Source of the DNA: Chromatiales bacterium
GTDB taxonomy: Bacteria > Pseudomonadota > Gammaproteobacteria > Steroidobacterales > GCA-2729495
Assembly: GCA_020351875.1 (NCBI GenBank)
Contig: CP070671.1
Span: forward strand, 197,010 to 261,009
Length of the DNA: 64,000 nt
Direction: 5' to 3'
The notes beneath the pieces are model-generated. The model was not told where the DNA came from. It saw nothing but the letters and a program-made list of their open reading frames with translations, and did no database searches. Both the position numbers and the translations under genes were made by a program. The stretch's first letter is position 1. Every line of letters begins with the position of its first letter. Of the stretch, positions 1-64,000 are shown piece by piece.

Positions 1-274
1 GCACGCTGTTGTTCTTGGCCAGATAGGCCTGCCCGGGGTTGCCCGGGAACACCACTTCGAACAGTCTCGAATGGCCCATACGGTGCTGAATGAGCTGGTA
101 GATGTAGCGCACGCCGAAGGACCAGTGCGGCATGCGCACCGGCAAACCGTACACGGCGATTTCCATCATGAAGCTGTCCGGGACTTCTTCGAAAGACACC
201 GGGTAGTAGTCCAGGCCCTGATCCCGGCCGAGGGCTTCCAGCTTGACGAGGCGGTCTTCCAGGGTGCTTGTCAT
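1..274 (-). CDS. SpoVR family protein, N-terminal 91 residues (truncated by window edge)
   Basis: The reverse strand from an ATG at 274 opens with MTSTLEDRLVKLEALGRDQG and continues without a stop to base 1, so only the N-terminus is present. Visible text such as YYPVSFEEVPDSFMMEIAVY and a later stretch with MPHWSFGVRY and YQLIQHRMGHSR is typical of the SpoVR/YcgB family. The family is named for a Bacillus spore-cortex gene, but in Proteobacteria it is a cytoplasmic protein of unknown biochemistry. It usually travels with the PrkA kinase and a YeaH/DUF444 protein. Both are present immediately upstream on the same strand, and only 30 bases separate the YeaH stop from this start, so the three are almost certainly one operon. 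Family identity is firm; molecular function is unknown. Confidence 0.85.
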   Translation of the reverse strand, partial: MTSTLEDRLVKLEALGRDQGLDYYPVSFEEVPDSFMMEIAVYGLPVRMPHWSFGVRYIYQLIQHRMGHSRLFEVVFPGNPGQAYLAKNNSV

Positions 275-304
275 CGGCCGGGCCTCATGGCTGGGCAACG
301 CGCG

Positions 305-1480
305 TCAGGCCGCGTCGCCGGTCAACTGTTCCTGGAAGAAACCACGTATCGCCTTCCAGATGGAATCGTTGCTGGTCAGTGCATAGCTGTCGCTGGCAGC
401 GCCGGCCTCGGCAACGGCCGAGAAGATCTTGGCCGTTTCGGTCGTCAGCGCGCGCTCTTCCGAAGACGGCGTTTCGATGTAGCCCATGAAACTGCTCTGG
501 TCGCCCAGGCGCTTCAGCAAGGCTTCGGCCTTGTCGTGATCGTCGCGGAAATTCTCGCCGTCTGACGCATAGAACAGGTAGATGTTGTACTGGGACGGGT
601 CGTAGCGCTCTTCGATGGCCTGCGAGACCATGTTGAAGGCCGTGGACGCGACGGTACCGCCCGACCCGCGGACCTGGAAGAATTCGCTTTCCTCGAATTC
701 CCAAGCCTTGACCGTGTGGGCCACGAACACGGTATCGATTTGCTGGTACTGGCGGCGCAGACCCTGCATCACCCAGAAGAAGAAGGTCTTGGCGAGCTGC
801 CGGTCGCGCACCTGCATGCTCGATGACACGTCCATGGCGAAAAACACCACGGCCTGGGTACTGGGCTGCTGGCGTCGGGCCAGTTGCCGGAAGCGCAGGT
901 CTTCGTCGATGAAGGCCGGGCCGTCCCGGTTCACCGCGCGGCGCTTGATCGATTCTTTCATCGACCGGCGCCGATCCAGCCGGGAGCGGGCCCCGCGCCG
1001 GTCCCAGCCTTCGCGCACGTATTCGTCGTCCTTGACCCCGCCGGACTTGGCCTCGAGATTGGGCAGCTTCAGCTCTTCCCACAACCAGTCGATGATGTCG
1101 TCAACCTTCAGCTCGACCGCGAACTGGTAGCCGCCGTCGCCTTCGCCGCCGGCCTCTTTGCCACCCTGCGATTGCCCCGGCTGCTTTTGGCCCAGCTTGT
1201 CGCCGGGCTTCGCATCGCCCTGGCCGGCACCCTGCTGCTTCGCGTTCTGCCGCAGGCGGAACCGGAAGTGCTCCATGATGCGCACCGGAATCTGCACCGT
1301 GCGATCGCCGCTGCCCATCACCTCCGCGTTGGAGATGACTTCGGGCAGCTTGTCCTTTACGGCCTGGCGGATCTTGTCGTTGTGCCGCAGCCAGTCCCTC
1401 GCCCCGCGGGAGAACAGGTCGTACCATTGGCGACCCGTGTCTCCGCCGTAGGCTGAGAAAGTTGACGGCGTATCGGTCAT
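305..1480 (-). CDS. yeaH: YeaH/YhbH family (DUF444) VWA-like protein
   Basis: This 391-residue protein matches the DUF444/UPF0229 family in length and layout. The N-terminus has basic sequence, then a low-complexity Gly/Gln/Lys linker (about 80-118). The C-terminal half holds a von Willebrand A-like fold with a DxSxS metal site, seen as DVSSSM with D217, S219 and S221. Family members are co-expressed with the PrkA/YeaG kinase in stationary phase and nitrogen stress in enterobacteria. A scaffold or client-binding role is assumed rather than shown. It lies 21 bases downstream of the kinase and 30 bases upstream of spoVR on the same strand, the conserved order prkA-yeaH-spoVR. No signal peptide is visible, so it should be cytoplasmic. 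Confidence 0.92.
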   Translation of the reverse strand: MTDTPSTFSAYGGDTGRQWYDLFSRGARDWLRHNDKIRQAVKDKLPEVISNAEVMGSGDRTVQIPVRIMEHFRFRLRQNAKQQGAGQGDAKPGDKLGQKQPGQSQGGKEAGGEGDGGYQFAVELKVDDIIDWLWEELKLPNLEAKSGGVKDDEYVREGWDRRGARSRLDRRRSMKESIKRRAVNRDGPAFIDEDLRFRQLARRQQPSTQAVVFFAMDVSSSMQVRDRQLAKTFFFWVMQGLRRQYQQIDTVFVAHTVKAWEFEESEFFQVRGSGGTVASTAFNMVSQAIEERYDPSQYNIYLFYASDGENFRDDHDKAEALLKRLGDQSSFMGYIETPSSEERALTTETAKIFSAVAEAGAASDSYALTSNDSIWKAIRGFFQEQLTGDAA

Positions 1481-1501
1481 GCAAGATCTCCGGCTCTCAG
1501 C

Positions 1502-3484
1502 CTATTCCTGCGAGAGCAGCGTGGTGACGTAGTTCAGGGCCTCCTTGGCGCTGTGCTGGTCGTACCCGTATTCCTGCACGAGCCGGTCCTGCACCGCAGA
1601 GATTTTCTGCTCGGCGTCGTCGTCGGGCCGGGCGGCTGAGGTGACCAGCCGCAGCACGTCGCGCCGTTCCTCGAACAGGTACTGCTCGATGGCTTCGTGC
1701 AGGCGGCTGTGGCTGTCGAGCGTGAACTTCTCGCCGGCCTTGAAGGCCACCATGGCCTTGCGCACCACTTCCTGGCGGAAGGATTCCTTGCCGGAGTCCG
1801 AGATCTTGATCTTGTCTTCCACCGAGCGCAGGAAACGTTCGTCGGCATCGCGATCTTCGCCCGTGATCGGGTCGGTGAGCGTGCGATTGTCCAGCGCGGC
1901 TTCCACCTCGTCGAGGTATTTTTCCAGCAGTTGCTGGGCTTCGTCCTCGAAAGACGCGAACAAGGCCCGGTGCACGTCTTCCTTGACCCACCGGTTGTAG
2001 AAGTCTTTCCGCGCAATCACGAGAAAGTCCACCCACAATTTCTTCTGCGCGCTGTCCATGCGCGCGTCGCTCTCGATGGAGTCCTTCAGCGCCAGCAGCA
2101 TTTCCATGCTCGTCAGGCTTTCGGCGTCGCTGCGCGTGATGGCATTGGAAATCGCGTTGATCACGAAGCGCGGGCTCACGCCGGACAGGCCTTCATCGGG
2201 GCACTCCGCGTGCAGCTTCGGTACGTCGGCAAGCGAAAAGCCTTCAGCATCTTCACCGGCAAACAACCGCAGTTTCTTCGACAGGTCGAGGCCCTCCCGC
2301 TCGGGCTTATCCAGCCGGGTCAGGATGGCGAAAACCGATGCGAGCTTGAGCACGTGCGGGTCGAGGTGCACGTCGCGGAACGCCGGCGCGTGGGAGACCA
2401 GCTTCTTGTAGATCCGCGCCTCGTCCGGATAACACAGCGTATACGGCACCTTGATAATGACCATGCGGTCGAGCAGCGCCTCGTTCTCCTTCTCCTGCAG
2501 GAATTTGTTGAACTCGGCGAGGTTCGTGTGTGCGACGATCGTCTCGTCCAGGTGAATCAGCGGGAAGCGCGACACCTTGACGTTCTTCTCCTGGGTCAGC
2601 GTCAGCAGCAGGTACAGGAATTCCCGCTTGACCTTCAGGATTTCGATCATTTCCAGCATGCCACGGCTGGCCGCATACACGGCACCGGACCAGGACCACG
2701 CGCGGGGATCGCCTTCGTCACCCACTTCGGCGACTTTCGACAGATCGACCGAGCCAACCAGGTCGGCGATGTCAGCCGTGGTCGGGTCGTGCGGCGCATA
2801 GGTGCCGATGCCAACTCGCGAAGCCTCCGACAGGAACACGCGTTCCACAGGGAAGTTCATGAAGTCGCCGTTGAACTCGTCGTCCAGCCGTGCCTGGCTG
2901 TGCGGGCTCATTTCGCCAACGATGTCTACGCTGTAGGTTTCGCGGAACTGGGCACGCATGCTCGTCGGGATCAGGTTCAGCGGGGACTCGTGCAGCGGCG
3001 AGCCCTGTAACGCGTAAAGGGCGCCTTCTTCCGTGTGGCTGTATTCCTCCAGCGCGCGCTTGAGCAGAATCACCAGGGAGGACTTGCCACCGGAGGGTGG
3101 GCCGAGCAGCAGCAACAGTCGGCGGCCGACGTCGGAACCGGCGCTGGCGCCTTTGAAGTATTCGACAACGCGATCGAGGGCAGAATCGATCCCGTAGAGT
3201 TCATCAACGAACAGGTCCTTCGGGACCGGCAGTTTGGTGCTTTCGCCGTCGGGCGAAGGGGTGCCGCGCTTTTCTTTCTGGTACCAGCACAGCATGTCGT
3301 ACATGTACTGGTGGCTGCTGCGCGTGAAGCAGTGCGGGTTGGCCGGGAGAATATTTTCCAGGAAATCGCCGAATGTGCCGCGCCATCGTGACGCTTTGTG
3401 AGTTGACGCAAATGTCGTCAAGTCACTGATGAAACTATCCGCCACCGAGGTGGCTGCGTGCTCCGATTGGGGTACGGTCAACAT
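1502..3484 (-). CDS. prkA: PrkA family serine protein kinase (AAA+ domain plus kinase-like C-terminus)
   Basis: The reading frame is open from 3514. An ATG at 3484, giving MLTVPQSEH and 660 residues, is preceded by AGGAGAG six bases upstream, so it is the better start. PrkA/YeaG proteins couple an AAA+-type ATPase core to a C-terminal region distantly related to eukaryotic kinases. They act in the cytoplasm in stress and stationary-phase adaptation. Seen here are a Walker A motif, GPPSGGKSS, near residues 128-136 and the family text SSHQYMYDMLCWY near residue 57. The length is normal for the family. It is the promoter-proximal gene of the trio with yeaH and spoVR. The 3485-3882 leader probably holds its promoter, but no box could be assigned with confidence. 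Confidence 0.95.
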   Translation of the reverse strand: MLTVPQSEHAATSVADSFISDLTTFASTHKASRWRGTFGDFLENILPANPHCFTRSSHQYMYDMLCWYQKEKRGTPSPDGESTKLPVPKDLFVDELYGIDSALDRVVEYFKGASAGSDVGRRLLLLLGPPSGGKSSLVILLKRALEEYSHTEEGALYALQGSPLHESPLNLIPTSMRAQFRETYSVDIVGEMSPHSQARLDDEFNGDFMNFPVERVFLSEASRVGIGTYAPHDPTTADIADLVGSVDLSKVAEVGDEGDPRAWSWSGAVYAASRGMLEMIEILKVKREFLYLLLTLTQEKNVKVSRFPLIHLDETIVAHTNLAEFNKFLQEKENEALLDRMVIIKVPYTLCYPDEARIYKKLVSHAPAFRDVHLDPHVLKLASVFAILTRLDKPEREGLDLSKKLRLFAGEDAEGFSLADVPKLHAECPDEGLSGVSPRFVINAISNAITRSDAESLTSMEMLLALKDSIESDARMDSAQKKLWVDFLVIARKDFYNRWVKEDVHRALFASFEDEAQQLLEKYLDEVEAALDNRTLTDPITGEDRDADERFLRSVEDKIKISDSGKESFRQEVVRKAMVAFKAGEKFTLDSHSRLHEAIEQYLFEERRDVLRLVTSAARPDDDAEQKISAVQDRLVQEYGYDQHSAKEALNYVTTLLSQE

Positions 3485-3882
3485 AGCTGCTCTCCTATGG
3501 CCTTCGGAGGTCACTCGTACCGATTTGTTCTTGTTGTTAGCTGTTCGTCGAGTCCGCCCTCTGTCCTCCTTCGAAAAATGTGTATCGCGCTGGTCGCGTT
3601 GCCGGCTTCAAGCCTGGGCTCAGATTCGTCCTTTAACCTAATCCCTGCCGTGACTTCCATCACACTCTCAGTATCTTTTATTACATAAGCCGCCGGGGTA
3701 CAACTGCGATTCCCTGCGCCATTCAGCGCCTTTTTCGGCGGCGGTATCAGGGCTGAGGCGGTTGCCCCATGTCGCATTGCAACGACCGCCCAGCGCACGG
3801 CTCGCGGGCATTTTGCGGCGCGCCATCAATCTCGCGACCACCCTGGGCTAAGGTGGCCACTGTTATGTGAAAAGGCTCGCGC
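3485..3882. other. Intergenic region between divergent prkA and MFS genes
   Basis: About 400 bases with no convincing gene. A 95-codon frame on the minus strand (3511-3798) overlaps the alternative prkA start and has no family signature. Two divergent promoters must lie here. An AT-richer patch near 3660-3690 is the most promoter-like stretch, but no -35/-10 pair or operator stands out. Confidence 0.5.
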
Positions 3883-5169
3883 GTGACTGATCAGGCCCTC
3901 CGGGTCGGCCCCATCCTGCTCGCCGACGGCATCCGACCGCGCCACGCGGTGAGCTTCTTGTTTGCCGCGTTCCTCGGCGTGTCGCTGACCACACTCATCA
4001 GCGCCATTCAGCCCTACGTGCTCAACGTGAATATCGGGTTGCCGGTGGCAGAGCAGGGGCGGGTCAGCGGGCAGATGGTGTTCTACGGCGAACTGGTGTT
4101 GCTGTTTGGCAGTTCGCTGATCGGCGTGTGGTCGGACCGCACCGGGCGCCGCACGGTCTTCATCGTGGGCATCACGATCCTGGCCATCGGCTACCTGGCT
4201 TACGGGTACGTTGACTCGGTCATGGCATTGACCACGGTGCGCGTTTTCCTCGCGCTCGGCATTGCGGCAATCAATGTGATGGTGGCCGCCCTGATGGTCG
4301 ATTATCCGGCCGAAGCATCGCGCGGCAAACTGGCAGGGGCGACCGGGATGGCCATCGGGCTTGGCGCGATCATGATCGGCGTGGTGTTCCTGCAATTGCC
4401 AACCGTGTATGCGGAGTCCGGCCGTGACGCGCTCACCGCCGGGCGCCTGGCGCTGTTCACGATGGCTGGACTTTGCGCGTTGCTGGGCATCGTGTTGCGC
4501 GCCGGGCTAAAGGGAGGCCCACCACCGAATCGGCCCCGGGGTGAAAGCCTGTGGGCGCAGTTGGCGCAGGGCATCAGAGCCGGGCGCGAGAACCCGCGCA
4601 TACTGCTTGCGTACCTCTGTGCCTTTGTTGCCCGGGCCGACCTGGTGGTCGTGGGCACTTTCTATACGCTCTGGTTGACCCAGGCCGGCGTCGCGCAGGG
4701 TATGTCGCCGGAGCAGGCGGCGGGGGTGGCCGGGCGATTTTTCGCGCTGGTGATGAGTTGCGCATTGTTCTGGGCCCCGGTCATGGGCTGGCTGAACGAC
4801 CGGGTCGATCGCGTCGTGGCGATGGGCCTTGCGATGTGCCTCGCCGGCATCGGGTACATCGGCATGTGGTTCATTCCTGACCCGCTGGGCGGGTGGATGT
4901 ACCCGGCCGGTGTGATGCTCGGTATCGGGCAGATGAGCGCGGTGACGGCCAGCCAGACCCTCATCGGCCAGGAGGCACCGCCCGCTTACCGCGGTTCCGT
5001 GGTCGGCATGTTTTCCTTCTTCGGGGCCGCCGGTATTCTCTTTATCACCAGTGTCGGCGGGCGCATGTACGATGCCGTCGATCCGGCGGCGCCGTTCCTG
5101 TTGATCGGGGTCGTGAACACCGCGCTGTTCGTGTGGGCGCTGCGTGTGCCGAGGAAGAACAATTCATGA
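3883..5169 (+). CDS. Major facilitator superfamily transporter
   Basis: A 428-residue, strongly hydrophobic protein with about twelve predicted membrane segments. The MFS signature between segments 2 and 3 is present as GVWSDRTGRR. The start is a GTG at 3883. Substrate cannot be read from the sequence. Its C-terminal half is clearly paralogous to the MFS protein at 13878-15227: both have NPRILLAY, a charged patch followed by a TLWL or SLWL stretch, and a GQEAP motif followed by FSFFGAAGI or FSLMGAAGI. Its stop overlaps the start of the bilin-reductase-like gene by four bases (ATGA), implying translational coupling and a shared pathway. It could export or import a catabolite in the inner membrane. 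Confidence 0.85.
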   Translation: MTDQALRVGPILLADGIRPRHAVSFLFAAFLGVSLTTLISAIQPYVLNVNIGLPVAEQGRVSGQMVFYGELVLLFGSSLIGVWSDRTGRRTVFIVGITILAIGYLAYGYVDSVMALTTVRVFLALGIAAINVMVAALMVDYPAEASRGKLAGATGMAIGLGAIMIGVVFLQLPTVYAESGRDALTAGRLALFTMAGLCALLGIVLRAGLKGGPPPNRPRGESLWAQLAQGIRAGRENPRILLAYLCAFVARADLVVVGTFYTLWLTQAGVAQGMSPEQAAGVAGRFFALVMSCALFWAPVMGWLNDRVDRVVAMGLAMCLAGIGYIGMWFIPDPLGGWMYPAGVMLGIGQMSAVTASQTLIGQEAPPAYRGSVVGMFSFFGAAGILFITSVGGRMYDAVDPAAPFLLIGVVNTALFVWALRVPRKNNS

Positions 5170-5879
5170 ACGATTCAGTGATCGGACTGCAGGCGCTGGG
5201 CGATGCCATCGAGCGGCGCCTGCTGAGTGAGCTCGACACGCGCCCGGACCCGCGTTTTGCCGAGCTGGAAGTGCTCAGGAACCTGGCGGGTGAAGCCACG
5301 GGACACGTTCGCGTGTACGCAGCGGACCGGCTGGTCAAGGCGAGCGCGCTATCGATCAGGATCGGACCCGGACGCTATTTCAATATCCACGTTATCCCCG
5401 AAGCGCGTTACGACATGCCCCGCTTCGTCTACGAAGGCATGTTGTTACCGATGGGCAGCCAGGTCTCCCTGGACCTGTTTCCCGATCTCGATGCACCGAC
5501 CGACATCGGTCACCTGCTGGAACTCTACAGCGAGGCCGTGAAGGTCTACGACGAGGCACGCCAGGACCCTGGCCTGCGTTTCGAAGCCTCGCGGCAGCTG
5601 CACATGCGTGCCTTCAGTTCGCCAATGTTCCTGTGCACGTTCGGCGTCCGGGAAGCGTCACTGCCGGCCATCGAGCGCTACGCACACGGCTATTTCGATG
5701 CCTGGCTCGGTCTCTATCAAAAGGCCGGGGAGTTGTCGCCCGCCGTCGCGGCTGCCCGCGAGGCACGGCGCGAGCACATGGCACGCACGATGATCGAGCT
5801 GGATCCCGATCGCCACCTCGTCGTGCAGGTGTTCGGCGAGGAGACCACGCAGGCGATCGAAGCCGCTACCATGCTCTGA
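5166..5879 (+). CDS. Putative ferredoxin-dependent bilin reductase/RCCR-like protein
   Basis: A 237-residue soluble protein with no signal peptide, starting at the ATG that overlaps the MFS stop. By eye it follows the ferredoxin-dependent bilin reductase fold family (PcyA, PebA, HY2 and plant red chlorophyll catabolite reductase). The central block FNIHVIPEARYDMPRF resembles the PcyA block around its catalytic His and the xGLPxFG turn. It is followed by a strand like SQVSLDLFPD. The C-terminus (REARREHMARTMIELD, then VVQVFGEETT) resembles the family pattern of Arg, Asn/Asp-Pro and FGE. In that alignment H75 falls at the PcyA catalytic His, and E90 sits where PcyA has its proton-donating Asp. 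These enzymes reduce linear tetrapyrroles using ferredoxin. The fold call is plausible; the substrate is inference. Confidence 0.55.
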   Translation: MNDSVIGLQALGDAIERRLLSELDTRPDPRFAELEVLRNLAGEATGHVRVYAADRLVKASALSIRIGPGRYFNIHVIPEARYDMPRFVYEGMLLPMGSQVSLDLFPDLDAPTDIGHLLELYSEAVKVYDEARQDPGLRFEASRQLHMRAFSSPMFLCTFGVREASLPAIERYAHGYFDAWLGLYQKAGELSPAVAAAREARREHMARTMIELDPDRHLVVQVFGEETTQAIEAATML

Positions 5880-5908
5880 CCCGATTGGACGATCTGTAAG
5901 GAAGACCT

Positions 5909-8638
5909 GTGAGCGTGCTGATCCGCCTGGTGCCTCTCGTTGCCGTCGCGCTGGCCGCCTGCGCCCCGGACCCCGTCGCGCCCATCTCGGCGCCGCCCGA
6001 GGCGCCCTTGGAGTGGCCACAGGCGAGGCTGCCGGCCGACGTGGTACCCACTGCGTATCGTCTCGACTTGACCATCGTGCCGGATCGGCTGGACTTCAGC
6101 GGCGTGACTGAAATCGATGTGTCCGTGGCTGTGCCGCTCGGCGGCTTCTGGTTCCACGGTAAGGACTTGCAGGTTCGCGAGCTCACGCTCACGCCGGCTG
6201 GCGGTGAGCCGGTTACCGGGACCTACAGCGAGGTGGGCGACGACGGTGTCGCCTGGGTGGCCCTCGCTCACGAGATCGCCGCGGGGCCGGCCACCATCCG
6301 GGTTGTTTATGACGCGCAGTTCGACAAGGGGCTGTTCGGCCTGTACCGCGTGGACGTCGGCGACGACGCCTACGCATTTACGCAGTTCGAAAGCACGTTT
6401 GCCCGCAAGGCCTTTCCAGGTTTCGATGAGCCGGCTTACAAGACCCCGTTTTCCACCAGCGTGACGACGCGCGCCGCTTACCGCGCGTTGAGCAATACCC
6501 GGGTAGTCGATGCGGAGTCGCTGCCGGGTGACATGCAGCGGCTGCGTTATGCCACGACGGAGCCCTTGCCGACCTACCTGATTGCGTTCGCTGTGGGTCC
6601 GCTGGATGTCGTCGAACATGCGTCCATACCCGCCAACGAGTATCGCGATGCGCCATTGCCGCTGCGGGGCGTCGCGTCCCGGGGCCAGGGACCGCGCCTG
6701 GACTTCGCGCTCGCCAACACGGCCGCCATCGTTGCCGATCTCGAGGCCTATTTCGGCCGCGCTTATCCTTTCGACAAGCTTGATATCGTGGCCGTACCCG
6801 ATTTTGCCGGCGGGGCGATGGAAAATGCGGGACTGATTACCTACCGCGAATCCCTATTGTTGTTCGACGACACATCGCCCGTCGGTCTGCAACGATTCTT
6901 TGGCCTGATTCACGCGCACGAACTGGGGCACCAGTGGTTCGGCAATCTCGTCACGATGCCGTGGTGGGACGATATCTGGCTGAACGAGGCCTTCGCATCC
7001 TGGATCCAGGCCAGGTCGGCGCAGAACTGGCGCCCCGACTTCCGGTTCCAGCAGTCGGTGCAGTCGCAGGCCCTGCGCGCGATGTCAGCCGACAGCCTGG
7101 TCAGTGCGCGGCAGATCAGGGAGCCGGTGGAAAATTACGATGACATCACCAGCGCGTTCGATGCGATTACCTACCAGAAGGGCGCGGCGGTCCTGCAGAT
7201 GTTCGAGCGCTATCTCGGTCCGGAGAGCTTCCAGGCCGGCATCCAGGCCCACATGCGCCGTTTCGAATTTGGCTCGGCCACCGTCTACGACCTGCTCGAT
7301 TCACTGGAATCCGCCGCCGGGTCCGGCATGGCCGTGCGCGAGCCTTTCGAGTCTTTCCTGTTTCAGCCCGGTTTGCCGTACGTCGAAATCAGCAGCCGTT
7401 GCGCCGCGCAGGGCGTCGAACTGGAGCTGGCCCAGACCCGCTACCTGCCCGTGGGATCGGCCGGGAAGCGCGACGTGACCTGGCAGCTGCCGGTTTGCGT
7501 GGGGGTTAGCGCAGACGGCGACCGGAGCGAGCATTGCCTGCTGCTGCAGGAGCCAACGCAAACTTTCACACTGGCCGACGTCGCCTGCCCGGAGTGGCTT
7601 TTGCCGAACGCAGGCGGCGCGGGTTATTACCGCTGGTTGCTGCGCGAGGACATGGGCTCCCTGGCTCAGGTGTTCCCGGACACGATGGATGGCGGGGAGC
7701 GGCTCAGCTACGTCGACAGCATTATCGCCGGTATCTATGCGGGCGAGCTGGCGCCGGCCGCGCTGCTGGATCAGCTGGCCACGATTGCCGGCGCACCGGA
7801 ACGCTACCCGGTGACCGCAGCTGTCACGGCCTACCAGCGAATGCTGGATATGCTGGTGGATGCACAACAGCGCGACGCGGCGAATCGTTTCGGCTTGGCC
7901 GCCTTCGGGCCGCGGCTCCAGGCCGTGCTGGCGGGCAGCGGGGCGTTGTCCGCGGCGGACGCCACGCTGCTGAAAGCAACACTGACGGAGCTGATGGCGC
8001 TCTGGCTGGCGGACACCGACACCCGTGAGCAGCTGGTCGATGCGGCGCGACGCTTCGTGGGTTACCCCAAAGGCACGTCGGCCGACAGCTCGGCATTGGA
8101 CTCCGACCTGCTCACGACGGCGCTGACCGCGGCAGTCCAGGCCGGCGGCCCGGAGTTTGCGACCTTCCTGGTCGACTACTTGCGCAACAGTCCGGACGCC
8201 CGAATTCGCCAGGCTGCGATCACCGCGCTGGCCCACGCGGGTGATCCGGAAAGCCTCGAACTGGTCCGGGCCCTGGCACTCGGCGGCGATCTGCGTGGCA
8301 ATGAGTTCCAGACCTGGGCCGGGTACCTGATGAATCCCGGTGCGCGGCAGCAGAACTGGGCATGGTTACAGAGGGATCTGCCGGAGTTCATGGCGGCGGC
8401 AACCCGGCGCGTGCGCCGTGAGCTGCCCCTGTATCTCAGTCGCGGTCTTTGCTCGGGTGAGGATGCCGACACCTTGCGCGCGCTGTTCCACGGTATCGCG
8501 GCGGATTACCCGGTCAGTCCGCGACGCCTGGAACAGGGCGTCGAAGCGGTGCAGCTGTGCGCGGCCCTGCGACAAGATCAGGCCGGCGCGGTGAACGAAT
8601 ACTTCCGGCGGACGGCCGTGGCCCGGGCCGGTCCCTAG
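5909..8638 (+). CDS. M1 family aminopeptidase, predicted lipoprotein
   Basis: A 909-residue zinc metallopeptidase. Translation starts at GTG 5909 behind AAGGAAG. The first 20 residues form a signal ending in LAAC, a lipobox, so the enzyme should be anchored facing the periplasm. The M1 signatures are complete: the exopeptidase motif GAMEN at 302-306, and HELGH at 337-341 with the third zinc ligand E360 in LNEAF. The C-terminal half is the long helical domain seen in ERAP1/aminopeptidase N-type enzymes. It removes N-terminal residues from peptides. It begins 29 bases after the bilin-reductase-like gene on the same strand and may be co-transcribed, though no functional link is evident. Confidence 0.93.
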   Translation: MSVLIRLVPLVAVALAACAPDPVAPISAPPEAPLEWPQARLPADVVPTAYRLDLTIVPDRLDFSGVTEIDVSVAVPLGGFWFHGKDLQVRELTLTPAGGEPVTGTYSEVGDDGVAWVALAHEIAAGPATIRVVYDAQFDKGLFGLYRVDVGDDAYAFTQFESTFARKAFPGFDEPAYKTPFSTSVTTRAAYRALSNTRVVDAESLPGDMQRLRYATTEPLPTYLIAFAVGPLDVVEHASIPANEYRDAPLPLRGVASRGQGPRLDFALANTAAIVADLEAYFGRAYPFDKLDIVAVPDFAGGAMENAGLITYRESLLLFDDTSPVGLQRFFGLIHAHELGHQWFGNLVTMPWWDDIWLNEAFASWIQARSAQNWRPDFRFQQSVQSQALRAMSADSLVSARQIREPVENYDDITSAFDAITYQKGAAVLQMFERYLGPESFQAGIQAHMRRFEFGSATVYDLLDSLESAAGSGMAVREPFESFLFQPGLPYVEISSRCAAQGVELELAQTRYLPVGSAGKRDVTWQLPVCVGVSADGDRSEHCLLLQEPTQTFTLADVACPEWLLPNAGGAGYYRWLLREDMGSLAQVFPDTMDGGERLSYVDSIIAGIYAGELAPAALLDQLATIAGAPERYPVTAAVTAYQRMLDMLVDAQQRDAANRFGLAAFGPRLQAVLAGSGALSAADATLLKATLTELMALWLADTDTREQLVDAARRFVGYPKGTSADSSALDSDLLTTALTAAVQAGGPEFATFLVDYLRNSPDARIRQAAITALAHAGDPESLELVRALALGGDLRGNEFQTWAGYLMNPGARQQNWAWLQRDLPEFMAAATRRVRRELPLYLSRGLCSGEDADTLRALFHGIAADYPVSPRRLEQGVEAVQLCAALRQDQAGAVNEYFRRTAVARAGP

Positions 8639-8662
8639 GCCGGGGCCGCGCGCGGGCGGGTT

Positions 8663-10123
8663 TCAGTCCGGGAGCAGGGCGACCTGCACCCGGTTGTTTT
8701 CCCGCGCAACGCGATTCCAGTCACCGGCGGCAACGCCGGCCAGGCCCGGCGGGTACGCGGCGAGTGGCGCCGAGATTCCCAGTGCATTGATCTGCACCGA
8801 GATGGGGTTGGCCGGATCGCTCTGCAGGGCCGCGATGTAGTTGGCGAAGCGGATCGATTGCTTCGCAGACAGTTGCAGTGCTTCTTCCGCATCCATGCCG
8901 AGCCGATCGCAGTCCAGCAGGGCCAGGTCCGCCGGTGCCATCATGTAACCGCCGAGCCCGTCGGCAACCTGGCAAAACTCACCCACGTGGGTGTCGATCT
9001 GCACGACCCCGGAGAAGCCGATCGCGCGGAGCTGGGCAATCAGTCCGTCCAGCCAGTCGACCCGTTCATCACCCAGCGGAATTTCACCCATCGCAAACCT
9101 GCCCGCCTGGTTGACCGTCCATTCCACTGCCGCGAGGAAGTCGAAATAGCCGTCGCCGGCGGTGCCGGCGCCCCATTCATCTTCGGTCTTCGTGGACGCT
9201 CGCGCCCGGTCGCTGCGCTGCCAATCGAGCGCCGCGATGAGCTCCTGGTTGCGGGCGGTCACATTTTGTAATTCGCTGCGCGTGTCCAGTTGCAACACGA
9301 GCAGGACGATGGCCAGTACGGCGAGGGCAGCAACACCTGCTATCGAGGCCGCGTTGCGCGGGTCCTGCGCGCCGACCGCGACCGGCTCAACGGCGAGTGG
9401 TTCCGCCGCGGCACCCGGTTCGCGCTGCGCGTCGGCCGGCTGGCTGCGGCGATCGCCCGGGCCCTGTCGCCGATCCGGCAATCCTTGCCGGCGGTCCTGC
9501 AGGTTTTGACGCCGTTCCTCACCGTTGTGGCCCGGCTCGTCGAGCAGCCGGCGCATGCTCGTCTCGATGTCCTGTTTCAATGCCTGGCTGTGCTGGTTCA
9601 GCATCTCCGTCAGCCAGTCATGCAGCTCGGACCAGTTCGCCACTTCGATCTTGTCGCTGACGTCCGCCAGGGTTCGCTCACCGCGTCCCGTCCGCGCAGC
9701 GGCTTCGTCTGCCGTGTCCGGTCCGGTCTCCTGCGCTTCGCCTGCGGCGGGAATCAGGTGCAACGACTGCAGAATCTCGGTCACCTCTACCGGCTTGATC
9801 TGCTTCGGCAGCACACCCACGGCGCCCAGGGCCCGCGCCTGGCCCACATACAACTCGCCCGCCTGCGACGTGTACATCATGATCGGAATGGTGGCGGTGG
9901 CCGGGTTGTCCTTGATGGCCCGCACCGCCTGGAACCCGTCCATGCCCGGCATCATGTGATCCATGAAAATCACGTCCGGGCGCGCGGTGCTGAGGTATTC
10001 CAGCGCGTCTTCGGCGGACTCGGTGGTTTCTACGCGCATCTGGTGCGCAGTCAGGAGCCTACGCAGCACCTGCCGCGCAGTCTTGGAGTCATCGACGATC
10101 AGGGCGCACTTCTGTCCGGCCAA
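8663..10123 (-). CDS. Response-regulator receiver domain fused to a TM segment and divergent OmpA-like domain
   Basis: 486 residues with unusual architecture. Residues 1-120 are a receiver domain with acidic pair D11/D12, phosphoacceptor D55 (FMDHMMPGMDG), T85 and K107. Residues 200-228 hold an Arg-rich repeat of RRQ/DRR units, then a Pro/Ala linker. One transmembrane helix lies at about 259-279 (AASIAGVAALAVLAIVLLVL). The rest (280-486) would be periplasmic. Its end (LSAKQSIRFANYIAAL, later NNRVQVAL) resembles the peptidoglycan-binding OmpA/MotB C-domain, but weakly. This suggests a cytoplasmic phospho-switch linked to the cell wall across the inner membrane. No partner histidine kinase is in the window. 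The receiver call is firm; the OmpA-like call is tentative. Confidence 0.8.
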   Translation of the reverse strand: MAGQKCALIVDDSKTARQVLRRLLTAHQMRVETTESAEDALEYLSTARPDVIFMDHMMPGMDGFQAVRAIKDNPATATIPIMMYTSQAGELYVGQARALGAVGVLPKQIKPVEVTEILQSLHLIPAAGEAQETGPDTADEAAARTGRGERTLADVSDKIEVANWSELHDWLTEMLNQHSQALKQDIETSMRRLLDEPGHNGEERRQNLQDRRQGLPDRRQGPGDRRSQPADAQREPGAAAEPLAVEPVAVGAQDPRNAASIAGVAALAVLAIVLLVLQLDTRSELQNVTARNQELIAALDWQRSDRARASTKTEDEWGAGTAGDGYFDFLAAVEWTVNQAGRFAMGEIPLGDERVDWLDGLIAQLRAIGFSGVVQIDTHVGEFCQVADGLGGYMMAPADLALLDCDRLGMDAEEALQLSAKQSIRFANYIAALQSDPANPISVQINALGISAPLAAYPPGLAGVAAGDWNRVARENNRVQVALLPD

Positions 10124-10260
10124 TGGAGCTCTCCCAACACTGCTCGCGGACGGCCTGCTCCTATTCTACGCTGTTGTCGTGCGCCAGATTCCGTGAACCA
10201 GATAGCGAATTGGGGGGTTCCCGCCAGGCCCGGGCTACCCCAGTGGTTGAGATCGTGGCT

Positions 10261-11403
10261 TCAACTGGCTGCTTTCAGCGCGCCGCGGCCAGTCCCGGAC
10301 AGCAGCGAAACCGTCTTGTGGACCCAGTTCTTCGGGTCTTCCCGGTGACCCGGGCACGGGATCACGCGGATGTGCGTGTCCGCTACCTCCCGCCACGCCG
10401 CGGTGTCGATCCTGCCGGCCTGTTCGCCGTATTCCACAGTCATTTTGCGAACTTGCGCCAGGGTCCGGTCCGCGTCCACCAGCAGTTCTTCGGTCGGCGA
10501 CGCGGCCTGCCGCGGACGCGTGGTTTTCAGCACCACGTAGTCTTCGTCCATCACGGTATCCCTCGTCATGGCCACGAGCATCCGGTGTTCCTCGGCCGTC
10601 GCGCCGCGCACCCGGCTGCCGTCTCTTGCTTCACTTTCGTGCTTCGGCATCAGGATGACCATGTGGATCTGGGTATTACGCTCGTCAATGGGTGTGACAT
10701 ACGCGGTCACGATCTGCGGGGGATAATCCGGCTGGTAATTCGTATTGCGCGACACGCAACTGATGACGTTGTACTCCATCATCAGGCCGGCGCTGTCGCC
10801 GTAGTTGCCCTCGGCGTCCCACGCGGCGTGCCACGCCTTCACGTAACGATCGGTGAGTTCGTGGTCGACAATGGTGACGCCTTTCGGCAGCCACTTGGCA
10901 AATTCGTGGATGTAGTGCACGTGGCAGGGATCGTTGTAGTTTTCCGCCATGCGCAGGTAGTTGATATCCTTGTGGCGGGAGATCACGTCCTTGTGCCAGT
11001 CATCGGAGTCCCATTCCGGCATGATGTCGGGCAGCGCGGGTCGTTCGTCGGTACCCTGGTCGCCGAGGAACACGAACACGAGCCCGTATTGTTCCTGCAC
11101 GGGGTACGCGGGCACGCGGGCTCGCTTCGGTGGCTCGGTGGGCGTCCGGGTGCCGGCGGGGATCAGCGTGCAGCGGCCGGCGCCGTTGAAGACCCATCCG
11201 TGCTGCGGGCATTCGAGTTTGCCGCCTTTGCACTGGCCGACGGCCAGCGATGCGCCGCGGTGCACGCACAGGTCGCTCAGGCAGTGCGCTACGCCCGACT
11301 CATCGCGAAACATCACCAGGTCCGCGCCCAGGATTCGCACGCGTTTCGGCGTGTCGGCCAGCTCGTCGGCGATGCAGGCCACGTACCAGTTGTTGATAAA
11401 CAT
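10261..11403 (-). CDS. Rieske non-heme iron oxygenase, alpha-subunit type (first of two)
   Basis: The ATG at 11403 gives 380 residues beginning MFINNWYVAC, with GGGAG upstream, which is preferable to an in-frame start at 11508. The Rieske [2Fe-2S] ligands are C46/H48 and C65/H68 (LCVHRGA and CPQHGW). A mononuclear iron site is visible as NDPCHVHYIH. Members use ferredoxin-derived electrons and O2 to hydroxylate, demethylate or open rings. The C-terminal text VIPCPGHREDPKNW is shared with the paralogue at 12732-13853, so the two arose by duplication. No reductase or dedicated ferredoxin is encoded nearby. It is last in the minus-strand cluster, 140 bases below the flavin monooxygenase. Substrate is unknown; aromatic acids or a macrocycle are both possible. 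Confidence 0.88.
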   Translation of the reverse strand: MFINNWYVACIADELADTPKRVRILGADLVMFRDESGVAHCLSDLCVHRGASLAVGQCKGGKLECPQHGWVFNGAGRCTLIPAGTRTPTEPPKRARVPAYPVQEQYGLVFVFLGDQGTDERPALPDIMPEWDSDDWHKDVISRHKDINYLRMAENYNDPCHVHYIHEFAKWLPKGVTIVDHELTDRYVKAWHAAWDAEGNYGDSAGLMMEYNVISCVSRNTNYQPDYPPQIVTAYVTPIDERNTQIHMVILMPKHESEARDGSRVRGATAEEHRMLVAMTRDTVMDEDYVVLKTTRPRQAASPTEELLVDADRTLAQVRKMTVEYGEQAGRIDTAAWREVADTHIRVIPCPGHREDPKNWVHKTVSLLSGTGRGALKAAS

Positions 11404-11543
11404 CGGGTTGTCTCCCGGCGATTGCCAAACGCCAGCATTCAGGTCTTGTGCCCCATGATTATAAGGAAACGCGGCCTGGCTCACGGGCCCGGGTCCAGCC
11501 GGCCCCAACGTTGACCGCGGGGCGGCTGGCGGTCGCGCGGCGG

Positions 11544-12713
11544 CTAAACTGCGACCGTGAGCGGGTTGTAGTCATATAAACCCAGGGATTCGGCGTTGCG
11601 GTGAGAGTTGCGGTCGAGGCGGTCCGGGTCGCGAGAGTAGATTCGGCGTGCGTTCACATGCGACTGCAGCATCACGAAGGTGCCGCGTTCCCGCCGCGCG
11701 TTCTCGTAGCGGGCCAGTGCCTCGGGCCAGTCGTCCGCCGCCGCGACCGCGCGTGCCAGCACCATGCCGTCTTCGATCGCCATTGCCGCGCCCTGGGCCA
11801 GGAACGGCGTCATCGGGTGGCTGGCATCGCCGAGCAGCGTGGCCCGGCCCCTGGTCCACCGGGATAACGGCGGCCGGTCGAACAGGCCCCACTTGAAGCA
11901 CTGGTCAGGCGGCACGGCCTGGAGTATCGCCTGGACCTCCGGCGCGAAGTCGGCAAACTCCGCCGTCACTTCGGCGATTTCTGCACGCTCCGACCAGCTT
12001 TCCAGCTCCCATTGCGCCCGGCTGCTGAACGCGACGAAGTTGAACAGGTCACCGCGGCGTACCTTGTAACGGGTGAAGGTCCGCCCGGGCCCCGCGAACG
12101 CCGCCGAGTCCGGGGTCAGGAATGCCGGGTCGAGCTTGGCCGTGGGTACCAGGCCGCGCCACGCAATGTAGCCGGTGAACCGAGGTTGATCTGCGCCCCA
12201 CAGGTTGCGGCGGACCTCTGACCGAATCCCATCACACCCGATCAATACGTCACCGGTCGCCTGCCGGCCGTTCGTGAAGATCGCCGATATGCCGTTGTCG
12301 GATTCCTCGAGCGTGGTGAAGGTGCTGTCCACGTGGAGGCAGCCCGGGTCATGTTCGGCCACGGCAGCGGCGAGCGCGGCGTGCAGGTCCGCCCGGTGCA
12401 CCTGGCAATAGTTCGCGCCGTACTTTTGCCGCGGCAGGTCGCCGCGCTCGGTGTCCACCAGGATTTCGCCGGTCAGATAGTGTTTCACTGCGCCGGACAG
12501 CGGCACATGGCAGATGTCATCGACGAGTGCCCGGCCGAGCAGGTGGTTCAGAACGTGGCACGCATTCGGCGTGATCGTGACCCCGGCCCCGATTTCACCC
12601 AGTTCCGCAACCTGTTCGTAAACCGACACCCGACAGCCCGCACGCTGCAGGGCCAGCGCTGCGGTCAGGCCACCGATGCCGGCGCCGATGATCAGTGCAT
12701 GCAGGTCCCGCAT
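11544..12713 (-). CDS. FAD-dependent monooxygenase (salicylate hydroxylase-like)
   Basis: 389 residues with the class A flavoprotein monooxygenase signatures. The N-terminal dinucleotide fold is IIGAGIGGLTAALAL, the middle motif is IGCDGIRS (the DG motif that binds FAD and NADPH), and the late GD motif is LLGDASHPMTP. These single-component enzymes use NAD(P)H and O2 to hydroxylate aromatic or related rings. It lies between the two Rieske genes on the same strand, 18 bases downstream of one and 140 upstream of the other. A sequential oxidation of one substrate is the natural reading. Salicylate or 3-hydroxybenzoate hydroxylases are the usual database neighbours, but residue-level substrate assignment is not possible here. 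Confidence 0.9.
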   Translation of the reverse strand: MRDLHALIIGAGIGGLTAALALQRAGCRVSVYEQVAELGEIGAGVTITPNACHVLNHLLGRALVDDICHVPLSGAVKHYLTGEILVDTERGDLPRQKYGANYCQVHRADLHAALAAAVAEHDPGCLHVDSTFTTLEESDNGISAIFTNGRQATGDVLIGCDGIRSEVRRNLWGADQPRFTGYIAWRGLVPTAKLDPAFLTPDSAAFAGPGRTFTRYKVRRGDLFNFVAFSSRAQWELESWSERAEIAEVTAEFADFAPEVQAILQAVPPDQCFKWGLFDRPPLSRWTRGRATLLGDASHPMTPFLAQGAAMAIEDGMVLARAVAAADDWPEALARYENARRERGTFVMLQSHVNARRIYSRDPDRLDRNSHRNAESLGLYDYNPLTVAV

Positions 12714-12731
12714 CTCTGGCCTGTCTGAATC

Positions 12732-13853
12732 CTACTGGTCGGCATCATCGCCCGGGCGCATCGGTACCGGTCGCAGGACCCAGTTCTTCGGATCTCGGCT
12801 GCGCGCCGGCGACGGGATCACCCGTGCATAGTCGTCTTCGTTCCGTATTGCGCGCGTGTCGATCGCGTCGCCGGCCGCTTCGCGGGCCTTGACTCGCTTG
12901 CGGAACATCACGCCGTGCTTGTCCGAGTCGAGCAGTAACTCATCCGACAGCAGCGGGGGCACCCGCGCGGGTTGCAGGTGATCGAGAACGGCGGCGTCCT
13001 CGCCCAGGACGAGGAAAACACGTTTGCGGGCATCCTCGTCGTATTTTTCGTCGGTCATGAAGTTGCGCGCCTGGATGAAAGTCAGTTGCGTCAGTCCTTC
13101 ATTGATGGGGGTGTAAGCGGTCACGATGATCTGCGACTTCGGCGGCTGCATGTGCATCTGGATACGAATGCTCGGCGCCGGCACGTAGATCTGCACCTCT
13201 GTTTCCCGTTCGTCGCGCTGGTCCGGGATCGCATCGCGCCAGGTGCCGCGCTTGTTCAGCGGTTTGCCCGCGCCAATGCAGTACAGCCGGTGTTCCTCGT
13301 CGACGACTTCGTACGGCGCGGCAACGGTGCGTTCGGGATTGCCGAAATCGGTGTGCACAAACACCGCGTGGGTTCGGTCCACGCCGTTCTCGATGGCCCG
13401 CACCCAGTTGCACTGGAACTGCGCCTTGCCGCGATTGAAGCGCCATTCCCCGTCCTGAGCCTCGTACTCGGGAAAAAAGTCGGGCAACGGCGGACGCTCC
13501 GCCTCCGGCAGGTCACCGAGGAATACCCAGATCCAGCCCCAGCGCTCGTCCGTCGGGTAGGCGTCGACGCGGGCGCGCTTCGGAATCTTGCCGTCCGGGC
13601 CAAGCGACGGGATCAGCACACACTCACCGGCACCGTTGTAGCGCCAGCCGTGATAAGGGCACTGCACCGTGCCGTCGACCACTTTCCCGCGGCACAGCGA
13701 CCCGCCTTTGTGGACACAGATGTCGCTGAGACAACGAACCTGGCCCTGTTCGTCGCGGAACAGGACGAAGTCCTGGTCCAGCGCGTGCACGCCGAGTGGT
13801 TCAGTGCCCACTTCGTCCGACAGGGCCAGCACGTACCAGTTGTTGATCAGCAT
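12732..13853 (-). CDS. Rieske non-heme iron oxygenase, alpha-subunit type (second)
   Basis: 373 residues from an ATG at 13853. The layout matches the Rieske protein at 10261-11403 residue for residue at the cluster (C46, H48, C65, H68). An ENGVDRTHAVFVH iron-site helix is present and the closing text is VIPSPARSRDPKNW. Two diverged copies in one cluster suggest two chemically different oxidations on the same skeleton, not redundancy. It follows the MFS gene by 24 bases and precedes the flavin monooxygenase by 18, so this is one transcription unit. Electron partners are not encoded nearby. The closest functional classes include vanillate demethylase-type and PaO/TIC55-type oxygenases, which cannot be separated by eye. 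Confidence 0.9.
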   Translation of the reverse strand: MLINNWYVLALSDEVGTEPLGVHALDQDFVLFRDEQGQVRCLSDICVHKGGSLCRGKVVDGTVQCPYHGWRYNGAGECVLIPSLGPDGKIPKRARVDAYPTDERWGWIWVFLGDLPEAERPPLPDFFPEYEAQDGEWRFNRGKAQFQCNWVRAIENGVDRTHAVFVHTDFGNPERTVAAPYEVVDEEHRLYCIGAGKPLNKRGTWRDAIPDQRDERETEVQIYVPAPSIRIQMHMQPPKSQIIVTAYTPINEGLTQLTFIQARNFMTDEKYDEDARKRVFLVLGEDAAVLDHLQPARVPPLLSDELLLDSDKHGVMFRKRVKAREAAGDAIDTRAIRNEDDYARVIPSPARSRDPKNWVLRPVPMRPGDDADQ

Positions 13854-13877
13854 GTCGCGGCTTCTCCCCTGTTGTTC

Positions 13878-15227
13878 TCAACCGGAGTCGGATTGACGGT
13901 CGGGCACGGGCACGGCCGTGGTGATTTCCCGCTGCCGCAGGATCAGTGCTGCGATCAGCACGACACCGTTCACGAGACCCATCATCGTAAACGGTGCCGT
14001 TTGGCCAAAGCGGTCGAAGACGATGCCGCCGGTGAAAGTGAGCAGCATGATGCCGGCCGCACCCATCAGGCTGAACGTGCCCAGCACCGCGCCACGGCTG
14101 CGGGCCGGCGCCTCCTGGCCCACCAGCACGCCCCCGGAAATCACGGCGCTGGACTCGCCCATGCCCACCAGCACGCACGCGAACAGCATTGGGGCGCCAC
14201 CGAAGGGATTGTCGATTTGCCCGAGTGCGAGATAGCCCAGCGTGGCCAGGCCAAAAGCCACGCACATGGCCGTCATGCGCGGCAGCCGGTCGATGATGAT
14301 GCCGATGGGGTAGGACCAGAGCAGCCCCGCCAGCTGGCTGAGGCCAAACAGCATGCCGGCTTTCGCGGTGCTTTCTGCCGCGCTCAGGCCCAGCTCGTTG
14401 CCACGTTGCACCAGCCACAGGGAGAAGAACGCGGTCAGCACGGCGAGGTCGCCGCGGGACGCAAAGGCCATGCCATAGGCGAGCAGGATGCGCGGGTTGC
14501 GGCGCGCCTCGGCGAAGCCGCGGGTCGCGACCTTCAGGCTGCTATCGCGGCGGTTGATGTTCACGGTGCCGGGCGACAGCCCGAACCGCAGCACGATCGC
14601 CAGTGCCAGCAAATAGGCGGCGAAGGTCCAGTAGCTCAGGCGAATCGCCTGCACGCTGTCGAAACCGGCTGCCACGTACCAGGCAGGCAGGCGGGACAGC
14701 AGCAGGGCCATCAACACGACCCCCAGGCCGTTGAAAAAGCCGACGGTGCCCATCCACCGGCCGCGGGAACTTTCCTGTGAATATTCCGCGATGCACACGT
14801 GCAGCATCACGGACGCTCCGGCGAAACCGAAGGCATAGAAAATCCGCGCGCCGAACAGCTGCAGTTCCGTCTCGGCCAGCGGGTAGACCACGAAGCCCAG
14901 GCCCAGCAGGCACACGCCTGCCACGTATACGACACGGCGGCCCAGTCGATCCGACGAAGCGCCGATGAAACTGACCAGCAGGATCACGATGACTTCCTGC
15001 ACGAAGCCGAGCATGCCGATCAGCGAGCCCTGGCGTGCCTTCGGTACGTGCAGCACTTCCTGCAGCAGGTAGGGCTGGACGAAGGCGTTGAAAGTGAACA
15101 GGCAGATCAGGCAGAAGCCGCTGAACAGCAGGATCCCGGCGTTGCCGCGGCTGATGCCCGGCGTCAGCCAGAACGGTCCGAGCCGGATGCCGGAGGTGTC
15201 GGGCTCGTATTCCGGCCGCCGGCTCAC
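13878..15227 (-). CDS. Major facilitator superfamily transporter, paralogue of the one at 3883-5169
   Basis: 449 residues with around twelve membrane segments and the segment 2-3 signature GASSDRLGRR. Shared blocks with the MFS protein at 3883-5169 (NPRILLAY; GQEAP; GAAGI followed by a Thr/Gly stretch) show common ancestry within a narrow subfamily. It overlaps the upstream chelatase-like gene by four bases and sits 24 bases before a Rieske gene, so it is embedded in the oxygenase operon. A role moving the pathway substrate or product across the inner membrane is inferred. The N-terminus carries a hydrophilic extension of about 25 residues before the first segment. Confidence 0.85.
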   Translation of the reverse strand: MSRRPEYEPDTSGIRLGPFWLTPGISRGNAGILLFSGFCLICLFTFNAFVQPYLLQEVLHVPKARQGSLIGMLGFVQEVIVILLVSFIGASSDRLGRRVVYVAGVCLLGLGFVVYPLAETELQLFGARIFYAFGFAGASVMLHVCIAEYSQESSRGRWMGTVGFFNGLGVVLMALLLSRLPAWYVAAGFDSVQAIRLSYWTFAAYLLALAIVLRFGLSPGTVNINRRDSSLKVATRGFAEARRNPRILLAYGMAFASRGDLAVLTAFFSLWLVQRGNELGLSAAESTAKAGMLFGLSQLAGLLWSYPIGIIIDRLPRMTAMCVAFGLATLGYLALGQIDNPFGGAPMLFACVLVGMGESSAVISGGVLVGQEAPARSRGAVLGTFSLMGAAGIMLLTFTGGIVFDRFGQTAPFTMMGLVNGVVLIAALILRQREITTAVPVPDRQSDSG

Positions 15228-16285
15228 TGTTTCATGGCGTCCATCACGGTTTCCTGGAACCAGCGCGTGAAGTTCGGGTGCATCGTGATGCCTTTCACGC
15301 TGAACTCGTAGTCAAGGCCAGCCAGGTCGCGCTCGATTTTCCACTGGATGCTGCGTGCAGCGAGCAGGTCGGTCACGATAAGCACGCGCTTGCCATCGGC
15401 CAGCGCTGCTTCGATCTTTGCCCGCAACCTGGCCACATTGGCCGCGCGGACCTTCGGCGCGGCGTCATCCTGCAGCGTGATGCCCTCGACGCTCGAAAAA
15501 CCGCCGAGTTCCTGTATGCGCTCCGCCTGCTTCGCCAGCACTCGCAATTGCGCCTGGTTCTCTTCGTCGTGGATCGGCCCGTGAGCGACCACGAACAGGG
15601 CCTCGTTGTCCGGGTCGGTGCTTAGCTCCAGGGCGTGATCGAGCACGATCTGCGTAATCAGCGGGTGGTCTGCCGGCGGCTCGGTCATGATTACCCGGTC
15701 GTCGGTTTGCACCCGCGGTACGTCGTAATAGCTGCCGCGTTCGCGCAAGCCGAAGATGTACTCCCACTGGTAGATCAGCGTATTGCGGCGTGAGGAGACC
15801 ATCGGGACCACGATGACGGTATTCGCGCCCGCCGCGGTGACCTCGTCGAGTGACCGCTGGATGTGTTCCGAGCCCATCATGGACATCCCGGCACTCATCG
15901 CGGTGGGAAAGATGTCGGCCAGTGGCTGCACCGCCTCGGACATCACGCGGTCGCCGGTTTTGCCGAAACCGTGGATCAGCACCACCACCGCGGTTTCACC
16001 TTCCAGGCCCGCCGGGCTCAGGTAGCGGGATTTGTTCGGACCCATCATCTGCATGTCGAGACGAATCTGCTGATCGGGGGCGTCCCGATAAGCGGGTATG
16101 CGTTCGCGCAGTGCGGCGAACATCTCCGGCGTCATCTGGTGATTGCCGTGAGACACGGTCTCGACTGTGGCCCCGTGATCCGCGTGATCCTGGGCAATGG
16201 CAGGCGCACCAGTGATTGGCAGCATGACCAGTGCGACAGCGCACAACACCAGGCTCCCTTTGCAGACACTGACGAAGACACCCAT
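15224..16285 (-). CDS. Exported CbiX/SirB-like chelatase superfamily protein
   Basis: 353 residues. A signal peptide (VLCAVALVMLPITGAPAIAQ) is followed by a His-rich stretch with H34, H37, H46 and H49. Two half-domains follow, each with a chelatase-like loop: VVVLIHGFGKTGD with H105, and LFVVAHGPIHDEE with H235 and H239. CbiX, CbiK and SirB enzymes insert Co or Fe into sirohydrochlorin, and periplasmic versions are known. This protein would act in the periplasm. It is the first gene of the minus-strand cluster, overlapping the MFS gene by four bases. In an oxygenase operon, a role in handling a metallated or demetallated tetrapyrrole is an attractive inference. It could instead be a metal-binding protein. 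The superfamily call is moderate. Confidence 0.6.
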   Translation of the reverse strand: MGVFVSVCKGSLVLCAVALVMLPITGAPAIAQDHADHGATVETVSHGNHQMTPEMFAALRERIPAYRDAPDQQIRLDMQMMGPNKSRYLSPAGLEGETAVVVLIHGFGKTGDRVMSEAVQPLADIFPTAMSAGMSMMGSEHIQRSLDEVTAAGANTVIVVPMVSSRRNTLIYQWEYIFGLRERGSYYDVPRVQTDDRVIMTEPPADHPLITQIVLDHALELSTDPDNEALFVVAHGPIHDEENQAQLRVLAKQAERIQELGGFSSVEGITLQDDAAPKVRAANVARLRAKIEAALADGKRVLIVTDLLAARSIQWKIERDLAGLDYEFSVKGITMHPNFTRWFQETVMDAMKQ

Positions 16286-16444
16286 GTCCGGACCCCCCTT
16301 GCCGTGGTGACAGGCCGCCCGGATTCTGTGTTCGGATTATCGGCGGCCAGACAGACATTATTCTAGCAGCGCCTGCGATGCGCTCACCCGTGGCGCAGCC
16401 GCTATGATGTGATGGTCATACGGACGGATCGCGGCGGTGCACCG

Positions 16445-17944
16445 ATGGACTTCAGGCCCACACCGGAAACGACCGAATTTCTCAACCGGGAACACGGGTT
16501 GCTGATCGCCGGGGAGTGGACCCGTGCACGGGGTGGTGGGGCGATCGAGTCGGTCAATCCGGCGACCGAGCAGGTCATTGCGCACTGCGCAGCCGGCGGG
16601 CCGGATGACATCGACCAGGCGGTAGCCGCGGCACGTCGCGCCTTCGAGCATGGCCCGTGGCCCGAGATGAGCCCGACCGCGAGAGGCCGCCTGCTCTGGC
16701 AACTGGCAGACGCGATCGAAGCCGGCGGCGAGTTGCTGACCGAGCTGGAGATACTCGACAACGGCATGCCGCGCGACCCGGCGGCGACACAGGCGGTGCC
16801 CGGCGCAGCAAAGATGCTGCGGTACTACGCCGGCTGGACGAACAAGATCACCGGCCGGACAATCCCGGCCGACCCGCGGCCCGGTCAGGACACTGCGCCA
16901 CTGACGTACACGGTCCGCGAGCCGGTGGGCGTCGCCGGGCAGATCATTCCGTGGAACTATCCGCTGGGCATGGCCGCGATGAAACTCGGGCCCGCCCTCG
17001 CCGCCGGTTGCACGGTGGTGTTGAAGCCGGATGAGCACACGCCGCTCAGCGCGCTGTACCTCGGTGAACTGATTCGCAAGGTCGGTTTCCCGCCGGGTGT
17101 CGTCAACATCGTCCCGGGCACCGGCGAAACGGCCGGGGCGTCGCTGGCGACCCATGCGGGCGTGGATAAAGTTGCGTTTACCGGTTCGACGGAAACGGGC
17201 AGAACGATCGTGCATGCGGCGGCCGGCAACCTGAAGCGCGTGTCCCTGGAGCTGGGCGGCAAGTCGCCGTTCATCGTATTGCCCGATGCAGATCTCGCCG
17301 AGGTGGCTGCCACCGCCGCGCGGCTGGGCTTTTTCCTGCAAGGGCAGAACTGCCAGTGTCCGTCGCGCGTGTATATACACGAGGCGGTCTACGAACAAGT
17401 CGTCGACGACATCGTGGCCGCTGCTCGCGCGTTGCCGGTCGGGCCGGGCTGGGAGCCGGCGACCCGCGTTGGACCACTGATCTCGGCCGGGCAACTGGGG
17501 CGCGTCGAAAACTACATTGCGAGTGGCCTGGCCGACGGCGCCGAGTTATTGACGGGCGGCACCCGGGAGGACCGAGTCGGTTACTTTCTGTCGCCAACGG
17601 TATTCGCGCAGACGACCGGCGACATGCGGATCGTCCGCGAGGAGATATTCGGACCGGTCATCTGCGTGCAGCCATTCTCGGGAACAGAGCTGGACGGCAT
17701 CGCTCAACTGGCGAACGACACGAACTACGGCCTGGTGGCATCGGTGTGGACGCGCGACCTGAGTGTCGCGCATGAACTCGCGGGGCGCATCAAGGCCGGT
17801 GTGGTCGGTATCAACCATCACGGCGGTGGTGATATCTGCGCCCCGTTCGGGGGCTACAAGGAATCGGGCTGGAACCGCGAGTTTGGTGCCGAGGGCCTGG
17901 AGCCTTACCTGGAAACGAAAACCGTCGTCATTCGTTACCGCTGA
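16445..17944 (+). CDS. NAD(P)-dependent aldehyde dehydrogenase
   Basis: The frame opens at GTG 16409. The ATG at 16445 gives 499 residues and puts the catalytic residues at family-standard positions: C303 in QGQNCQC and the general base E269 in LELGGK. The coenzyme-binding text PWNYPLGM and the FTGSTETGR loop are present. The enzyme oxidises an aldehyde to the acid in the cytoplasm. It is read divergently from the chelatase-Rieske cluster with about 160 bases between, so they may share control. Substrate cannot be assigned; betaine-, aromatic- and terpenoid-type aldehydes are all used by this family. Confidence 0.93.
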   Translation: MDFRPTPETTEFLNREHGLLIAGEWTRARGGGAIESVNPATEQVIAHCAAGGPDDIDQAVAAARRAFEHGPWPEMSPTARGRLLWQLADAIEAGGELLTELEILDNGMPRDPAATQAVPGAAKMLRYYAGWTNKITGRTIPADPRPGQDTAPLTYTVREPVGVAGQIIPWNYPLGMAAMKLGPALAAGCTVVLKPDEHTPLSALYLGELIRKVGFPPGVVNIVPGTGETAGASLATHAGVDKVAFTGSTETGRTIVHAAAGNLKRVSLELGGKSPFIVLPDADLAEVAATAARLGFFLQGQNCQCPSRVYIHEAVYEQVVDDIVAAARALPVGPGWEPATRVGPLISAGQLGRVENYIASGLADGAELLTGGTREDRVGYFLSPTVFAQTTGDMRIVREEIFGPVICVQPFSGTELDGIAQLANDTNYGLVASVWTRDLSVAHELAGRIKAGVVGINHHGGGDICAPFGGYKESGWNREFGAEGLEPYLETKTVVIRYR

Positions 17945-17962
17945 CCGGCGCCGGGTCGGCCG

Positions 17963-19240
17963 TCAGTCGGTGTCCAGCCGCGCCAGGCTGGTCAGTACCC
18001 GTGCCGGGTCACCGGCTTCCGGCCATGCGAGCACGAGCTGGGTGCCCGCCCGGATCATTTGCGGAAAGCCACTGCTGCGCGAGTAGCTGCCGTCCGCAAT
18101 GACCTGCATTGGGCGCATGTCGCCGCTCGCAGCAACTTCGCGCACGCGAAGCTGGCCCGTTTCTTTGCCGGTTCTCGCCACCCAGCTGACGATCGCCCGG
18201 TCTGCTCCCAGCAGTTCGACGTCGACGCGACCCCTGGCGCCGCCTTCATCCAGCACCACAGGGGCCGCAAACGTGGCGCCCGCATCCTTCGACCAGGCCA
18301 CCTTCACGCGCCGTTGGCGATTGGGTGCGCCGTACCAGGCCACGACCACACGGTCGCCTTTGGCTGCGATCGCCGGTCCGTTCACCGGGCAGCCCGCGAT
18401 CTGCCAGCGGTCGTCCGACACGATGAGGGGCTCGGTCCATCGATCGTTCGTGTAGCGCGATACGGCAATGTCGCGTATCTCATCGGGGCTCCGGTCCCGG
18501 TAGGCGACTACCGGGCCGCTGTCGGTCAGCGCGACATCCGTTTGGCAGCATTCGCAGACCCGGTCGTCGATCTCGCCGTCGGCCAGGATTTCCCCGTCAT
18601 GGCTCAGCCGCGCGTAGCGCAGGCTCATGCCGCCGTCCGTCGCCAGTTCCGTTCGCGGGGCGCCGCCTTTGTCCGGCACCATGTTGCGCCCGTCCAGCCA
18701 GACGGCACCGGTGTCGCGGAGCCAGGGAAACAGGCTGACGAACCCGTGTTCCGTGGCCGTTCCATCGCGATGCGGTGTCAGCGGTTCGCGCCAGCGGCGG
18801 CCGCGATCGTCGGAGAGTGCCAGGGCAATGTCATAGGAGTAGGTGCCGCCCGGCCGTCGCACCAGCCAGTGTGCCGCCCAGTGCTCCGCATCGATCGGCA
18901 CAACGGACGGGAAATCGGCCTGGTTGATGAACCAGTCGTTGCCTGCGGCAACTTGGCGGGGTGCAGACCAGCCTTCCGGTCCGAGGCTTGCGTATCGGAG
19001 GGCGTGGGCATCGCCCGCCGCAGGCTCCATCCAGCTCATGACGGCGCTCCCGTCCGGCGTGGCAGCGAGATGTGGCGTCATGGCGCCGGGTGCGGTCGGC
19101 GATGGCAGATCGGTGAATTCGACGGGTCGCGGTGGGCCGCCGCAGGCAGCAAGCAGGAACGCATTAACGACGATGGCAGGCAAGCCGACCCGTCGGCGGC
19201 ACATACTGCGGGGGCGTTGCGACACCAGCTGGTTCATCAC
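17963..19240 (-). CDS. Sialidase/BNR-like beta-propeller lipoprotein
   Basis: 425 residues. After a long basic N-region the signal ends in LLAACGG, a lipobox, so it is probably membrane-anchored and extracytoplasmic. The body shows repeated Asp-box-like text (ALSDDRGRRW; AWSKDAGATF) typical of BNR/sialidase propellers, of about six blades. A Cys cluster (CECC) lies in the middle. Catalytic sialidase residues cannot be identified, so hydrolase activity should not be assumed. It begins 9 bases after the stop of the PD40 propeller gene upstream, so the two are co-transcribed. Confidence 0.7.
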   Translation of the reverse strand: MMNQLVSQRPRSMCRRRVGLPAIVVNAFLLAACGGPPRPVEFTDLPSPTAPGAMTPHLAATPDGSAVMSWMEPAAGDAHALRYASLGPEGWSAPRQVAAGNDWFINQADFPSVVPIDAEHWAAHWLVRRPGGTYSYDIALALSDDRGRRWREPLTPHRDGTATEHGFVSLFPWLRDTGAVWLDGRNMVPDKGGAPRTELATDGGMSLRYARLSHDGEILADGEIDDRVCECCQTDVALTDSGPVVAYRDRSPDEIRDIAVSRYTNDRWTEPLIVSDDRWQIAGCPVNGPAIAAKGDRVVVAWYGAPNRQRRVKVAWSKDAGATFAAPVVLDEGGARGRVDVELLGADRAIVSWVARTGKETGQLRVREVAASGDMRPMQVIADGSYSRSSGFPQMIRAGTQLVLAWPEAGDPARVLTSLARLDTD

Positions 19241-19249
19241 GGGTAGTGG

Positions 19250-20401
19250 CTAATCCTGCTGCCGGCCCGCGTGAAAGTCCGCCACCAGGATCGGGTTCTC
19301 GGGAACCACGGTATCCGGGATGCCCTGGTAGCTATCGGGGCCCAGATCGAACGACGACATGTCCATCACGTAGGTGGACAGGTTGTCGCGACCGGTTTCA
19401 CTGCGCGCGAACAGCATCTTTTCGCCGTTCTTCGACAAGGATGGCAGACCGTCGAAACCCACGTTATAGGTCAGGCGCCGCGGTTCGCCACCGGCCAGGT
19501 CACCGAGGAAGACCTCCCAGTTTCTGCCTTCGGTCACCCTTACAAAGACGTAGTGCCGGCCGTCGCTGGCCGGGTAGGGCGCCCAGTTCATCTTACCGTC
19601 GAAGGTGCGTTGCTGCAGATCGCTGCCGTCGTGCTTGATCGTGAAGACAGTCATCGGCGTCGGCCAGACTTTGCCGTATTCGCTGGATCGCCACGCGCGG
19701 AACATGATGGTCTCGTTGTCCGGAAGATAGAAGGGCGCGCCTGGCTGCCAGTCTGCAGTGAAAGTGATCTGTTCCTCGCCGCTGCCGTCCGGACGCATGC
19801 GCCACAGGTTCAGGTTGCCGTCGATCTGCCGGGTGAATACGATCCACTCGCCGTTCGGGGAGATCGACACCTCCGCTTCGTACCACTCGTTGTCCGTGAG
19901 CCGGACGATGTTCTTGCCGTCCAGGTCCGAGGTGTACAACTCAGCGCCCTGCGGGTACAGGTCCTGGCTCGCCCAGTCGCCCAGCGGCATGTCCATGTTG
20001 TCCCGGGTCGAAGTCCAGACGATGCGTTGCTGGTCCGGGAAGAAATACGAGCACGCATCCTGGCCGCGGTCGTTGATGCGCACGGATGTCTTGCCGTCGT
20101 CGGTAAAAATGTAGGTCAGCGCACCCCCGATTCGATTCCCCTCCGGTTTCTGTGCGTCCGGGTCCTGGGTTTGGACAATGAAGTGATAGTCGTCCGGTGC
20201 GTAGTAGGCCTCCGCAGCCGCCGGTATGTTCGGAATCCGGCGGACCGGCAGTTCCTTGCTCTTGTCAGGCGCCGGACCGTCATAGGGGCTGGCTGCCGAG
20301 ACGGTGTCCGTTTCCTTGTGGCCGCCAGGCCAGGCGGCAGTCGCTAGCAGCAGGGTGATGATCAGGAACGCAGTCAGTTGCAGGGTACGGGGGATAGTCA
20401 T
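19250..20401 (-). CDS. Exported TolB-like PD40 beta-propeller protein
   Basis: The frame is open from 20767, but the ATG at 20401 directly starts a signal peptide (MTIPRTLQLTAFLIITLLLA), giving 383 residues. The mature part is a chain of PD40/WD40-like repeats, for example ISPNGEWIVFTRQIDGN and RMRPDGSGEEQITF. These repeats are typical of periplasmic TolB-type propellers that bind proteins or ligands. No enzyme motif is visible. It is followed 9 bases later by the BNR propeller lipoprotein, and the pair may form one extracytoplasmic unit. No good ribosome site precedes the chosen start, so that start is only moderately secure. Confidence 0.75.
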   Translation of the reverse strand: MTIPRTLQLTAFLIITLLLATAAWPGGHKETDTVSAASPYDGPAPDKSKELPVRRIPNIPAAAEAYYAPDDYHFIVQTQDPDAQKPEGNRIGGALTYIFTDDGKTSVRINDRGQDACSYFFPDQQRIVWTSTRDNMDMPLGDWASQDLYPQGAELYTSDLDGKNIVRLTDNEWYEAEVSISPNGEWIVFTRQIDGNLNLWRMRPDGSGEEQITFTADWQPGAPFYLPDNETIMFRAWRSSEYGKVWPTPMTVFTIKHDGSDLQQRTFDGKMNWAPYPASDGRHYVFVRVTEGRNWEVFLGDLAGGEPRRLTYNVGFDGLPSLSKNGEKMLFARSETGRDNLSTYVMDMSSFDLGPDSYQGIPDTVVPENPILVADFHAGRQQD

Positions 20402-20519
20402 GGTTCGAGTTGTCGTTGTTATGCCCGGCCGGATCTTACCATCGACGACCTGACGGCCCGGGTTGGGAAGGCTTATCATGATCCGGAATCTGGCCGCAGA
20501 GCCGCCGGGGGAGGGACAA

Positions 20520-20972
20520 ATGGCTGGAAACAGTGAGTGGGTACTGACGGCGAACGGCGCCGGGTACAGGCTCTTTGCGCATGACAAGAAACTCGCGCCG
20601 TTGAGCGAGGTCAGGCACGTGGACTGGCCCAGCGGGCGCCTGCCCGCGCGTGACATCAACAGTGACCGGCCGGGTCGCAGTTTCGACAGCGGTGGCCAGG
20701 GCCGGCACGCGATGGAGCCCCGCACCAATGCCCACGACGAGGAAGAAAGCCGGCTCGCCCGGGACATTGCCGCGACTTTGTCAGTCGCGCAGCGAGAGGG
20801 TGATTACAACAGCCTGATCATTGTGGCGGCGCCGCGCCTGCTCGGGCGCTTGCGCGAGGTGCTGCCGGCAGCCGTTCGCCAGCGCGTGGTCGTGGAGATC
20901 GACAAGGACCTGACGGCCTACGATGCCGGGCAACTCACGGACTGGCTGCGCAAGGAAGTCTGGGAAAAGTAG
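20520..20972 (+). CDS. Host attachment family protein
   Basis: 150 residues from the ATG at 20520, which has GGAGGGAC just upstream; the open frame from 20463 is less likely. The text WVLTANGAGYRLFAHD, the later DRPGRSFDSGGQGRHAMEP and LIIVAAPRLLGRLREVL match the 'host attachment protein' family related to release-factor-like baeRF proteins. The family name comes from plant-associated bacteria; the actual role is unsettled. The protein is soluble, with no signal peptide. It stands alone between divergent and convergent neighbours. Confidence 0.8.
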   Translation: MAGNSEWVLTANGAGYRLFAHDKKLAPLSEVRHVDWPSGRLPARDINSDRPGRSFDSGGQGRHAMEPRTNAHDEEESRLARDIAATLSVAQREGDYNSLIIVAAPRLLGRLREVLPAAVRQRVVVEIDKDLTAYDAGQLTDWLRKEVWEK

Positions 20973-21012
20973 CGCGACGGCGTTTGGCCGTTACTGCTGA
21001 ACGGTTGCAGCT

Positions 21013-22110
21013 TCAATTTTCAGCGAGACGCACCGGCAAGCGGCGTGCGCCGAAGTGTTCCGGTTCGGCATCGAAGCAACCGGCCAGCGGTGTCGCGCAC
21101 TTGCGGCAGCGCCCTGTCGCGTCGAGGCCCCAGCGGCCAAGCTCATACCAGTTGCGTTCGATCAGCAGCTCGCCGCAATTGTGACACCACGTGCTGCCAC
21201 CGTCGGCATCATGTACGTTGCCGGTATAGGCATGGCGCACCCCGTTGGCCATCGCAATGCGCCGAGCCCGGGTCAGTGTCGCTGCCGGGGTGCGACCGAT
21301 ATCGCGCATTTTCCAGTCCGGGTGAAAGGCCGTGAAGTGCATCGGCACATCCGGGCCCAGGTGCTCGACGACCCAGGCGGTCATACGGTCCAGTTCGTCG
21401 CTGGAATCATTCAGGCCGGGAATCAGCAGCGTGGTGGTTTCCAGCCAGGTATCCGTCTCATCGCGGATGTACTGCAAGGTTTCCAGCACGGGGGCCAGGT
21501 GTCCGCCGCAGGTCTTGTAATAGAACTCGTCCGTGAAGGCTTTCAGATCGACATTGGCCGCGTCGATGGCGGCGAAGAACTCCCGGCGCGGCTCCGGGTC
21601 GATGTAACCGGCGGTAACGGCCACGGTCTTCACGCCCCGTTCACGGCACGCGCGGGCCACATCCACTGCGTACTCGAGGAAAATCACCGGGTCGTTGTAG
21701 GTAAAGGCAATGCTCTTGCAGCCCAGGTCTGCTGCTACCTCGGCCAGCCTGGCGGGATCGGCCGCATCGGCCAGCACGTCCATCTCGCGAGCCTTGGTCA
21801 TGTCCCAGTTCTGGCAGAACTTGCAGGCCAGGTTGCAGCCGGCCGTGCCAAAAGACAGCACCGAACTGCCCGGGTAGTAGTGATTCAGTGGTTTCTTTTC
21901 AATGGGATCAACACAAAAACCGGAGGAACGGCCGTAGCTCACCAGCTTGATCTGCCCGTCGAGGTGCTGGCGCACGTAGCACAAACCGCGCTGGCCTTCG
22001 CGCATGCGGCAGTGGCGCGGGCACAGGTCGCACTGCAAGCGCTCATCCCCGACTGCGTGCCAGTACTTGGTGGGCACCGTGGTGGTGCTGTCCGTGACCG
22101 GGTTGCTCAT
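21013..22110 (-). CDS. amrS: AmmeMemoRadiSam system radical SAM enzyme
   Basis: 365 residues with the radical SAM CxxxCxxC motif at C92/C96/C99 (CNLACKFC). An N-terminal Cys set (C27, C30, C34, C44) and C-terminal zinc-ribbon-like pairs (CHNC and CRKC) are also present. The layout is that of the AmmeMemoRadiSam radical SAM protein, related to pyruvate formate-lyase activases, which co-occurs with Memo and AMMECR1 proteins. Those two are encoded divergently from 22185. The biochemical reaction of the trio in bacteria is not firmly known. The 75-base gap between divergent starts must hold both promoters. Confidence 0.9.
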   Translation of the reverse strand: MSNPVTDSTTTVPTKYWHAVGDERLQCDLCPRHCRMREGQRGLCYVRQHLDGQIKLVSYGRSSGFCVDPIEKKPLNHYYPGSSVLSFGTAGCNLACKFCQNWDMTKAREMDVLADAADPARLAEVAADLGCKSIAFTYNDPVIFLEYAVDVARACRERGVKTVAVTAGYIDPEPRREFFAAIDAANVDLKAFTDEFYYKTCGGHLAPVLETLQYIRDETDTWLETTTLLIPGLNDSSDELDRMTAWVVEHLGPDVPMHFTAFHPDWKMRDIGRTPAATLTRARRIAMANGVRHAYTGNVHDADGGSTWCHNCGELLIERNWYELGRWGLDATGRCRKCATPLAGCFDAEPEHFGARRLPVRLAEN

Positions 22111-22184
22111 CTCTTGTTAAATGGGTTGCCAATGCCCATATATCAAGTGTGAAAAGGGTGCTTTTGCAATAGCGGCTTGCTGAC

Positions 22185-22970
22185 ATGTTGAACCGACGCG
22201 AACCGGCCGTGGCGGGGCTTTTCTACGCCGCTGATCCCGTTGAACTGCGGGAGGGTGTCGTCGCGCTGCTTCGCAGCGCGCCGCGTCCCGCGACGGAGCA
22301 TCCGAAGGCGCTGATCGTGCCCCATGCGGGTTACCCGTACTCCGGCGCGGTGGCCGCCGCAGCCTACCGCCACCTGGCGGCCGCCAGCGACCAGGTCGAA
22401 CGGGTGGTGCTGCTGGGCCCGGCCCACCGGGTCTGGCTCGAGGGTCTGGCCGTGCCGTCGGTGGATCTCTTTACGACACCCCTCGGTGGCGTGCGCATCG
22501 ATACCGCAGCCCGCGACCTGATCCGCGAGTTGCCGGGCGTGCAGGTTTCCGACGTGGCGCATGCGCAGGAGCATTCACTGGAGGTGCAGCTGCCGTTCCT
22601 GCAAACCGTGCTGGGCGATTTCAGCCTGCTCCCCATTGTGGTCGGTCAATGTGCCCCGGCCGCGGTGGCGGCGGTGATAGACGGCCTCTGGGGCGGGGCC
22701 GAGACGCTGATCGTGATCAGTTCGGACCTGTCGCACTTCCATCCGTACGAAGAGGCGCGACGGATCGATGCGCGTACCAGCCAGCGCATCCTGGCGCGGG
22801 CAACCGACCTGGCCGGTGACGAGGCCTGTGGCGCGGCCGCGGTGAACGGGCTGATGGCATCGCACCATGCGGGCGATCTCAGTATCGACCAGGTCGATTT
22901 GAAGAATTCCGGTGACACCGCGGGTGACCGGACGAGGGTCGTGGGATATGGCGCTTACGTCCTGCACTGA
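22185..22970 (+). CDS. amrB: AmmeMemoRadiSam system protein B (Memo family)
   Basis: 261 residues of the Memo fold, which resembles extradiol-dioxygenase LigB proteins. Visible family blocks are VPHAGYPYSG, LLGPAHRVW, HSLEVQLPFLQ and SSDLSHFHPYEEA, including the metal-binding His residues. No signal peptide is present. The next gene, encoding the AMMECR1 partner, starts 23 bases before this stop, so translation is probably coupled. Human Memo1 binds metal and phospho-peptides; the bacterial function remains unclear but always comes with the radical SAM partner encoded divergently here. Confidence 0.92.
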   Translation: MLNRREPAVAGLFYAADPVELREGVVALLRSAPRPATEHPKALIVPHAGYPYSGAVAAAAYRHLAAASDQVERVVLLGPAHRVWLEGLAVPSVDLFTTPLGGVRIDTAARDLIRELPGVQVSDVAHAQEHSLEVQLPFLQTVLGDFSLLPIVVGQCAPAAVAAVIDGLWGGAETLIVISSDLSHFHPYEEARRIDARTSQRILARATDLAGDEACGAAAVNGLMASHHAGDLSIDQVDLKNSGDTAGDRTRVVGYGAYVLH

Positions 22971-23544
22971 ACAACTGGTTGTGGAGCTGGCTGCCCATGA
23001 GTGCAAAGCGCTGCTGCGCATTGCGCGGGCATCGATCCAGCACGGTTTGGCGAGTGATCGGCCGCTGGAACTGGAAGTCGCGCAGCTGGCTGGGCGCCTG
23101 GGCGAGCGCCGGGCGAGCTTCGTCAGTGTCTACCACCGTACGGAATTGCGCGGCTGTGTCGGCAACCTGCAGGCGAGCCTGCCGCTGGCGAATGATGTGG
23201 CGCGCAACGCCTACCATGCGGCGTCACAGGACCGGCGGTTCCAGCCCCTGACGGCGACGGAACTTTCCTCAAGCTCGATCGAGGTGGCCGTGCTGTCGGC
23301 GCCCCAGCCCATTGAATTCGAGTCGGAGGCCGACCTGCATCGCCGGCTGGTCCCGCACGAGGATGGTGTAATACTGGCCGGCGAGAACAGTCGGGCCACC
23401 TTCCTGCCGAAAGTCTGGGAGAAGTTGCCGCAGCCGGCAGACTTCATCCGCGAACTGAAGCGCAAGGCCGGTCTGCCGGCCGACTACTGGTCCGATTCCC
23501 TGCGTTTCGCCAGGTACCGGGCGACGTCGTTCTCGGACGCTTGA
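22948..23544 (+). CDS. amrA: AmmeMemoRadiSam system protein A (AMMECR1 family)
   Basis: The frame opens at 22912, but the ATG at 22948 (MALTSCTEQ) gives a typical length of 198 residues. AMMECR1 signatures are RGCVGNLQAS, a run near DRRFQPLTATEL, the IEVAVLS block and LVPHEDGVIL. The family is soluble and small, and its enzymology is unknown. It overlaps the Memo gene, completing the three-gene set with the divergent radical SAM gene. Confidence 0.92.
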   Translation: MALTSCTEQLVVELAAHECKALLRIARASIQHGLASDRPLELEVAQLAGRLGERRASFVSVYHRTELRGCVGNLQASLPLANDVARNAYHAASQDRRFQPLTATELSSSSIEVAVLSAPQPIEFESEADLHRRLVPHEDGVILAGENSRATFLPKVWEKLPQPADFIRELKRKAGLPADYWSDSLRFARYRATSFSDA

Positions 23545-23621
23545 ACCGGCGGTGCCAGGCAGACCGCCACCAGTGAATAGCCGTCTGGCTGGGCCACAGC
23601 CAGCGAACAAGGAGTGACTCT

Positions 23622-24017
23622 GTGATTACCTATCTGTACTGGGCTTTCTTCATCGCCCTGGCCTTCGGGCTGGTGTTCCTGTTCGGTGCCCGGCTGAACG
23701 CGTGGAAAGCGGCCGGTGTTGGAGCGGCGCTGGTGCTGTTCTTTGGCTGGGCAGCATACTTCTTCTATTTTCAGCAGCTTTTCGTGAAGCGTTACGGTGG
23801 AGTGATGGCCATTCGCGTGCCGGCCGGTCAGTACCACATTGCGGCCACATGGAAAGACGACAATCTGTGGATTGAAAACTACGACCCGCGCACGAACGAG
23901 TGCATTTTTGCCGAGTATTCGAAGGGCAACCTGCTGGAGGGCCGGGTGACCCTCAAGAACTGTAATCCGCTCACGCGAATGGAAACCCTCACCGGGAGTG
24001 CTGCAGCCACCCAGTAA
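23622..24017 (+). CDS. Small inner-membrane protein of unknown function
   Basis: 131 residues starting at GTG 23622 behind GGAG. Two membrane helices lie at about 4-22 and 29-50, followed by an extracytoplasmic or cytoplasmic domain of 80 residues with an INN-like charged body (WKDDNLWIENYDPRTNEC) and two cysteines. The family was not recognised. Its TAA shares a base with the start of the helix-hairpin-helix gene, so both are in one transcript. Confidence 0.7.
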   Translation: MITYLYWAFFIALAFGLVFLFGARLNAWKAAGVGAALVLFFGWAAYFFYFQQLFVKRYGGVMAIRVPAGQYHIAATWKDDNLWIENYDPRTNECIFAEYSKGNLLEGRVTLKNCNPLTRMETLTGSAAATQ

Positions 24018-24922
24018 TGATGAGTGCCGGCGCATTCAACGCACAGGTTGCAGAGCTGCTCCGTGAGACGGCGGCGGTGCTGGAGCAGCAGGAGGCGAAC
24101 CCGTTCCGGGTGAACGCCTATCGCCGGGCAGCGCAGACGGTCGACACGCTCGACGAAGACCTGCGCAAGATTCTCGAGCGTGACGGCACGGAGGGGCTGA
24201 TCGCGCTGCCCGGGATCGGTCGCAGCATTGCCGGGTCGATCCGCGAGATCGCGTTGACCGGTGGCCTGGCGCGGTTGTACCGCCTGCGTGGCGAGCTCGA
24301 GCCCGAGCAGTTATTCCAGACGCTGCCCGGGGTCGGGCCGGATCTCGCCGCGGCCATCCACGACGAACTGCACGTGGACACGCTGGAGGCCCTGGAGATT
24401 GCGGCCCACGACGGGCGCCTGGAAACCGTGAAGGGCGTCGGTCCGCGGCGCGCGGCCGCGATACGCGCGAGCCTGGCGAGCCTGCTGGGCCGCCGTCCCC
24501 GGCTCCGGCCGGTCGCGGCACCGGGCGTGGATACGCTGCTGGCGCTGGACCGTGATTACCGCTCGCGGGCCCGCGCTGGCAGTCTGCCGATGATTGCGCC
24601 GAAGCGTTTCAACCCGGAAGGCAAAGCCTGGCTGCCGATCATGCACGCGGTGCGCAAGCCATGGCATTTCACCGTGCTGTTTTCCAACACGGCACGCGCG
24701 CACCAGCTCAAGCGCACCGGCGACTGGGTCGTGATTTATTTCGAGGACGCCGACAGCCGGGCCGGGCAGCACACCGTCGTTACCGAAACGCGGGGCGTTT
24801 TGCAGGGCAAGCGCGTGGTGCGCGGGCGCGAAGCCGATTGCCGGGAATACTACCGGCGTGGCAGCCGCGCGATGGCGCGCCGCGACGGTCGGCGCCAGTC
24901 AGGGACCGGATCTCGGTCCTAG
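24017..24922 (+). CDS. PolX-like helix-hairpin-helix protein lacking polymerase domains
   Basis: 301 residues. The first 160 match the N-terminal 8-kDa plus HhH region of family X DNA polymerases: NPFRVNAYRRAAQTV, the HhH turns LIALPGIGRSIAGSI and LPGVGPDLAAAIHDEL, and a third ETVKGVGPRRAAAIR. The catalytic palm and PHP exonuclease domains of PolX are missing. Residues from about 190 form a different domain (MIAPKRFNPEGKAWLPIMH, then HFTVLFSNTARAHQL and YYRRGSRAMARRDGR) that was not recognised but recurs in such proteins. DNA binding is expected; a catalytic role is unknown. The end overlaps the convergent cytochrome gene by 24 bases. Confidence 0.8.
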   Translation: MMSAGAFNAQVAELLRETAAVLEQQEANPFRVNAYRRAAQTVDTLDEDLRKILERDGTEGLIALPGIGRSIAGSIREIALTGGLARLYRLRGELEPEQLFQTLPGVGPDLAAAIHDELHVDTLEALEIAAHDGRLETVKGVGPRRAAAIRASLASLLGRRPRLRPVAAPGVDTLLALDRDYRSRARAGSLPMIAPKRFNPEGKAWLPIMHAVRKPWHFTVLFSNTARAHQLKRTGDWVVIYFEDADSRAGQHTVVTETRGVLQGKRVVRGREADCREYYRRGSRAMARRDGRRQSGTGSRS

Positions 24923-25321
24923 CGCCTGGACCTGGATGGTTTCCAGGTAGTCCACCAGGTCATTCAGCGTCTCGGTGACCCGGCGTTCCGAGAACGCGCC
25001 GGCACCCGCGTCGATCCAGAACTCGTAGCCCCACACGGGCATCTGCTGTGACCCGTGCGCATTGATCTTGTCCCGGCCATCGATCTGCCGGATCAGTTCA
25101 TCCCGAGGAAACAAGCCGTCGTTGCGCGCGGTGATCCGGGTCAGGTCCGGCACCGGCGTGGTCAGCACCTCGGCAACCGGGCCATCACCCTGGCCGTTGA
25201 CACCGTGGCAAGCGGCGCAGAGCCGCTCGAAGTTTTCCTGGCCGGTATAGGTGATCACTTCTGTGGCGCAGGCCGTGCCCGCGACCAATAGCAGAGATGC
25301 CAGTGCAGTTCGATACAACAT
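24899..25321 (-). CDS. Exported monoheme c-type cytochrome
   Basis: 140 residues with a cleavable signal (MLYRTALASLLLVAGTACA). One heme site, CAACH, lies at C35/C38/H39 near the N-terminus of the mature protein. A likely axial Met is in GSQQMPVWG. This is the small class I cytochrome of the periplasm that shuttles electrons from dehydrogenases to oxidases. It could serve the PQQ dehydrogenase at 35061-37052, but there is no direct linkage. The 3-prime end overlaps the convergent HhH gene. Confidence 0.9.
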   Translation of the reverse strand: MLYRTALASLLLVAGTACATEVITYTGQENFERLCAACHGVNGQGDGPVAEVLTTPVPDLTRITARNDGLFPRDELIRQIDGRDKINAHGSQQMPVWGYEFWIDAGAGAFSERRVTETLNDLVDYLETIQVQALGPRSGP

Positions 25322-25389
25322 GGCGCTGAATTATAGGCTTTGCCGCGCCAGGATGTATGGCCGGACCAGGCTCAATGGCACACGACAGA

Positions 25390-26847
25390 TCAGCCGGCTG
25401 CGAGGATCTCCGTCACCACTCTTTCGGCAGATGCCATTGCCGACTCCATGCCGAACTCGCGCCGCCGCGTGTGCTCCCCGGCGAAGTGAATCCGGCCTTC
25501 AGGTGTCGGCAATTCCGCGGCAAACCTGGCGACCTGCCCGGTCGAGTAACTGAGGCCACATCCCCCGATGAACGGGGTGTTGCCCCAGGAGTGGTAGCCC
25601 ATCACCTCCAGCTGGCCACGGGATGCGGGCCTCACCTCGGCCAGCAGTTTCAGCACGAGGCGGGCCGCAGACTCCGGGTCGTACTGGTCGATGCGCTGGC
25701 TGCCCTGGCCGTTGATCCAGACGAGCAGCGTGTGCACGGCGTCGTTGCCGTCCGTCAAGGCGAACACGCGCTCGAGCTGGCCGTCGGACCAGAGGCTTGC
25801 CTCCAGCCCGTCGGCTTCCCAGAACGGTGTGGTGGGCCGCAGGTAGAACTTGGTCGTCGAGTAGTAGGGCACCTGATCAGTGGCAGCGGCTTTCAGCGGT
25901 GACAGGGTTGGCGTGAACTCCACCTGCCGCAGGGCCGGGAAGGGGACGGCTGCAACGAGGAAATCTGCGCGATACCTGGTCCCGTCGACGCAGGCAACTT
26001 CGACACCGCCCTGATCCTGGGCGATGGCTGCGGCAGCCTGCCCGAAGCGGATTTCGTTCTGCAGGGTGGCCGCCATCGCGTCCGGCAGGCGCTGGTTGCC
26101 GCCGGCCACCTGACTCAATGGTGCGACCTGCTGGCCGGCTTCCTTCATTGCCATGAAGGCCCGGATACCGAAGTTGTTGCGCGTGTTGTCGCGAAACAGG
26201 GCCAGCGCCGAACTGCGATTCATCCCGATGCCGTTGTAGGTGTGGCCCATCAGGCGGATCGCCTCTTCGCTTACCTGCTGCTCGCGCAGGAGTTGCGCCA
26301 TCGGCACGTCGAATTCCCGGAACTCCGGTGACAGCCAGTCGTTGAGCTCCTGCAGCGGGTTGTAACGCTTCAGCAGTTCCGCCTGCAGCCGTGCGGGGAC
26401 GATGTTGCGTTCGTCGCCGACGGTAAGGTTCACGTCGGCGCTGGGCCAGTCGTCGGCCTGAACCAGCTGGCCGCGCACGTGGTAGGTAAAGGGCCGTACG
26501 CTGATGGAGCTCGGTACCCGTTCGAGATCCAGGCGGCGCATCATGTCCAGCACCCGCGCATACATCACGCCAATGTCGCTGGCGCCGAGTTCGTGCAGGA
26601 TGCCGCCGAAATTCCGGGTCTGGACCCGGCCGCCGACATGGTCGGAGGCTTCCAGCAGCGTGACCCGCAGCCCGAGTTCTTCCAGCAGCATCGCGGAGTA
26701 AAGACCGGCGAGACCGGCGCCCAGCACGATGACCTCGGCCGACTCGGCGGCGCGCAGCACTCCAGGTGCCAGTACGCCGGCGGCAGCAACACCGGCACTG
26801 CGAATCAGGTCGCGCCGGTTCAGGCCCGATGGGCTCACATCATTCAT
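25390..26847 (-). CDS. Tat-exported flavin amine oxidase family protein
   Basis: 485 residues. A twin-arginine signal (LNRRDLIRSAGVAAAGVLAP) precedes a Rossmann FAD motif, VIVLGAGLAGLYSAML, with the second motif LLEASDHVGGR. The closing FAD motif GRIHFAGEHT is near the C-terminus. Family members oxidise amines, amino acids or carotenoid-like substrates with FAD and O2. Here the cofactor is loaded before folded export to the periplasm. Substrate is unknown. It is divergent from the quinone reductase gene, with a 212-base gap holding no visible gene. Confidence 0.88.
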   Translation of the reverse strand: MNDVSPSGLNRRDLIRSAGVAAAGVLAPGVLRAAESAEVIVLGAGLAGLYSAMLLEELGLRVTLLEASDHVGGRVQTRNFGGILHELGASDIGVMYARVLDMMRRLDLERVPSSISVRPFTYHVRGQLVQADDWPSADVNLTVGDERNIVPARLQAELLKRYNPLQELNDWLSPEFREFDVPMAQLLREQQVSEEAIRLMGHTYNGIGMNRSSALALFRDNTRNNFGIRAFMAMKEAGQQVAPLSQVAGGNQRLPDAMAATLQNEIRFGQAAAAIAQDQGGVEVACVDGTRYRADFLVAAVPFPALRQVEFTPTLSPLKAAATDQVPYYSTTKFYLRPTTPFWEADGLEASLWSDGQLERVFALTDGNDAVHTLLVWINGQGSQRIDQYDPESAARLVLKLLAEVRPASRGQLEVMGYHSWGNTPFIGGCGLSYSTGQVARFAAELPTPEGRIHFAGEHTRRREFGMESAMASAERVVTEILAAG

Positions 26848-27059
26848 TGCTCCGCTCCCGTTGCTGTCAATTCATTGTGGGGCGCGTGACGATCCGGCGC
26901 AATCCGTTTGGTGTGAACGATGTGATTGAGTCTCGGGATAGCAGTTCGTCGCAAGCCCTGTTGCGGGGGAGGGCCGGGTTGCCGACGAGCCGGGACTGGC
27001 CGCTGGCGCGTGGTCTGCTAGTCTTCATATGAGGCGACCGTGGCGACGCGGAGAACAAC

Positions 27060-28007
27060 ATGAAAGCAGCCGTACTGGACAAATTCGGGCCATCGACCGT
27101 GATGGAAGTGTGCGACGTGCCGAAGCCGGCGATCAACGCGGACCAGGTGCTGGTGGAAGTCATTGCTGCGGGCGTGAATCCTATCGACTGGAAGATCCGC
27201 GAAGGCTGGATGAGCGAGCGCTTCGGCAGCGATTTCCCGATGATCCTGGGCTTCGATGCATCCGGGATCGTCGCGGAGGTGGGCGCGAATGTCGACGGCT
27301 TTCAACCCGGGGATCACGTTTTCGCCCGTTCCAACGTGGGTGCGGGAGGCTGCTATGCGGAGTACGCGGCGATCAACGCCGATACCGTTGCCGCCAAGCC
27401 GGACCAGCTGAACGACGATGAAGCGGCCGCGATGCCGCTCGCGGCGCTGACGGCGTTGAACGGCCTGCGCGAGGTCGGCCGCCTGCAGCCGGAGCAGCGG
27501 GTGCTGATCAATGGCGCGGTCGGTGGTGTGGGTGTGTACGCGATCCAGATTGCGAAAAACATGGGCGCCCACGTGACCGGCGTGTGCAGCACGCATAACC
27601 TGCCGCTGGCCCGCGAACTTGGCGCGGACCAGGTCATCGATTACAAGGCGCAGAATCCGCTGGCGACCGGTGAGACCTGGGACGTGATCTACGACACCGT
27701 GGGTTACCTGAAGCACAGCGAGGCCCGCGAGTGCCTGACGCCAGACGGCGTGTACATCACGCTGGTCCCGGTCGAAGGCATCGAGTTCTTCATCCCCGGC
27801 CAGACCGAGATCAAGCCGCGGGGCGGTTACTTCCTGGTCTGGGCACCCACGGCCGCCGACCTGGAAATCCTGGCCGGCTGGGTCAGGCAAGGCAAGCTGC
27901 ACTCGGTGATCGACAGTATCTACCCGCTGGAATTGATACGAGATGCGCACGAGCGCAGCCAGACCGAGCGGGCGCGCGGCAAGATCGTGTTGCGCATCAA
28001 GGATTGA
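27060..28007 (+). CDS. Zinc-independent NADP-dependent oxidoreductase (quinone reductase type MDR)
   Basis: 315 residues of the medium-chain reductase superfamily. The GroES-like start is AVLDKFGPSTVMEV. The NADPH-binding turn is NGAVGGVGVYAIQIAK. The catalytic zinc ligands of alcohol dehydrogenases are missing, as expected for quinone/enone reductases. It would reduce quinones or alpha,beta-unsaturated carbonyls in the cytoplasm. A MarR regulator follows 38 bases later on the same strand, a common pairing for redox- or aromatic-responsive control. Confidence 0.9.
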   Translation: MKAAVLDKFGPSTVMEVCDVPKPAINADQVLVEVIAAGVNPIDWKIREGWMSERFGSDFPMILGFDASGIVAEVGANVDGFQPGDHVFARSNVGAGGCYAEYAAINADTVAAKPDQLNDDEAAAMPLAALTALNGLREVGRLQPEQRVLINGAVGGVGVYAIQIAKNMGAHVTGVCSTHNLPLARELGADQVIDYKAQNPLATGETWDVIYDTVGYLKHSEARECLTPDGVYITLVPVEGIEFFIPGQTEIKPRGGYFLVWAPTAADLEILAGWVRQGKLHSVIDSIYPLELIRDAHERSQTERARGKIVLRIKD

Positions 28008-28045
28008 CCCGAGGAACTCGTTGCGATGCAGTTTCCGACGGACTC

Positions 28046-28510
28046 ATGAGCAAACGAAGTGACACCCTGACGCCGGAAGGGCAAATGGCGCTGTTCTGGC
28101 GCATCCTGCATATGCTGACCGCGCGATACGGCAACTACCCCATGGGCCAGTTACTGGTGGCACTCACGATGGTCTTCCTCAACGAGCGGGGCACGCCGCC
28201 GACGATGACCGAGATCTGTGCGGCCACTGGACTGCCGAAATCGTCCGTGTCGCGTTACGTCTCATGGCAAATCAAGCAGGGCCTCGCGCGAGAGAAAATC
28301 GATCCCAACGACCGGCGTCAGCGCCGCCTGGTGCAGACGGCGAAAGGGAAGGCCGAATGGAACTGGCAGGTCGCAAAGTTGGGTGAGCTGTTCAACGAGA
28401 TCGGCGAGCTCGACAACAGCTTTCGCCTGAGCAGCGAGCGCCCGGATGCGGCGGAGCTCCTGGAACGCATGATCGAGATCAATCGGCAGGCGTCCGGACG
28501 TTTTCGTTAG
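28046..28510 (+). CDS. MarR-family transcriptional regulator
   Basis: 154 residues from an ATG at 28046. A winged helix is visible: TMTEICAATGLPKSSVSRYV as the recognition region, then the wing REKIDPNDRRQRRLVQT with the DxRxxR pattern. Such proteins repress nearby genes and release DNA on binding phenolics or oxidants. Candidate targets are the preceding quinone reductase and the downstream CoA-ligase/nitrilase genes. No palindromic operator could be assigned. Confidence 0.88.
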   Translation: MSKRSDTLTPEGQMALFWRILHMLTARYGNYPMGQLLVALTMVFLNERGTPPTMTEICAATGLPKSSVSRYVSWQIKQGLAREKIDPNDRRQRRLVQTAKGKAEWNWQVAKLGELFNEIGELDNSFRLSSERPDAAELLERMIEINRQASGRFR

Positions 28511-28640
28511 CCTCCACACGGAAACGGGCCCTTCGCCGAACAAAAAGTCTATGACAACTTCGACTGCCTGCAGCGAACCGGTAACTGGTGCCAGTGAGAC
28601 TGCTCGCACGTTGATAACTCTACCCTCCAGAGCGCAGAAT

Positions 28641-28666
28641 GAAAGGGACCCGCAAGGGTCCCTTTC
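28641..28666 (+). terminator. Perfect 11-bp stem with GCAA loop just before a CoA-ligase start
   Basis: GAAAGGGACCC, loop GCAA, then GGGTCCCTTTC: eleven uninterrupted pairs closed by a GNRA tetraloop. The A/T ends lie inside the stem and no separate U-run follows. It ends 15 bases before the GTG at 28682. It may terminate the MarR transcript, but no promoter fits between it and the next gene. It is therefore probably transcribed in that gene's leader and could act as an attenuator or mRNA-stabilising hairpin. Confidence 0.6.
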
Positions 28667-28681
28667 CAATATAGGGTCAAG

Positions 28682-30577
28682 GTGCCGGACGAATACGCAA
28701 CGAGTTACCAACGATCCCTGGCAGACCCTCAGGCCTTTTGGGGCAAGGTAGCCGGTGGGATTGACTGGATTCAGCCTTGGGCTGCAGTCCTGGACGAGTC
28801 TGTAGGGCCAGCCAGCCGCTGGTTTTCAGGCGGTGTACTGAACACCTGCTACAACGCGCTGGACCGGCACCTGGCGGCTGGGCGGGGCGAACAGCCGGCA
28901 CTGATCTGCGACAGTGCGATGACCGGTGCGCAGCGCGTGCTCACCTACGCGCAGTTGCAAGAGGAGGTGGCCCACTTTGCCTGCGCGCTCACGCAGTTGC
29001 AGGTGGCTAAGGGTGATCGGGTGATCATCTACATGCCGATGGTGCCGGAAGCCGCTGTCGCGATGCTGGCCTGCGCACGGATCGGTGCAATTCACTCGGT
29101 GGTGTTCGGTGGTTTCGCAGCCAATGAACTGGCGACGCGCATCGACGATGCAAAGCCCAAAGTGATCGTCGCGGCGAGTTGTGGGCTGGAGCCCGGCCGC
29201 GTTGTGGAGTACAAGCCGCTGCTGGACGACGCGCTCCGGCAGTCCACGCATCAGCCTGACGCCTGCATCATCCTGCAGCGGGAACAATCGGTCGCCGAGA
29301 TGAGCGCCCGGGACCACGACTGGCAATCGGTCGTGGCCGATGCCGAACCGGTAGATTGCGTGCCCGTCGCGGCGACGGATCCCCTCTACATTCTGTATAC
29401 CTCGGGTACGACCGGTCAGCCGAAGGGCATCGTGCGCGACAACGGCGGGCACGCCGTCGCGCTCCACTGGTCCATGAACGCGTTCTATGGCGTCGATGCG
29501 GGTGACGTGTTCTGGGCAGCGTCGGACGTCGGCTGGGTGGTCGGCCATTCCTATATCGTCTATGGCCCGCTGCTGCGCGGGTGCACCACAGTGATGTTCG
29601 AGGGCAAGCCGGTCGGCACGCCGGATGCCGGAACCTACTGGCGCGTGATCGCGGAACATGGCGTGAAAGCGATGTTTACCGCCCCGACCGCGATCCGCGC
29701 GATTCGTCGGGAAGATCCCGACGGTGAATTGTTAGAGCAGTATTCCCTCGATCGCTTCGAGACCCTCTTCGTGGCCGGTGAGCGCTGCGACCCGGAAACC
29801 CTGACGTGGGTGCAGGCGAAATTGCAGGTCCCGGTCATCGACCACTGGTGGCAGACGGAAACCGGCTGGCCCATCACCGGGAACCCGGTGGGCCTGGGGG
29901 CCTTCGAGATCAGGCCTGGTTCGGCAGGCAAGGTGATGCCCGGCTGGGACGTGCAGATCCTCGACGAACAGGGAGCCCCAGTCGATGCGGGACAGACGGG
30001 CGCAATCACTTGCCGCTTGCCACTGCCGCCCGGCACATTGCCGACGCTGTGGAATGCTGAGCAGCGTTTCCGGCAGGCTTACCTGGAGCGTTTCCCGGGT
30101 TACTACCAGACCGGCGACGCGGGTTACATGGATGACGACGGTTATCTGTATGTCATGAGCCGCACGGATGATGTGATCAACGTGGCTGGCCATCGCCTGT
30201 CCACCGGGGCGATCGAGGAAGCGCTGGCGACACACACCGACGTGGCCGAGTGTGCGGTGACCGGGATTCGCGATGAGCTGAAAGGCCAGGTGCCGCTGGG
30301 TTTCCTGGTGCTGAAAGCCGGCGCCGACCGTGCGGTCGACGAGGTGGCGCAGGAGGCAATCAGCCTGGTGCGGGCAAAGATCGGGCCGGTGGCTGCATTC
30401 CGCAAGGCGCTGGTCGTTAAGCGGCTGCCGAAAACGCGTTCGGGCAAGATCCTGCGGCGCACGCTGCGTAATATCGCCGATGGCGACGAGTACGCGACAC
30501 CAGCCACGATCGATGACCCTGCGATACTGGACGAGATCGCCGAGACGATTCGGCAATCCGGCATCATGAGCCAATGA
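28682..30577 (+). CDS. prpE: Acyl-CoA synthetase, propionate-CoA ligase (PrpE) type
   Basis: 631 residues of the acetyl/propionyl-CoA synthetase family. The N-terminal text SYQRSLADPQAFW is characteristic of PrpE and fixes the GTG at 28682, with AGGG five bases upstream. The AMP-binding motif is ILYTSGTTGQPKGIV, followed by DHWWQTETGWP. The C-terminal catalytic lysine lies in LPKTRSGKILRR. It activates propionate or a related short acid through an acyl-adenylate in the cytoplasm. Nitrilase and CMD genes follow on the same strand with short gaps, suggesting one catabolic transcript. Substrate within the short-chain class is not certain. Confidence 0.88.
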   Translation: MPDEYATSYQRSLADPQAFWGKVAGGIDWIQPWAAVLDESVGPASRWFSGGVLNTCYNALDRHLAAGRGEQPALICDSAMTGAQRVLTYAQLQEEVAHFACALTQLQVAKGDRVIIYMPMVPEAAVAMLACARIGAIHSVVFGGFAANELATRIDDAKPKVIVAASCGLEPGRVVEYKPLLDDALRQSTHQPDACIILQREQSVAEMSARDHDWQSVVADAEPVDCVPVAATDPLYILYTSGTTGQPKGIVRDNGGHAVALHWSMNAFYGVDAGDVFWAASDVGWVVGHSYIVYGPLLRGCTTVMFEGKPVGTPDAGTYWRVIAEHGVKAMFTAPTAIRAIRREDPDGELLEQYSLDRFETLFVAGERCDPETLTWVQAKLQVPVIDHWWQTETGWPITGNPVGLGAFEIRPGSAGKVMPGWDVQILDEQGAPVDAGQTGAITCRLPLPPGTLPTLWNAEQRFRQAYLERFPGYYQTGDAGYMDDDGYLYVMSRTDDVINVAGHRLSTGAIEEALATHTDVAECAVTGIRDELKGQVPLGFLVLKAGADRAVDEVAQEAISLVRAKIGPVAAFRKALVVKRLPKTRSGKILRRTLRNIADGDEYATPATIDDPAILDEIAETIRQSGIMSQ

Positions 30578-30655
30578 GCGGCAGCCGGCACCATAGTTCG
30601 TTTGACTTTTGCGCCGCATCCATAGCGGCGTGGGATTGTTGAGGAGCGTTATTCA

Positions 30656-31732
30656 ATGACAACCGAAAACAAAGCTATCGATCAGTACATGGCCCTGGCC
30701 TTGCAGCCGGTCATGATCGGCGCCCACGAGCGCGGCGACATCCAGCGCAACCTGGATCACATCGCGGAGCTCGCTTTCGCGGCGAAGAACGTCACCGAGA
30801 TCGAGCTGCCGGTGCGTCTGTACGCGTTGCCGGAGGGCGCGCTGCAAGGCTTTACCGATGAGATCTTCGACTGGGACCACGTTGACTACATCAAGCGCAT
30901 GGCGCTGGAAATTCCGGGACCGGAAACCCGTTACCTCGGTGACCTGGCACGCGGGCTGGACGCGTTCATCATTGCCCAGGCCAAGGTCATGCACCCGGAT
31001 ATCCCGGAACGCTTCTTCAATTGCGCGTTCGTAATCGATCGGCAGGGTGAAGTCGTTCACAAGCACTACAAGATGCAGGTGTTCGCCCGTGAGCACTCGA
31101 CGGTGCCGCACGATGTCTGGGACAAGTGGGTGGCGCTGTATGGTGAGAACCTGGATGCGTTTTTCCCAGTTACCGACACTGAAATCGGGCGCATTGGCTG
31201 CCTGATCTGCATGGAAGGCAGTTTCCCGGAAACCGCCCGGGGCCTGGCAATGAACGGTGCGGAAATCATCTACCGGCCCAGTTACCCGGAGCCTTACGTC
31301 GCCAACGGGCTATGGGAGATTCAGAACCGCGCGCGGGCGCTGGACAACACCTGTTACCTGATCGGCCCGAACCCCGCAGCGTATGCGCCGTCCGCCGACA
31401 GCATGTTTCCGCTGGACATGTTCGGCGGTCAGTCGATGATCGTGGATTACCAGGGCCGGTTGATTGCGAATCACATGCCCGGTGGCGCCGCGTCGTATGC
31501 CGGGGCGATTATCGATATCGATGGCCTGCGCGAGTATCGGACCCAGACCCTGTGGGGCAACTGGCTGAAGGATCTGCGCACCGAGCAGTATCGCCTGATC
31601 TACGATCAGCCGATGTACGAGAAGAACCGTTGCCTGGACGAACCGCCAATGAAGCACGCGCCGAATGACGAAGTGGTGCGGGCGGCGGTTGATCGCGTGA
31701 TCGAGAAGGGCATTTTCAAGCGGCCCGCCTGA
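30656..31732 (+). CDS. Nitrilase superfamily carbon-nitrogen hydrolase
   Basis: 358 residues, start supported by GAGGAG nine bases upstream. The nitrilase triad can be placed: E60 in ALPEGALQGF, K139 in HKHYKMQ and C185 in GCLICMEGS. The length and the RPSYPEP stretch fit the amidase or nitrilase branches; it could hydrolyse a nitrile, an amide or an N-carbamoyl compound in the cytoplasm. No signal peptide is present. It follows the CoA-ligase gene by 78 bases. The actual substrate is unknown. Confidence 0.88.
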   Translation: MTTENKAIDQYMALALQPVMIGAHERGDIQRNLDHIAELAFAAKNVTEIELPVRLYALPEGALQGFTDEIFDWDHVDYIKRMALEIPGPETRYLGDLARGLDAFIIAQAKVMHPDIPERFFNCAFVIDRQGEVVHKHYKMQVFAREHSTVPHDVWDKWVALYGENLDAFFPVTDTEIGRIGCLICMEGSFPETARGLAMNGAEIIYRPSYPEPYVANGLWEIQNRARALDNTCYLIGPNPAAYAPSADSMFPLDMFGGQSMIVDYQGRLIANHMPGGAASYAGAIIDIDGLREYRTQTLWGNWLKDLRTEQYRLIYDQPMYEKNRCLDEPPMKHAPNDEVVRAAVDRVIEKGIFKRPA

Positions 31733-31783
31733 CCGCGTCCAGCAAGCAACCGATCATTTCCAGACTTCATCGAGGACCCAGGT

Positions 31784-32356
31784 TTGGCCCGTATACCGTA
31801 TCCCGACCCGGCGTCGCTGTCGGAAGACAACCGGCGATTCCTGGCCAGTCTGCCGCAACTGAACATTTCCCGGTTGCTGGCGGGCAGTCCGTGTATGTTT
31901 CAGCCGTTGACGCAGGTCTTCAATGCCTACCTGAACCACGGTGAACTGGATCCGGAGCTGCGCGAAATCGCGATCCTGCGGGTGGGCTATCTGCTCGACA
32001 GCGATTACGAAGTCGTTAATCACAAGCGCACGGCACGTGTGATCGGTATGGACGATGAGCGCGTCAGCGAGGTGCTATCTGATGATGAAGCTCACCAACT
32101 GACACCGGACGAGCAACTCGTCGTCCGTTTCGTCGATGAGGTCATCAAAGAGGGCGCAGCCCGCGAGGACACCTTTCGCGCCGTTGAAAAGCTGATGACG
32201 GTGGCACAACTCATTGAGTTATCAGTGGTTATCGGCGTCTACACGATGGTCGCCCAGATCTGCGCGACCTTCGAGATCGAGCCCGAGGACGTGCCAATTG
32301 CCGATACCGGGCTCGAAGACATCTTCCAGGCGGTGAACAAGCTCCGCGACGACTAG
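31784..32356 (+). CDS. Carboxymuconolactone decarboxylase (CMD/AhpD-like) family protein
   Basis: 190 residues beginning at a TTG behind GAGGACC. The CMD helical core is visible (LDPELREIAILRVGYLL, then NHKRTARVIGM). The AhpD-type CxxC pair is absent: SDYEVVNH stands where redox-active members have their cysteines. It is therefore unlikely to be a peroxidase. A non-redox role, such as decarboxylation or isomerisation of a pathway intermediate, is more likely. It is the last of three same-strand genes (ligase, nitrilase, CMD) and converges on the UbiD gene. Confidence 0.85.
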   Translation: MARIPYPDPASLSEDNRRFLASLPQLNISRLLAGSPCMFQPLTQVFNAYLNHGELDPELREIAILRVGYLLDSDYEVVNHKRTARVIGMDDERVSEVLSDDEAHQLTPDEQLVVRFVDEVIKEGAAREDTFRAVEKLMTVAQLIELSVVIGVYTMVAQICATFEIEPEDVPIADTGLEDIFQAVNKLRDD

Positions 32357-32421
32357 TGCATTGGCCTTGCGCGGCTAGCGGCGTTTCACGTGTCCGGCGG
32401 TAGACCGGCCAGGCAGGCGCG

Positions 32422-33921
32422 TCATTCGCCCAAGATCGGCCGCAGCAATTTCGCGATGCGCGCCACGTCCTCCGGATCTGCCTGGCTCACTTCGCGGTAC
32501 TCGGTGAAGCGTTCCGGCACCTTGATGGTGGCGTCGATGCCCATTTGTTCCGACACGGCAGGAAAGCCCGCTGCGGTGATCGGTGCGGACGGATCATCGA
32601 CAAAGGCCTGGCCGGCCGGGTTCATCAAGGTATCGGAGACCGGTTGCACGCGGGTCATGATGGCCCATTCCACGCTGTTCAGGTCGTAAGGATCGACGTC
32701 CGGTCCGACCACGACCACCAGTTTCGCCGTGCGGGCCCAGCGGCCGGCGGCGCCCCAGACCGCATGCAGCACGTACTTGCCGAACTCCGGGTGAGGTTTC
32801 CGGGCGCCATCCACGCTCAGCTGCACGATATACATCATGGACGGTGTGACCACGATGTCCTGCACTTCCGGGATCTTCTGCTGCAGGTCGCTCAGCACCT
32901 CGCCTTCCACCGGCAGCATGCCGATGTAATTGTGGTCGAACGGCGGCACCATCTCGATGGTCGCGTGCCACATCGGGTTCCGCCGGTGGGTGATGCAGTT
33001 GATTTTCATCAGCGGAATCGTGTGGAAGCGATCGTAGTAACCTGCGACGTTCGAGTGCCAGCCCACGGTAGCCTCCTCGGCGAAAAACAGCTCACCCTCG
33101 AGTACGTACTCGGCCGTTGCCGGCACTTCCAGGTCCACCGTCTCGCACTTCACCAGCTCCACGGGTGCACCGCGTAGGCCGCCGGCGAAGGCAAACTCAT
33201 CTTCCCCGTAGGGCAAACCGGTCGCGGCAGCCAGGTGAATGGCCGGATCGCAGGAACATGCGAAGGCCACTTCCAGCGGTTTGCTCTGCTGGCTCGCTTT
33301 GAACAGGTGATTGCCAATCTGGTTCATCGGCGGGTTCCAGTAGGCATACACGGCCATGTGGTTCTTGTCGTAGCCTTCCGGGTAGCTCCCGCCTTGTGGG
33401 TGGTAGGCATTCCACAACAGGGCAGTGCGGTACCAGCCAACGTTGCGCTTGCCGGTTTCCGGGTCCTTGCTGATACCAACGCCATTGGTGATGTACGCGG
33501 GGCCTTCCTTGCCGAACCACACGTGCGGAATCTGTTTGTCCAGTGACACGTCAGCTTCGCGAATGATCACGTCGCGGCATGGCGCAGCGGCCGGGTCGAT
33601 CAGTCGCGGCTCGTGCCACGATGCACGATCTCCCAGGATTCGCGCATGCGTCGCCTTGGCCTCGAGGGGGTCGCGGATACCGATCGTGAGTCCGGTGCGT
33701 TCCCGAGTGCCGAAAGGATTGAAAATCAGCGGCACGTCGGGCGTGTTGTAGTCTTCCAGGTTGTCGAGTATCAGCGCGATGTTCTTCTCATTGTGCAGGT
33801 AGCGCATCAGTGCCTGCAGGTCGCGGTTATCGCGCCCGCAACGCAACGGCACATCGAGCCGTTGCAGCTGGCCATCCTCTTCCAGGAAAGCCAGGTACTC
33901 TCGCATATCTTTGAATTGCAT
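32422..33921 (-). CDS. UbiD family (prenylated-FMN) decarboxylase
   Basis: 499 residues from the ATG at 33921, preceded by GCGGGA; an upstream TTG adds five residues. UbiD family blocks include RDPLEAKATHARILGDRASW, DPAIHLAAATGLPYGEDEF and VDLEVPATAEYVLEGEL. These enzymes use prenylated FMN to decarboxylate or carboxylate aromatic and unsaturated acids; known members act on 4-hydroxybenzoate, pyrrole-2-carboxylate and others. No ubiX for the cofactor is in the window, so it must be made elsewhere. It stands alone, convergent with the CMD gene. Substrate is not resolvable from sequence. Confidence 0.92.
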   Translation of the reverse strand: MQFKDMREYLAFLEEDGQLQRLDVPLRCGRDNRDLQALMRYLHNEKNIALILDNLEDYNTPDVPLIFNPFGTRERTGLTIGIRDPLEAKATHARILGDRASWHEPRLIDPAAAPCRDVIIREADVSLDKQIPHVWFGKEGPAYITNGVGISKDPETGKRNVGWYRTALLWNAYHPQGGSYPEGYDKNHMAVYAYWNPPMNQIGNHLFKASQQSKPLEVAFACSCDPAIHLAAATGLPYGEDEFAFAGGLRGAPVELVKCETVDLEVPATAEYVLEGELFFAEEATVGWHSNVAGYYDRFHTIPLMKINCITHRRNPMWHATIEMVPPFDHNYIGMLPVEGEVLSDLQQKIPEVQDIVVTPSMMYIVQLSVDGARKPHPEFGKYVLHAVWGAAGRWARTAKLVVVVGPDVDPYDLNSVEWAIMTRVQPVSDTLMNPAGQAFVDDPSAPITAAGFPAVSEQMGIDATIKVPERFTEYREVSQADPEDVARIAKLLRPILGE

Positions 33922-34047
33922 TGGAAAATCCCGCAAATGGCGGTAGGTGGCGGGCGGATTATTTTGGTTCCACTACGGAACTATACGCAAATTCACACGC
34001 CGGCGCGAGGCGGAAAAAACACCTGTCATGGCCGGTCTGCCGCGTTC

Positions 34048-35064
34048 TCAACTCGGCTCATTGTCGAGGTAGTCGGCTGTCAGTTCCTCGCTCACCTGCC
34101 ACAGGCGTGCCGCCATCGCGCGATCTTCCGTATGCCCGCCGGCATGTATCGGGTTGCAGTGTTCGAAGAAGTAGCCGCTGGTCTGCGCGAGTGCCGGCGT
34201 GGTGGCCACGTAAACCTGCGTGGCCGCACCTTGCGGAATGGTTTTTGTGAACAACTTGCCGACGGTCTTCAGCAACAGCGGTTTCCATGCCGGCATGTGG
34301 CGGCCGAGGTTCGTCGGGATCACGCCGGGGCGGACCGTGTTGGACGTCGCCGCGTTGTCCTCTAAACGTTGCGCGAGTTCCAGCGAAAAAAGAGCATTTG
34401 CAAGTTTCGACTGGCCATAAGCCAGTGTTGGGTCATAGCCCTTTTCCCCTCCAAGATTGTCGAACTGAATGCCTCCCTCGGGCGTATTGCGCGTCGCCTG
34501 GCCGCTGCTCACGTGCACGATGCGGCCTTGCGGGGCGGCCAGCACCTGCTCGAGCAGCTGGTTCACGAGTATGAAATGCCCGAGGTGGTTCACGGCGAAC
34601 TGCCGCTCGATGCCATAGACCTGCTGCAGCTCCGGCAGCTCCATGATGCCCGCATTACAGATCAGCATGTCGATCGGTGTGTTCAGCGCGCGGACCTGTT
34701 CGGCCGCGGCCACGATGCTGGGCCAGTCCGCAAGGTCGAAAGCCGACGGTGTGGTACGGCCTTCCATACTGTCGCAGGCGCCCCGCGCCTTGTCTGCCGT
34801 GCGCGCCGCGCAGATCACGTGCGCACCACGTAGTGCCAGTACCCGGGCCGTCTCAAAGCCAATGCCGGAATTCGACCCGGTGACCAGCGCCGTCTGGCCG
34901 CTCAGGTCCAGACCGGCCGTGACTTCCTCAGCGGTGGCATCCCGGCCGAAAGGGCCCACTGGCACGCCGGCGGGACGCGCGATTTCTTCATCGCCCCCGC
35001 ACGCGGCGGTGCTGCCCGCGGCGGCCGTCACCACGGTGGTCCGGATGAATTCGCGACGGTTCAT
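34048..35064 (-). CDS. Tat-exported short-chain dehydrogenase, possible Tat lipoprotein
   Basis: 338 residues. The start MNRREFIRTTVVTAAAGSTA is a twin-arginine signal, and AACGG at its end resembles a lipobox. The mature protein is a standard SDR: the NAD(P) site is TGSNSGIGFET, NAGIM follows, and the catalytic set is S in HVSSG with Y/K in YGQSK. It resembles retinol dehydrogenase/WW-domain-oxidoreductase-like SDRs. Export is odd because SDRs need NAD(P)H, which is scarce outside the cytoplasm. Tat export would carry the cofactor bound. Its start overlaps the PQQ dehydrogenase stop by four bases, so both are co-translated exported redox enzymes. Confidence 0.85.
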   Translation of the reverse strand: MNRREFIRTTVVTAAAGSTAACGGDEEIARPAGVPVGPFGRDATAEEVTAGLDLSGQTALVTGSNSGIGFETARVLALRGAHVICAARTADKARGACDSMEGRTTPSAFDLADWPSIVAAAEQVRALNTPIDMLICNAGIMELPELQQVYGIERQFAVNHLGHFILVNQLLEQVLAAPQGRIVHVSSGQATRNTPEGGIQFDNLGGEKGYDPTLAYGQSKLANALFSLELAQRLEDNAATSNTVRPGVIPTNLGRHMPAWKPLLLKTVGKLFTKTIPQGAATQVYVATTPALAQTSGYFFEHCNPIHAGGHTEDRAMAARLWQVSEELTADYLDNEPS

Positions 35065-37052
35065 TGCCCGCTGTCTCCTCGGCTGTCATGCGGCAGCGCG
35101 TAAGCCACGAGGTAATCGTCAATGGCTGCCGGATTGATGAACATGTGCCCACCGGACGCGATCACTACGTACTGCCGCCCGTCGGCGAGATACGTCATCG
35201 GCGTTGCGTGTGACGCACTCGGCGTTTCTACGGACCACAGTTCCTCACCGGTGGCCGTGTCGAAGGCGCGCAGGCGATGATCCGCTGTCGCGCCGATAAA
35301 GACCAGGCCGCCCGCCGTCGTGATCGGTCCACCGGCGTTTGGGCTGCCCCATTTCATCGGCAGCCGCAGTGGTGACAGTTTTTCAATCGTGCCCAGTGGG
35401 ACGCTCCAGCGAATCTCGCCGGCGGCCAGGTCGACGCCGACCAGTGTAGACCACGGTGGCGGCGTGCAGGGATTGAACAGCGGGCTCAGGAAGATCCGTT
35501 GCTGTATTGCGTAGTCGGTGCCGTTGATCCGCGCGGGCGGCCCCATCGGCGCGCCAGCCGCAGCGTTGAAGGTATCCGCCGGCGGCACGTCCTCGCCACG
35601 CAGCAGCTGCAACCAGAGCGCGACCCGGGATACGTTCGTGACCAGCAAGTCCTGCGTCGGGTCCCAGGCGCCGCCACCCCAGTTTGGGCCACCGGCCGTG
35701 CTCGGATACATGATCCAGCCGCGCGTACTGGGCGGGGTGAAAATCTCGCCGTGCCGGGACTGCTCGATCATGTCGCGGCACTTGCTGCGGTCCCAGAACG
35801 TCAGGCCCCAGGCATCGTCCGGCGACAGCCGGGTTGGCATCAGCGGCGGCGGACGCACCGGGAAGGGCTGGGTCGGCGACAGCACTTCGCCGGGTACACC
35901 ATCCGTTGGCACCGGCCGTTCCTCGACGTCGAACAGTGGTTCGCCGGTGTCCCGGTGCAGTACGAACACCAGGCCGGGCTTGGTCAGCACCACGACCGCG
36001 GGTATGTCGCGCCCATCGCGCCGCACGTCCACCAGGATCGGCGCCGCCGGGATATCCCAGTCCCACACGTCATGGTGAATGGTCTGGAAATGCCAGGCGA
36101 CCTCGCCGGTCCGCGCGCGCAGCGCGACGACGGAGTTCGCATAGCGATTGTCGCCGGGCCGCGTGCCACCGAAAAAGTTTGGGGCGGCGCTCGCCGTCGG
36201 GATGAAGACGAGGTCGCGTTCCGGATCCGCCGACAGCAATGTCCACGCATTTGCGCCGCCGGTTAGCGCCATCGCCTCCGGCGTCCAGTCGCGGGCGTGC
36301 GGTTGCGCGGGATCCCGCGGCAGCGGATCGAACTGCCAGCGCAACGCACCCGTGCGCGCGTCGAAGGCACGGATCACCCCGGCCGGGGCGTCCGGAAACT
36401 GGTTCTTCATGTTGTTGATGTGGCCGATTACCACCACGCCGTTTACGACCACGGGCGGTGCGGAAAAGGTCGTGCCGGCCGGATCGTCCTGGGCAGGCCG
36501 GCTGGCTGCGATTAACGGATTCACGTCGACCGCACCGCCGTCGCCGAACGCGTCGCAGCGCTGGCCGGTGTGCGCATCCACCGCCACGATGCGCCGGTCG
36601 TGCGTGCCGGTGAATATCCGGTGTGCGCACGCGTCGTCGGTGCTCGCCGCCGGGTCGCGCCAGTAGGCGACGCCCAGGCACTTCAGCCGGGTCGGGATCT
36701 CGCTGAGTTCGATCCCCGGGTCGTGGCTCCAGCGTTCGGTGCCGCTGGCCGGGTCCAGCGCGATGATGCGGCTGAATGGGGTGCAGAGCACCAGCGCGCC
36801 GCCCGCAGCTTCGGGTAGCTGGACGGGCGTTGCGTGAAAGCCGGCAAAGGTGCGCCGGTCGGGGAAGCGCTCGAGATCGCCGTGCCGGTAAGTCCATGCC
36901 AGCTGCAGTTCGTGCACATTGCCACGGTTGATTTCGTCGAGTGGCGAGTAACGCGAGCCGCCCGCATCGTAGCCGTAGTGCGACCATTCCTGCGCGACGG
37001 TAGAAATACCCAGCAGCAGGCCACCAGCTAAAGTACAGGCGCGGATCAGCAT
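35061..37052 (-). CDS. Exported PQQ-dependent (quinoprotein) dehydrogenase
   Basis: 663 residues with a signal peptide (LAGGLLLGISTVAQ). The eight-bladed propeller has the typical opening GYDAGGSRYSPLDEIN, tryptophan-docking repeats such as LDPASGTERW and DTATGEELWSVE, and the late block KWGSPNAGGPITTAGGLVF. Enzymes of this class oxidise alcohols or sugars in the periplasm and pass electrons to ubiquinone or cytochrome c. No fused heme domain is present, so an external acceptor such as the cytochrome at 24899-25321 would be needed. PQQ synthesis genes are not in the window. It is coupled to the Tat SDR downstream. Confidence 0.92.
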   Translation of the reverse strand: MLIRACTLAGGLLLGISTVAQEWSHYGYDAGGSRYSPLDEINRGNVHELQLAWTYRHGDLERFPDRRTFAGFHATPVQLPEAAGGALVLCTPFSRIIALDPASGTERWSHDPGIELSEIPTRLKCLGVAYWRDPAASTDDACAHRIFTGTHDRRIVAVDAHTGQRCDAFGDGGAVDVNPLIAASRPAQDDPAGTTFSAPPVVVNGVVVIGHINNMKNQFPDAPAGVIRAFDARTGALRWQFDPLPRDPAQPHARDWTPEAMALTGGANAWTLLSADPERDLVFIPTASAAPNFFGGTRPGDNRYANSVVALRARTGEVAWHFQTIHHDVWDWDIPAAPILVDVRRDGRDIPAVVVLTKPGLVFVLHRDTGEPLFDVEERPVPTDGVPGEVLSPTQPFPVRPPPLMPTRLSPDDAWGLTFWDRSKCRDMIEQSRHGEIFTPPSTRGWIMYPSTAGGPNWGGGAWDPTQDLLVTNVSRVALWLQLLRGEDVPPADTFNAAAGAPMGPPARINGTDYAIQQRIFLSPLFNPCTPPPWSTLVGVDLAAGEIRWSVPLGTIEKLSPLRLPMKWGSPNAGGPITTAGGLVFIGATADHRLRAFDTATGEELWSVETPSASHATPMTYLADGRQYVVIASGGHMFINPAAIDDYLVAYALPHDSRGDSGQ

Positions 37053-37202
37053 CGCAAGCCCTGCGTCATTGATGGTTGCAATCTGGCGATCCGTTTGCTG
37101 CCCAACAGACCGACCCCCATACCTGCTTGCCCCGATTGCCCGTCGCGGTCCGCTACCGCTGACAGGCAGGCAACGCGACCGACCAACACGAATTCTATCT
37201 GT

Positions 37203-38012
37203 TTACCGCGGGTCCGTTTCCGCATCGATGGTCCGGGTCGTGATTGGGATGGCGGGGGCGCCCGCGATCAGCCTCCGCAGCGCAGGGCCAAGCACCGGCA
37301 AGCGATAGGCTTTGCCGTTGCGCATGTTGCCCGTGATGATCCGTGCCAAGTGTTCGCCCGCGAATTCCGGTTCATTGCCCAGGTAGCGCTGCGCTGCGGG
37401 CAACAGTTTCATGCGGTGTTCGTGGCCGGCTACGACCTGGACGTCCAGGGTCATCTGCGTGTGGACCAGGCCCGGCTGGAAAGTCGCAACCGCGATGTTC
37501 GTGCCGCGGACTTCGGTGGCTATTGCGCGGGTGAAAGACCGGATCCAGGTCTTCGCCGGTCCGTAGGAGTTGGAAAAGGGCACAGGCCTTGTCGCGCCGC
37601 GGCCGAGCACATTCAGCAGCCGCCCGTGCCCCTGCGCGTGGAAGAGTCGCAGTGCATGCACGGAGCACAGACACGTGCCCTTGATGTTGGTGTCGATCAG
37701 CCGCTGCAGGTAAGCGGTCGGAATTTGGTCCGTGCGCCCGGTGATGCCGGGCATACCGGCGTTATTGATCCACGCGTCGACAGGCTGCCCGTCCGCCTGG
37801 GCGAAGCCTAAGAGGTCGATCACCTGTTGCTCGCTGCAGATGTCACAACGCATACCGCGGGCGGGTAGACCGTCCCGCTGCAGTGTGTCGAGCGCCCGCG
37901 CGACGTCGTCGCCGTCCTCGGAGCAGATCACCACCGTGTGGCCCCTGGCCAGCAGGGCGCGAGCAGCCGCGAGCCCCAGCCCCCGGGTTGCGCCAGTAAT
38001 GACGATGTTCAC
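37203..38012 (-). CDS. Short-chain dehydrogenase resembling the chlorophyll b reductase (NYC1/NOL) group
   Basis: 269 residues, cytoplasmic, with the NADP site NIVITGATRGLGLAAARA. The active-site pair Y/K is in YGPAK. The usual catalytic Ser region is replaced by LLNVLGRGA. By eye it follows plant NOL/NYC1 chlorophyll b reductases: ITGxTRGLG, a conserved CD before the AWINNAG block, TNxxGxxLC, a Gly-rich motif in place of the Ser (NMDGAG in plants), and YGxxK. Ordinary SDRs share some of this, so the resemblance is suggestive only. Plant members reduce the 7-formyl group of chlorophyll b. It is 28 bases upstream-adjacent to the LLM gene, which precedes it in the same direction. Confidence 0.65.
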   Translation of the reverse strand: MNIVITGATRGLGLAAARALLARGHTVVICSEDGDDVARALDTLQRDGLPARGMRCDICSEQQVIDLLGFAQADGQPVDAWINNAGMPGITGRTDQIPTAYLQRLIDTNIKGTCLCSVHALRLFHAQGHGRLLNVLGRGATRPVPFSNSYGPAKTWIRSFTRAIATEVRGTNIAVATFQPGLVHTQMTLDVQVVAGHEHRMKLLPAAQRYLGNEPEFAGEHLARIITGNMRNGKAYRLPVLGPALRRLIAGAPAIPITTRTIDAETDPR

Positions 38013-38040
38013 GGGCGCGGGCTCCGGTGCTGTCGTTGCG

Positions 38041-39057
38041 TCAGCCGTTCACTGCGGGCATGACCCGCTCGCCGATCAGCTTGATCGATGCCTCTGGATT
38101 CTCGTACACCCGGACACAGATATCCGTGAGCCCCGAGGCTTCGAACTGTTTCAGCCGTTCGATCTCGAAGTCCAGTTCGTCGAGAGAGGAGGCCGCGGTG
38201 CAGCGGCGGCACAGCTTGTCGAGAATTTCCCGCGGGATTTCCGGGATGTTCGAATCCTGCTCGTAGAAGGCACGGTTCAGCGCGTTGACGTTGTCCCAGA
38301 CCACCTGCATTTCTTCGTCGGGCAAAATACCGCGGTGGTAGTAGGCCGGCCACGGTGTCACCCGGGCAGCCAGCCACGTGCGGGACTCTGCCAGGGCTGC
38401 TTCCGGGTCTTCTTTCACATGCCAGGCCCAGAAGTTCAGCAGCTTGAAATCGTCCTTGTTCGGATTGCGCTCGAGTTCCGGGTTGATCGTCTCGCGGACC
38501 TCGGCCACGTGCTCGGGCAGGTGGTCGCCGAGGTAAATGCCCTTCGCGTAATGGGCGCTCGACTTCAGCATCTGCGGCCCGCCGGCGCAGACGTAGACCG
38601 GTGGCTCGGGCTGGCTGACCCAGCTCGCGTGGTACCAGCGGCACATGTACATCCGCCCGTCATATTTGACCATCTCGCCGGTTGCCATCTTGTCGATGAT
38701 TTCTACGCATTCATGCACCGCGGTCAGGCGGTGTTCCGCAATCATGCCCATTGCAAACGCGGTGCCGCCATCGCCCGCAGAAATACCGATGTGTGCCCGG
38801 CCTTCGGCGATTTCATTCAGGGTCAGCAGCGCGTTGCCCATCTTTATCGGGTGCAGTTCGTAAGGGGACACCGCCACGGGGCCCATGCGGATCTTGCTGG
38901 TCGCGCGGGCCGCGTCCACGAAGTTCACGAAGGGGTCGCGCCCGTCGTGCATGTTCGACACCCACAGGCCGACGAAGCCGCACTCTTCCGCCAGTTGCGC
39001 GAGTTCGGCCGTGCGTTCCGGGCCGGTGTTCGGATGGATGATCAGGTTGAAGCGCAT
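38041..39057 (-). CDS. LLM-class (luciferase-like) flavin-dependent oxidoreductase
   Basis: 338 residues of the bacterial luciferase-like TIM barrel. Visible are EECGFVGLWVSNMHDG near the N-terminus, ARATSKIRMGPVAVSPYELH, and EGRAHIGISAGDGG. Members use FMNH2 or F420 for oxygenation or hydride transfer. The cofactor cannot be fixed here; in this phylum FMN with a separate reductase is likelier than F420. The gene precedes the NOL-like SDR by 28 bases on the same strand and follows the molybdoenzyme genes by about 100 bases. Confidence 0.9.
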   Translation of the reverse strand: MRFNLIIHPNTGPERTAELAQLAEECGFVGLWVSNMHDGRDPFVNFVDAARATSKIRMGPVAVSPYELHPIKMGNALLTLNEIAEGRAHIGISAGDGGTAFAMGMIAEHRLTAVHECVEIIDKMATGEMVKYDGRMYMCRWYHASWVSQPEPPVYVCAGGPQMLKSSAHYAKGIYLGDHLPEHVAEVRETINPELERNPNKDDFKLLNFWAWHVKEDPEAALAESRTWLAARVTPWPAYYHRGILPDEEMQVVWDNVNALNRAFYEQDSNIPEIPREILDKLCRRCTAASSLDELDFEIERLKQFEASGLTDICVRVYENPEASIKLIGERVMPAVNG

Positions 39058-39163
39058 TCTGGTTCCCCCGCCGTGTCAGCTGCCTGCGTTCTTGGTTTCT
39101 TGTCGGTTCTCATAGTCGCGGCCTGAGAGGCAGGGAGCTATCAGGGATAACCGAAGCGTCCGG

Positions 39164-41413
39164 TCAGGCCACGTCCTTGCGCCGCCCGAGTATCTTCAGC
39201 ACCCGCCACGGCGCGATGGGCATTTCGGTGACCGGTTCGCCGATCGCATCCGCCACCGCATTCGCAATGGCCTGCATCGTGCACACGATCGGGCCTTCGC
39301 CGACTTCCTTGGCCCCGAAGGGCCCGTGGGGGTCGACACTCTCGACGATGATGTGCTCCACCTCGGGCATCTCCCACGCGCGCGGCATCTTGTAGTCGAG
39401 ACGGGACGGATTCAGCACCTGCCCGTCGTCCATCACGCATTCCTCGAATAGCGCCTGCGACATGCCGCTGAAGATCTGCCCGTCGATCTGGCCCTCGACG
39501 ATGCGCGGGTTGATGGCCCGGCCGACATCGTGCGCCGCGGTGACTTTCTCCACCGTGACTACGCCGGTGTCGGGGTCGACGCTGACCTCGGCGATCTGTG
39601 CGCCGAAGGAGTAGGCCATGCTGCCGCTTTCCAGCGGTGAGTTGTAGAACCCGCGACCCATCACGAAGCGGCCTTCCTGGCTGTGCAGGGTATTGAAAAC
39701 CGCTTTCGCAAACGGCATCACTTTGTCCGGTTGATTCTTTACCGTGATCTGGCCGTGGCTGAACTTCAGTTGTGACGGCCGCACGCCGAGTTCGGCAGCC
39801 GCCGTCTTCGCGATCTGCTTGCGCGCGTCCAGGCTGGCGTTCTTGACCGCGTTGCCGGTATTGAAGGTCCCCCGCTGGGTAAACGCGCCGACGTCCAGCG
39901 GATCGAGGTCAGTATCGCCCGACGCCACCGTGATGTCCGTGGGTGCGATGCCGAGCACTTCCGCCGCAATGATGGCCATCGCGGTATGCGAACTCTGGCC
40001 CATGTCCGGCAGGCCGACGAACAGCGTGGCCTTGCCGTCGTCGCCCACCTTGATGAAGGCCGCGGAGGTGTCGTGCTTGAACAGGCCCTTCGCCCCGGAG
40101 GCCATGGCTCCGATACCGATGCCGATCCCTTTCAGCGGTTCCTTGCGCCTGCGCTTCTGCTTCCAGCCGGCCTGGCGGGCGGTTTTGCGGATGCACTCCT
40201 TTAAACCACAGCTCGCGTAGTGGGTGCCTCGCAGGGTCGTGTGGCCTTTTTCCACCGCATTCAGCAGGTGGAAATCCACCGGGTCCATGCCCAGGTCCAG
40301 CGCAAGGCTGTTCACATGCTGGCCGAACGCGAACTGGAACTGTGCGAGTCCGCCGCCGTGGTGGAAGTAGTAGGGCAGGTTGTTCGTGTGCACCAGGCGC
40401 CCGCGGTAGCGGGTGGCTTCGACCGGGTACAGCGCGTCCAGGTAACTGGATGTCAGCAGGATCACGATCATCTGCGATTCGACGTAACCGCCGGTGTCGA
40501 ACAGCAGGTCCGCATCCACCACTTTCAGCCGGCCGTCCCGGTCCACGCCCGACCGGAAGCGGTATTCCACCCGACCACCGGCCCGGCACATGATGAATTC
40601 CTCGTCCCCCGTTGCGCGAATCTTCACGGGCCGGCCCGACTTGCGCGACAGCAGCGCGGCGAGAAAATGGTGCGGCCGCGTGGCAGTGCGACCCGTAAAC
40701 CCACCGCCACTGTTCAGGCACATGATGCGCACACCGCTGTCGGGCAGCTTGAAGCCGGCGGCAAGGCTCTTCTGGAACAACAGCGCCGATTGGGTGGGGG
40801 TCCACACCGTCAGCTTGTCGGATCTCGTGAAATCAGCCACCGCGACGTGAAATTCCGCGTAGCAGTTGTGAGTCGGGTTCGTTACGTAGTGGTCGGTGCG
40901 CACGTGGTGGGCGGCGGCGAAGGCCGCGTCGGGATCGCCGTGATCGTCGGCCTGTTCCCACGCGATGTTGCCCTTGGCCTTTGCATGCAGCAGTGGCGCA
41001 CCCGGGGCCAGTGCGGCCTTCATGTCCTTGAGCTCCGGCAGCGGCTCGTAGTCCACGCGGATCAGCTTCAGGGCTTCGCGCGCAGTGTCTTCGTCCGTTG
41101 CAGCAACGGCCGCCACTTCCTGGCCCACGTGGTTCAGGATCTCCGGGCTCAGCAACGGCTGGTTGATGCCGAGCCAGATCCCCGCGGCGTCCTGGGCGGT
41201 TACCACGGCTTTGACACCCGGTAAGGCTTCGGCCCGGCTCGTGTCGATGTTCAGGAGCCGCGCGCGCGGCAGTGGGCAGCGCAATACACGCCCGCACAGC
41301 ATGCCGGGCAGCACCACGTCGTCGGTGAACAGCGAGCGGCCGGTCACCTTGTCGGTGCCATCCAGCCGTGGCTGGCTGTGGCCTACGGCGCTGAAATCAG
41401 GTCGGCGCGGCAT
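39164..41413 (-). CDS. Molybdopterin (large) subunit, xanthine oxidase family, 4-hydroxybenzoyl-CoA reductase-like
   Basis: 749 residues with the aldehyde oxidase/xanthine dehydrogenase large-subunit layout: the a/b hammerhead at the N-terminus and four Mo-cofactor domains after about residue 140. The C-terminal catalytic Glu region GAKEVGEGPIVCTMQA is intact. Its size fits the separate L subunits of CO dehydrogenase and 4-hydroxybenzoyl-CoA reductase. The accompanying FAD subunit carries the extra cysteine insertion characteristic of the latter (41897-42874), so it is grouped there. It would oxidise or reduce a ring or aldehyde carbon with Mo. It overlaps the iron-sulfur subunit gene by 17 bases. 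Confidence 0.88.
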   Translation of the reverse strand: MPRRPDFSAVGHSQPRLDGTDKVTGRSLFTDDVVLPGMLCGRVLRCPLPRARLLNIDTSRAEALPGVKAVVTAQDAAGIWLGINQPLLSPEILNHVGQEVAAVAATDEDTAREALKLIRVDYEPLPELKDMKAALAPGAPLLHAKAKGNIAWEQADDHGDPDAAFAAAHHVRTDHYVTNPTHNCYAEFHVAVADFTRSDKLTVWTPTQSALLFQKSLAAGFKLPDSGVRIMCLNSGGGFTGRTATRPHHFLAALLSRKSGRPVKIRATGDEEFIMCRAGGRVEYRFRSGVDRDGRLKVVDADLLFDTGGYVESQMIVILLTSSYLDALYPVEATRYRGRLVHTNNLPYYFHHGGGLAQFQFAFGQHVNSLALDLGMDPVDFHLLNAVEKGHTTLRGTHYASCGLKECIRKTARQAGWKQKRRRKEPLKGIGIGIGAMASGAKGLFKHDTSAAFIKVGDDGKATLFVGLPDMGQSSHTAMAIIAAEVLGIAPTDITVASGDTDLDPLDVGAFTQRGTFNTGNAVKNASLDARKQIAKTAAAELGVRPSQLKFSHGQITVKNQPDKVMPFAKAVFNTLHSQEGRFVMGRGFYNSPLESGSMAYSFGAQIAEVSVDPDTGVVTVEKVTAAHDVGRAINPRIVEGQIDGQIFSGMSQALFEECVMDDGQVLNPSRLDYKMPRAWEMPEVEHIIVESVDPHGPFGAKEVGEGPIVCTMQAIANAVADAIGEPVTEMPIAPWRVLKILGRRKDVA

Positions 41414-41900
41414 CTGGCTCTCTTTCCCGCAGTGCCTGCTGCACGGCTTCGCGGATCGCGATCTTCACCTTGATGTGGCCGGTGCAACGGCAGATCGCGC
41501 CGGCCATCGCTTCGTTGATCGCCGCTTCATCCGGCGTGGGGTCGGTATCCAGCAGTGCCTTGGCGGTCATGATCAGCCCGGGCGTGCAAAACCCGCACTG
41601 CACGGCCCCATATTCCAGGAAGGCGGCCTGCACCGGGTGCAGCTGCCCGGGTTCTGCAATGCCTTCAATCGTGGTCACGGCCCGACCGTCCCATTCCACG
41701 GCCAGCGCCAGGCAGGACAGCACCGCGCGACCGTCTTCCTGTTGCACGGTGCAAACGCCGCAGGCCCCGCTGGTGCAGCCGCGCTTCGTACCGGACAGGC
41801 CGAGTTCGTCACGCAGCACTTCGAGCAAGGTCTGGTTCGGGGCGACCGCGATTTCGTGCCGGTCGCCGTTCACCGTCAGGTTGATGATCTGCCGGCTCAT
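41397..41900 (-). CDS. [2Fe-2S] small subunit of xanthine oxidase family enzyme
   Basis: 167 residues binding two [2Fe-2S] clusters. The plant-ferredoxin-type set is C42, C47, C50 and C63 (GCTSGACGVC). The second, helical set is C102/C105 and C137/C139 (QCGFCTPG and CRCTG). It passes electrons between the Mo site and FAD. Its start overlaps the FAD subunit stop by four bases and its stop lies inside the Mo subunit start, so all three subunits come from one message in the order M-S-L. Confidence 0.95.
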   Translation of the reverse strand: MSRQIINLTVNGDRHEIAVAPNQTLLEVLRDELGLSGTKRGCTSGACGVCTVQQEDGRAVLSCLALAVEWDGRAVTTIEGIAEPGQLHPVQAAFLEYGAVQCGFCTPGLIMTAKALLDTDPTPDEAAINEAMAGAICRCTGHIKVKIAIREAVQQALREREPDAAPT

Positions 41901-42874
41901 TTGCCGCCGCCCTGCAGGTCCGCCAGCTGCTCGAGCACGCGGCGGACCAGGGACCTGGCCAGCCGGCGCTTGTAGCCGGGCGGCGAGAACAGGTTGCTGA
42001 CTTCGCCGAGATCGGCCCGCGCCGCATCGGCCGCTGCGTCGATCGTTTTCGTGCCTAAGCCACCGGCCACGACGAGGTCAGCGGCCTTAGGTAATGACAC
42101 CGGGTGCGAGCCGATGGAACCGAGCACCAGGCGCGCCGCCGCGCCATCAAACCAGCCGGCGATGGTGCCGGCCGCGTAGTCCAGGCCGTTGCGCTGCGCC
42201 ACCTTGATGAATGCTGACACGCCGGTGGGGGGCGGCAGGTGGATCTCCGTCAGGATTTCCCCCGGCCGCATCGTCATGTAATCCACCCCGTCGTCGAAAT
42301 ACAGATCGGCGACGGGCAGTTCGCGCGTGCCGTCCCGGCTAGCCAGTGTGACGCTCGCGCCGAGGGCGATCAGCGCCGGTGCGGTGTCTGAACTGTTCAG
42401 CGAGTGGCAGCGCGCGGAGCTCTTGATCACGTGGCACAGTTCGCCGTCGGTCTTGAAGCAGGGCTGGCGGCTCTCGCGCCATTGCTCGCTCTGGTTCGTA
42501 TACCAGCAACGCGTGGGCAGGCACAGGTTGCCGCCGAGCGTGCCCATGTTGCGCACGTGCTGGGAGCCGACCGCGCGGATCGCGTCCGCAAGGGCCGGGT
42601 AATTCCCGGTGACGGTCTCGTGCTGCAACAGGTCGGTCAGCTTGCAGCCGGCGCCGATGCGCAGCCCCCCGTCCGCATCTTCCGTCACGTCCTGCATGCC
42701 GGGCAGGTCGCAAATGCTGACCAGCCGCTTCGGGGTGACCAGCCCGAGCTTCATGTTGACCAGCAGGTCGGAGCCACCGGCGACCACCGCAGTATCGGTA
42801 CCCGGCTCTGACAGCCAGTCGAGGCCCTCCCGCAGGGTCGCGGGACGCAGGTACTCAAAAGAGGGCAATTGCAT
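41897..42874 (-). CDS. FAD subunit with extra [4Fe-4S] insertion, 4-hydroxybenzoyl-CoA reductase beta-like
   Basis: 325 residues of the CO-dehydrogenase flavoprotein type, with FAD loops VVAGGSDLLVNMKLG and TLGGNLCLP. Within the domain is an insertion bearing C123, C139, C147 and C156 (RCWYTNQSEQW; QPCF; ELCH; ARCHS). This matches the [4Fe-4S]-binding insertion in the beta subunit of 4-hydroxybenzoyl-CoA reductase, absent from ordinary xanthine dehydrogenases. That enzyme removes a phenolic hydroxyl from an aryl-CoA by low-potential electrons. The actual substrate here is not known. It is the first gene of the three-subunit unit. Confidence 0.88.
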   Translation of the reverse strand: MQLPSFEYLRPATLREGLDWLSEPGTDTAVVAGGSDLLVNMKLGLVTPKRLVSICDLPGMQDVTEDADGGLRIGAGCKLTDLLQHETVTGNYPALADAIRAVGSQHVRNMGTLGGNLCLPTRCWYTNQSEQWRESRQPCFKTDGELCHVIKSSARCHSLNSSDTAPALIALGASVTLASRDGTRELPVADLYFDDGVDYMTMRPGEILTEIHLPPPTGVSAFIKVAQRNGLDYAAGTIAGWFDGAAARLVLGSIGSHPVSLPKAADLVVAGGLGTKTIDAAADAARADLGEVSNLFSPPGYKRRLARSLVRRVLEQLADLQGGGK

Positions 42875-43168
42875 AACTATTCGATTATGCGCACCGACCG
42901 CCGGCGTGGCTAATCCGTATTAACCGTGGGGACCACGGCCTGGTGTATCAACTTGTTGCTATTGCTTGATGCTCATCTGGGCCGGTCGAACCTGCAAGAG
43001 GCGCGGTTTCGCCTATCAGCAGCTCCGATAGCAACTCCTGAGCGTCGCATAGGTGTCGTCGATGCACGCGGTAACCGTCAACCCATCACGGGTGGTTCCG
43101 GGCCGCACCCTGCCTCATGCTCGAACTGCTCCGGCGTGAATGAGTTCGCAATCCCTGGCGCACTGCAT
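42875..43168. other. Intergenic region with no convincing gene
   Basis: About 290 bases between the molybdoenzyme operon and a small lipoprotein frame. A plus-strand open frame at 42926-43231 lacks any family signature, ribosome site or codon bias and is judged spurious. Nothing else was recognised. Confidence 0.5.
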
Positions 43169-43267
43169 TTACGCGTCAGTTTCAAACTCCGGCATATCCT
43201 GAGAGGTTTCCTGCGCGGCACATGCATATAAGAAGACTGGCGCGATCAGTAGCGCTAGCAGTTTCAT
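43169..43267 (-). CDS. Tiny predicted lipoprotein (32 residues)
   Basis: An ATG at 43267 preceded by AAGG encodes MKLLALLIAPVFLYACAAQE followed by twelve acidic/polar residues and a TAA. The sequence is a complete lipoprotein signal: Lys, a hydrophobic core and a lipobox-like LYAC, leaving a mature peptide of about 17 residues. Size and layout recall entericidin-like small lipoproteins, but no homologue was recognised. The reading frame is short enough that chance remains possible. Confidence 0.45.
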   Translation of the reverse strand: MKLLALLIAPVFLYACAAQETSQDMPEFETDA

Positions 43268-43472
43268 TTTGCCTTCAAACATCGGGTCGCTATTCATGTT
43301 TAAACGCGAATGACCAATATGCCGAATAGCCGGCCACATGAGAAATTGCGGCAGGTTAGACGACCATACTTCGAACTCGTTTTTTTGTCGTCAGTTTTCA
43401 GCTTCCACCTTAGATAGGTAGCCCCTGCTTCGAGACGCACGCACGATTGGCGATGGCTCGACTGAAAGCGGC
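43268..43472. other. Intergenic region, AT-richer than its surroundings
   Basis: About 200 bases between the small lipoprotein and the GH16 stop. A T-rich run lies near 43379-43387. No terminator hairpin or operator copy was recognised; the AT content is clearly higher than in neighbouring genes. Confidence 0.4.
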
Positions 43473-44357
43473 TTACGGCTCGACCCGCCGCTCGTGCTTT
43501 ACCCAATCGACCTCCATCGTCCAACTCTCCACCCTCATCGGAGACGGGTTGATCTTGGCGAAGTTCAACACCGCGAAGAGCAGTTCTGGGAACTGGTCCC
43601 CCTGTCCCTCGCTGCGGTGGATCACTTTCCCGTCCAGGAGGAATAGCAGATCGCTTCCGTCCCACTCGGCCGCGTACTCGTGGTAGTCGGCCAGCGTGGC
43701 TGCCTGAACATGCATCAGCTGCTGCCAGTCGCCTCCACCACAGTAGCCGAGATTCTTAATGGCCCGGGCGGCGTAGTGGTCCGGCCCGCCGTCGCTGTGG
43801 TGTTCGAAGATGTCGATCTCTCCTGACCCGGTCATCGGCCAGCAGACGTTTTCGTCCTCCTCTTCGATTGGTGGCTCATTGTTGCGCGCTCCCAGCAGCC
43901 ACCACGCCGGAAACATGCCGGCCTGGCCGCTGTCTGGTACACGCAGCCGCGCGGTCCAACGGCCCTTCACGAACTCCTGGCGGTTCTTCGAGGTGATCCG
44001 CCCTGCTACGTACCGGGTGGGCGGGTGTTGCTTGCCGAACTTGCTTAAGTTGTCGCACTCGACGGGCTCGCCGAGGTCGACCACGCGGAGCCTCAGCGTG
44101 CCGTCGCTGACTTCGCGCGTGGCGTGCAGATTGTCCCGGACGTAGCACTGATCCTCGTCGTTGACCCAGAGGAGCTGGTCCTGCCAGTTTTCTGGATCGA
44201 AGTGGTCGAAGTCGTCGAAGAAGTCGACCTCCCACTCTTCCGCCATCGACCTCGCAGTCGTCACCGGCCCTTCGGGCTCCGGACTACCACAGGACGCTAC
44301 CGCGCAGAGCACAGCTCCCGACAGGCTAAAGATCCAGCGAGGCTTCCTTGTTGACAT
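43473..44357 (-). CDS. GH16 family endo-beta-glucanase lipoprotein (single domain)
   Basis: The ATG at 44357 follows GGGGAG by about 11 bases and starts a lipoprotein signal ending in AVASC (C23); the longer frame from 44396 is unlikely. The 294-residue protein is a GH16 beta-jelly-roll. The active-site motif GEIDIFEH supplies nucleophile E180, D182 and acid/base E185. GH16 members cut beta-1,3 or mixed-linkage glucans, agarose or carrageenan; the neighbouring GH3 and GH16 genes favour beta-glucan. No LacI-type operator copy was found upstream. It is divergent from the solute-binding protein gene with about 240 bases between. Confidence 0.9.
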   Translation of the reverse strand: MSTRKPRWIFSLSGAVLCAVASCGSPEPEGPVTTARSMAEEWEVDFFDDFDHFDPENWQDQLLWVNDEDQCYVRDNLHATREVSDGTLRLRVVDLGEPVECDNLSKFGKQHPPTRYVAGRITSKNRQEFVKGRWTARLRVPDSGQAGMFPAWWLLGARNNEPPIEEEDENVCWPMTGSGEIDIFEHHSDGGPDHYAARAIKNLGYCGGGDWQQLMHVQAATLADYHEYAAEWDGSDLLFLLDGKVIHRSEGQGDQFPELLFAVLNFAKINPSPMRVESWTMEVDWVKHERRVEP

Positions 44358-44601
44358 ACAAGAATGTCTCCCCTTTTTTCTCAAGTATACGAGCACACCT
44401 AGTAGGACAGGCTCCGGGTGGCTGGCCTGCCATATCGCGGCCGGGTCAGGCTCCGTCAGATCCCGGATGCACTATGGCGGTCGTTTGACCGGCTTATCTG
44501 CCGGAGATATCGTGAGATTGCAGCGTAGCTTTGGAGCGCTGGCACGAACTGGCGCTTCCCGGGGCGGGCCGGATATTTAATCTCCGACAGGGCGACACAA
44601 C

Positions 44602-45951
44602 ATGAAACACCAGCATTTGCGCTCTGTCTGCAGGTCGTTAGCGAAGACCCTCGTCTTGCTCGCGCTGGGTGCCGTGCTGTGGGTGGGCGTGTCGTCCGCT
44701 TCTGCAGAGGACCAGCCGACGCGGATCGTCTTTGCCTCGGGACCCGATGACACCGGTACCGTGAAACGCATCGTCGACGATTTCAATGCGGAGCACACCG
44801 GCCGGATCCAGGTGACGTGGCGGACGATGGATCGGGACAACAATACCCACCACGACCAGCTTGTCACTGACTTCGAGGCGCAGGCGGACGGCCCCCACGT
44901 TATCGCCAGTGACGTGATCTGGACCGCTGAGTTCGCGAAGAACGGCTGGGTGGAGGATGTGACCAAGCGGTTCTACCGCGACTACGAACGCGACGCGTTC
45001 CTGGGGCCGGCGCTCGAGTCGGCCACCTACCGGCTTCGAATCTGGGGCGTGCCCTGGTATACGGACACCAGCGTACTCTTCTACCGCAAGGACCTCCTCG
45101 CCGACAGCGGTTTCGATGCACCGCCGCGCACTTGGGACGAGTTGGTCGAGATGGCGCGCCAGGTCATGAAGGACGCAGGTGTCCGCCACGGGTTCGTCTT
45201 CCAGGGCGCCGAGTACGAGGGCGGCACCGCGAATGCCGTGGAATATATCTGGGGCGCGGGTGGTGAGGTGATGCGGGGCGAGCTGCTGGTTACCAGCACA
45301 TTGCGCGGCACCGTGGCCGAGACCGACGCGGTCACTATCAATAGCGCAAATGCCGCCGCCGGGCTCGACGGGGCGCGTCGCCTGATAGTCGAGGGCGTCG
45401 CGCCTGCGGAGGTCGTGACCTACCGCGAGCAGGAAGCGCTCGACGCCTTCCTGGCGGGTGACGCCGTGTTCCTGCGCAGCTGGCCCTACGTGCAGGGCAT
45501 GCTGCAGAAGTCCCCGCTGTCGGAGGCGCAGGTCCAGGTAAGCGCGCTACCCGCCGCGTCCCCGGCGCATTTGGGATACAGCTGCCTGGGCGGCTGGAAC
45601 CTGATGGTGAACACGCGAGCCAGCGACAAAGAGGCGGAGGCATCATGGGAACTCATCCGCTACCTGACCTCGCCGGACCAGCAGAAGCGACAGGCGCTGG
45701 AAGCCGGGCTGCTGCCCGTCGTCGAGTCGCTGTACGAGGACTCAGACGTGCTGGGCGGTGTCCCGGTCGCGGCGCTCGCCAGAGACCTAGCTTCACAAAT
45801 CCGCGCGCGCCCGATGACCCCCTTCTACTCCGAGTTGTCCGCGCATATCGCGAGCGCTTTCCATAGCGTCCTCAAAGGGGAGCTCACGGGCGCTCAGGCA
45901 GTGGAGACACTCGACGACGATCTGCGAGCCATCGTCACGCGCAATCGCTGA
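44602..45951 (+). CDS. ABC transporter sugar-binding protein (orphan)
   Basis: 449 residues with a signal peptide (LVLLALGAVLWVGVSSASA). The body is a family 1 extracellular solute-binding protein: FNAEHTGRIQVTW, VPWYTDTSVLFYRKDLL, a W-rich pocket (WPYVQGML) and LGGWNLMVN. Such proteins deliver malto-, trehalo- or gluco-oligosaccharides to ABC permeases in the inner membrane. No permease or ATPase gene is present in the window, so it must use components encoded elsewhere or act as a scavenging or sensing protein. The adjacent divergent GH16 suggests beta-glucan oligosaccharides as ligand. Confidence 0.88.
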   Translation: MKHQHLRSVCRSLAKTLVLLALGAVLWVGVSSASAEDQPTRIVFASGPDDTGTVKRIVDDFNAEHTGRIQVTWRTMDRDNNTHHDQLVTDFEAQADGPHVIASDVIWTAEFAKNGWVEDVTKRFYRDYERDAFLGPALESATYRLRIWGVPWYTDTSVLFYRKDLLADSGFDAPPRTWDELVEMARQVMKDAGVRHGFVFQGAEYEGGTANAVEYIWGAGGEVMRGELLVTSTLRGTVAETDAVTINSANAAAGLDGARRLIVEGVAPAEVVTYREQEALDAFLAGDAVFLRSWPYVQGMLQKSPLSEAQVQVSALPAASPAHLGYSCLGGWNLMVNTRASDKEAEASWELIRYLTSPDQQKRQALEAGLLPVVESLYEDSDVLGGVPVAALARDLASQIRARPMTPFYSELSAHIASAFHSVLKGELTGAQAVETLDDDLRAIVTRNR

Positions 45952-45999
45952 TCCGGGAGATGGCCTCCGGGCCAGCGTGTCGCAATTCAGCGCGACAGA

Positions 46000-46137
46000 C
46001 TAGAGGCGTTTCGCCAGTTCCCGAATGCAGGCGGCACGCTGGGCAATATTCTCTTCCAGTGCCTGCAGCTCGCTGAGAAGCGCTTTCTTCACATCCTGCT
46101 TCTGCAGGTTAGTGTCGAGTAGTTCCTCCAGTTCGGT
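46000..46137 (-). pseudogene. Possible C-terminal gene remnant (helical, 45 codons, no start)
   Basis: Between an in-frame TAA (46138-46140) and a TAG ending at 46000, the minus strand reads as a clean amphipathic helix: TELEELLDTNLQKQDVKKAL, then a Leu/Glu/Gln-rich tail ending RELAKRL. The composition is protein-like but no good start codon or ribosome site exists apart from an internal GTG. It may be the eroded end of a lost gene. Chance is a real alternative. Confidence 0.25.
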
Positions 46138-46181
46138 TTATGACTACCCGATAGACAGTGGCAGCTTTGCCGATTCACGGA

Positions 46182-46212
46182 GAAAAAAAGGGCCGGTCGC
46201 GAGACCGGCCCC
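46182..46212 (-). terminator. Intrinsic terminator of the PEP-CTERM gene
   Basis: On the minus strand, GGGCCGGTC, loop TCGC, GACCGGCCC is followed by seven T residues. Nine uninterrupted pairs plus a U-run 30 bases after the stop codon form a textbook rho-independent terminator. Confidence 0.93.
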
Positions 46213-46239
46213 TAAACTTCATATCGGACTAAGCTTTAG

Positions 46240-46917
46240 TCAGGCGATGCGGCGCCTCACAGCACCCAGCAACCCGATGGCCGAACCAAACAGCCAGACG
46301 GCGGCGGGGATCGGAACGATTTCCAGCGATGCGCTGTCGAATCTCGGTGCACCACCTGGACCACCTTCAGCGAAGGCTCCGGTAATGAGGGTAATCCGTA
46401 CACCGTTTGCCCCAACGTCAGAGGGAACTGGTGCACCAATGACCCCAATTTCAATCCAGGTATCTAGTGGGGCAGAGGCGTCAATGGTCGACCCAAAGGA
46501 AACAACGTTAGGGATAGGAACACCATCTTTTAACCACTCAAGATTCAGTGCAGCAACCTGACCACCCGCCATAGGATCAAGACTGTCGTTCATCACCATG
46601 ACAGTGCCAGTCACGATGTCATTCGGGCCTAAACCCAGAATATCTTGAAATGCGCCACCGAAGCCGAAGGCTTTGAGGACAACGTCCCCGTCAAAAGCTC
46701 CAGTCGGACCGATCGGCGGCTGGCCTTGGATACGGATCATCCCATCGAAAGCCGTCCATCCCGTGCCCGCGTCAGGCAAAAACGTTTCAGGGCCCTCAAA
46801 CCCTTCGTCTTCAAAACTTGGATTGACGAGCACGTTTACTGCCGATGCGTTTGACGCAATTAGGAAACTCGCTGCCATCGCAATGGCGACGCGCGTCCAG
46901 TTACTTATCAACTTCAT
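46240..46917 (-). CDS. PEP-CTERM (VPLPA-type) exported protein
   Basis: The open frame begins at 47067, but the ATG at 46917 has TGGAGA upstream and opens a clean signal peptide (TRVAIAMAASFLIASNASA). The 225-residue protein ends in VPIPAAVWLFGSAIGLLGAV followed by RRR. That is the VPLPA variant of the PEP-CTERM signal: motif, membrane helix and Arg cluster, recognised by an exosortase and used for surface or exopolysaccharide-linked sorting. The middle is a beta-sandwich-like region (NVLVNPSFEDEGFEG) that could bind carbohydrate. No exosortase is in the window. A LacI-type operator with a promoter lies upstream at 47193, linking it to the glucan genes. Confidence 0.88.
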   Translation of the reverse strand: MKLISNWTRVAIAMAASFLIASNASAVNVLVNPSFEDEGFEGPETFLPDAGTGWTAFDGMIRIQGQPPIGPTGAFDGDVVLKAFGFGGAFQDILGLGPNDIVTGTVMVMNDSLDPMAGGQVAALNLEWLKDGVPIPNVVSFGSTIDASAPLDTWIEIGVIGAPVPSDVGANGVRITLITGAFAEGGPGGAPRFDSASLEIVPIPAAVWLFGSAIGLLGAVRRRIA

Positions 46918-47045
46918 TGTTATCTCCAGACTGTAGTCACTTGATCGGTAAGTTCTTCTTCGCTGCGTTGTCATTCCTGTGTCGGCAACGAGTTCGTACC
47001 TTATCTGGCCAGTTGTTGCCGAGTGGCGGGCGCATTTAGTCGCCC

Positions 47046-47093
47046 AAAAAAAACGCCCGAAGGCCAAGTCCCCAAGGACTGGTCTTCAAGCGT
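47046..47093 (-). terminator. Strong hairpin with T8 in the leader of the PEP-CTERM gene
   Basis: On the minus strand a long imperfect stem (ACGCTTGAAGACCAGTCC, loop TTGG, then its partner arm ending GGGCGT) is followed by eight T residues. It lies about 130 bases upstream of the PEP-CTERM start and over 270 bases below the GPH transporter stop. Transcription from the operator-linked promoter at 47193 would meet it first. It either ends a small RNA or attenuates the leader. Confidence 0.8.
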
Positions 47094-47175
47094 CATCGGC
47101 AGTCGCGTTACGCCCTAACCCTGGTCGCTGCTGCCTGTGGCGGCAAAGGAGGTAGCGCGTGTTTCGACTTACATG
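47094..47175 (-). ncRNA. Candidate small RNA or structured leader with anti-Shine-Dalgarno segment
   Basis: Minus strand between a promoter-like element (TTGACA within the operator, TAATAT 15 bases on) and the T8 hairpin. It includes an unpaired-looking GCTACCTCCTTTGCC segment, which is complementary to ribosome-binding sites, then a small stem GCCGCC-ACA-GGCAGC and a GTTA...TAAC loop. This layout (seed plus terminator, about 120-130 nt) fits a trans-acting small RNA. A cis-acting attenuator for the PEP-CTERM gene is equally possible. No known RNA family was recognised. Confidence 0.4.
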
Positions 47176-47192
47176 TCAACCATATTACCCGA

Positions 47193-47208
47193 TTGACACC
47201 GCTGTCAA
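47193..47208. promoter_or_regulatory. LacI-type operator TTGACACCGCTGTCAA
   Basis: A 16-base palindrome with central CG, one half-site pair mismatched at the flanking N. It covers the -35 hexamer (TTGACA on the minus strand) of a promoter directed toward the PEP-CTERM gene, with TAATAT 15 bases on. Related copies lie at 48891, 53013 and 57551. Confidence 0.75.
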
Positions 47209-47363
47209 CAAGGCGCCGTGCTAAATTCTTAACTTGGCATTAAATTCTCGCATATTATGTAAGCTACTGAGTCACCAATCGAAAATCTGGGGGCCCGATA
47301 GGCCGTTCGCCTGAGAGTTGTATCCCGCAACTTCCGGCTGCCCCCGGAGGCAATTCACGATGT

Positions 47364-48830
47364 TCAAGCAGTGGCCGGTGCACCGCGCCGCTGCTCCAGT
47401 TCCAATCTGACTTCGTGAGCCTTTTCTTCCGTCATCTGGTAGGTCGCGATAGTCCAGATCGCGATCCCCGATGTTGCAAACGGCACAAACGCGTCGAAGA
47501 AGCGCATCAGGAATATCGTGCGCTCCGTCTGGTTGCCCTCCAGGGCAACGTCGAACCCGGTCGCATTCAGCAGGAAGCCACCTGCCGCGAGCGCGGCGGC
47601 CATGCCGAGTTTCACCACCCACCAGAAGATCGACCCGTACATGCCCTCGCGCCGTTCATTTGTCTCCAGTTCATCCAGGTCAACGACGTCCGCAATCATC
47701 GACGGCATCAGGGTGAAGAGCGCGCCGAGGCCGAAGGCCATCAGCGGCGCGGGTACCAGCAGCAGCCAGGGGACGGCAGGGTTGTAACAGACCCATTTCA
47801 AGGCGTAGCCGAGCATCGAGATGCCGATCGCCACATAGAAAGTCTGCCGCTTGCCGAGTTTCGTGCCCAGCCAGGTCACGAAGACGACGACGCAGAAGGT
47901 CGAAACCGCACCCAGCGTGCCCGAATAACCCGCGTATTCCGCGCCTTTGACGGTATCGCCACCAAACACGTAGTAGATGATGACGTAGAACTGGAACGAT
48001 GCGATCAGCATGAAGCCGTTGAATACCAGGAAAGTCGCGGCGCAGAGTTTAAGAAATGGCTTGAACTTGAGCGTCGTCAGGAATCCCTGCAGGAACCCGT
48101 TGATGCTTCGCAGGGCAACCGCAAGCGCTCCTTCCTGCTGCGGACCATCTTCCGGGGTTTCCGTCTCGGCGATGAATTTGAAGCGCTCGCGCAGGAAGAT
48201 CGCCGGCATGATGCCAATCACGATGACGGCGGCGGCAATGACAATCGACAGCCCGGCCGCACCGTCAACCATATTTTCAAACCAGCGCTCGTTCTGCATG
48301 ATGAGCAGGAACCACGGTGCGATGACGTAGGCGAGCTGGCCGATGAAGTTTTGCACGCCCATCAGTCGCGTGCGCTCGTGGTAATCCGGGGTCAGTTCAT
48401 AGCCAAAAGCTACCCACGGCGTCGCAAACATCGTGTATGCCAGGTAGAAGAAGAAAGACCCCGTCAGGAAATACCAGAAATAGAAGGATTCGCTCCTGCC
48501 ATCGGGCAACTGCCAGAGCAGCGCAAAGATGACGGCAGCGGCAATGGCGCCCACGAAGATATAGGGCCGCCGCCGTCCCCAGCGGGTCTTGGTGTTGTCG
48601 GAGATGTAGCCCATCAACGGATCGGTGATCGCATCGGTCAGGCGGGGCAGGGCGCTGAGCAGGCCGACGAGCGCCGGATTCATTCCCAGGCCCAGGTTGA
48701 GAACGATTACCATACCGCCGATCGCAGCGGCCAGGAGATTGTTGACTAAGGCCCCAAACCCGTAGATCACCTTTTGGTAAAAAGGGATGCGATCCTCGGG
48801 CGCGGTGGCGTAGTGTGTGGTTTCGCTCAT
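47364..48830 (-). CDS. GPH-family glycoside:cation symporter (MelB-like)
   Basis: 488 residues with about twelve membrane segments. GPH family marks are clear: YGFGALVNNLLAAAIGG at the start, the DP-x-G-Y-ISD-x-T-x-x-x-G-R-R-R-P region (ITDPLMGYISDNTKTRWGRR) and MIADVVDLDELETNERREG late in the protein. These transporters import oligosaccharides or glycosides with Na+ or H+. Next to a GH3 and GH16 enzymes, laminari- or other beta-gluco-oligosaccharides are the likely cargo. It is divergent from GH3, and the operator at 48891 lies in the 106-base gap, so both are probably repressed together. Confidence 0.93.
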   Translation of the reverse strand: MSETTHYATAPEDRIPFYQKVIYGFGALVNNLLAAAIGGMVIVLNLGLGMNPALVGLLSALPRLTDAITDPLMGYISDNTKTRWGRRRPYIFVGAIAAAVIFALLWQLPDGRSESFYFWYFLTGSFFFYLAYTMFATPWVAFGYELTPDYHERTRLMGVQNFIGQLAYVIAPWFLLIMQNERWFENMVDGAAGLSIVIAAAVIVIGIMPAIFLRERFKFIAETETPEDGPQQEGALAVALRSINGFLQGFLTTLKFKPFLKLCAATFLVFNGFMLIASFQFYVIIYYVFGGDTVKGAEYAGYSGTLGAVSTFCVVVFVTWLGTKLGKRQTFYVAIGISMLGYALKWVCYNPAVPWLLLVPAPLMAFGLGALFTLMPSMIADVVDLDELETNERREGMYGSIFWWVVKLGMAAALAAGGFLLNATGFDVALEGNQTERTIFLMRFFDAFVPFATSGIAIWTIATYQMTEEKAHEVRLELEQRRGAPATA

Positions 48831-48890
48831 TCTGTCGTGCCCGGTGGTGGTTCTGAGTATTGAGCGCTTATCGGCACATGCTCCAACAAA

Positions 48891-48906
48891 TTGACAGCGC
48901 TGTCTA
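48891..48906. promoter_or_regulatory. LacI-type operator TTGACAGCGCTGTCTA
   Basis: GACAGCGCTGTC is a perfect 12-base palindrome with central CG, flanked by TT and TA. It lies between the divergent GPH transporter and GH3 starts, 60 and 31 bases from them, an ideal position for shared repression. It is the most symmetrical of the four copies. Confidence 0.85.
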
Positions 48907-48936
48907 TCATTGCTACAAAGCCCGCGGACGTGAGCG

Positions 48937-51159
48937 ATGACTAAGACTACAGCTGTTCCATCGAATGTGCCGAACCCGGTCGAGCAACGGGTTGCCGATT
49001 TGTTGGCCCGAATGACGCTGACCGAGAAGGTCGGACAAATGCGTCAGGTCAATGCCAGCGAAGGCCATCCGCCTGATTATCTTGCGGCATTGATCAGGGC
49101 CGGATCCGTCGGCGCGGTGATCAACCAGGCCGATGTTCACGTTATCAACGAGCTGCAGCGGCTCGCGGTAGAAGAAAGCCGGCTGGGAATTCCGCTGCTG
49201 GTGGGCCGCGATGTCATTCATGGCTTCAGGACGATTTTCCCGATACCGCTTGGACAGGCGGCTACCTGGAACCCGGAGCTGGTGCGCGAGGGCGCGCGGG
49301 TCGCAGCGCTCGAGGCGGCGGCAGCGGGCATCAACTGGACATTCGCGCCAATGATCGATATTGCCCGTGATCCGCGCTGGGGCCGGATCGCCGAGAGCTT
49401 TGGTGAGGACGTCTTTTTGACCGCCGCGCTCGCGGTCGCCATGGTGGAGGGTTTGCAGGGTGACGATCTGTCGTCGCCCGGCAGCATCGCTGCGTGCGCC
49501 AAGCATTTTGCCGGTTACGGGGCCGTGGAAAGTGGGTGCGATTATGCGACCACCAATATTCCGGAAAACCAACTGCGCAACGTCTATTTGCCGCCGTTCA
49601 AAGCGGCGGTGGAGGTGGGCGTCGCGACGCTGATGACTTCATTCAGCGATATCGACGGGGTGCCGGGCACGGCCAACGCGTTTCTGCTGCGGCAGATACT
49701 GCGAAATGAATGGGGTTTTCCGGGTGTTGTCGTCAGCGACTGGGATTCCGTTCACCAGCTGCAAATTCACGGGTTGACCGAGAACGACGGGGAGTCAGCT
49801 TTCGAAGCCGTGACCGCGGGCGTCGATATGGAAATGGCGGGGGACGTTTACGCCAATCACCTCGCTGCACTGGTCGAATCGGGTCGAATCGCGATCGGCA
49901 TGATCGATGCCGCCGTCGCCAATGTATTGCGCACCAAGTTTCAGCTGGGTTTGTTCGAGCATCCGTACGTCGAGCCGGCGGCGCACCCCTCGCCCGGGAG
50001 TGAGCACGCGCTGTTGGCGGCGAAAAGGATGGCAGCGCAAAGCGTCGTTATGCTCAAGAACGATAGTCGCACCCTGCCGTTATCTATACAACAGTTGAGT
50101 TCCGTGGCAATCATCGGTCCGCTGGCGGACGCGCCATACGAGCAGCTGGGAACGTGGATTTTTGATGGCGACGTCGCGCTGAGCGTTACGCCGCTGGAAG
50201 CGATTCGCACCCTGCTTGGTGACGCGGTCGAGGTCCGTCACCTGCGTGCGATGGAGAATTCGCGCAGCCGGGAGACGGAGGCCTTCAACGAAGCTGTCGA
50301 AGCCGCGCATGCCTGCGACGTGGCCATTCTGTTCCTCGGCGAAGAATCGATCCTGTCCGGGGAAGCGCATTCGCGCGCCGATATCCATCTGCCTGGCGAC
50401 CAGGCGAAGCTCGTGCAGCGTATCAGGGAAACCGGCACACCCGTTGTTGCCGTGATCATGGCGGGCCGCCCACTGACGCTGGCAAACATCGTCGATGATG
50501 TCGACGCGCTGCTGTTCGCCTGGCACCCGGGAACGATGGCTGGCCCGGCCATTGCAGATCTGTTGTTTGGCCGTGAATCGCCTTCCGGAAAGCTGCCCGT
50601 GTCATTTCCCCGTATGGTTGGGCAAGTCCCGATCTACTACAGCCACAAGAATTCCGGCAAACCCCCGTCACCCGACAACATTGTGCACATCGACGACATC
50701 GATACATTCGCCGAACAGACATCCGTCGGCATGACTTCATTTCACCTGGATGCGGGTTACACGCCGCTGTTCGCCTTCGGTCACGGACTGTCCTACGCGG
50801 AGTTCGAATATGACCACATTCGAACCGGCGCGCACACAGTCAGCATTGGCGACGCCGTGACCATCAGCGCGGAGCTGACCAACAAGAGCGACATTGCGGC
50901 GGACGAAGTGGCGCAGTTGTACGTGCGCGATCTGGCCGGGAGCGTGACCAGGCCCATCAGGCAACTGGCCGGCTTCCAACGGCTGCGTCTGGAACCCGGC
51001 CAGACCGTGACAGTCGCGTTCCGGCTGCATACCGATGATCTCGCGTTCTACGGGCGCGACCAGAATCTGGCGGCCGAGCCCGGGGAGTTCCACGCCTGGA
51101 TTGGTGGCAGTTCGGAGACAGAACTCAGAACAGAATTCCGCATCGTCGCGAGCGGCTGA
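48937..51159 (+). CDS. GH3 beta-glucosidase, cytoplasmic
   Basis: 740 residues with no signal peptide, unlike the periplasmic BglX type. Domain order is the usual GH3 (beta/alpha)8 barrel (about 15-330), alpha/beta sandwich (about 370-570, GRESPSGKLPVSFPRMVGQ at its end) and fibronectin-like C-domain. The catalytic nucleophile is D268 in GVVVSDWDSV. The entrance text KHFAGYGAVESGCDY is typical. It would split imported beta-gluco-oligosaccharides into glucose. It starts 31 bases after a LacI-type operator and is followed by the sugar-porter gene after 17 bases. Confidence 0.94.
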   Translation: MTKTTAVPSNVPNPVEQRVADLLARMTLTEKVGQMRQVNASEGHPPDYLAALIRAGSVGAVINQADVHVINELQRLAVEESRLGIPLLVGRDVIHGFRTIFPIPLGQAATWNPELVREGARVAALEAAAAGINWTFAPMIDIARDPRWGRIAESFGEDVFLTAALAVAMVEGLQGDDLSSPGSIAACAKHFAGYGAVESGCDYATTNIPENQLRNVYLPPFKAAVEVGVATLMTSFSDIDGVPGTANAFLLRQILRNEWGFPGVVVSDWDSVHQLQIHGLTENDGESAFEAVTAGVDMEMAGDVYANHLAALVESGRIAIGMIDAAVANVLRTKFQLGLFEHPYVEPAAHPSPGSEHALLAAKRMAAQSVVMLKNDSRTLPLSIQQLSSVAIIGPLADAPYEQLGTWIFDGDVALSVTPLEAIRTLLGDAVEVRHLRAMENSRSRETEAFNEAVEAAHACDVAILFLGEESILSGEAHSRADIHLPGDQAKLVQRIRETGTPVVAVIMAGRPLTLANIVDDVDALLFAWHPGTMAGPAIADLLFGRESPSGKLPVSFPRMVGQVPIYYSHKNSGKPPSPDNIVHIDDIDTFAEQTSVGMTSFHLDAGYTPLFAFGHGLSYAEFEYDHIRTGAHTVSIGDAVTISAELTNKSDIAADEVAQLYVRDLAGSVTRPIRQLAGFQRLRLEPGQTVTVAFRLHTDDLAFYGRDQNLAAEPGEFHAWIGGSSETELRTEFRIVASG

Positions 51160-51176
51160 ATCGCAGGGCCACGCCG

Positions 51177-52739
51177 GTGACACAACATGTGCGATTCTCC
51201 ATCACGATCGCCTTGATCGTGGCGCTCGGCGGATTCCTGATGGGCTTTGACGCTTCCGTTATCTCGGGCGTCGTCAGCTTCATCGAGACCGAGTTCGAGC
51301 TGTCCAAGCTGGAACTCGGCTGGACCGTGTCATCGCTGGCGTTCACGGCGACGTTGGCGATGATGGTGGCGGGTCCAATCAGTGATCGCATCGGTCGACG
51401 CTCCGTATTGACCGTTGCAGCCGTGCTGTTCGCGATATCGGCGATCCTGTCGGCCGTTGCACCAACGTTTGCGCTCTTGGTGATCGCGCGCATGATCGGT
51501 GGCCTCGGCGTCGGCGCCGCCCTGATCATCGCACCCATGTACATTGCCGAGATCGCGCCGGCAGAGACCCGGGGCCGTTTGGTTTCCTTCAACCAGCTGA
51601 ATATCGTCATCGGGATCTCGGCGGCATTCTTCAGCAACTACCTGATTCTCACGCTCGGTGAATCCGACCTCGCCTGGGCGGCGCTGCTTCGCCTTGGCGA
51701 ATGGAATTGGCGCTGGATGCTCGGTGTCGAAGCCCTGCCAGCGGTGTTGTATTTCCTTGCCTTATTGCTCGTGCCAGAGAGTCCGCGCTGGCTCGCGATG
51801 CAGGGCAATGACAGCGCAGCCCTGGCGGTGCTTGAAAAGGTCAGCGGCCCTGACAAGGCCGCCGCCGAACTAAGGGAGGTGCGCAAGAGCCTCGATGAAG
51901 AGTCCGGGCGCGCGAAGGCATCTCTCCGCGATCTGTTTCATCCGTCCATGAAACTGGTGCTCACGATCGGGGTATCGGTGGGCATTCTGCAACAGATCAC
52001 GGGCATCAACTCGGTGCTGTTCTACTCGCCAATGATCTTCCAGCGCACCGGCATAGGTACCGACGCCGCATTCATGCAGGCGGTCATCGTCGGTCTGGTC
52101 AATCTCGTGTTTACGCTCGTGGCAATCGCACTGGTCGACCGGCTGGGGCGGCGGCCGCTGCTGGGTTTCGGTTTAACCGGGATCGCGGTTGGCATGTTGA
52201 CGCTGGCCTACGGCTTCGGTACGGAGACCTACACGCTTGACCGGGCCGCGATCGATGCATTACCGGTCGAGATAGATCGGGCGCAGATTGCCACCGTTGT
52301 CGACGAGACATTCCAGAGCGACGTCGAGTTTCGCGACACGGTCTCGTCCGCGATCGGCCCAGAAAATTACAGCAAGCATGAATCTGCCCTGGTCAATAGC
52401 GCGATTGACGTGAATTCCGCGTTGGTCCTCGTCGGGATTCTCGGGTTTATCGCCAGTTTCGCAGTCTCGATTGGTCCAGTCATGTGGGTGCTGTTCTCCG
52501 AGTTGTTCCCCAACCGGGTGCGCGGTATGGCGATTTCGTTTGTCGGGCTCATCAACTCGACGGTCGCCTTTCTGGTTCAGCTCGTGTTCCCATGGGAGCT
52601 GGAGAATCTGGGCAACACCAACACTTTCCTGATCTACGGGATCACTGCAGTCGTTGGCATGGTCTTCGTCATGCGCATACTCCCGGAAACCCGCGGCCGC
52701 TCGCTGGAAGAGCTGGAGCGCGAGCTGGTCAGGGGCTGA
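51177..52739 (+). CDS. Sugar porter family MFS transporter
   Basis: 520 residues starting at GTG 51177. The sugar-porter signatures are all present: GFDASVISG in helix 1, ISDRIGRRSV after helix 2, PESPRWL after helix 6, GINSVLFYSP in helix 7 and PETRGRSLEE after helix 12. A hydrophilic insertion of about 60 residues lies between helices 9 and 10. It probably imports a hexose or short glucoside with H+ or Na+. Its 17-base distance from GH3 implies one operon under the 48891 operator. Confidence 0.94.
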   Translation: MTQHVRFSITIALIVALGGFLMGFDASVISGVVSFIETEFELSKLELGWTVSSLAFTATLAMMVAGPISDRIGRRSVLTVAAVLFAISAILSAVAPTFALLVIARMIGGLGVGAALIIAPMYIAEIAPAETRGRLVSFNQLNIVIGISAAFFSNYLILTLGESDLAWAALLRLGEWNWRWMLGVEALPAVLYFLALLLVPESPRWLAMQGNDSAALAVLEKVSGPDKAAAELREVRKSLDEESGRAKASLRDLFHPSMKLVLTIGVSVGILQQITGINSVLFYSPMIFQRTGIGTDAAFMQAVIVGLVNLVFTLVAIALVDRLGRRPLLGFGLTGIAVGMLTLAYGFGTETYTLDRAAIDALPVEIDRAQIATVVDETFQSDVEFRDTVSSAIGPENYSKHESALVNSAIDVNSALVLVGILGFIASFAVSIGPVMWVLFSELFPNRVRGMAISFVGLINSTVAFLVQLVFPWELENLGNTNTFLIYGITAVVGMVFVMRILPETRGRSLEELERELVRG

Positions 52740-52860
52740 CTTAACTAGTACGCCTCGATTCGATGATCGCCTTAGTCCGCTTGGTGGAATGGGGTATTGG
52801 CGCGGCGCTGGCTTTGGTTGCCGGTGGAAGTGGGTGCCGGCTAGTGCCCAGGACATGGTT

Positions 52861-52876
52861 TGACAGAATGCTGTCA
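52861..52876. promoter_or_regulatory. Imperfect operator-like palindrome, half-sites 6 bp apart
   Basis: TGACAGAATGCTGTCA carries both TGACA and TGTCA half-sites of the local LacI-type operator, but spaced six rather than four bases. It lies 150 bases upstream of the good copy at 53013, a distance compatible with looping. It may be non-functional. Confidence 0.35.
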
Positions 52877-53012
52877 CACGGATAGCCGCACCCTGCGGCG
52901 ATCAATGCGCTAACGGAAATGCGGCGCGACCAATCGCGAAATGCCATTGGAAACCGTGCGCTTGCCGCATTAATCTCAACCGCCTGACTCTTGGCAGTAG
53001 CATGTTGTCAAA

Positions 53013-53028
53013 TTGACAACGCTGTCAT
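53013..53028. promoter_or_regulatory. LacI-type operator TTGACAACGCTGTCAT
   Basis: Fifteen of sixteen bases fit TTGACAnCGnTGTCAA. It lies 126 bases upstream of the chosen GH16 start, in the promoter region, and is preceded by a further TTGTCAAA half-site-like stretch. Confidence 0.8.
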
Positions 53029-53153
53029 TCTTTGTTACTGATTGGTGTCGAGGCGGGCAGCGTGGCCAAAGCTCACCGTTTGCTTTCGCAGCACTCAAAA
53101 ACTCGATGAGGATGGCCCGGCGTCAGAAGAAAAAGAATCCAGAGAAAACGTCC

Positions 53154-56100
53154 ATGCTTCCGATATCTTTCCTGCGCCTGATCCGCATCGCATTCGTTCT
53201 CTTTCTGGGCGCCACTTTGGCGGCCTGTGGCTCGGGAAGTGGCAAGGACAGTATTCCGGGTGACCCTGTTCCCGGGTTCCAGCTGATTTTCGCCGATGAG
53301 TTCGACCAGAATTCCCCACCCGATCCGGCGATCTGGAACATCGAAACTGGCTATGGCCCCGATAACGACGGCTGGGGCAACAACGAATGGCAACTCTACA
53401 CCGACGAGCCTGAAAACGTCCGCGTCGAGGACGGTTACCTGGTCATCCAGGCGCGGTGTCCCGTGGAGCCCTGCGGTGTGCGCGACGGCACAATCACGTC
53501 GGCAAGAATCAACACGCAGGACAAGTTCGAGTTCAAGTACGGCAAGGTCGTCGCGCGCATCAAGCCGCCCGTCGGCGAAGGCACCTGGCCGGCGTTCTGG
53601 TCCCTCGGCGCGAACTTCCCCGAAATCGGCTGGCCGCGGTCGGGTGAAATCGATTTCATGGAGATGTTTCAAGGCCGCTCCAACGAAAGAACAACGCACA
53701 CCGCCATGCACTGGTGCGACCAGACTATTCAGGCGCCCGCAACCTGTGCGGCCCCCGAAGGCCGGGATCTCGAAACCCAGAATCTGGCTTTTCCCGACTC
53801 GCTCGGCGACGATTTTCATGTCTGGGAAGTGGAATGGGATGCGGACCGGATCATCGGCAGGATTGACGGCATACCTTACTTCGATTTCGATATCGATCCC
53901 GAGGTGATGGAAGAATTCCGCAGGGAGTTCTTCATGATTTTGAATATCGCAACGGGCGGTGATCTCGGCAGCAATGGCCAGCCGCCCAGTGGCAATGAGG
54001 TCTGGCCGCAGACGATGCTGGTCGACTACGTCAGGGTCTACCAGAAAATCGACGGGGACGACGACGGCGAAGGCGGCGACACCACGCCGCCGACACTCAC
54101 CGACGTGACCATCGGCTCGAACAATGCCGACCGGAGCGTTGCCACGACGGGCGACGCCGTCATCGTGGCCTTCACCGCCGACGAGCCTATCGCGACACCC
54201 ACGGTCACCATTGGCGGCATTGCCGCCGACAGCGTCAATGGCCTCGGTACCGACTGGCAGGCGAGCCGCGCGCTGACCGCTGCCGATGCCGACGGCGTCA
54301 TACCGTTCACGATCGAATTCCTCGATCTCGCGAGCAATCCTGGCGTACCCGTGACCACGAGCACGGACGGGAGCAGCGTGACCCTGGATACCACTGCGCC
54401 CACCGTGGCGATCGAGGGCGCGCCGGCCGCATTCGTCTCGCTCGATCCGTTTCCCGTGACCTTCCAGTTCAGCGAGCCAGTCACCGGCTTCGACGCGGAC
54501 GACATCGACGTGACGAACGGCGCTGCCGGGAACTTTGCAGGCAGCGGTGCCACTTACACGGCGGACATCACGCCCAGCGGCGTCGGCACCCTGGTCATCG
54601 GTGTCGCCGCGGGCTCTGCGGTAGACGCGGTAGGACTTCCGAACGAGGCGGCAGCCGATGTGCTCGTCACGAGCGGCCTGGATGATCCAAACGCGCCGCT
54701 ACTCACGACCGTCAGCATCGCGAGTAGCAACGCCAACTCCGGCTTCGCGCGTACCGGCGATGTTGTGACAATCAACATGATCGCCAGCGAACCCATCACG
54801 CAGCCGACGGTCACCATCGGCGGCGCACCGGCGGATCTCGTGAGCGGCGCTCTTACCAACTGGTCGGCCACCCGGACGACACTCGCCACCGACCCGGAAG
54901 GTGAGGTCGCGTTCGCGATCAGCGACTTCCAGGCGGTCGACGACGGGACGCCAGGGTTTCAGACTACGGTCACGACCGACGGCTCGTCCGTGATCTTCGA
55001 TGTGACCCCGCCGACGCTCTCCATCGAGGGTCTGCCATCGGGGACCATCCAGTTCCTGGACCCGATTGCGGTGACTTTCCAGTTCGACGAGGACGTCATC
55101 GGCTTCGACGAGGGCGACATCCAGGTGACCAACGGCACGGTCGGCGCCTTCGCCGGCGTCGATGCGGCCACCTACACGGCTGACATCACGCCGGACGGTG
55201 CCGGCGATCTCACCGTCTCCGTGGCTGCCGCTGCCGCCACTGACGGGGCGGGCAACGCCAGCGCTGGCGCGTCCGAAACGAGGGCCGTCGACGCGCAGGC
55301 CTGGCGGCTGATCTGGTCTGACGACTTCGACGGCGCCGGCCTCGACACCGGGAACTGGACGGCCCGGACCGATGCCGACTGTCCCCCACCCTGTGACGGC
55401 GTTCAGTCCTACCTGGGCGAACGCGTGACGGTCGCCGGCGGCGTGCTCACCATCGAAGCCCGCGACGAAGGCGGCTCCGTTTACACGTCGGGCCTGATCG
55501 ATACCCGCGGGAAGCTGGAGCGCACGTTCGGACGTGTCGAGATCGACGCGAGAATGCCCGGCACGCTGGGAACGCTGCCTTCACTGTGGCTGCTGCCGGC
55601 GAATGAGGCCTACGGTCCGTGGCCCCAGTCCGGGGAAATCGACATTGTCAATGCCCCGAATCTCTTCCCGGGCAACAACACTCTGGAGCACGCGCTGCGC
55701 TATGGCCTGCCGCAGCCGGAGGAAACCGTGACGACGGCGAACTCTGTCGCACCGGGTTTGCCGACGCTCGACTTCATCCAGTACGCCATTGAATGGGAGG
55801 GCGGCGAGATCCGGTGGTTCGTGAACGACGTTCACGTGGCGACGCAGGTCCAGGACAACTGGTACGCGTTCTTCGAAGATAACGATGGCGTATACACGCT
55901 GGGGGCGGACGCAGAGCCGTTCGACCAGGATTTCTATCTGCTGATCGGTCTGCCTATTGGCAGCAATGCGGGTGGCGCGTCCACCTTCCCGCAATCGCTC
56001 GTGATCGACGCGGTGCGCGTTTATGAGTGTGCCAACCCGGTGGATCCGGCACTCGGCACCGGCTGCAGTACCGGCACCGGCGTGCCGCCGGTGGATGCGC

Positions 56101-57365
56101 CGGGTGCGCCGTATTCCGAGATGCTGGAGATCTATACCGATGCGCCGGCCGTGCTGGATTTCGAGGAGCCGCTCGGCGCGACGGAGACGGCGGCGCTGAA
56201 TCCCTTTACCTTTGCTGACGACCCGGGCGTCGTTGTCACCAGCACGATAGATGCCACGGACGGCAGCAATACCGTCTGGAATGCTGATATCCAGGCCCTT
56301 AGCGGCAACGGCGCTGTCATCATGGGCGCGGAAGGGACAGATCCCAGTGCGTCATCGCGCTGGTTCGACCTTTCAGGTGGCGGAACCGCCGGCGAATTGT
56401 TGTTCAGGATGCGCGTCAATTCGGCCACTGGCGATCCGCAGCTGGAAGCCGGACTCATTGAAAGGGGCGGGCGCGACGGGACTGTCCCGCTGACCTTCGT
56501 GGCCGATGGCCAGTGGCGCAATTTCTCGGTCAAGCTCGCGGACGTCGTGCAGGCTTCGGGCCTCGATCTCGCCAACGTGTTCGGCACAGTTGTCGGGGTG
56601 GCCGGCGGCGGCAGCGTGAATCTGGATCTCGACGATATCGAGATCAGGGTCACGTGTCGCGACGAGGGCGGCTGCCAGGCGACGCCGCGGATCCCGGGTC
56701 AGGCACCGACCCTGGAGTATTCACAGGACTTCGAGGCGCTGGACCAAGCGGCTCCGGATGCGCTCGCCAATGACGGCTTCGTGTTCTTCGCCGACGTGTG
56801 GCTCGGCGACGTGGGCACAGGTGCGTTCCAGTACCAGTATGGCCCGGGGCCCGCGCCCAATGGTGGTGCAGGTTTCTCAGCCATCGCCAGCGGCGAAGGC
56901 GGCCCTGACCAGGGCGCCCAGTACCTGAACGTCTACAGCGATTACGGCAACGCGGATCACGGGAATGGGCTGACCATCAACACGTCGGTGTTCCAGGAAC
57001 CCCGGGACCTGAATAATCGCATCATCGCCGCCGATATCCCGTCGTGCTGGACCATGACCTTTGACTACAAGTCGCCCTTCGAGAACGGCATTGCCGACCC
57101 CGAGTCAAACGCAACGGCCAATGCATTCTTCGTCACGCTCGATCCGAACGCCGGTTTCGCGACGACGAATGACATCAGGTTCGATACGACCGGAGCCAGC
57201 AACACGGACTGGGCGAGCGGCAGCATCAGTATCGACTTATCCGATCCACTGCTGGTCGACCAGATACTGCAGTTCGGATTCAATACGACGGCAACCAACT
57301 TCGAAGATTCCGGCGTCTACTATGACAACATCGAAGTGACATCGATTCCGGGATCATGTCCTTAG
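53154..57365 (+). CDS. Multidomain GH16 lipoprotein with a second, acid/base-deficient GH16 domain
   Basis: The ATG at 53154 starts a lipoprotein signal (MLPISFLRLIRIAFVLFLGA, then TLAAC), giving 1403 residues; earlier in-frame starts run into the operator. Domain order: GH16-A (about 40-305) with complete motif GEIDFMEM (E165, D167, E170); two Ig-like repeats of about 190 residues each, both with VTFQF and YTADITP text; GH16-B (about 720-965) with GEIDIVNA, where E828 and D830 remain but acid/base Glu is N833; then two carbohydrate-binding-like beta-sandwiches. GH16-A should cut beta-1,3-glucan outside the cytoplasm. GH16-B is probably a glucan-binding pseudoenzyme. Its promoter carries the 53013 operator. 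Confidence 0.9.
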   Translation: MLPISFLRLIRIAFVLFLGATLAACGSGSGKDSIPGDPVPGFQLIFADEFDQNSPPDPAIWNIETGYGPDNDGWGNNEWQLYTDEPENVRVEDGYLVIQARCPVEPCGVRDGTITSARINTQDKFEFKYGKVVARIKPPVGEGTWPAFWSLGANFPEIGWPRSGEIDFMEMFQGRSNERTTHTAMHWCDQTIQAPATCAAPEGRDLETQNLAFPDSLGDDFHVWEVEWDADRIIGRIDGIPYFDFDIDPEVMEEFRREFFMILNIATGGDLGSNGQPPSGNEVWPQTMLVDYVRVYQKIDGDDDGEGGDTTPPTLTDVTIGSNNADRSVATTGDAVIVAFTADEPIATPTVTIGGIAADSVNGLGTDWQASRALTAADADGVIPFTIEFLDLASNPGVPVTTSTDGSSVTLDTTAPTVAIEGAPAAFVSLDPFPVTFQFSEPVTGFDADDIDVTNGAAGNFAGSGATYTADITPSGVGTLVIGVAAGSAVDAVGLPNEAAADVLVTSGLDDPNAPLLTTVSIASSNANSGFARTGDVVTINMIASEPITQPTVTIGGAPADLVSGALTNWSATRTTLATDPEGEVAFAISDFQAVDDGTPGFQTTVTTDGSSVIFDVTPPTLSIEGLPSGTIQFLDPIAVTFQFDEDVIGFDEGDIQVTNGTVGAFAGVDAATYTADITPDGAGDLTVSVAAAAATDGAGNASAGASETRAVDAQAWRLIWSDDFDGAGLDTGNWTARTDADCPPPCDGVQSYLGERVTVAGGVLTIEARDEGGSVYTSGLIDTRGKLERTFGRVEIDARMPGTLGTLPSLWLLPANEAYGPWPQSGEIDIVNAPNLFPGNNTLEHALRYGLPQPEETVTTANSVAPGLPTLDFIQYAIEWEGGEIRWFVNDVHVATQVQDNWYAFFEDNDGVYTLGADAEPFDQDFYLLIGLPIGSNAGGASTFPQSLVIDAVRVYECANPVDPALGTGCSTGTGVPPVDAPGAPYSEMLEIYTDAPAVLDFEEPLGATETAALNPFTFADDPGVVVTSTIDATDGSNTVWNADIQALSGNGAVIMGAEGTDPSASSRWFDLSGGGTAGELLFRMRVNSATGDPQLEAGLIERGGRDGTVPLTFVADGQWRNFSVKLADVVQASGLDLANVFGTVVGVAGGGSVNLDLDDIEIRVTCRDEGGCQATPRIPGQAPTLEYSQDFEALDQAAPDALANDGFVFFADVWLGDVGTGAFQYQYGPGPAPNGGAGFSAIASGEGGPDQGAQYLNVYSDYGNADHGNGLTINTSVFQEPRDLNNRIIAADIPSCWTMTFDYKSPFENGIADPESNATANAFFVTLDPNAGFATTNDIRFDTTGASNTDWASGSISIDLSDPLLVDQILQFGFNTTATNFEDSGVYYDNIEVTSIPGSCP

Positions 57366-57550
57366 TGCCTTCGGCGTGCTGGACAAGCTTGTGTTGACTT
57401 GCAGGGTCTCTAACTGGATGGCCTGCATTGATGACACCGCGATTAGCGTGTCCGGTGGTCCATGAGTTGAGTCGTGGAGTCGGGGGGCTTTCAATGAATC
57501 GCATGCATGCTTGAATTTTTCGGGTAAGTGCGCCAACGTGTGTGCACTAA

Positions 57551-57566
57551 TCGAAAACGCTATCAA
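57551..57566. promoter_or_regulatory. Degenerate LacI-type operator TCGAAAACGCTATCAA
   Basis: Thirteen of sixteen bases match the 53013 copy, including ACGCT at the centre and TCAA at the end. It lies 54 bases upstream of the glycosidase-barrel start and directly before an A-rich leader. It is the weakest of the four copies. Confidence 0.5.
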
Positions 57567-57619
57567 AGAAAAAGTCCCAAATAAAAAAACAAAAGATCTC
57601 AAAAAAAAGGGTGGTCGCT
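57567..57619 (+). promoter_or_regulatory. A-rich leader before the glycosidase-barrel gene
   Basis: Roughly two-thirds A in a genome of high GC, including runs of A5, A7, A4 and A8, ending in GGGTGG before the ATG at 57620. Unstructured A-rich leaders favour ribosome loading. The stretch also abuts the operator at 57551. No -10 box is clearly separable. Confidence 0.5.
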
Positions 57620-60600
57620 ATGTCGCGCTTAACTCCCAACACCTCTAGCCGGAAATTCTGTCTCGTTCTGATACTCAGCCTGGTCGCTTTGACTGTGTTG
57701 ACGGGTCAGGCTCATGCCACAGACGTGGTCACGACCTACAAAGATGAGCTCGGCTGGAAGTTGCAGGTCAACGGAGAAGACTTCTACGTCAAGGGGGTCA
57801 ACTGGGGCTACACGCCGAGAAATGAGGATTTCAACTACAACCTCTGGGGCCAACCCGCTGACCGAATCAGAAAGGTGCTCGACTACGACATGGGGCTGTT
57901 GAAAGCAGCTGGTGTCAACGCGATTCGTAGTTTCAGCATGATTCCGCCCGAGTGGATCACCTACATTTACAAAGAACACGGCATCATGACGGTCGTCAAC
58001 CCGCTGGTGGGGCGATACGGATACGAGGTTGGCGGTAGATGGGTTGAGTTTACTGATTACTCCGATCCGCTGACCCGCGCGACTCTCCTGGCCGATACCC
58101 TGGAGCTTATCGATCGATACAAGACCACGCCTGGTGTCCTGATGTTTGCCCTGGGTAACGAAAGCAACTATGGACTGTCCTGGTCGAGCTTCGAGATCGA
58201 GAATCTTCCCGAGGGCGAACAAAACACGGCGAAGGCGCGGTACCTGTACAGCCTGTTTAATGAAATCATGCAGTCGGGGAAGAGAATCGCGCCGAATCAT
58301 CCTTTCGCGGTCGTCAACGGCGATATCCAGTACATCGATCTGATCGCGGAGATCTGCACTGAAATGGATGTGCTCGGCAGTAATGTTTACCGTGGCAAGA
58401 GTTTCACGGGTCTGTGGGCCGAGGTGCAGCAGAAGCTCGATCTGCCTGTCGTCTTCTTCGAATTCGGTAGTGATGCCTATAACGCCAGGGAGCGTAAGGA
58501 GGACGAGGCGGCTCAGGCCATGATTCTGAAAGAACAGTGGCAGGAGATGTACAACAAGTCTTACGGCAACGGTGAGGAGGGCAACTCAATCGGCGGCTTC
58601 GTATTTGAGTGGCGCGATGAGTGGTGGAAGTACCTGCAGGACGAGAACCTGGACATCCACGATACCACCGCATCCTGGTCGAACCAGGCTTACATGTTCG
58701 ACTACAGTGAACGTAGAAACAACATGAACGAGGAGTGGTTTGGTATCGCCGCGCTCGGCAACGTGAACGCCGATGGCGTTTACGAGGCCAGGCCGAGGAT
58801 GGCCTATGACGTGCTCAAGGAAATGTGGCAGGTAGACCCTTACACGTCCCAGAAGACCGCCATCAACCGGGGCATCAGCGACATGGACATGGAGATCCTG
58901 GCGTTGAAGAGCGACGTACGCGCCCTGAAGGCCGAGAGCGAGGCGAGGCGGAAGACTTTGAGTTTCAACGGCGGCAGCGTCCGCCTTGAAAGTCTGGTCC
59001 AGGGCACCGAGCAGGACATTGACGAACTCGGTGATGAAGGCACGGAATTCTCTAGCGGCCAGATGGTATTCCTGGACTTCGGGTTCGCGCCGACCGAGAG
59101 AATCCAGGGTCGGAGTTCGATCAATATCCTTGGCCAGGTGGCGGATACGGAGCCGATGATCCTTCAGTACGGGCGCCGGGGCCTGCCGGTTACCGTCCTC
59201 GTCGAACGGGAAGATCCCTTCTTTTCAGAAGGGGGGGACGCAGGCGGAACCCCGACTGTGATAGTCAGAGAGGATTTCAACGACAGAGAACGAATAGAGA
59301 TCTACGACTTCGAAGCGTCATACGACGGCGATGCCTTCGACGTGAACGCCTTCTACCATACGCCGCGTTATCACTGGAAGTATGAAGGTGACTTCTTCGG
59401 CCTGGTCCGGGAGACGACCGATCTGACCAGCCCGTTTACCGGCCAGGACATCTGGAATGCCAAAGCGCCGAACGGTGTCGAATTCATCGGCGACGAAAAG
59501 CTGAATGGTATGAAACTCCTCGTGGGGGATGAAGTGTATTGGGGCGCCAACCCGAAGGCCATCCTGAAGTACAGCTTCAACCTCGCCGGAGTCGACTATA
59601 CGTTCATGCATGCTGAGGACCTGGCTCGACGTGGCGAGTCGGGGACGGCGACGGAGCCAACCGAAATCCAGACGCGCCAGACGACCCTGTATGCGGACAT
59701 CGACATTGGCGAGACCACGAGGCTCGAGCTCGGCGGCATCATGGCCAGCACCGAAAAGATTGGCGACGAGTACACAGAGGCCAAGGGCAGCAGAGTGAAA
59801 GTCGACGACATTGAGTTCGAGGATACGCTGGGCTTCAAGGGGAAACTGAGCTTCGACCTGCTGGATACCAGGTCTTACCTGTCCGTCCAGTACGCGGGCC
59901 TGGTAGCGGATGGCGGCGACCCGCTGAAGGAATTTGGTACGAAACTGCCGATTTCCGGGCTTGGCAACAAGAGGGTGTTCGAAGCCGGGTCCCAGATGAA
60001 TTTTGGTGACTTCATGCTTTTCCCGCGCTTCCTGTGGCGTGACAACCTCGTCGATGCGGGTCCCAGCATCGATTCGGAAATAAGCGATGGGGATGTGTTC
60101 CTGGGCATACAACCGCGCAACCGCGACGATGATGCCTTTGCCGTCCTCGACAATCGTGAAGCGACATCCTACGAGCTGTTCCTGACCTATGATCCGACGG
60201 GCGCCACGCCCTTCTACAAGTGGGACAACGACGTTCGCGAGGATGCGTCCTTCGCCTTCAACATTGGTGCCGTCTATACGGAACAATCGTCGGATACGGA
60301 CTCCTATCAGTTCTTCTTTGAGCCAACAGGAGAGAACGCGGCGTTTGGCGTGGGCCTGCCAGATACTGACGTCTGGGAGGTGTCGAGCCGAATGGTTTTC
60401 GTGCCGGGCTTCGATACCCGGTTGATCCTGAATCTGCTGTACGGGAACAACCAGTCCACCGGTGACCCGGAAGGCGGCAAGCGGCAGTACTACGAAATGG
60501 ATTTCACGTTCATGCGCGGGCGGCACGTGTTATCCGGTTATCTCTGGAAGGATGCGTGGGGACCATATGACTTCCAGCGGCAGTTCAATCTCACCTTCCC

Positions 60601-60784
60601 GTACCAGGTGCAGCTGGATTATTCGATCCTGCTGGATGAATTGTTCGACCAGGATTGGTCTACGCAGATCGGCCTCAAAACGCTGTTCCGGACCTTCGAT
60701 GAGGATTCGCCCGAGCAGGAGTACCAGGACGGCGAAAACGACTGGCGATTCCTGACCTCCCTTTACATCAACTTCGTATTCTAG
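57620..60784 (+). CDS. Clan GH-A glycosidase fused to an outer-membrane beta-barrel
   Basis: 1054 residues from the ATG at 57620. Signal peptide (FCLVLILSLVALTVLTGQAHA). Residues about 35-405 form a GH-A TIM barrel like GH2/GH72-type enzymes: FYVKGVNWGY, acid/base E181 in LGNESNYG, nucleophile E281 in VVFFEFGSD. Residues about 410-440 are a short coiled coil (MEILALKSDVRALKAESEAR). From about 450 the sequence alternates polar and hydrophobic residues with aromatic girdles (YADIDIGETTRLELGGIMA; YEMDFTF) and ends in SLYINFVF, a C-terminal Phe recognised by the BAM complex. It is thus a glycosidase tethered by its own barrel. Substrate, by context, is beta-glucan. The lipoprotein gene follows after 32 bases. 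Confidence 0.82.
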   Translation: MSRLTPNTSSRKFCLVLILSLVALTVLTGQAHATDVVTTYKDELGWKLQVNGEDFYVKGVNWGYTPRNEDFNYNLWGQPADRIRKVLDYDMGLLKAAGVNAIRSFSMIPPEWITYIYKEHGIMTVVNPLVGRYGYEVGGRWVEFTDYSDPLTRATLLADTLELIDRYKTTPGVLMFALGNESNYGLSWSSFEIENLPEGEQNTAKARYLYSLFNEIMQSGKRIAPNHPFAVVNGDIQYIDLIAEICTEMDVLGSNVYRGKSFTGLWAEVQQKLDLPVVFFEFGSDAYNARERKEDEAAQAMILKEQWQEMYNKSYGNGEEGNSIGGFVFEWRDEWWKYLQDENLDIHDTTASWSNQAYMFDYSERRNNMNEEWFGIAALGNVNADGVYEARPRMAYDVLKEMWQVDPYTSQKTAINRGISDMDMEILALKSDVRALKAESEARRKTLSFNGGSVRLESLVQGTEQDIDELGDEGTEFSSGQMVFLDFGFAPTERIQGRSSINILGQVADTEPMILQYGRRGLPVTVLVEREDPFFSEGGDAGGTPTVIVREDFNDRERIEIYDFEASYDGDAFDVNAFYHTPRYHWKYEGDFFGLVRETTDLTSPFTGQDIWNAKAPNGVEFIGDEKLNGMKLLVGDEVYWGANPKAILKYSFNLAGVDYTFMHAEDLARRGESGTATEPTEIQTRQTTLYADIDIGETTRLELGGIMASTEKIGDEYTEAKGSRVKVDDIEFEDTLGFKGKLSFDLLDTRSYLSVQYAGLVADGGDPLKEFGTKLPISGLGNKRVFEAGSQMNFGDFMLFPRFLWRDNLVDAGPSIDSEISDGDVFLGIQPRNRDDDAFAVLDNREATSYELFLTYDPTGATPFYKWDNDVREDASFAFNIGAVYTEQSSDTDSYQFFFEPTGENAAFGVGLPDTDVWEVSSRMVFVPGFDTRLILNLLYGNNQSTGDPEGGKRQYYEMDFTFMRGRHVLSGYLWKDAWGPYDFQRQFNLTFPYQVQLDYSILLDELFDQDWSTQIGLKTLFRTFDEDSPEQEYQDGENDWRFLTSLYINFVF

Positions 60785-60816
60785 TGAATGAATATGCAGT
60801 CGGAGGGACGGAGACT

Positions 60817-61680
60817 ATGAAGAAATACAACGAAAAATCTGTCAGAAACCTTGGGCTACGCGCATGGTTATTGGTGGTCATCGCGGTCGGCATCGGCGGC
60901 CTCGCGGGTTGCGGCGGGGCGCCTGACAAGGAAGTCGGCGGCAATGTCGTGGACGCCACCGGCAGGATAGAACTGCCGACAGACACACTCCTGAATCTCG
61001 CCTGCGAGGATGTGGGCATCTGGGAAGAGCAGTGTGTGCTGGATGATGATGCGAATCCCTTCCGGGGAATCACCATCGAGGAATTCAATATCAACGAGCC
61101 TGATGAGCCGTTCAACAAGTTCGAGCTGGCGGACGGGATTCCAGCAGGCCCCACCGGCGCTAAAGCGAGGTTCTATTTCTGGGCCACGGCGCTGGCGCGG
61201 CGGCCCTTAGGCGAGAATCAGTATTTCACTGCCCTGGCCTTACACGAGTTGTACACGGTGAGCAGGGACCCGCTCATCCGGGAGCAGGCAAAAAAAGCCT
61301 ATCGGTCTCTCTGGGATAATTTTTTCGGCACTGTCGTCGTTTTCGAGTGCTGCGGCGAGTTTTTTCCCTTCGACCGCGAGGACACGGGTTTTGCTGTGAC
61401 GCTGAACGAGCAGGTGCTCGAACGGCTCGTTCGCGCGGCCGAATTTCCGGACCCGGGCTCGCCGGACCGTTTTTTCTACCCGGAGGGGTTTGAACCGCTC
61501 ATCCCGGACGACCCCTCGACTCTGGGAGACCCGCCCGATGCGGGCCTGATCGAGTTGGAGACGCAGGATGTCATCACCGATTGGGGCTTCACCTATAGTT
61601 GCACAGGGGAAGGAACCGACGCCGATCCGCGTCTGTGTTTCGTAGAAGTCAGCAGATTTGTGAGCCCCCTTCCCCTTTGA
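60817..61680 (+). CDS. Lipoprotein of unknown function in the glucan locus
   Basis: The ATG at 60817 has ACGGAG upstream, better than the one at 60784. 287 residues with a lipoprotein signal ending in GGLAGCGG. The mature protein has a helical middle (FYFWATALARRPLGENQYFT; LIREQAKKAYRSLWDNFF), a Cys pair in FECCGEFF, and an acidic, Pro-rich C-terminal third with two further cysteines. No family was recognised. It sits between two GH-A glycosidases in the same direction (32 and 22 bases apart), so it may assemble with the barrel-fused enzyme or bind glucan. Confidence 0.75.
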   Translation: MKKYNEKSVRNLGLRAWLLVVIAVGIGGLAGCGGAPDKEVGGNVVDATGRIELPTDTLLNLACEDVGIWEEQCVLDDDANPFRGITIEEFNINEPDEPFNKFELADGIPAGPTGAKARFYFWATALARRPLGENQYFTALALHELYTVSRDPLIREQAKKAYRSLWDNFFGTVVVFECCGEFFPFDREDTGFAVTLNEQVLERLVRAAEFPDPGSPDRFFYPEGFEPLIPDDPSTLGDPPDAGLIELETQDVITDWGFTYSCTGEGTDADPRLCFVEVSRFVSPLPL

Positions 61681-61702
61681 GGACGGACATCGGCGAGACC
61701 CC

Positions 61703-63520
61703 TTGATCATGGGCGGTGCTTCGGTGTTTGCGACACACAACCTGGTGCGTGCTCTCCTGTTGGCGGCCGTCATTTTGCTGCTGACGCCTTCCCTGTCATC
61801 GGCAGACGCCGTCCAGGTAGAGCTGCAAAAAACCGAGCAGGGCTGGCAACTGCTCCGCGGTGGCGAGCCCTATTTCATCAAAGGCGCCGGCGGCACCGAG
61901 CGACTGACCAAGCTGGCCGCTGCAGGCGCCAATTCGATACGCACCTGGGCCGCCGATGACATCGGCGAATTACTCGACGAGGCGCACGCGCGGGGCTTGA
62001 GCGTCACGGTGGGCATCTGGCTCGGCCACGAACGCCACGGCTTCGACTACGACGACGATAAACAGGTCCGGGAGCAGTTCGAACGCGCACGACAGACCGT
62101 GTTGCGTTACAAGGACCACCCGGCCGTACTGATATGGGGCATCGGGAATGAGATGGAGGGTTACGAGGCTGGTGACGATCCTGCCATCTGGTCGGCGGTG
62201 AATGATATTGCTGCGATGATCAAGCAAATCGATCCGGCCCATCCCACCATGACCGTCACCGCCGAAATCGGCGGTGGTCGCATAGCGAGTGTTAATGAGC
62301 TCTGCCCGGATGTCGACATACACGGCATCAATGGCTATGGCGGTGTCGCCTCACTACCGCAACGCTATGTCGATGGCGGTGGCCGCAAGCCCTACATCAT
62401 CACGGAGTTCGGCCCCAGCGGGGCCTGGGAGTCCCCGACCACCGAGTGGGGCGCGCCGCTGGAGTTGAGCAGCACGGAAAAAGCCGCCTTCTACCGGCGC
62501 AGTTACGAGCTCGGCGTTGCCGGGGCGCCAGGTCTGGCCCTGGGCTCGTACGTCTTTCTCTGGGGCCACAAGATGGAGGCCACCGCCACCTGGTTCGGCA
62601 TGTTCCTCGAAGGCGGCTCGCGACTCGCCGCGGTCGATACCATGACGGAGCTCTGGAGTGGTGAGCCACCGGCCGACCTCGCGCCGGTCGTTGAACCGCT
62701 GGTCCTGGAAGGCGATGCACGCCTGGATCCGGGCGACGAGCTGCGCGTGCGGGCTGTGATTGCCGATCCGGAAGAGCGTCCCGTCAGCGTACGCTGGGCT
62801 CTGCGCCCGGAGCCCGACGAGTTCAGCACAGGCGGCGACTTCCGGCCCAACATGCCCGATATCAAGGGCGCCATACTGGACGGTGACACCGAGGGCGCAC
62901 GCGTACGCATGCCGCAGGATCCCGGGCCCTATCGTCTGTTTCTGTACGCCTACGACGAAGCCGGTAACGCGGCCACCGCCAATGCGCCGCTCCTCGTTAA
63001 AGGCAAGGTAGGAAAAACGCGCTTGCCGCTCTCGGTCTACGAAGATGGTTTCGAGGGCATGCGCTGGGTACCTTCAGGCTGGATGGGCATGATCGACTCC
63101 CTGACTCTCGATGGCGCTCATACAGAGAATCCCCATGAAGGGACGGCCTGCATCAAGATGCGTTACGAGGGCGAGTTCGGCTGGGTTGGAGTTGCCTGGC
63201 AGCATCCGGAGAACAACTGGGGCGATCAGGATGGCGGCTTTGACCTTGGCGAGGCAACTCAGCTGGAATTCTGGGCCCGCGGTGAATACGGCGGCGAGCA
63301 AATCAAGGCGGGCGTCGGCTTGCTGGGAGAAGACAAGCGATACCCGGATTCCGGCATGACCAGCGTCGATGGCATCGTGCTGACGCGCGAATGGCAGCGC
63401 TACCGCGTGCCGCTGAAAAAGATCGATGTGTCCAGCATCAAGACGGGATTCGTGGTAACCCTCACCGGCCGGAGCACGACGGTGACCGTTTACCTGGACA
63501 GTATCCGCTTCGTTCGGTGA
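61703..63520 (+). CDS. Exported clan GH-A glycosidase with C-terminal Ig-like and CBM-like domains
   Basis: 605 residues from TTG 61703 (GGCGAG in good spacing); an ATG at 61709 is the alternative. A signal peptide (VRALLLAAVILLLTPSLSSA) leads into a TIM barrel that is a shorter relative of the one at 57620: both share a YF(I/V)KG opening and the GNE acid/base block. E150 in WGIGNEMEG and E235 in YIITEFGPSG are the catalytic pair. An Ig/PKD-like stretch (about 330-440) and a CBM-like beta-sandwich (about 450-605, FDLGEATQLEFWARGEYGG) follow. It probably hydrolyses or transglycosylates beta-glucan in the periplasm or outside. It converges on the LacI gene 11 bases later. Confidence 0.85.
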   Translation: MIMGGASVFATHNLVRALLLAAVILLLTPSLSSADAVQVELQKTEQGWQLLRGGEPYFIKGAGGTERLTKLAAAGANSIRTWAADDIGELLDEAHARGLSVTVGIWLGHERHGFDYDDDKQVREQFERARQTVLRYKDHPAVLIWGIGNEMEGYEAGDDPAIWSAVNDIAAMIKQIDPAHPTMTVTAEIGGGRIASVNELCPDVDIHGINGYGGVASLPQRYVDGGGRKPYIITEFGPSGAWESPTTEWGAPLELSSTEKAAFYRRSYELGVAGAPGLALGSYVFLWGHKMEATATWFGMFLEGGSRLAAVDTMTELWSGEPPADLAPVVEPLVLEGDARLDPGDELRVRAVIADPEERPVSVRWALRPEPDEFSTGGDFRPNMPDIKGAILDGDTEGARVRMPQDPGPYRLFLYAYDEAGNAATANAPLLVKGKVGKTRLPLSVYEDGFEGMRWVPSGWMGMIDSLTLDGAHTENPHEGTACIKMRYEGEFGWVGVAWQHPENNWGDQDGGFDLGEATQLEFWARGEYGGEQIKAGVGLLGEDKRYPDSGMTSVDGIVLTREWQRYRVPLKKIDVSSIKTGFVVTLTGRSTTVTVYLDSIRFVR

Positions 63521-63531
63521 AGCTAGCGTGG

Positions 63532-64000
63532 CTACTCCGGCGCCGGTCCCGTGGATTCGCGGATCTTCAGCGACGCGGGGAATATCTCTGAGCCGCGCAG
63601 CGGGGAGCTCGCGCCGGACTCCTCGATCAGCACTAGCGCTGCCCGTTCCGCCATGGCTGCGAGTGGCTGTCGGATCGTCGTCAGCGACGGAAAAATGTGG
63701 CTGGCAACCGAGATATCGTCACAGCCGGCCACCGAAAGTTGCCCCGGCACCTCAATGCCCATGCGAGCTGCGACCCGGATAACGCCAGCAGCCATATCGT
63801 CGTTGGCGGCGAAAATCGCAGTGGGTCGCCGCTTTCTGTTGAGCAACTTATCCGCCCCAGCTTCGCCAGACGCGAGCGAATTGTCGCCGGCGAACACCAG
63901 TCGCTCGGAGAAGTTGAGACCGCTGTCGCGCAGGCCATCCTGGTAACCGAGCAGACGGTTGCCGACCGCCTTGTGGCTGCGGTGCCCGGCGATAAAAGCA
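63532..64000 (-). CDS. LacI/GalR family repressor, C-terminal part (5-prime end beyond window)
   Basis: The minus strand is open from the window edge to a stop at 63532, about 155 residues. It reads AFIAGHRSHKAVGNRLLGYQ, then KRRPTAIFAANDDMAAGVIR, IEVPGQLSVAGCDDISVASH and PSLTTIRQPLAAMAERAA. These are the ligand-binding core and C-terminal signatures of LacI-type regulators; the DNA-binding helix-turn-helix is outside the window. Placed at the end of the glucan genes, it is the natural candidate to bind the TTGACAnCGnTGTCAA sites upstream of four units, with a gluco-oligosaccharide as inducer. Regulator-to-site assignment is inference. Confidence 0.93.
   Translation of the reverse strand, partial: AFIAGHRSHKAVGNRLLGYQDGLRDSGLNFSERLVFAGDNSLASGEAGADKLLNRKRRPTAIFAANDDMAAGVIRVAARMGIEVPGQLSVAGCDDISVASHIFPSLTTIRQPLAAMAERAALVLIEESGASSPLRGSEIFPASLKIRESTGPAPE

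Follow-up and report, generated by a model that had tools for sequence, protein, structure and literature searches.

An MFS-coupled, RCCR-like reductase in a probably marine gammaproteobacterium, with hints of chlorophyll-type pigment breakdown

We analysed a stretch of 64,000 nucleotides (the window) from a probably marine gammaproteobacterium, presumed to be heterotrophic, in whose genome no PF00124 photosynthetic reaction-centre gene was found. All of the genes named in the initial annotation were present, at or near the positions given for them there. The reductase at 5166-5879 and 13 relatives (14 loci in 14 genomes) are referred to as the w-type. The genes considered are as follows.

3883..5169, + strand, MFS1 transporter (PF07690, 140.6 bits)
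5166..5879, + strand, w-type reductase of RCCR/FDBR fold with a linear tetrapyrrole as predicted substrate (PF05996, 25.0 bits; AF2 fold)
10261..11508, - strand, RieskeA oxygenase (PF00355, 77.4 bits; VanA_C, 23.4 bits, cut-off 23.5)
11544..12713, - strand, FMO, an FAD monooxygenase (PF01494, 79.5 bits)
12732..13853, - strand, RieskeB oxygenase (PF00355, 84.4 bits; VanA_C, 77.6 bits, cut-off 23.5)
13878..15227, - strand, MFS2, the MFS1 paralogue (PF07690, 131 bits)
15224..16285, - strand, chelatase-fold (CbiX/SirB-like) protein with a His-rich N-terminus, judged by eye to be exported (predicted structure)
34048..35064, - strand, SDRa, a possible partner (homologues at w-type reductase and RieskeA loci elsewhere)
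38041..39057, - strand, luciferase-like (LLM) oxidoreductase, a possible partner (PF00296, 129 bits)

The MFS1 and reductase genes overlap by four bases (ATGA), which bears out the coupling claimed earlier, and the paralogy of the two transporters held as well (37% identity over 98% of MFS1). RieskeA probably starts at the ATG at 11403, its residue 36.

The product of 5166-5879 had been described as a bilin-reductase/RCCR-like protein. Its match to PF05996 was weak (E=1.7e-5) and under the curated cut-off of 31, a search of the whole genome with PF05996 at E<=0.001 gave two matches that did not include it, and it had no match to PF06405 (RCCR) at E<=0.1. Five w-type relatives passed the PF05996 cut-off, with up to 37.2 bits, and one relative (L046) matched PF06405 weakly (18.0 bits). 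The NCBIfam matches of the reductase were phycoerythrobilin:ferredoxin oxidoreductases. Searching the PDB by profile with the w-type alignment retrieved GtPEBB (1.5e-5) and HY2 (0.0067), and RCCR chains were absent from the matches. The AF2 model (pLDDT 90.1) gave an E of 1.9e-11 in Foldseek and Z scores of 23.5 with HY2, 23.3 with the F218V form of AtRCCR, 23.2 with AtRCCR 2zxk and 23.1 with GtPEBB. The scores to HY2, RCCR, PEBB, PebA and PcyA lay between 22 and 23.5, and those to unrelated chains were below 5. As judged from the predicted model, the reductase belongs to the bilin-reductase/RCCR fold (alpha/beta/alpha sandwich), in agreement with the earlier description; the scores are tied, and structure comparison does not separate RCCR from FDBR. 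A plasmid search with the reductase gave no match.

We then compared the w-type with both groups in an unrooted tree of 64 rows, which included the w-type, the bacterial RCCR type, AtRCCR, PcyA, GtPEBB, HY2, and the m and p types. The w-type, the bacterial RCCR type and AtRCCR were split from PcyA, GtPEBB, HY2, m and p with support of 96/91; when AtRCCR was left out, the split of the w and RCCR types from the rest had support of 100/99, and for both trees the tree tool warned that long branches meet. An AU test in which the w-type was constrained with PcyA/PEBB/HY2 did not reject the constraint (p-AU 0.152). The sequences thus lean to a placement of the w-type on the RCCR side, away from the known bilin reductases, and this placement is not decisive.

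Plant RCCR acts on the opened chlorophyll ring. AtRCCR (PDB 2zxk/3aga/3agb) is like the reductase in fold, side of the tree and central Glu. E90, D103 and D213 were invariant in 14/14 w-type proteins, and in all of them E90 and D213 aligned with the active-site Glu and Asp of AtRCCR (letters from the PDB), which we take to be Glu154 and Asp291; in the HMMER alignment to the bacterial RCCR-type profile, the Glu of AtRCCR falls in a two-letter insertion. The bacterial RCCR-type proteins lack Glu at the E90 position. The AtRCCR equivalents of D103, D109, S142, R148 and D213 are identical. S142 and R148 are the same in 21/23 and 23/23 bacterial RCCR-type rows, respectively, and differ in PcyA, GtPEBB and HY2; D109 is common to AtRCCR, 23/23 RCCR-type rows and HY2. 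However, AtRCCR shares only 16% identity with the reductase over the fold, and the bacterial protein is shorter, PF06405-negative and MFS-coupled.

The likeness to PcyA, PebA/B, HY2 and bacterial pre-PcyA (PMC10151467) consists of the PF05996 match, the fold and Asp213, which corresponds to GtPEBB Asp-219. In contrast to these enzymes, Glu takes the place of the central Asp in 14/14 w-type proteins (Asp105 in PcyA, with Asp in 2/2 phage PcyA, and Asp-99 in GtPEBB), and an Arg at the place of GtPEBB Arg-215 is missing in 14/14. The central Asp is also missing from vascular-plant HY2, according to PMC6755814. Asn73 of the reductase occupies the place of PcyA His88, and an Asn at this place is reported for pre-2 in PMC10151467. 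The same paper describes pre-1 and pre-3 in clusters with HO/V4R/globin, whereas the partner of the w-type is an MFS, the neighbouring ORFs being annotated in part. We tentatively propose Glu90 and Asp213 as the central acids of the reductase.

The conservation of the neighbourhood, which the initial annotation had suggested checking, was partial. An MFS1 homologue lies directly beside the w-type gene in 9/14 loci, the window counted, but a Rieske gene lies within about 10 kb in only 6/14, from 3 genera; these and the following neighbour counts (MFS, LLM, SDR, Rieske) are raw, without chance expectation. RieskeA matches at E<=1e-40 in the same Rieske-bearing genomes numbered 11 in G000, 11 in G001, 7 in G010, 8 in G017 and 3 in G022, with G024 left out of the count. 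Outside the window, 4 w-type loci have an SDRa homologue close by and 7 have an LLM homologue (34-40%); SDRa homologues also lie near RieskeA orthologues at 2 loci. In genome G003, a 78% LLM homologue lies about 7 kb from a p-type reductase. Nitrilase-, isochorismatase-, amidohydrolase- and UbiD-type enzymes were seen around sister reductases.

The host family carries several reductases of the RCCR/FDBR fold (RCCR type, w, m and p types). PF06405 (E<=0.001) was matched in 30/37 family genomes versus 4/369 of a class-wide sample, two of the four being family members, and PF05996 in 22/37 versus 3/369, with two of the three again from the family. The window's genome holds a separate PF06405 RCCR homologue elsewhere (L033:9787-10602; 45.5 bits, cut-off 24.9). 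PF01126 heme oxygenase, the only heme-oxygenase family surveyed (the IsdG, HugZ and HemS types lie outside it), exceeded its cut-off in 1/37 family genomes and in 0/14 w-type-bearing genomes, including the window's. The enrichment of RCCR homologues, the bilin-reductase paralogues and the scarcity of PF01126 favour the assignment of the reductase as a catabolic linear-tetrapyrrole reductase, which is the reading that we prefer. A phage search with the m-type reductase returned only distant cyanophage PcyA (4 records).

The second unit had been described as holding two Rieske oxygenases, a flavin monooxygenase and an exported CbiX-like chelatase. The flavin monooxygenase was confirmed by the PF01494 match of 11544-12713. 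Both Rieske genes are present with intact CxH..CxxH and NxxDxxHxxxxH motifs, and both products belong to the VanA_C Rieske class by their Rieske centre, mononuclear iron motif and VanA_C domain, with RieskeA 0.1 bit under the VanA_C cut-off. They share the Rieske and VanA_C domains with VanA/DdmC-type monooxygenases, but matches to the solved members are mostly limited to the Rieske half. A kinship with plant PaO or TIC55 was rejected. RieskeA and RieskeB had no match at E<=0.1 to PF08417, the C-terminal region of PaO/CAO/TIC55, and the profile matched none of 40 genomes, the window's included, while two controls did match. The PaO/CAO/TIC55 family carries a C-terminal CxxC motif, and neither RieskeA nor RieskeB has one.

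The CbiX-like protein had no Pfam match at E<=0.1, nor had three relatives at 0.05, and its NCBIfam matches to chelatase-like models were weak, far below the cut-offs. In a PDB profile search with the chelatase-like alignment, the best chelatase was a sirohydrochlorin chelatase at E=0.12 only. The AF2 model (pLDDT 86) gave Z scores of 19.2 with SirB over 231 residues, 16.4 with periplasmic CbiK and 16.4 with FetB (Porphyromonas gingivalis), and the two HG histidines that these proteins share with it, H105 and H235, were invariant in 21 aligned rows. On this predicted structure the protein has a chelatase fold, so that part of the earlier description stands, and its export is predicted by eye from the N-terminus. 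It differs from class II chelatases in its 11-18% identity to them, its His-rich N-terminus and its numbers: homologues occur in 32/37 family genomes, with 0 to 6 matches per genome and two or more in 25/37, fragments included. By its title, the CbiK from D. vulgaris is periplasmic. At a locus with tandem exported chelatases (L115), we considered an HrtRBA-like heme exporter; the ATPase matched LolD and DevA best, the permease was of FtsX/MacB type and the TetR regulator matched KstR best. This reading was dropped because no component match was specific to heme.

Taken as a whole, the idea of a plant-like tetrapyrrole breakdown set survived in part. The plant PaO/phyllobilin pathway shares with this locus a chelatase-fold protein, Rieske oxygenases, an RCCR-like reductase and transporters, and the fold, tree and residues of the reductase fit or lean towards RCCR. 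However, the Rieske oxygenases here are of the VanA_C type, the genes are clustered, the host is presumably heterotrophic, and matches to Staygreen, the dechelatase family, were absent from 60 genomes in a search that matched no control genome either. The SDR at 37203, which had been called chlorophyll b reductase-like, gave only generic SDR profile matches, and we rejected that assignment.

Several other explanations were weighed. The reductase might act on heme-derived biliverdin, in bilin turnover or chromophore synthesis, in the manner of pre-PcyA in heterotrophic bacteria and without any part for chlorophyll. PF05996 as the sole Pfam family, the NCBIfam and PDB profile matches to bilin reductases, the Asn73 shared with pre-2 and the AU test are consistent with this, but the central Glu in place of Asp and the near absence of PF01126 argue against it, and we regard it as rather unlikely. 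The genes might instead serve to detoxify bacteriochlorophyll, the lineage's own or that of its ancestors, or to recycle it, having been retained after the loss of photosynthesis. One genome of the host's genus (G002) does carry two PF00124 reaction-centre genes along with w-, m- and RCCR-type genes, and 5/9 p-type proteins matched PCP_red, a protochlorophyllide-reductase domain (E<=0.05). Nevertheless, PF00124 was found in 1/25 family genomes searched and was missing in the other 24, and the order members that have it (G037, G040 and G044) showed no PF05996 or PF06405 match, which makes this explanation very unlikely.

Aromatic catabolism is a serious rival for the second unit. The Rieske, FMO, MFS2 and CbiX-like genes could encode a pathway for aromatics or for O-/N-demethylation that has nothing to do with the reductase, so that tetrapyrroles would concern the first unit only; we give this a little less than an even chance. 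It agrees with the VanA_C-type C-termini, the best phmmer matches (SxtT/SxtDIOX for RieskeA, DdmC for RieskeB), the best NCBIfam model of both Rieskes (4beta-methylsterol monooxygenase, far below its cut-off) and that of FMO (3-hydroxybenzoate 6-monooxygenase, 266 bits vs a cut-off of 459). In 3 genomes, all from a single genus, UbiD decarboxylases are encoded no more than 3 kb away from RieskeA orthologues, and in G003 a CbiX-MFS2-FMO run, without RieskeB between MFS2 and FMO, lies on a contig apart from those of the RieskeA orthologue and the w-type gene. Yet in the window this gene run also encodes MFS2, whose paralogue is coupled to the reductase, along with the chelatase-fold protein, and no ring-cleavage dioxygenase was recognised among the unit's five genes by profile search. 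Furthermore, G001 also has a RieskeA orthologue (79% identical) about 5 kb from its w-type reductase, and SDRa homologues occur near either gene in other genera. The link between the two units consists of proximity and the paralogous transporter only, and is suggestive.

The explanation that we put forward, tentatively and at somewhat under even chances as a whole, combines an RCCR-like linear-tetrapyrrole reductase and MFS1 with Rieske and chelatase partners acting on an environmental chlorophyll-type substrate. The reductase, of a deep, uncharacterised lineage close to RCCR, would reduce a linear tetrapyrrole, presumably with ferredoxin, and MFS1 would carry the pigment or its product over the inner membrane. 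The substrate would most likely come from environmental chlorophyll-type pigments and not from the cell's own heme, because RCCR/FDBR-fold reductases and exported chelatase-fold proteins are many and PF01126 is mostly absent. A Rieske enzyme, perhaps RieskeA, may open the ring, the exported chelatase-fold protein may handle and remove the metal, and both units may serve one pathway.

Huge amounts of chlorophyll are made and destroyed in the sea. Among the matches listed from the open-licence PMC literature, we found no bacterial gene set for the opening and consumption of chlorophyll. How bilin reductases arose in heterotrophic bacteria is under study (PMC10151467), and the w-type represents a further lineage close to the RCCR/FDBR divide. 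Our results hint at a breakdown of chlorophyll-type pigments by bacteria without proving it. In the widest form of the proposal, which we consider distinctly unlikely, a mostly non-phototrophic, probably marine family would be dedicated to the uptake of phytoplankton pigments: exported chelatase-fold proteins would remove the metal outside the cytoplasm, Rieske oxygenases of VanA type and not of PaO type would open the ring, four types of RCCR/FDBR-fold reductase would act on the opened ring, and nitrilase-, isochorismatase-, amidohydrolase- and UbiD-type enzymes would then split and eat the pyrroles. The family-wide RCCR-side reductases, mostly without PF01126, provide named genes for testing microbial chlorophyll breakdown. 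If the proposal is true, this would be microbial chlorophyll catabolism for food, unlike the detoxifying route of plants.

The proposal in the initial annotation of a tetrapyrrole (chlorophyll-type) breakdown gene set at 3883-16285 rests on a real observation. The window is G000:C1:197010-261009, part of a single-contig genome of 3.49 Mb (G000), and the genes lie where they had been placed:

3883-5169, + strand: MFS transporter (MFS1)
5166-5879, + strand: small reductase (w-type)
10261-11508, - strand: Rieske protein (RieskeA), real start probably 11403
11544-12713, - strand: flavin monooxygenase (FMO)
12732-13853, - strand: Rieske protein (RieskeB)
13878-15227, - strand: MFS transporter (MFS2)
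15224-16285, - strand: CbiX-like protein

The first two genes (unit 1) overlap by four bases, in agreement with their claimed coupling, and the transporters are indeed paralogous (37% identity over 98% of MFS1). In unit 2, the remaining five genes, RieskeA and RieskeB are 34-36% identical and both keep the CxH..CxxH and NxxDxxHxxxxH motifs. Elsewhere in the window (43473-63520), translations judged by eye indicate a putative stretch of genes for glycoside hydrolases and sugar transport that resembles a laminarin-use locus.

The sole Pfam family matched by the reductase at E<=0.1 was PF05996 (25.0 bits, below the cut-off of 31), and three NCBIfam phycoerythrobilin:ferredoxin oxidoreductase models scored far below their cut-offs. 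We aligned the window protein with 13 relatives (42-58% identical to it), which together make up the w-type. The AF2 model from these 14 rows had a mean pLDDT of 90.1, and its top Foldseek matches were GtPEBB, HY2, PcyA and AtRCCR (E from 1.9e-11). VIA-align gave Z scores of 23.5 for HY2, 23.3 for AtRCCR (F218V form), 23.1 for GtPEBB, 22.5 for PebA and for PcyA (mutant form), 20.7 for a chain of the chloroplast Ycf2-FtsHi complex, 18.4 for PebS and 15.4 for PcyX; coproporphyrinogen oxidases reached 17.1 and lower, and unrelated chains stayed below 5. The predicted fold, that of red chlorophyll catabolite reductase (RCCR) and the ferredoxin-dependent bilin reductases (FDBRs), is thus settled as far as prediction can settle it, and the bilin-reductase/RCCR-like label was apt. 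Since the top VIA-align rows are tied, fold scores do not pick the subfamily.

We built a tree from 59 proteins of the studied genomes and five references (two phage PcyA; PDB segments of GtPEBB, tomato HY2 and AtRCCR). It separated the w-type, the bacterial RCCR type and AtRCCR from PcyA, GtPEBB, HY2 and two sister groups, the m-type and p-type (support 96/91). Without AtRCCR, the w-type and RCCR type still stood against the rest (100/99); both trees drew a warning of long branches meeting. The root is not fixed, so the w-type may be sister to RCCR, or it may have branched off first within the FDBR side. Constraining it to PcyA/PEBB/HY2 cost 5.1 log units and was not rejected (p-AU 0.152). 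The residues give a clearer signal. Position 90 is Glu in all 14 w-type proteins and AtRCCR, Asp in both phage PcyA and in GtPEBB (Asp-99, an essential residue; PMC6755814), Asn in HY2, Gln in nine p-type rows and Phe in 13 m-type rows. The 23 bacterial RCCR-type rows have Ile (21) or Ala (2), so these proteins themselves lack the AtRCCR Glu, which HMMER put in an insertion against their profile. S142 and R148 are common to the w-type, AtRCCR and the bacterial RCCR type (21/23 and 23/23 rows, respectively), and D109 is common to these three and HY2. Asp213, the equivalent of GtPEBB Asp-219, is kept in all four bacterial types, AtRCCR, GtPEBB and HY2 and is absent from the two PcyA; at the place of GtPEBB Arg-215, none of the 14 w-type rows has Arg. 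We consider it probable that the window reductase acts on a linear tetrapyrrole.

Besides the window gene, G000 carries three further genes of this fold:

L033:9787-10602: RCCR type, PF06405 (RCC reductase), 45.5 bits against a cut-off of 24.9
L034:9688-10377: m-type, PF05996, 71.3 bits
L035:9531-10421: p-type, PF05996, 61.3 bits

The L033 gene, which lacks the AtRCCR Glu, adjoins genes that by eye resemble a two-component system, and in L049 and L052 the RCCR-type gene has the same neighbours. Among 60 genomes surveyed, 37 of them from the window's family, PF06405 was matched at E<=0.001 in 32 (30 in the family; above cut-off in 29) and PF05996 in 23 (22 in the family; above cut-off in 22; the window gene itself not listed), these counts being non-independent owing to shared descent. 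The w-type proper (E<=1e-50 to the window protein) occurred in 14/37 family genomes. In an even sampling of 369 genomes across the class, PF06405 was found in four and PF05996 in three. Two genomes of each set belong to the family, and the remaining PF05996 gene is also among those matched by PF06405; the sample is assumed to hold no further family members, genomes without a match being mostly unlisted. These counts make the set close to a family trait. The only RCCR homologues outside the family in this sample are in a distant gammaproteobacterial family, f146 (G301: L121/L124/L149; G396: L125/L150).

Of the 14 w-type loci, nine (the window, L036, L037, L039, L040, L041, L042, L046 and L048) have an MFS1 homologue directly adjoining the reductase, convergently in L041. 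In L044 the distance is 3.3 kb; L047, whose contig starts ~1 kb upstream, has a 54-residue piece of it immediately ahead of the reductase; and none was found in L038, L043 (a 5.7-kb contig) or L045. Other recurrent neighbours, named by Pfam for one member per kind and by similarity for the remainder, were a luciferase-like oxidoreductase (7 loci), a 2OG-oxygenase/TPR protein (5), TonB receptors (4), an SDR (4) and an amine oxidase (3). All 12 related loci from named records belong to gammaproteobacterial MAGs (4 labelled Chromatiales), which we judge from isolate names to be marine. The m-type operon, which looks degradative, shares a cupin protein, amidohydrolase, AMP-ligase, DsbA-like protein and molybdopterin oxidoreductase among G000, G002, G009 and G016; nitrilases and UbiD adjoin the m-type reductase in G002, G009, G016 and G026. 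In G000 the gene stands between the molybdopterin oxidoreductase and three tandem proteins of ~1000 aa each, receptor-like by eye, and the upstream part of the operon is conserved in four genomes.

The bilin reductase genes that Rockwell et al. describe from heterotrophic bacteria lie close to those for heme oxygenase, V4R and globin proteins (PMC10151467). Heme openers, assessed solely through the heme oxygenase family PF01126, scored above cut-off in 2/60 genomes (1/37 in the family; a G009 match fell below), and in neither G000 nor any of the 14 genomes that carry the w-type; three positive controls were detected. Of 25 family genomes searched, 24, G000 among them, lacked the reaction-centre family PF00124. 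The G002 genome, of the window's genus, has two PF00124 photosynthetic reaction centre genes (G002:C24:21096-22763). Five of nine p-type reductases matched the protochlorophyllide reductase domain PCP_red at E<=0.05 (best 1.6e-6; the G000 protein, 19.4 bits, cut-off 32.5). In this group, made up of L035:9531-10421 and eight relatives, a tetrapyrrole reductase may have been fused to a domain that binds chlorophyll precursors. These domain searches lean towards chlorophyll-type over heme-derived substrates, and a chlorophyll substrate is plausible, if tentatively so.

The parallel drawn with the plant PaO/RCCR route (for plant RCCR, PMC4950323) holds for the RCCR-leaning reductase and breaks down at several other points. 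PF08417 (PaO) was found in 0/40 genomes, with two controls detected; RieskeB is a VanA_C protein, and RieskeA scored 0.1 bit below the VanA_C cut-off. Any ring-opening Rieske here would therefore not be a PaO-family member. The SDR at 37203, taken for a chlorophyll b reductase-like enzyme, is a generic SDR. Unit 2 may instead have an aromatic role, to which the VanA_C character of its Rieske proteins and an FMO nearest to 3-hydroxybenzoate 6-monooxygenase (NCBIfam) both point. A Rieske gene lies near the w-type reductase in six loci of three genera (the window, L036, L042, L046, L047 and L048; one a fragment), and in G001 the RieskeA orthologue is ~5 kb away, as in the window. This link is weak evidence because these genomes hold several Rieske genes: RieskeA matches at E<=1e-40 numbered 11 in G000, 11 in G001, 7 in G010, 8 in G017 and 3 in G022 (counts leaving out G024). 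RieskeA orthologues have homologues of a possible partner, the SDR at 34048-35064 (- strand), nearby in L101 and L102, and UbiD within 3 kb in L103, L104 and L105 (one genus).

The CbiX-like protein, which its N-terminus, judged by eye, marks as putatively exported, had no Pfam match at E<=0.1, and a PDB search with its alignment (n=21, window protein included) was weak (E=0.12). Its model (pLDDT 86.0; residues 1-40 mostly <50) matched SirB (Z 19.2), periplasmic CbiK (16.4), FetB (16.4) and coproporphyrin and protoporphyrin ferrochelatases (about 15.6-17), and H105 and H235 are invariant in the alignment. Homologues occurred in 35/60 genomes (32/37 in the family), with at least two matches in 25/37 family genomes, fragments counted, and five in G000. 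Paired genes for exported proteins of predicted chelatase fold occur in L112-L118, for example L115:9260-12192. In L115 a permease of FtsX/MacB type, an ATPase and a TetR regulator (Pfam-named in this locus only) come before the pair; L114 and L116 have genes of similar sizes. The order CbiX-MFS2-FMO is retained in G003 (72, 80 and 76% identity), where no RieskeB separates MFS2 from FMO and the contig ends ~0.3 kb beyond FMO; the RieskeA orthologue and the w-type gene of G003 sit on contigs other than this one. That units 1 and 2 form one pathway is less plausible than the chlorophyll substrate, and we regard it as unlikely.

Among the matches listed in a literature search by titles and abstract beginnings, none described a bacterial chlorophyll-opening gene set. 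RCCR homologues are reported in symbiotic cyanobacteria (PMC2716323), Schekmanbacteria sequences appeared intermediate between FDBRs and RCCRs (Rockwell et al., PMC10151467), and two further clades without characterised members are mentioned in PMC13193486. The unit 1 reductase is an RCCR-leaning lineage, apparently uncharacterised, that comes with a coupled transporter; its host family is rich in enzymes of this kind.
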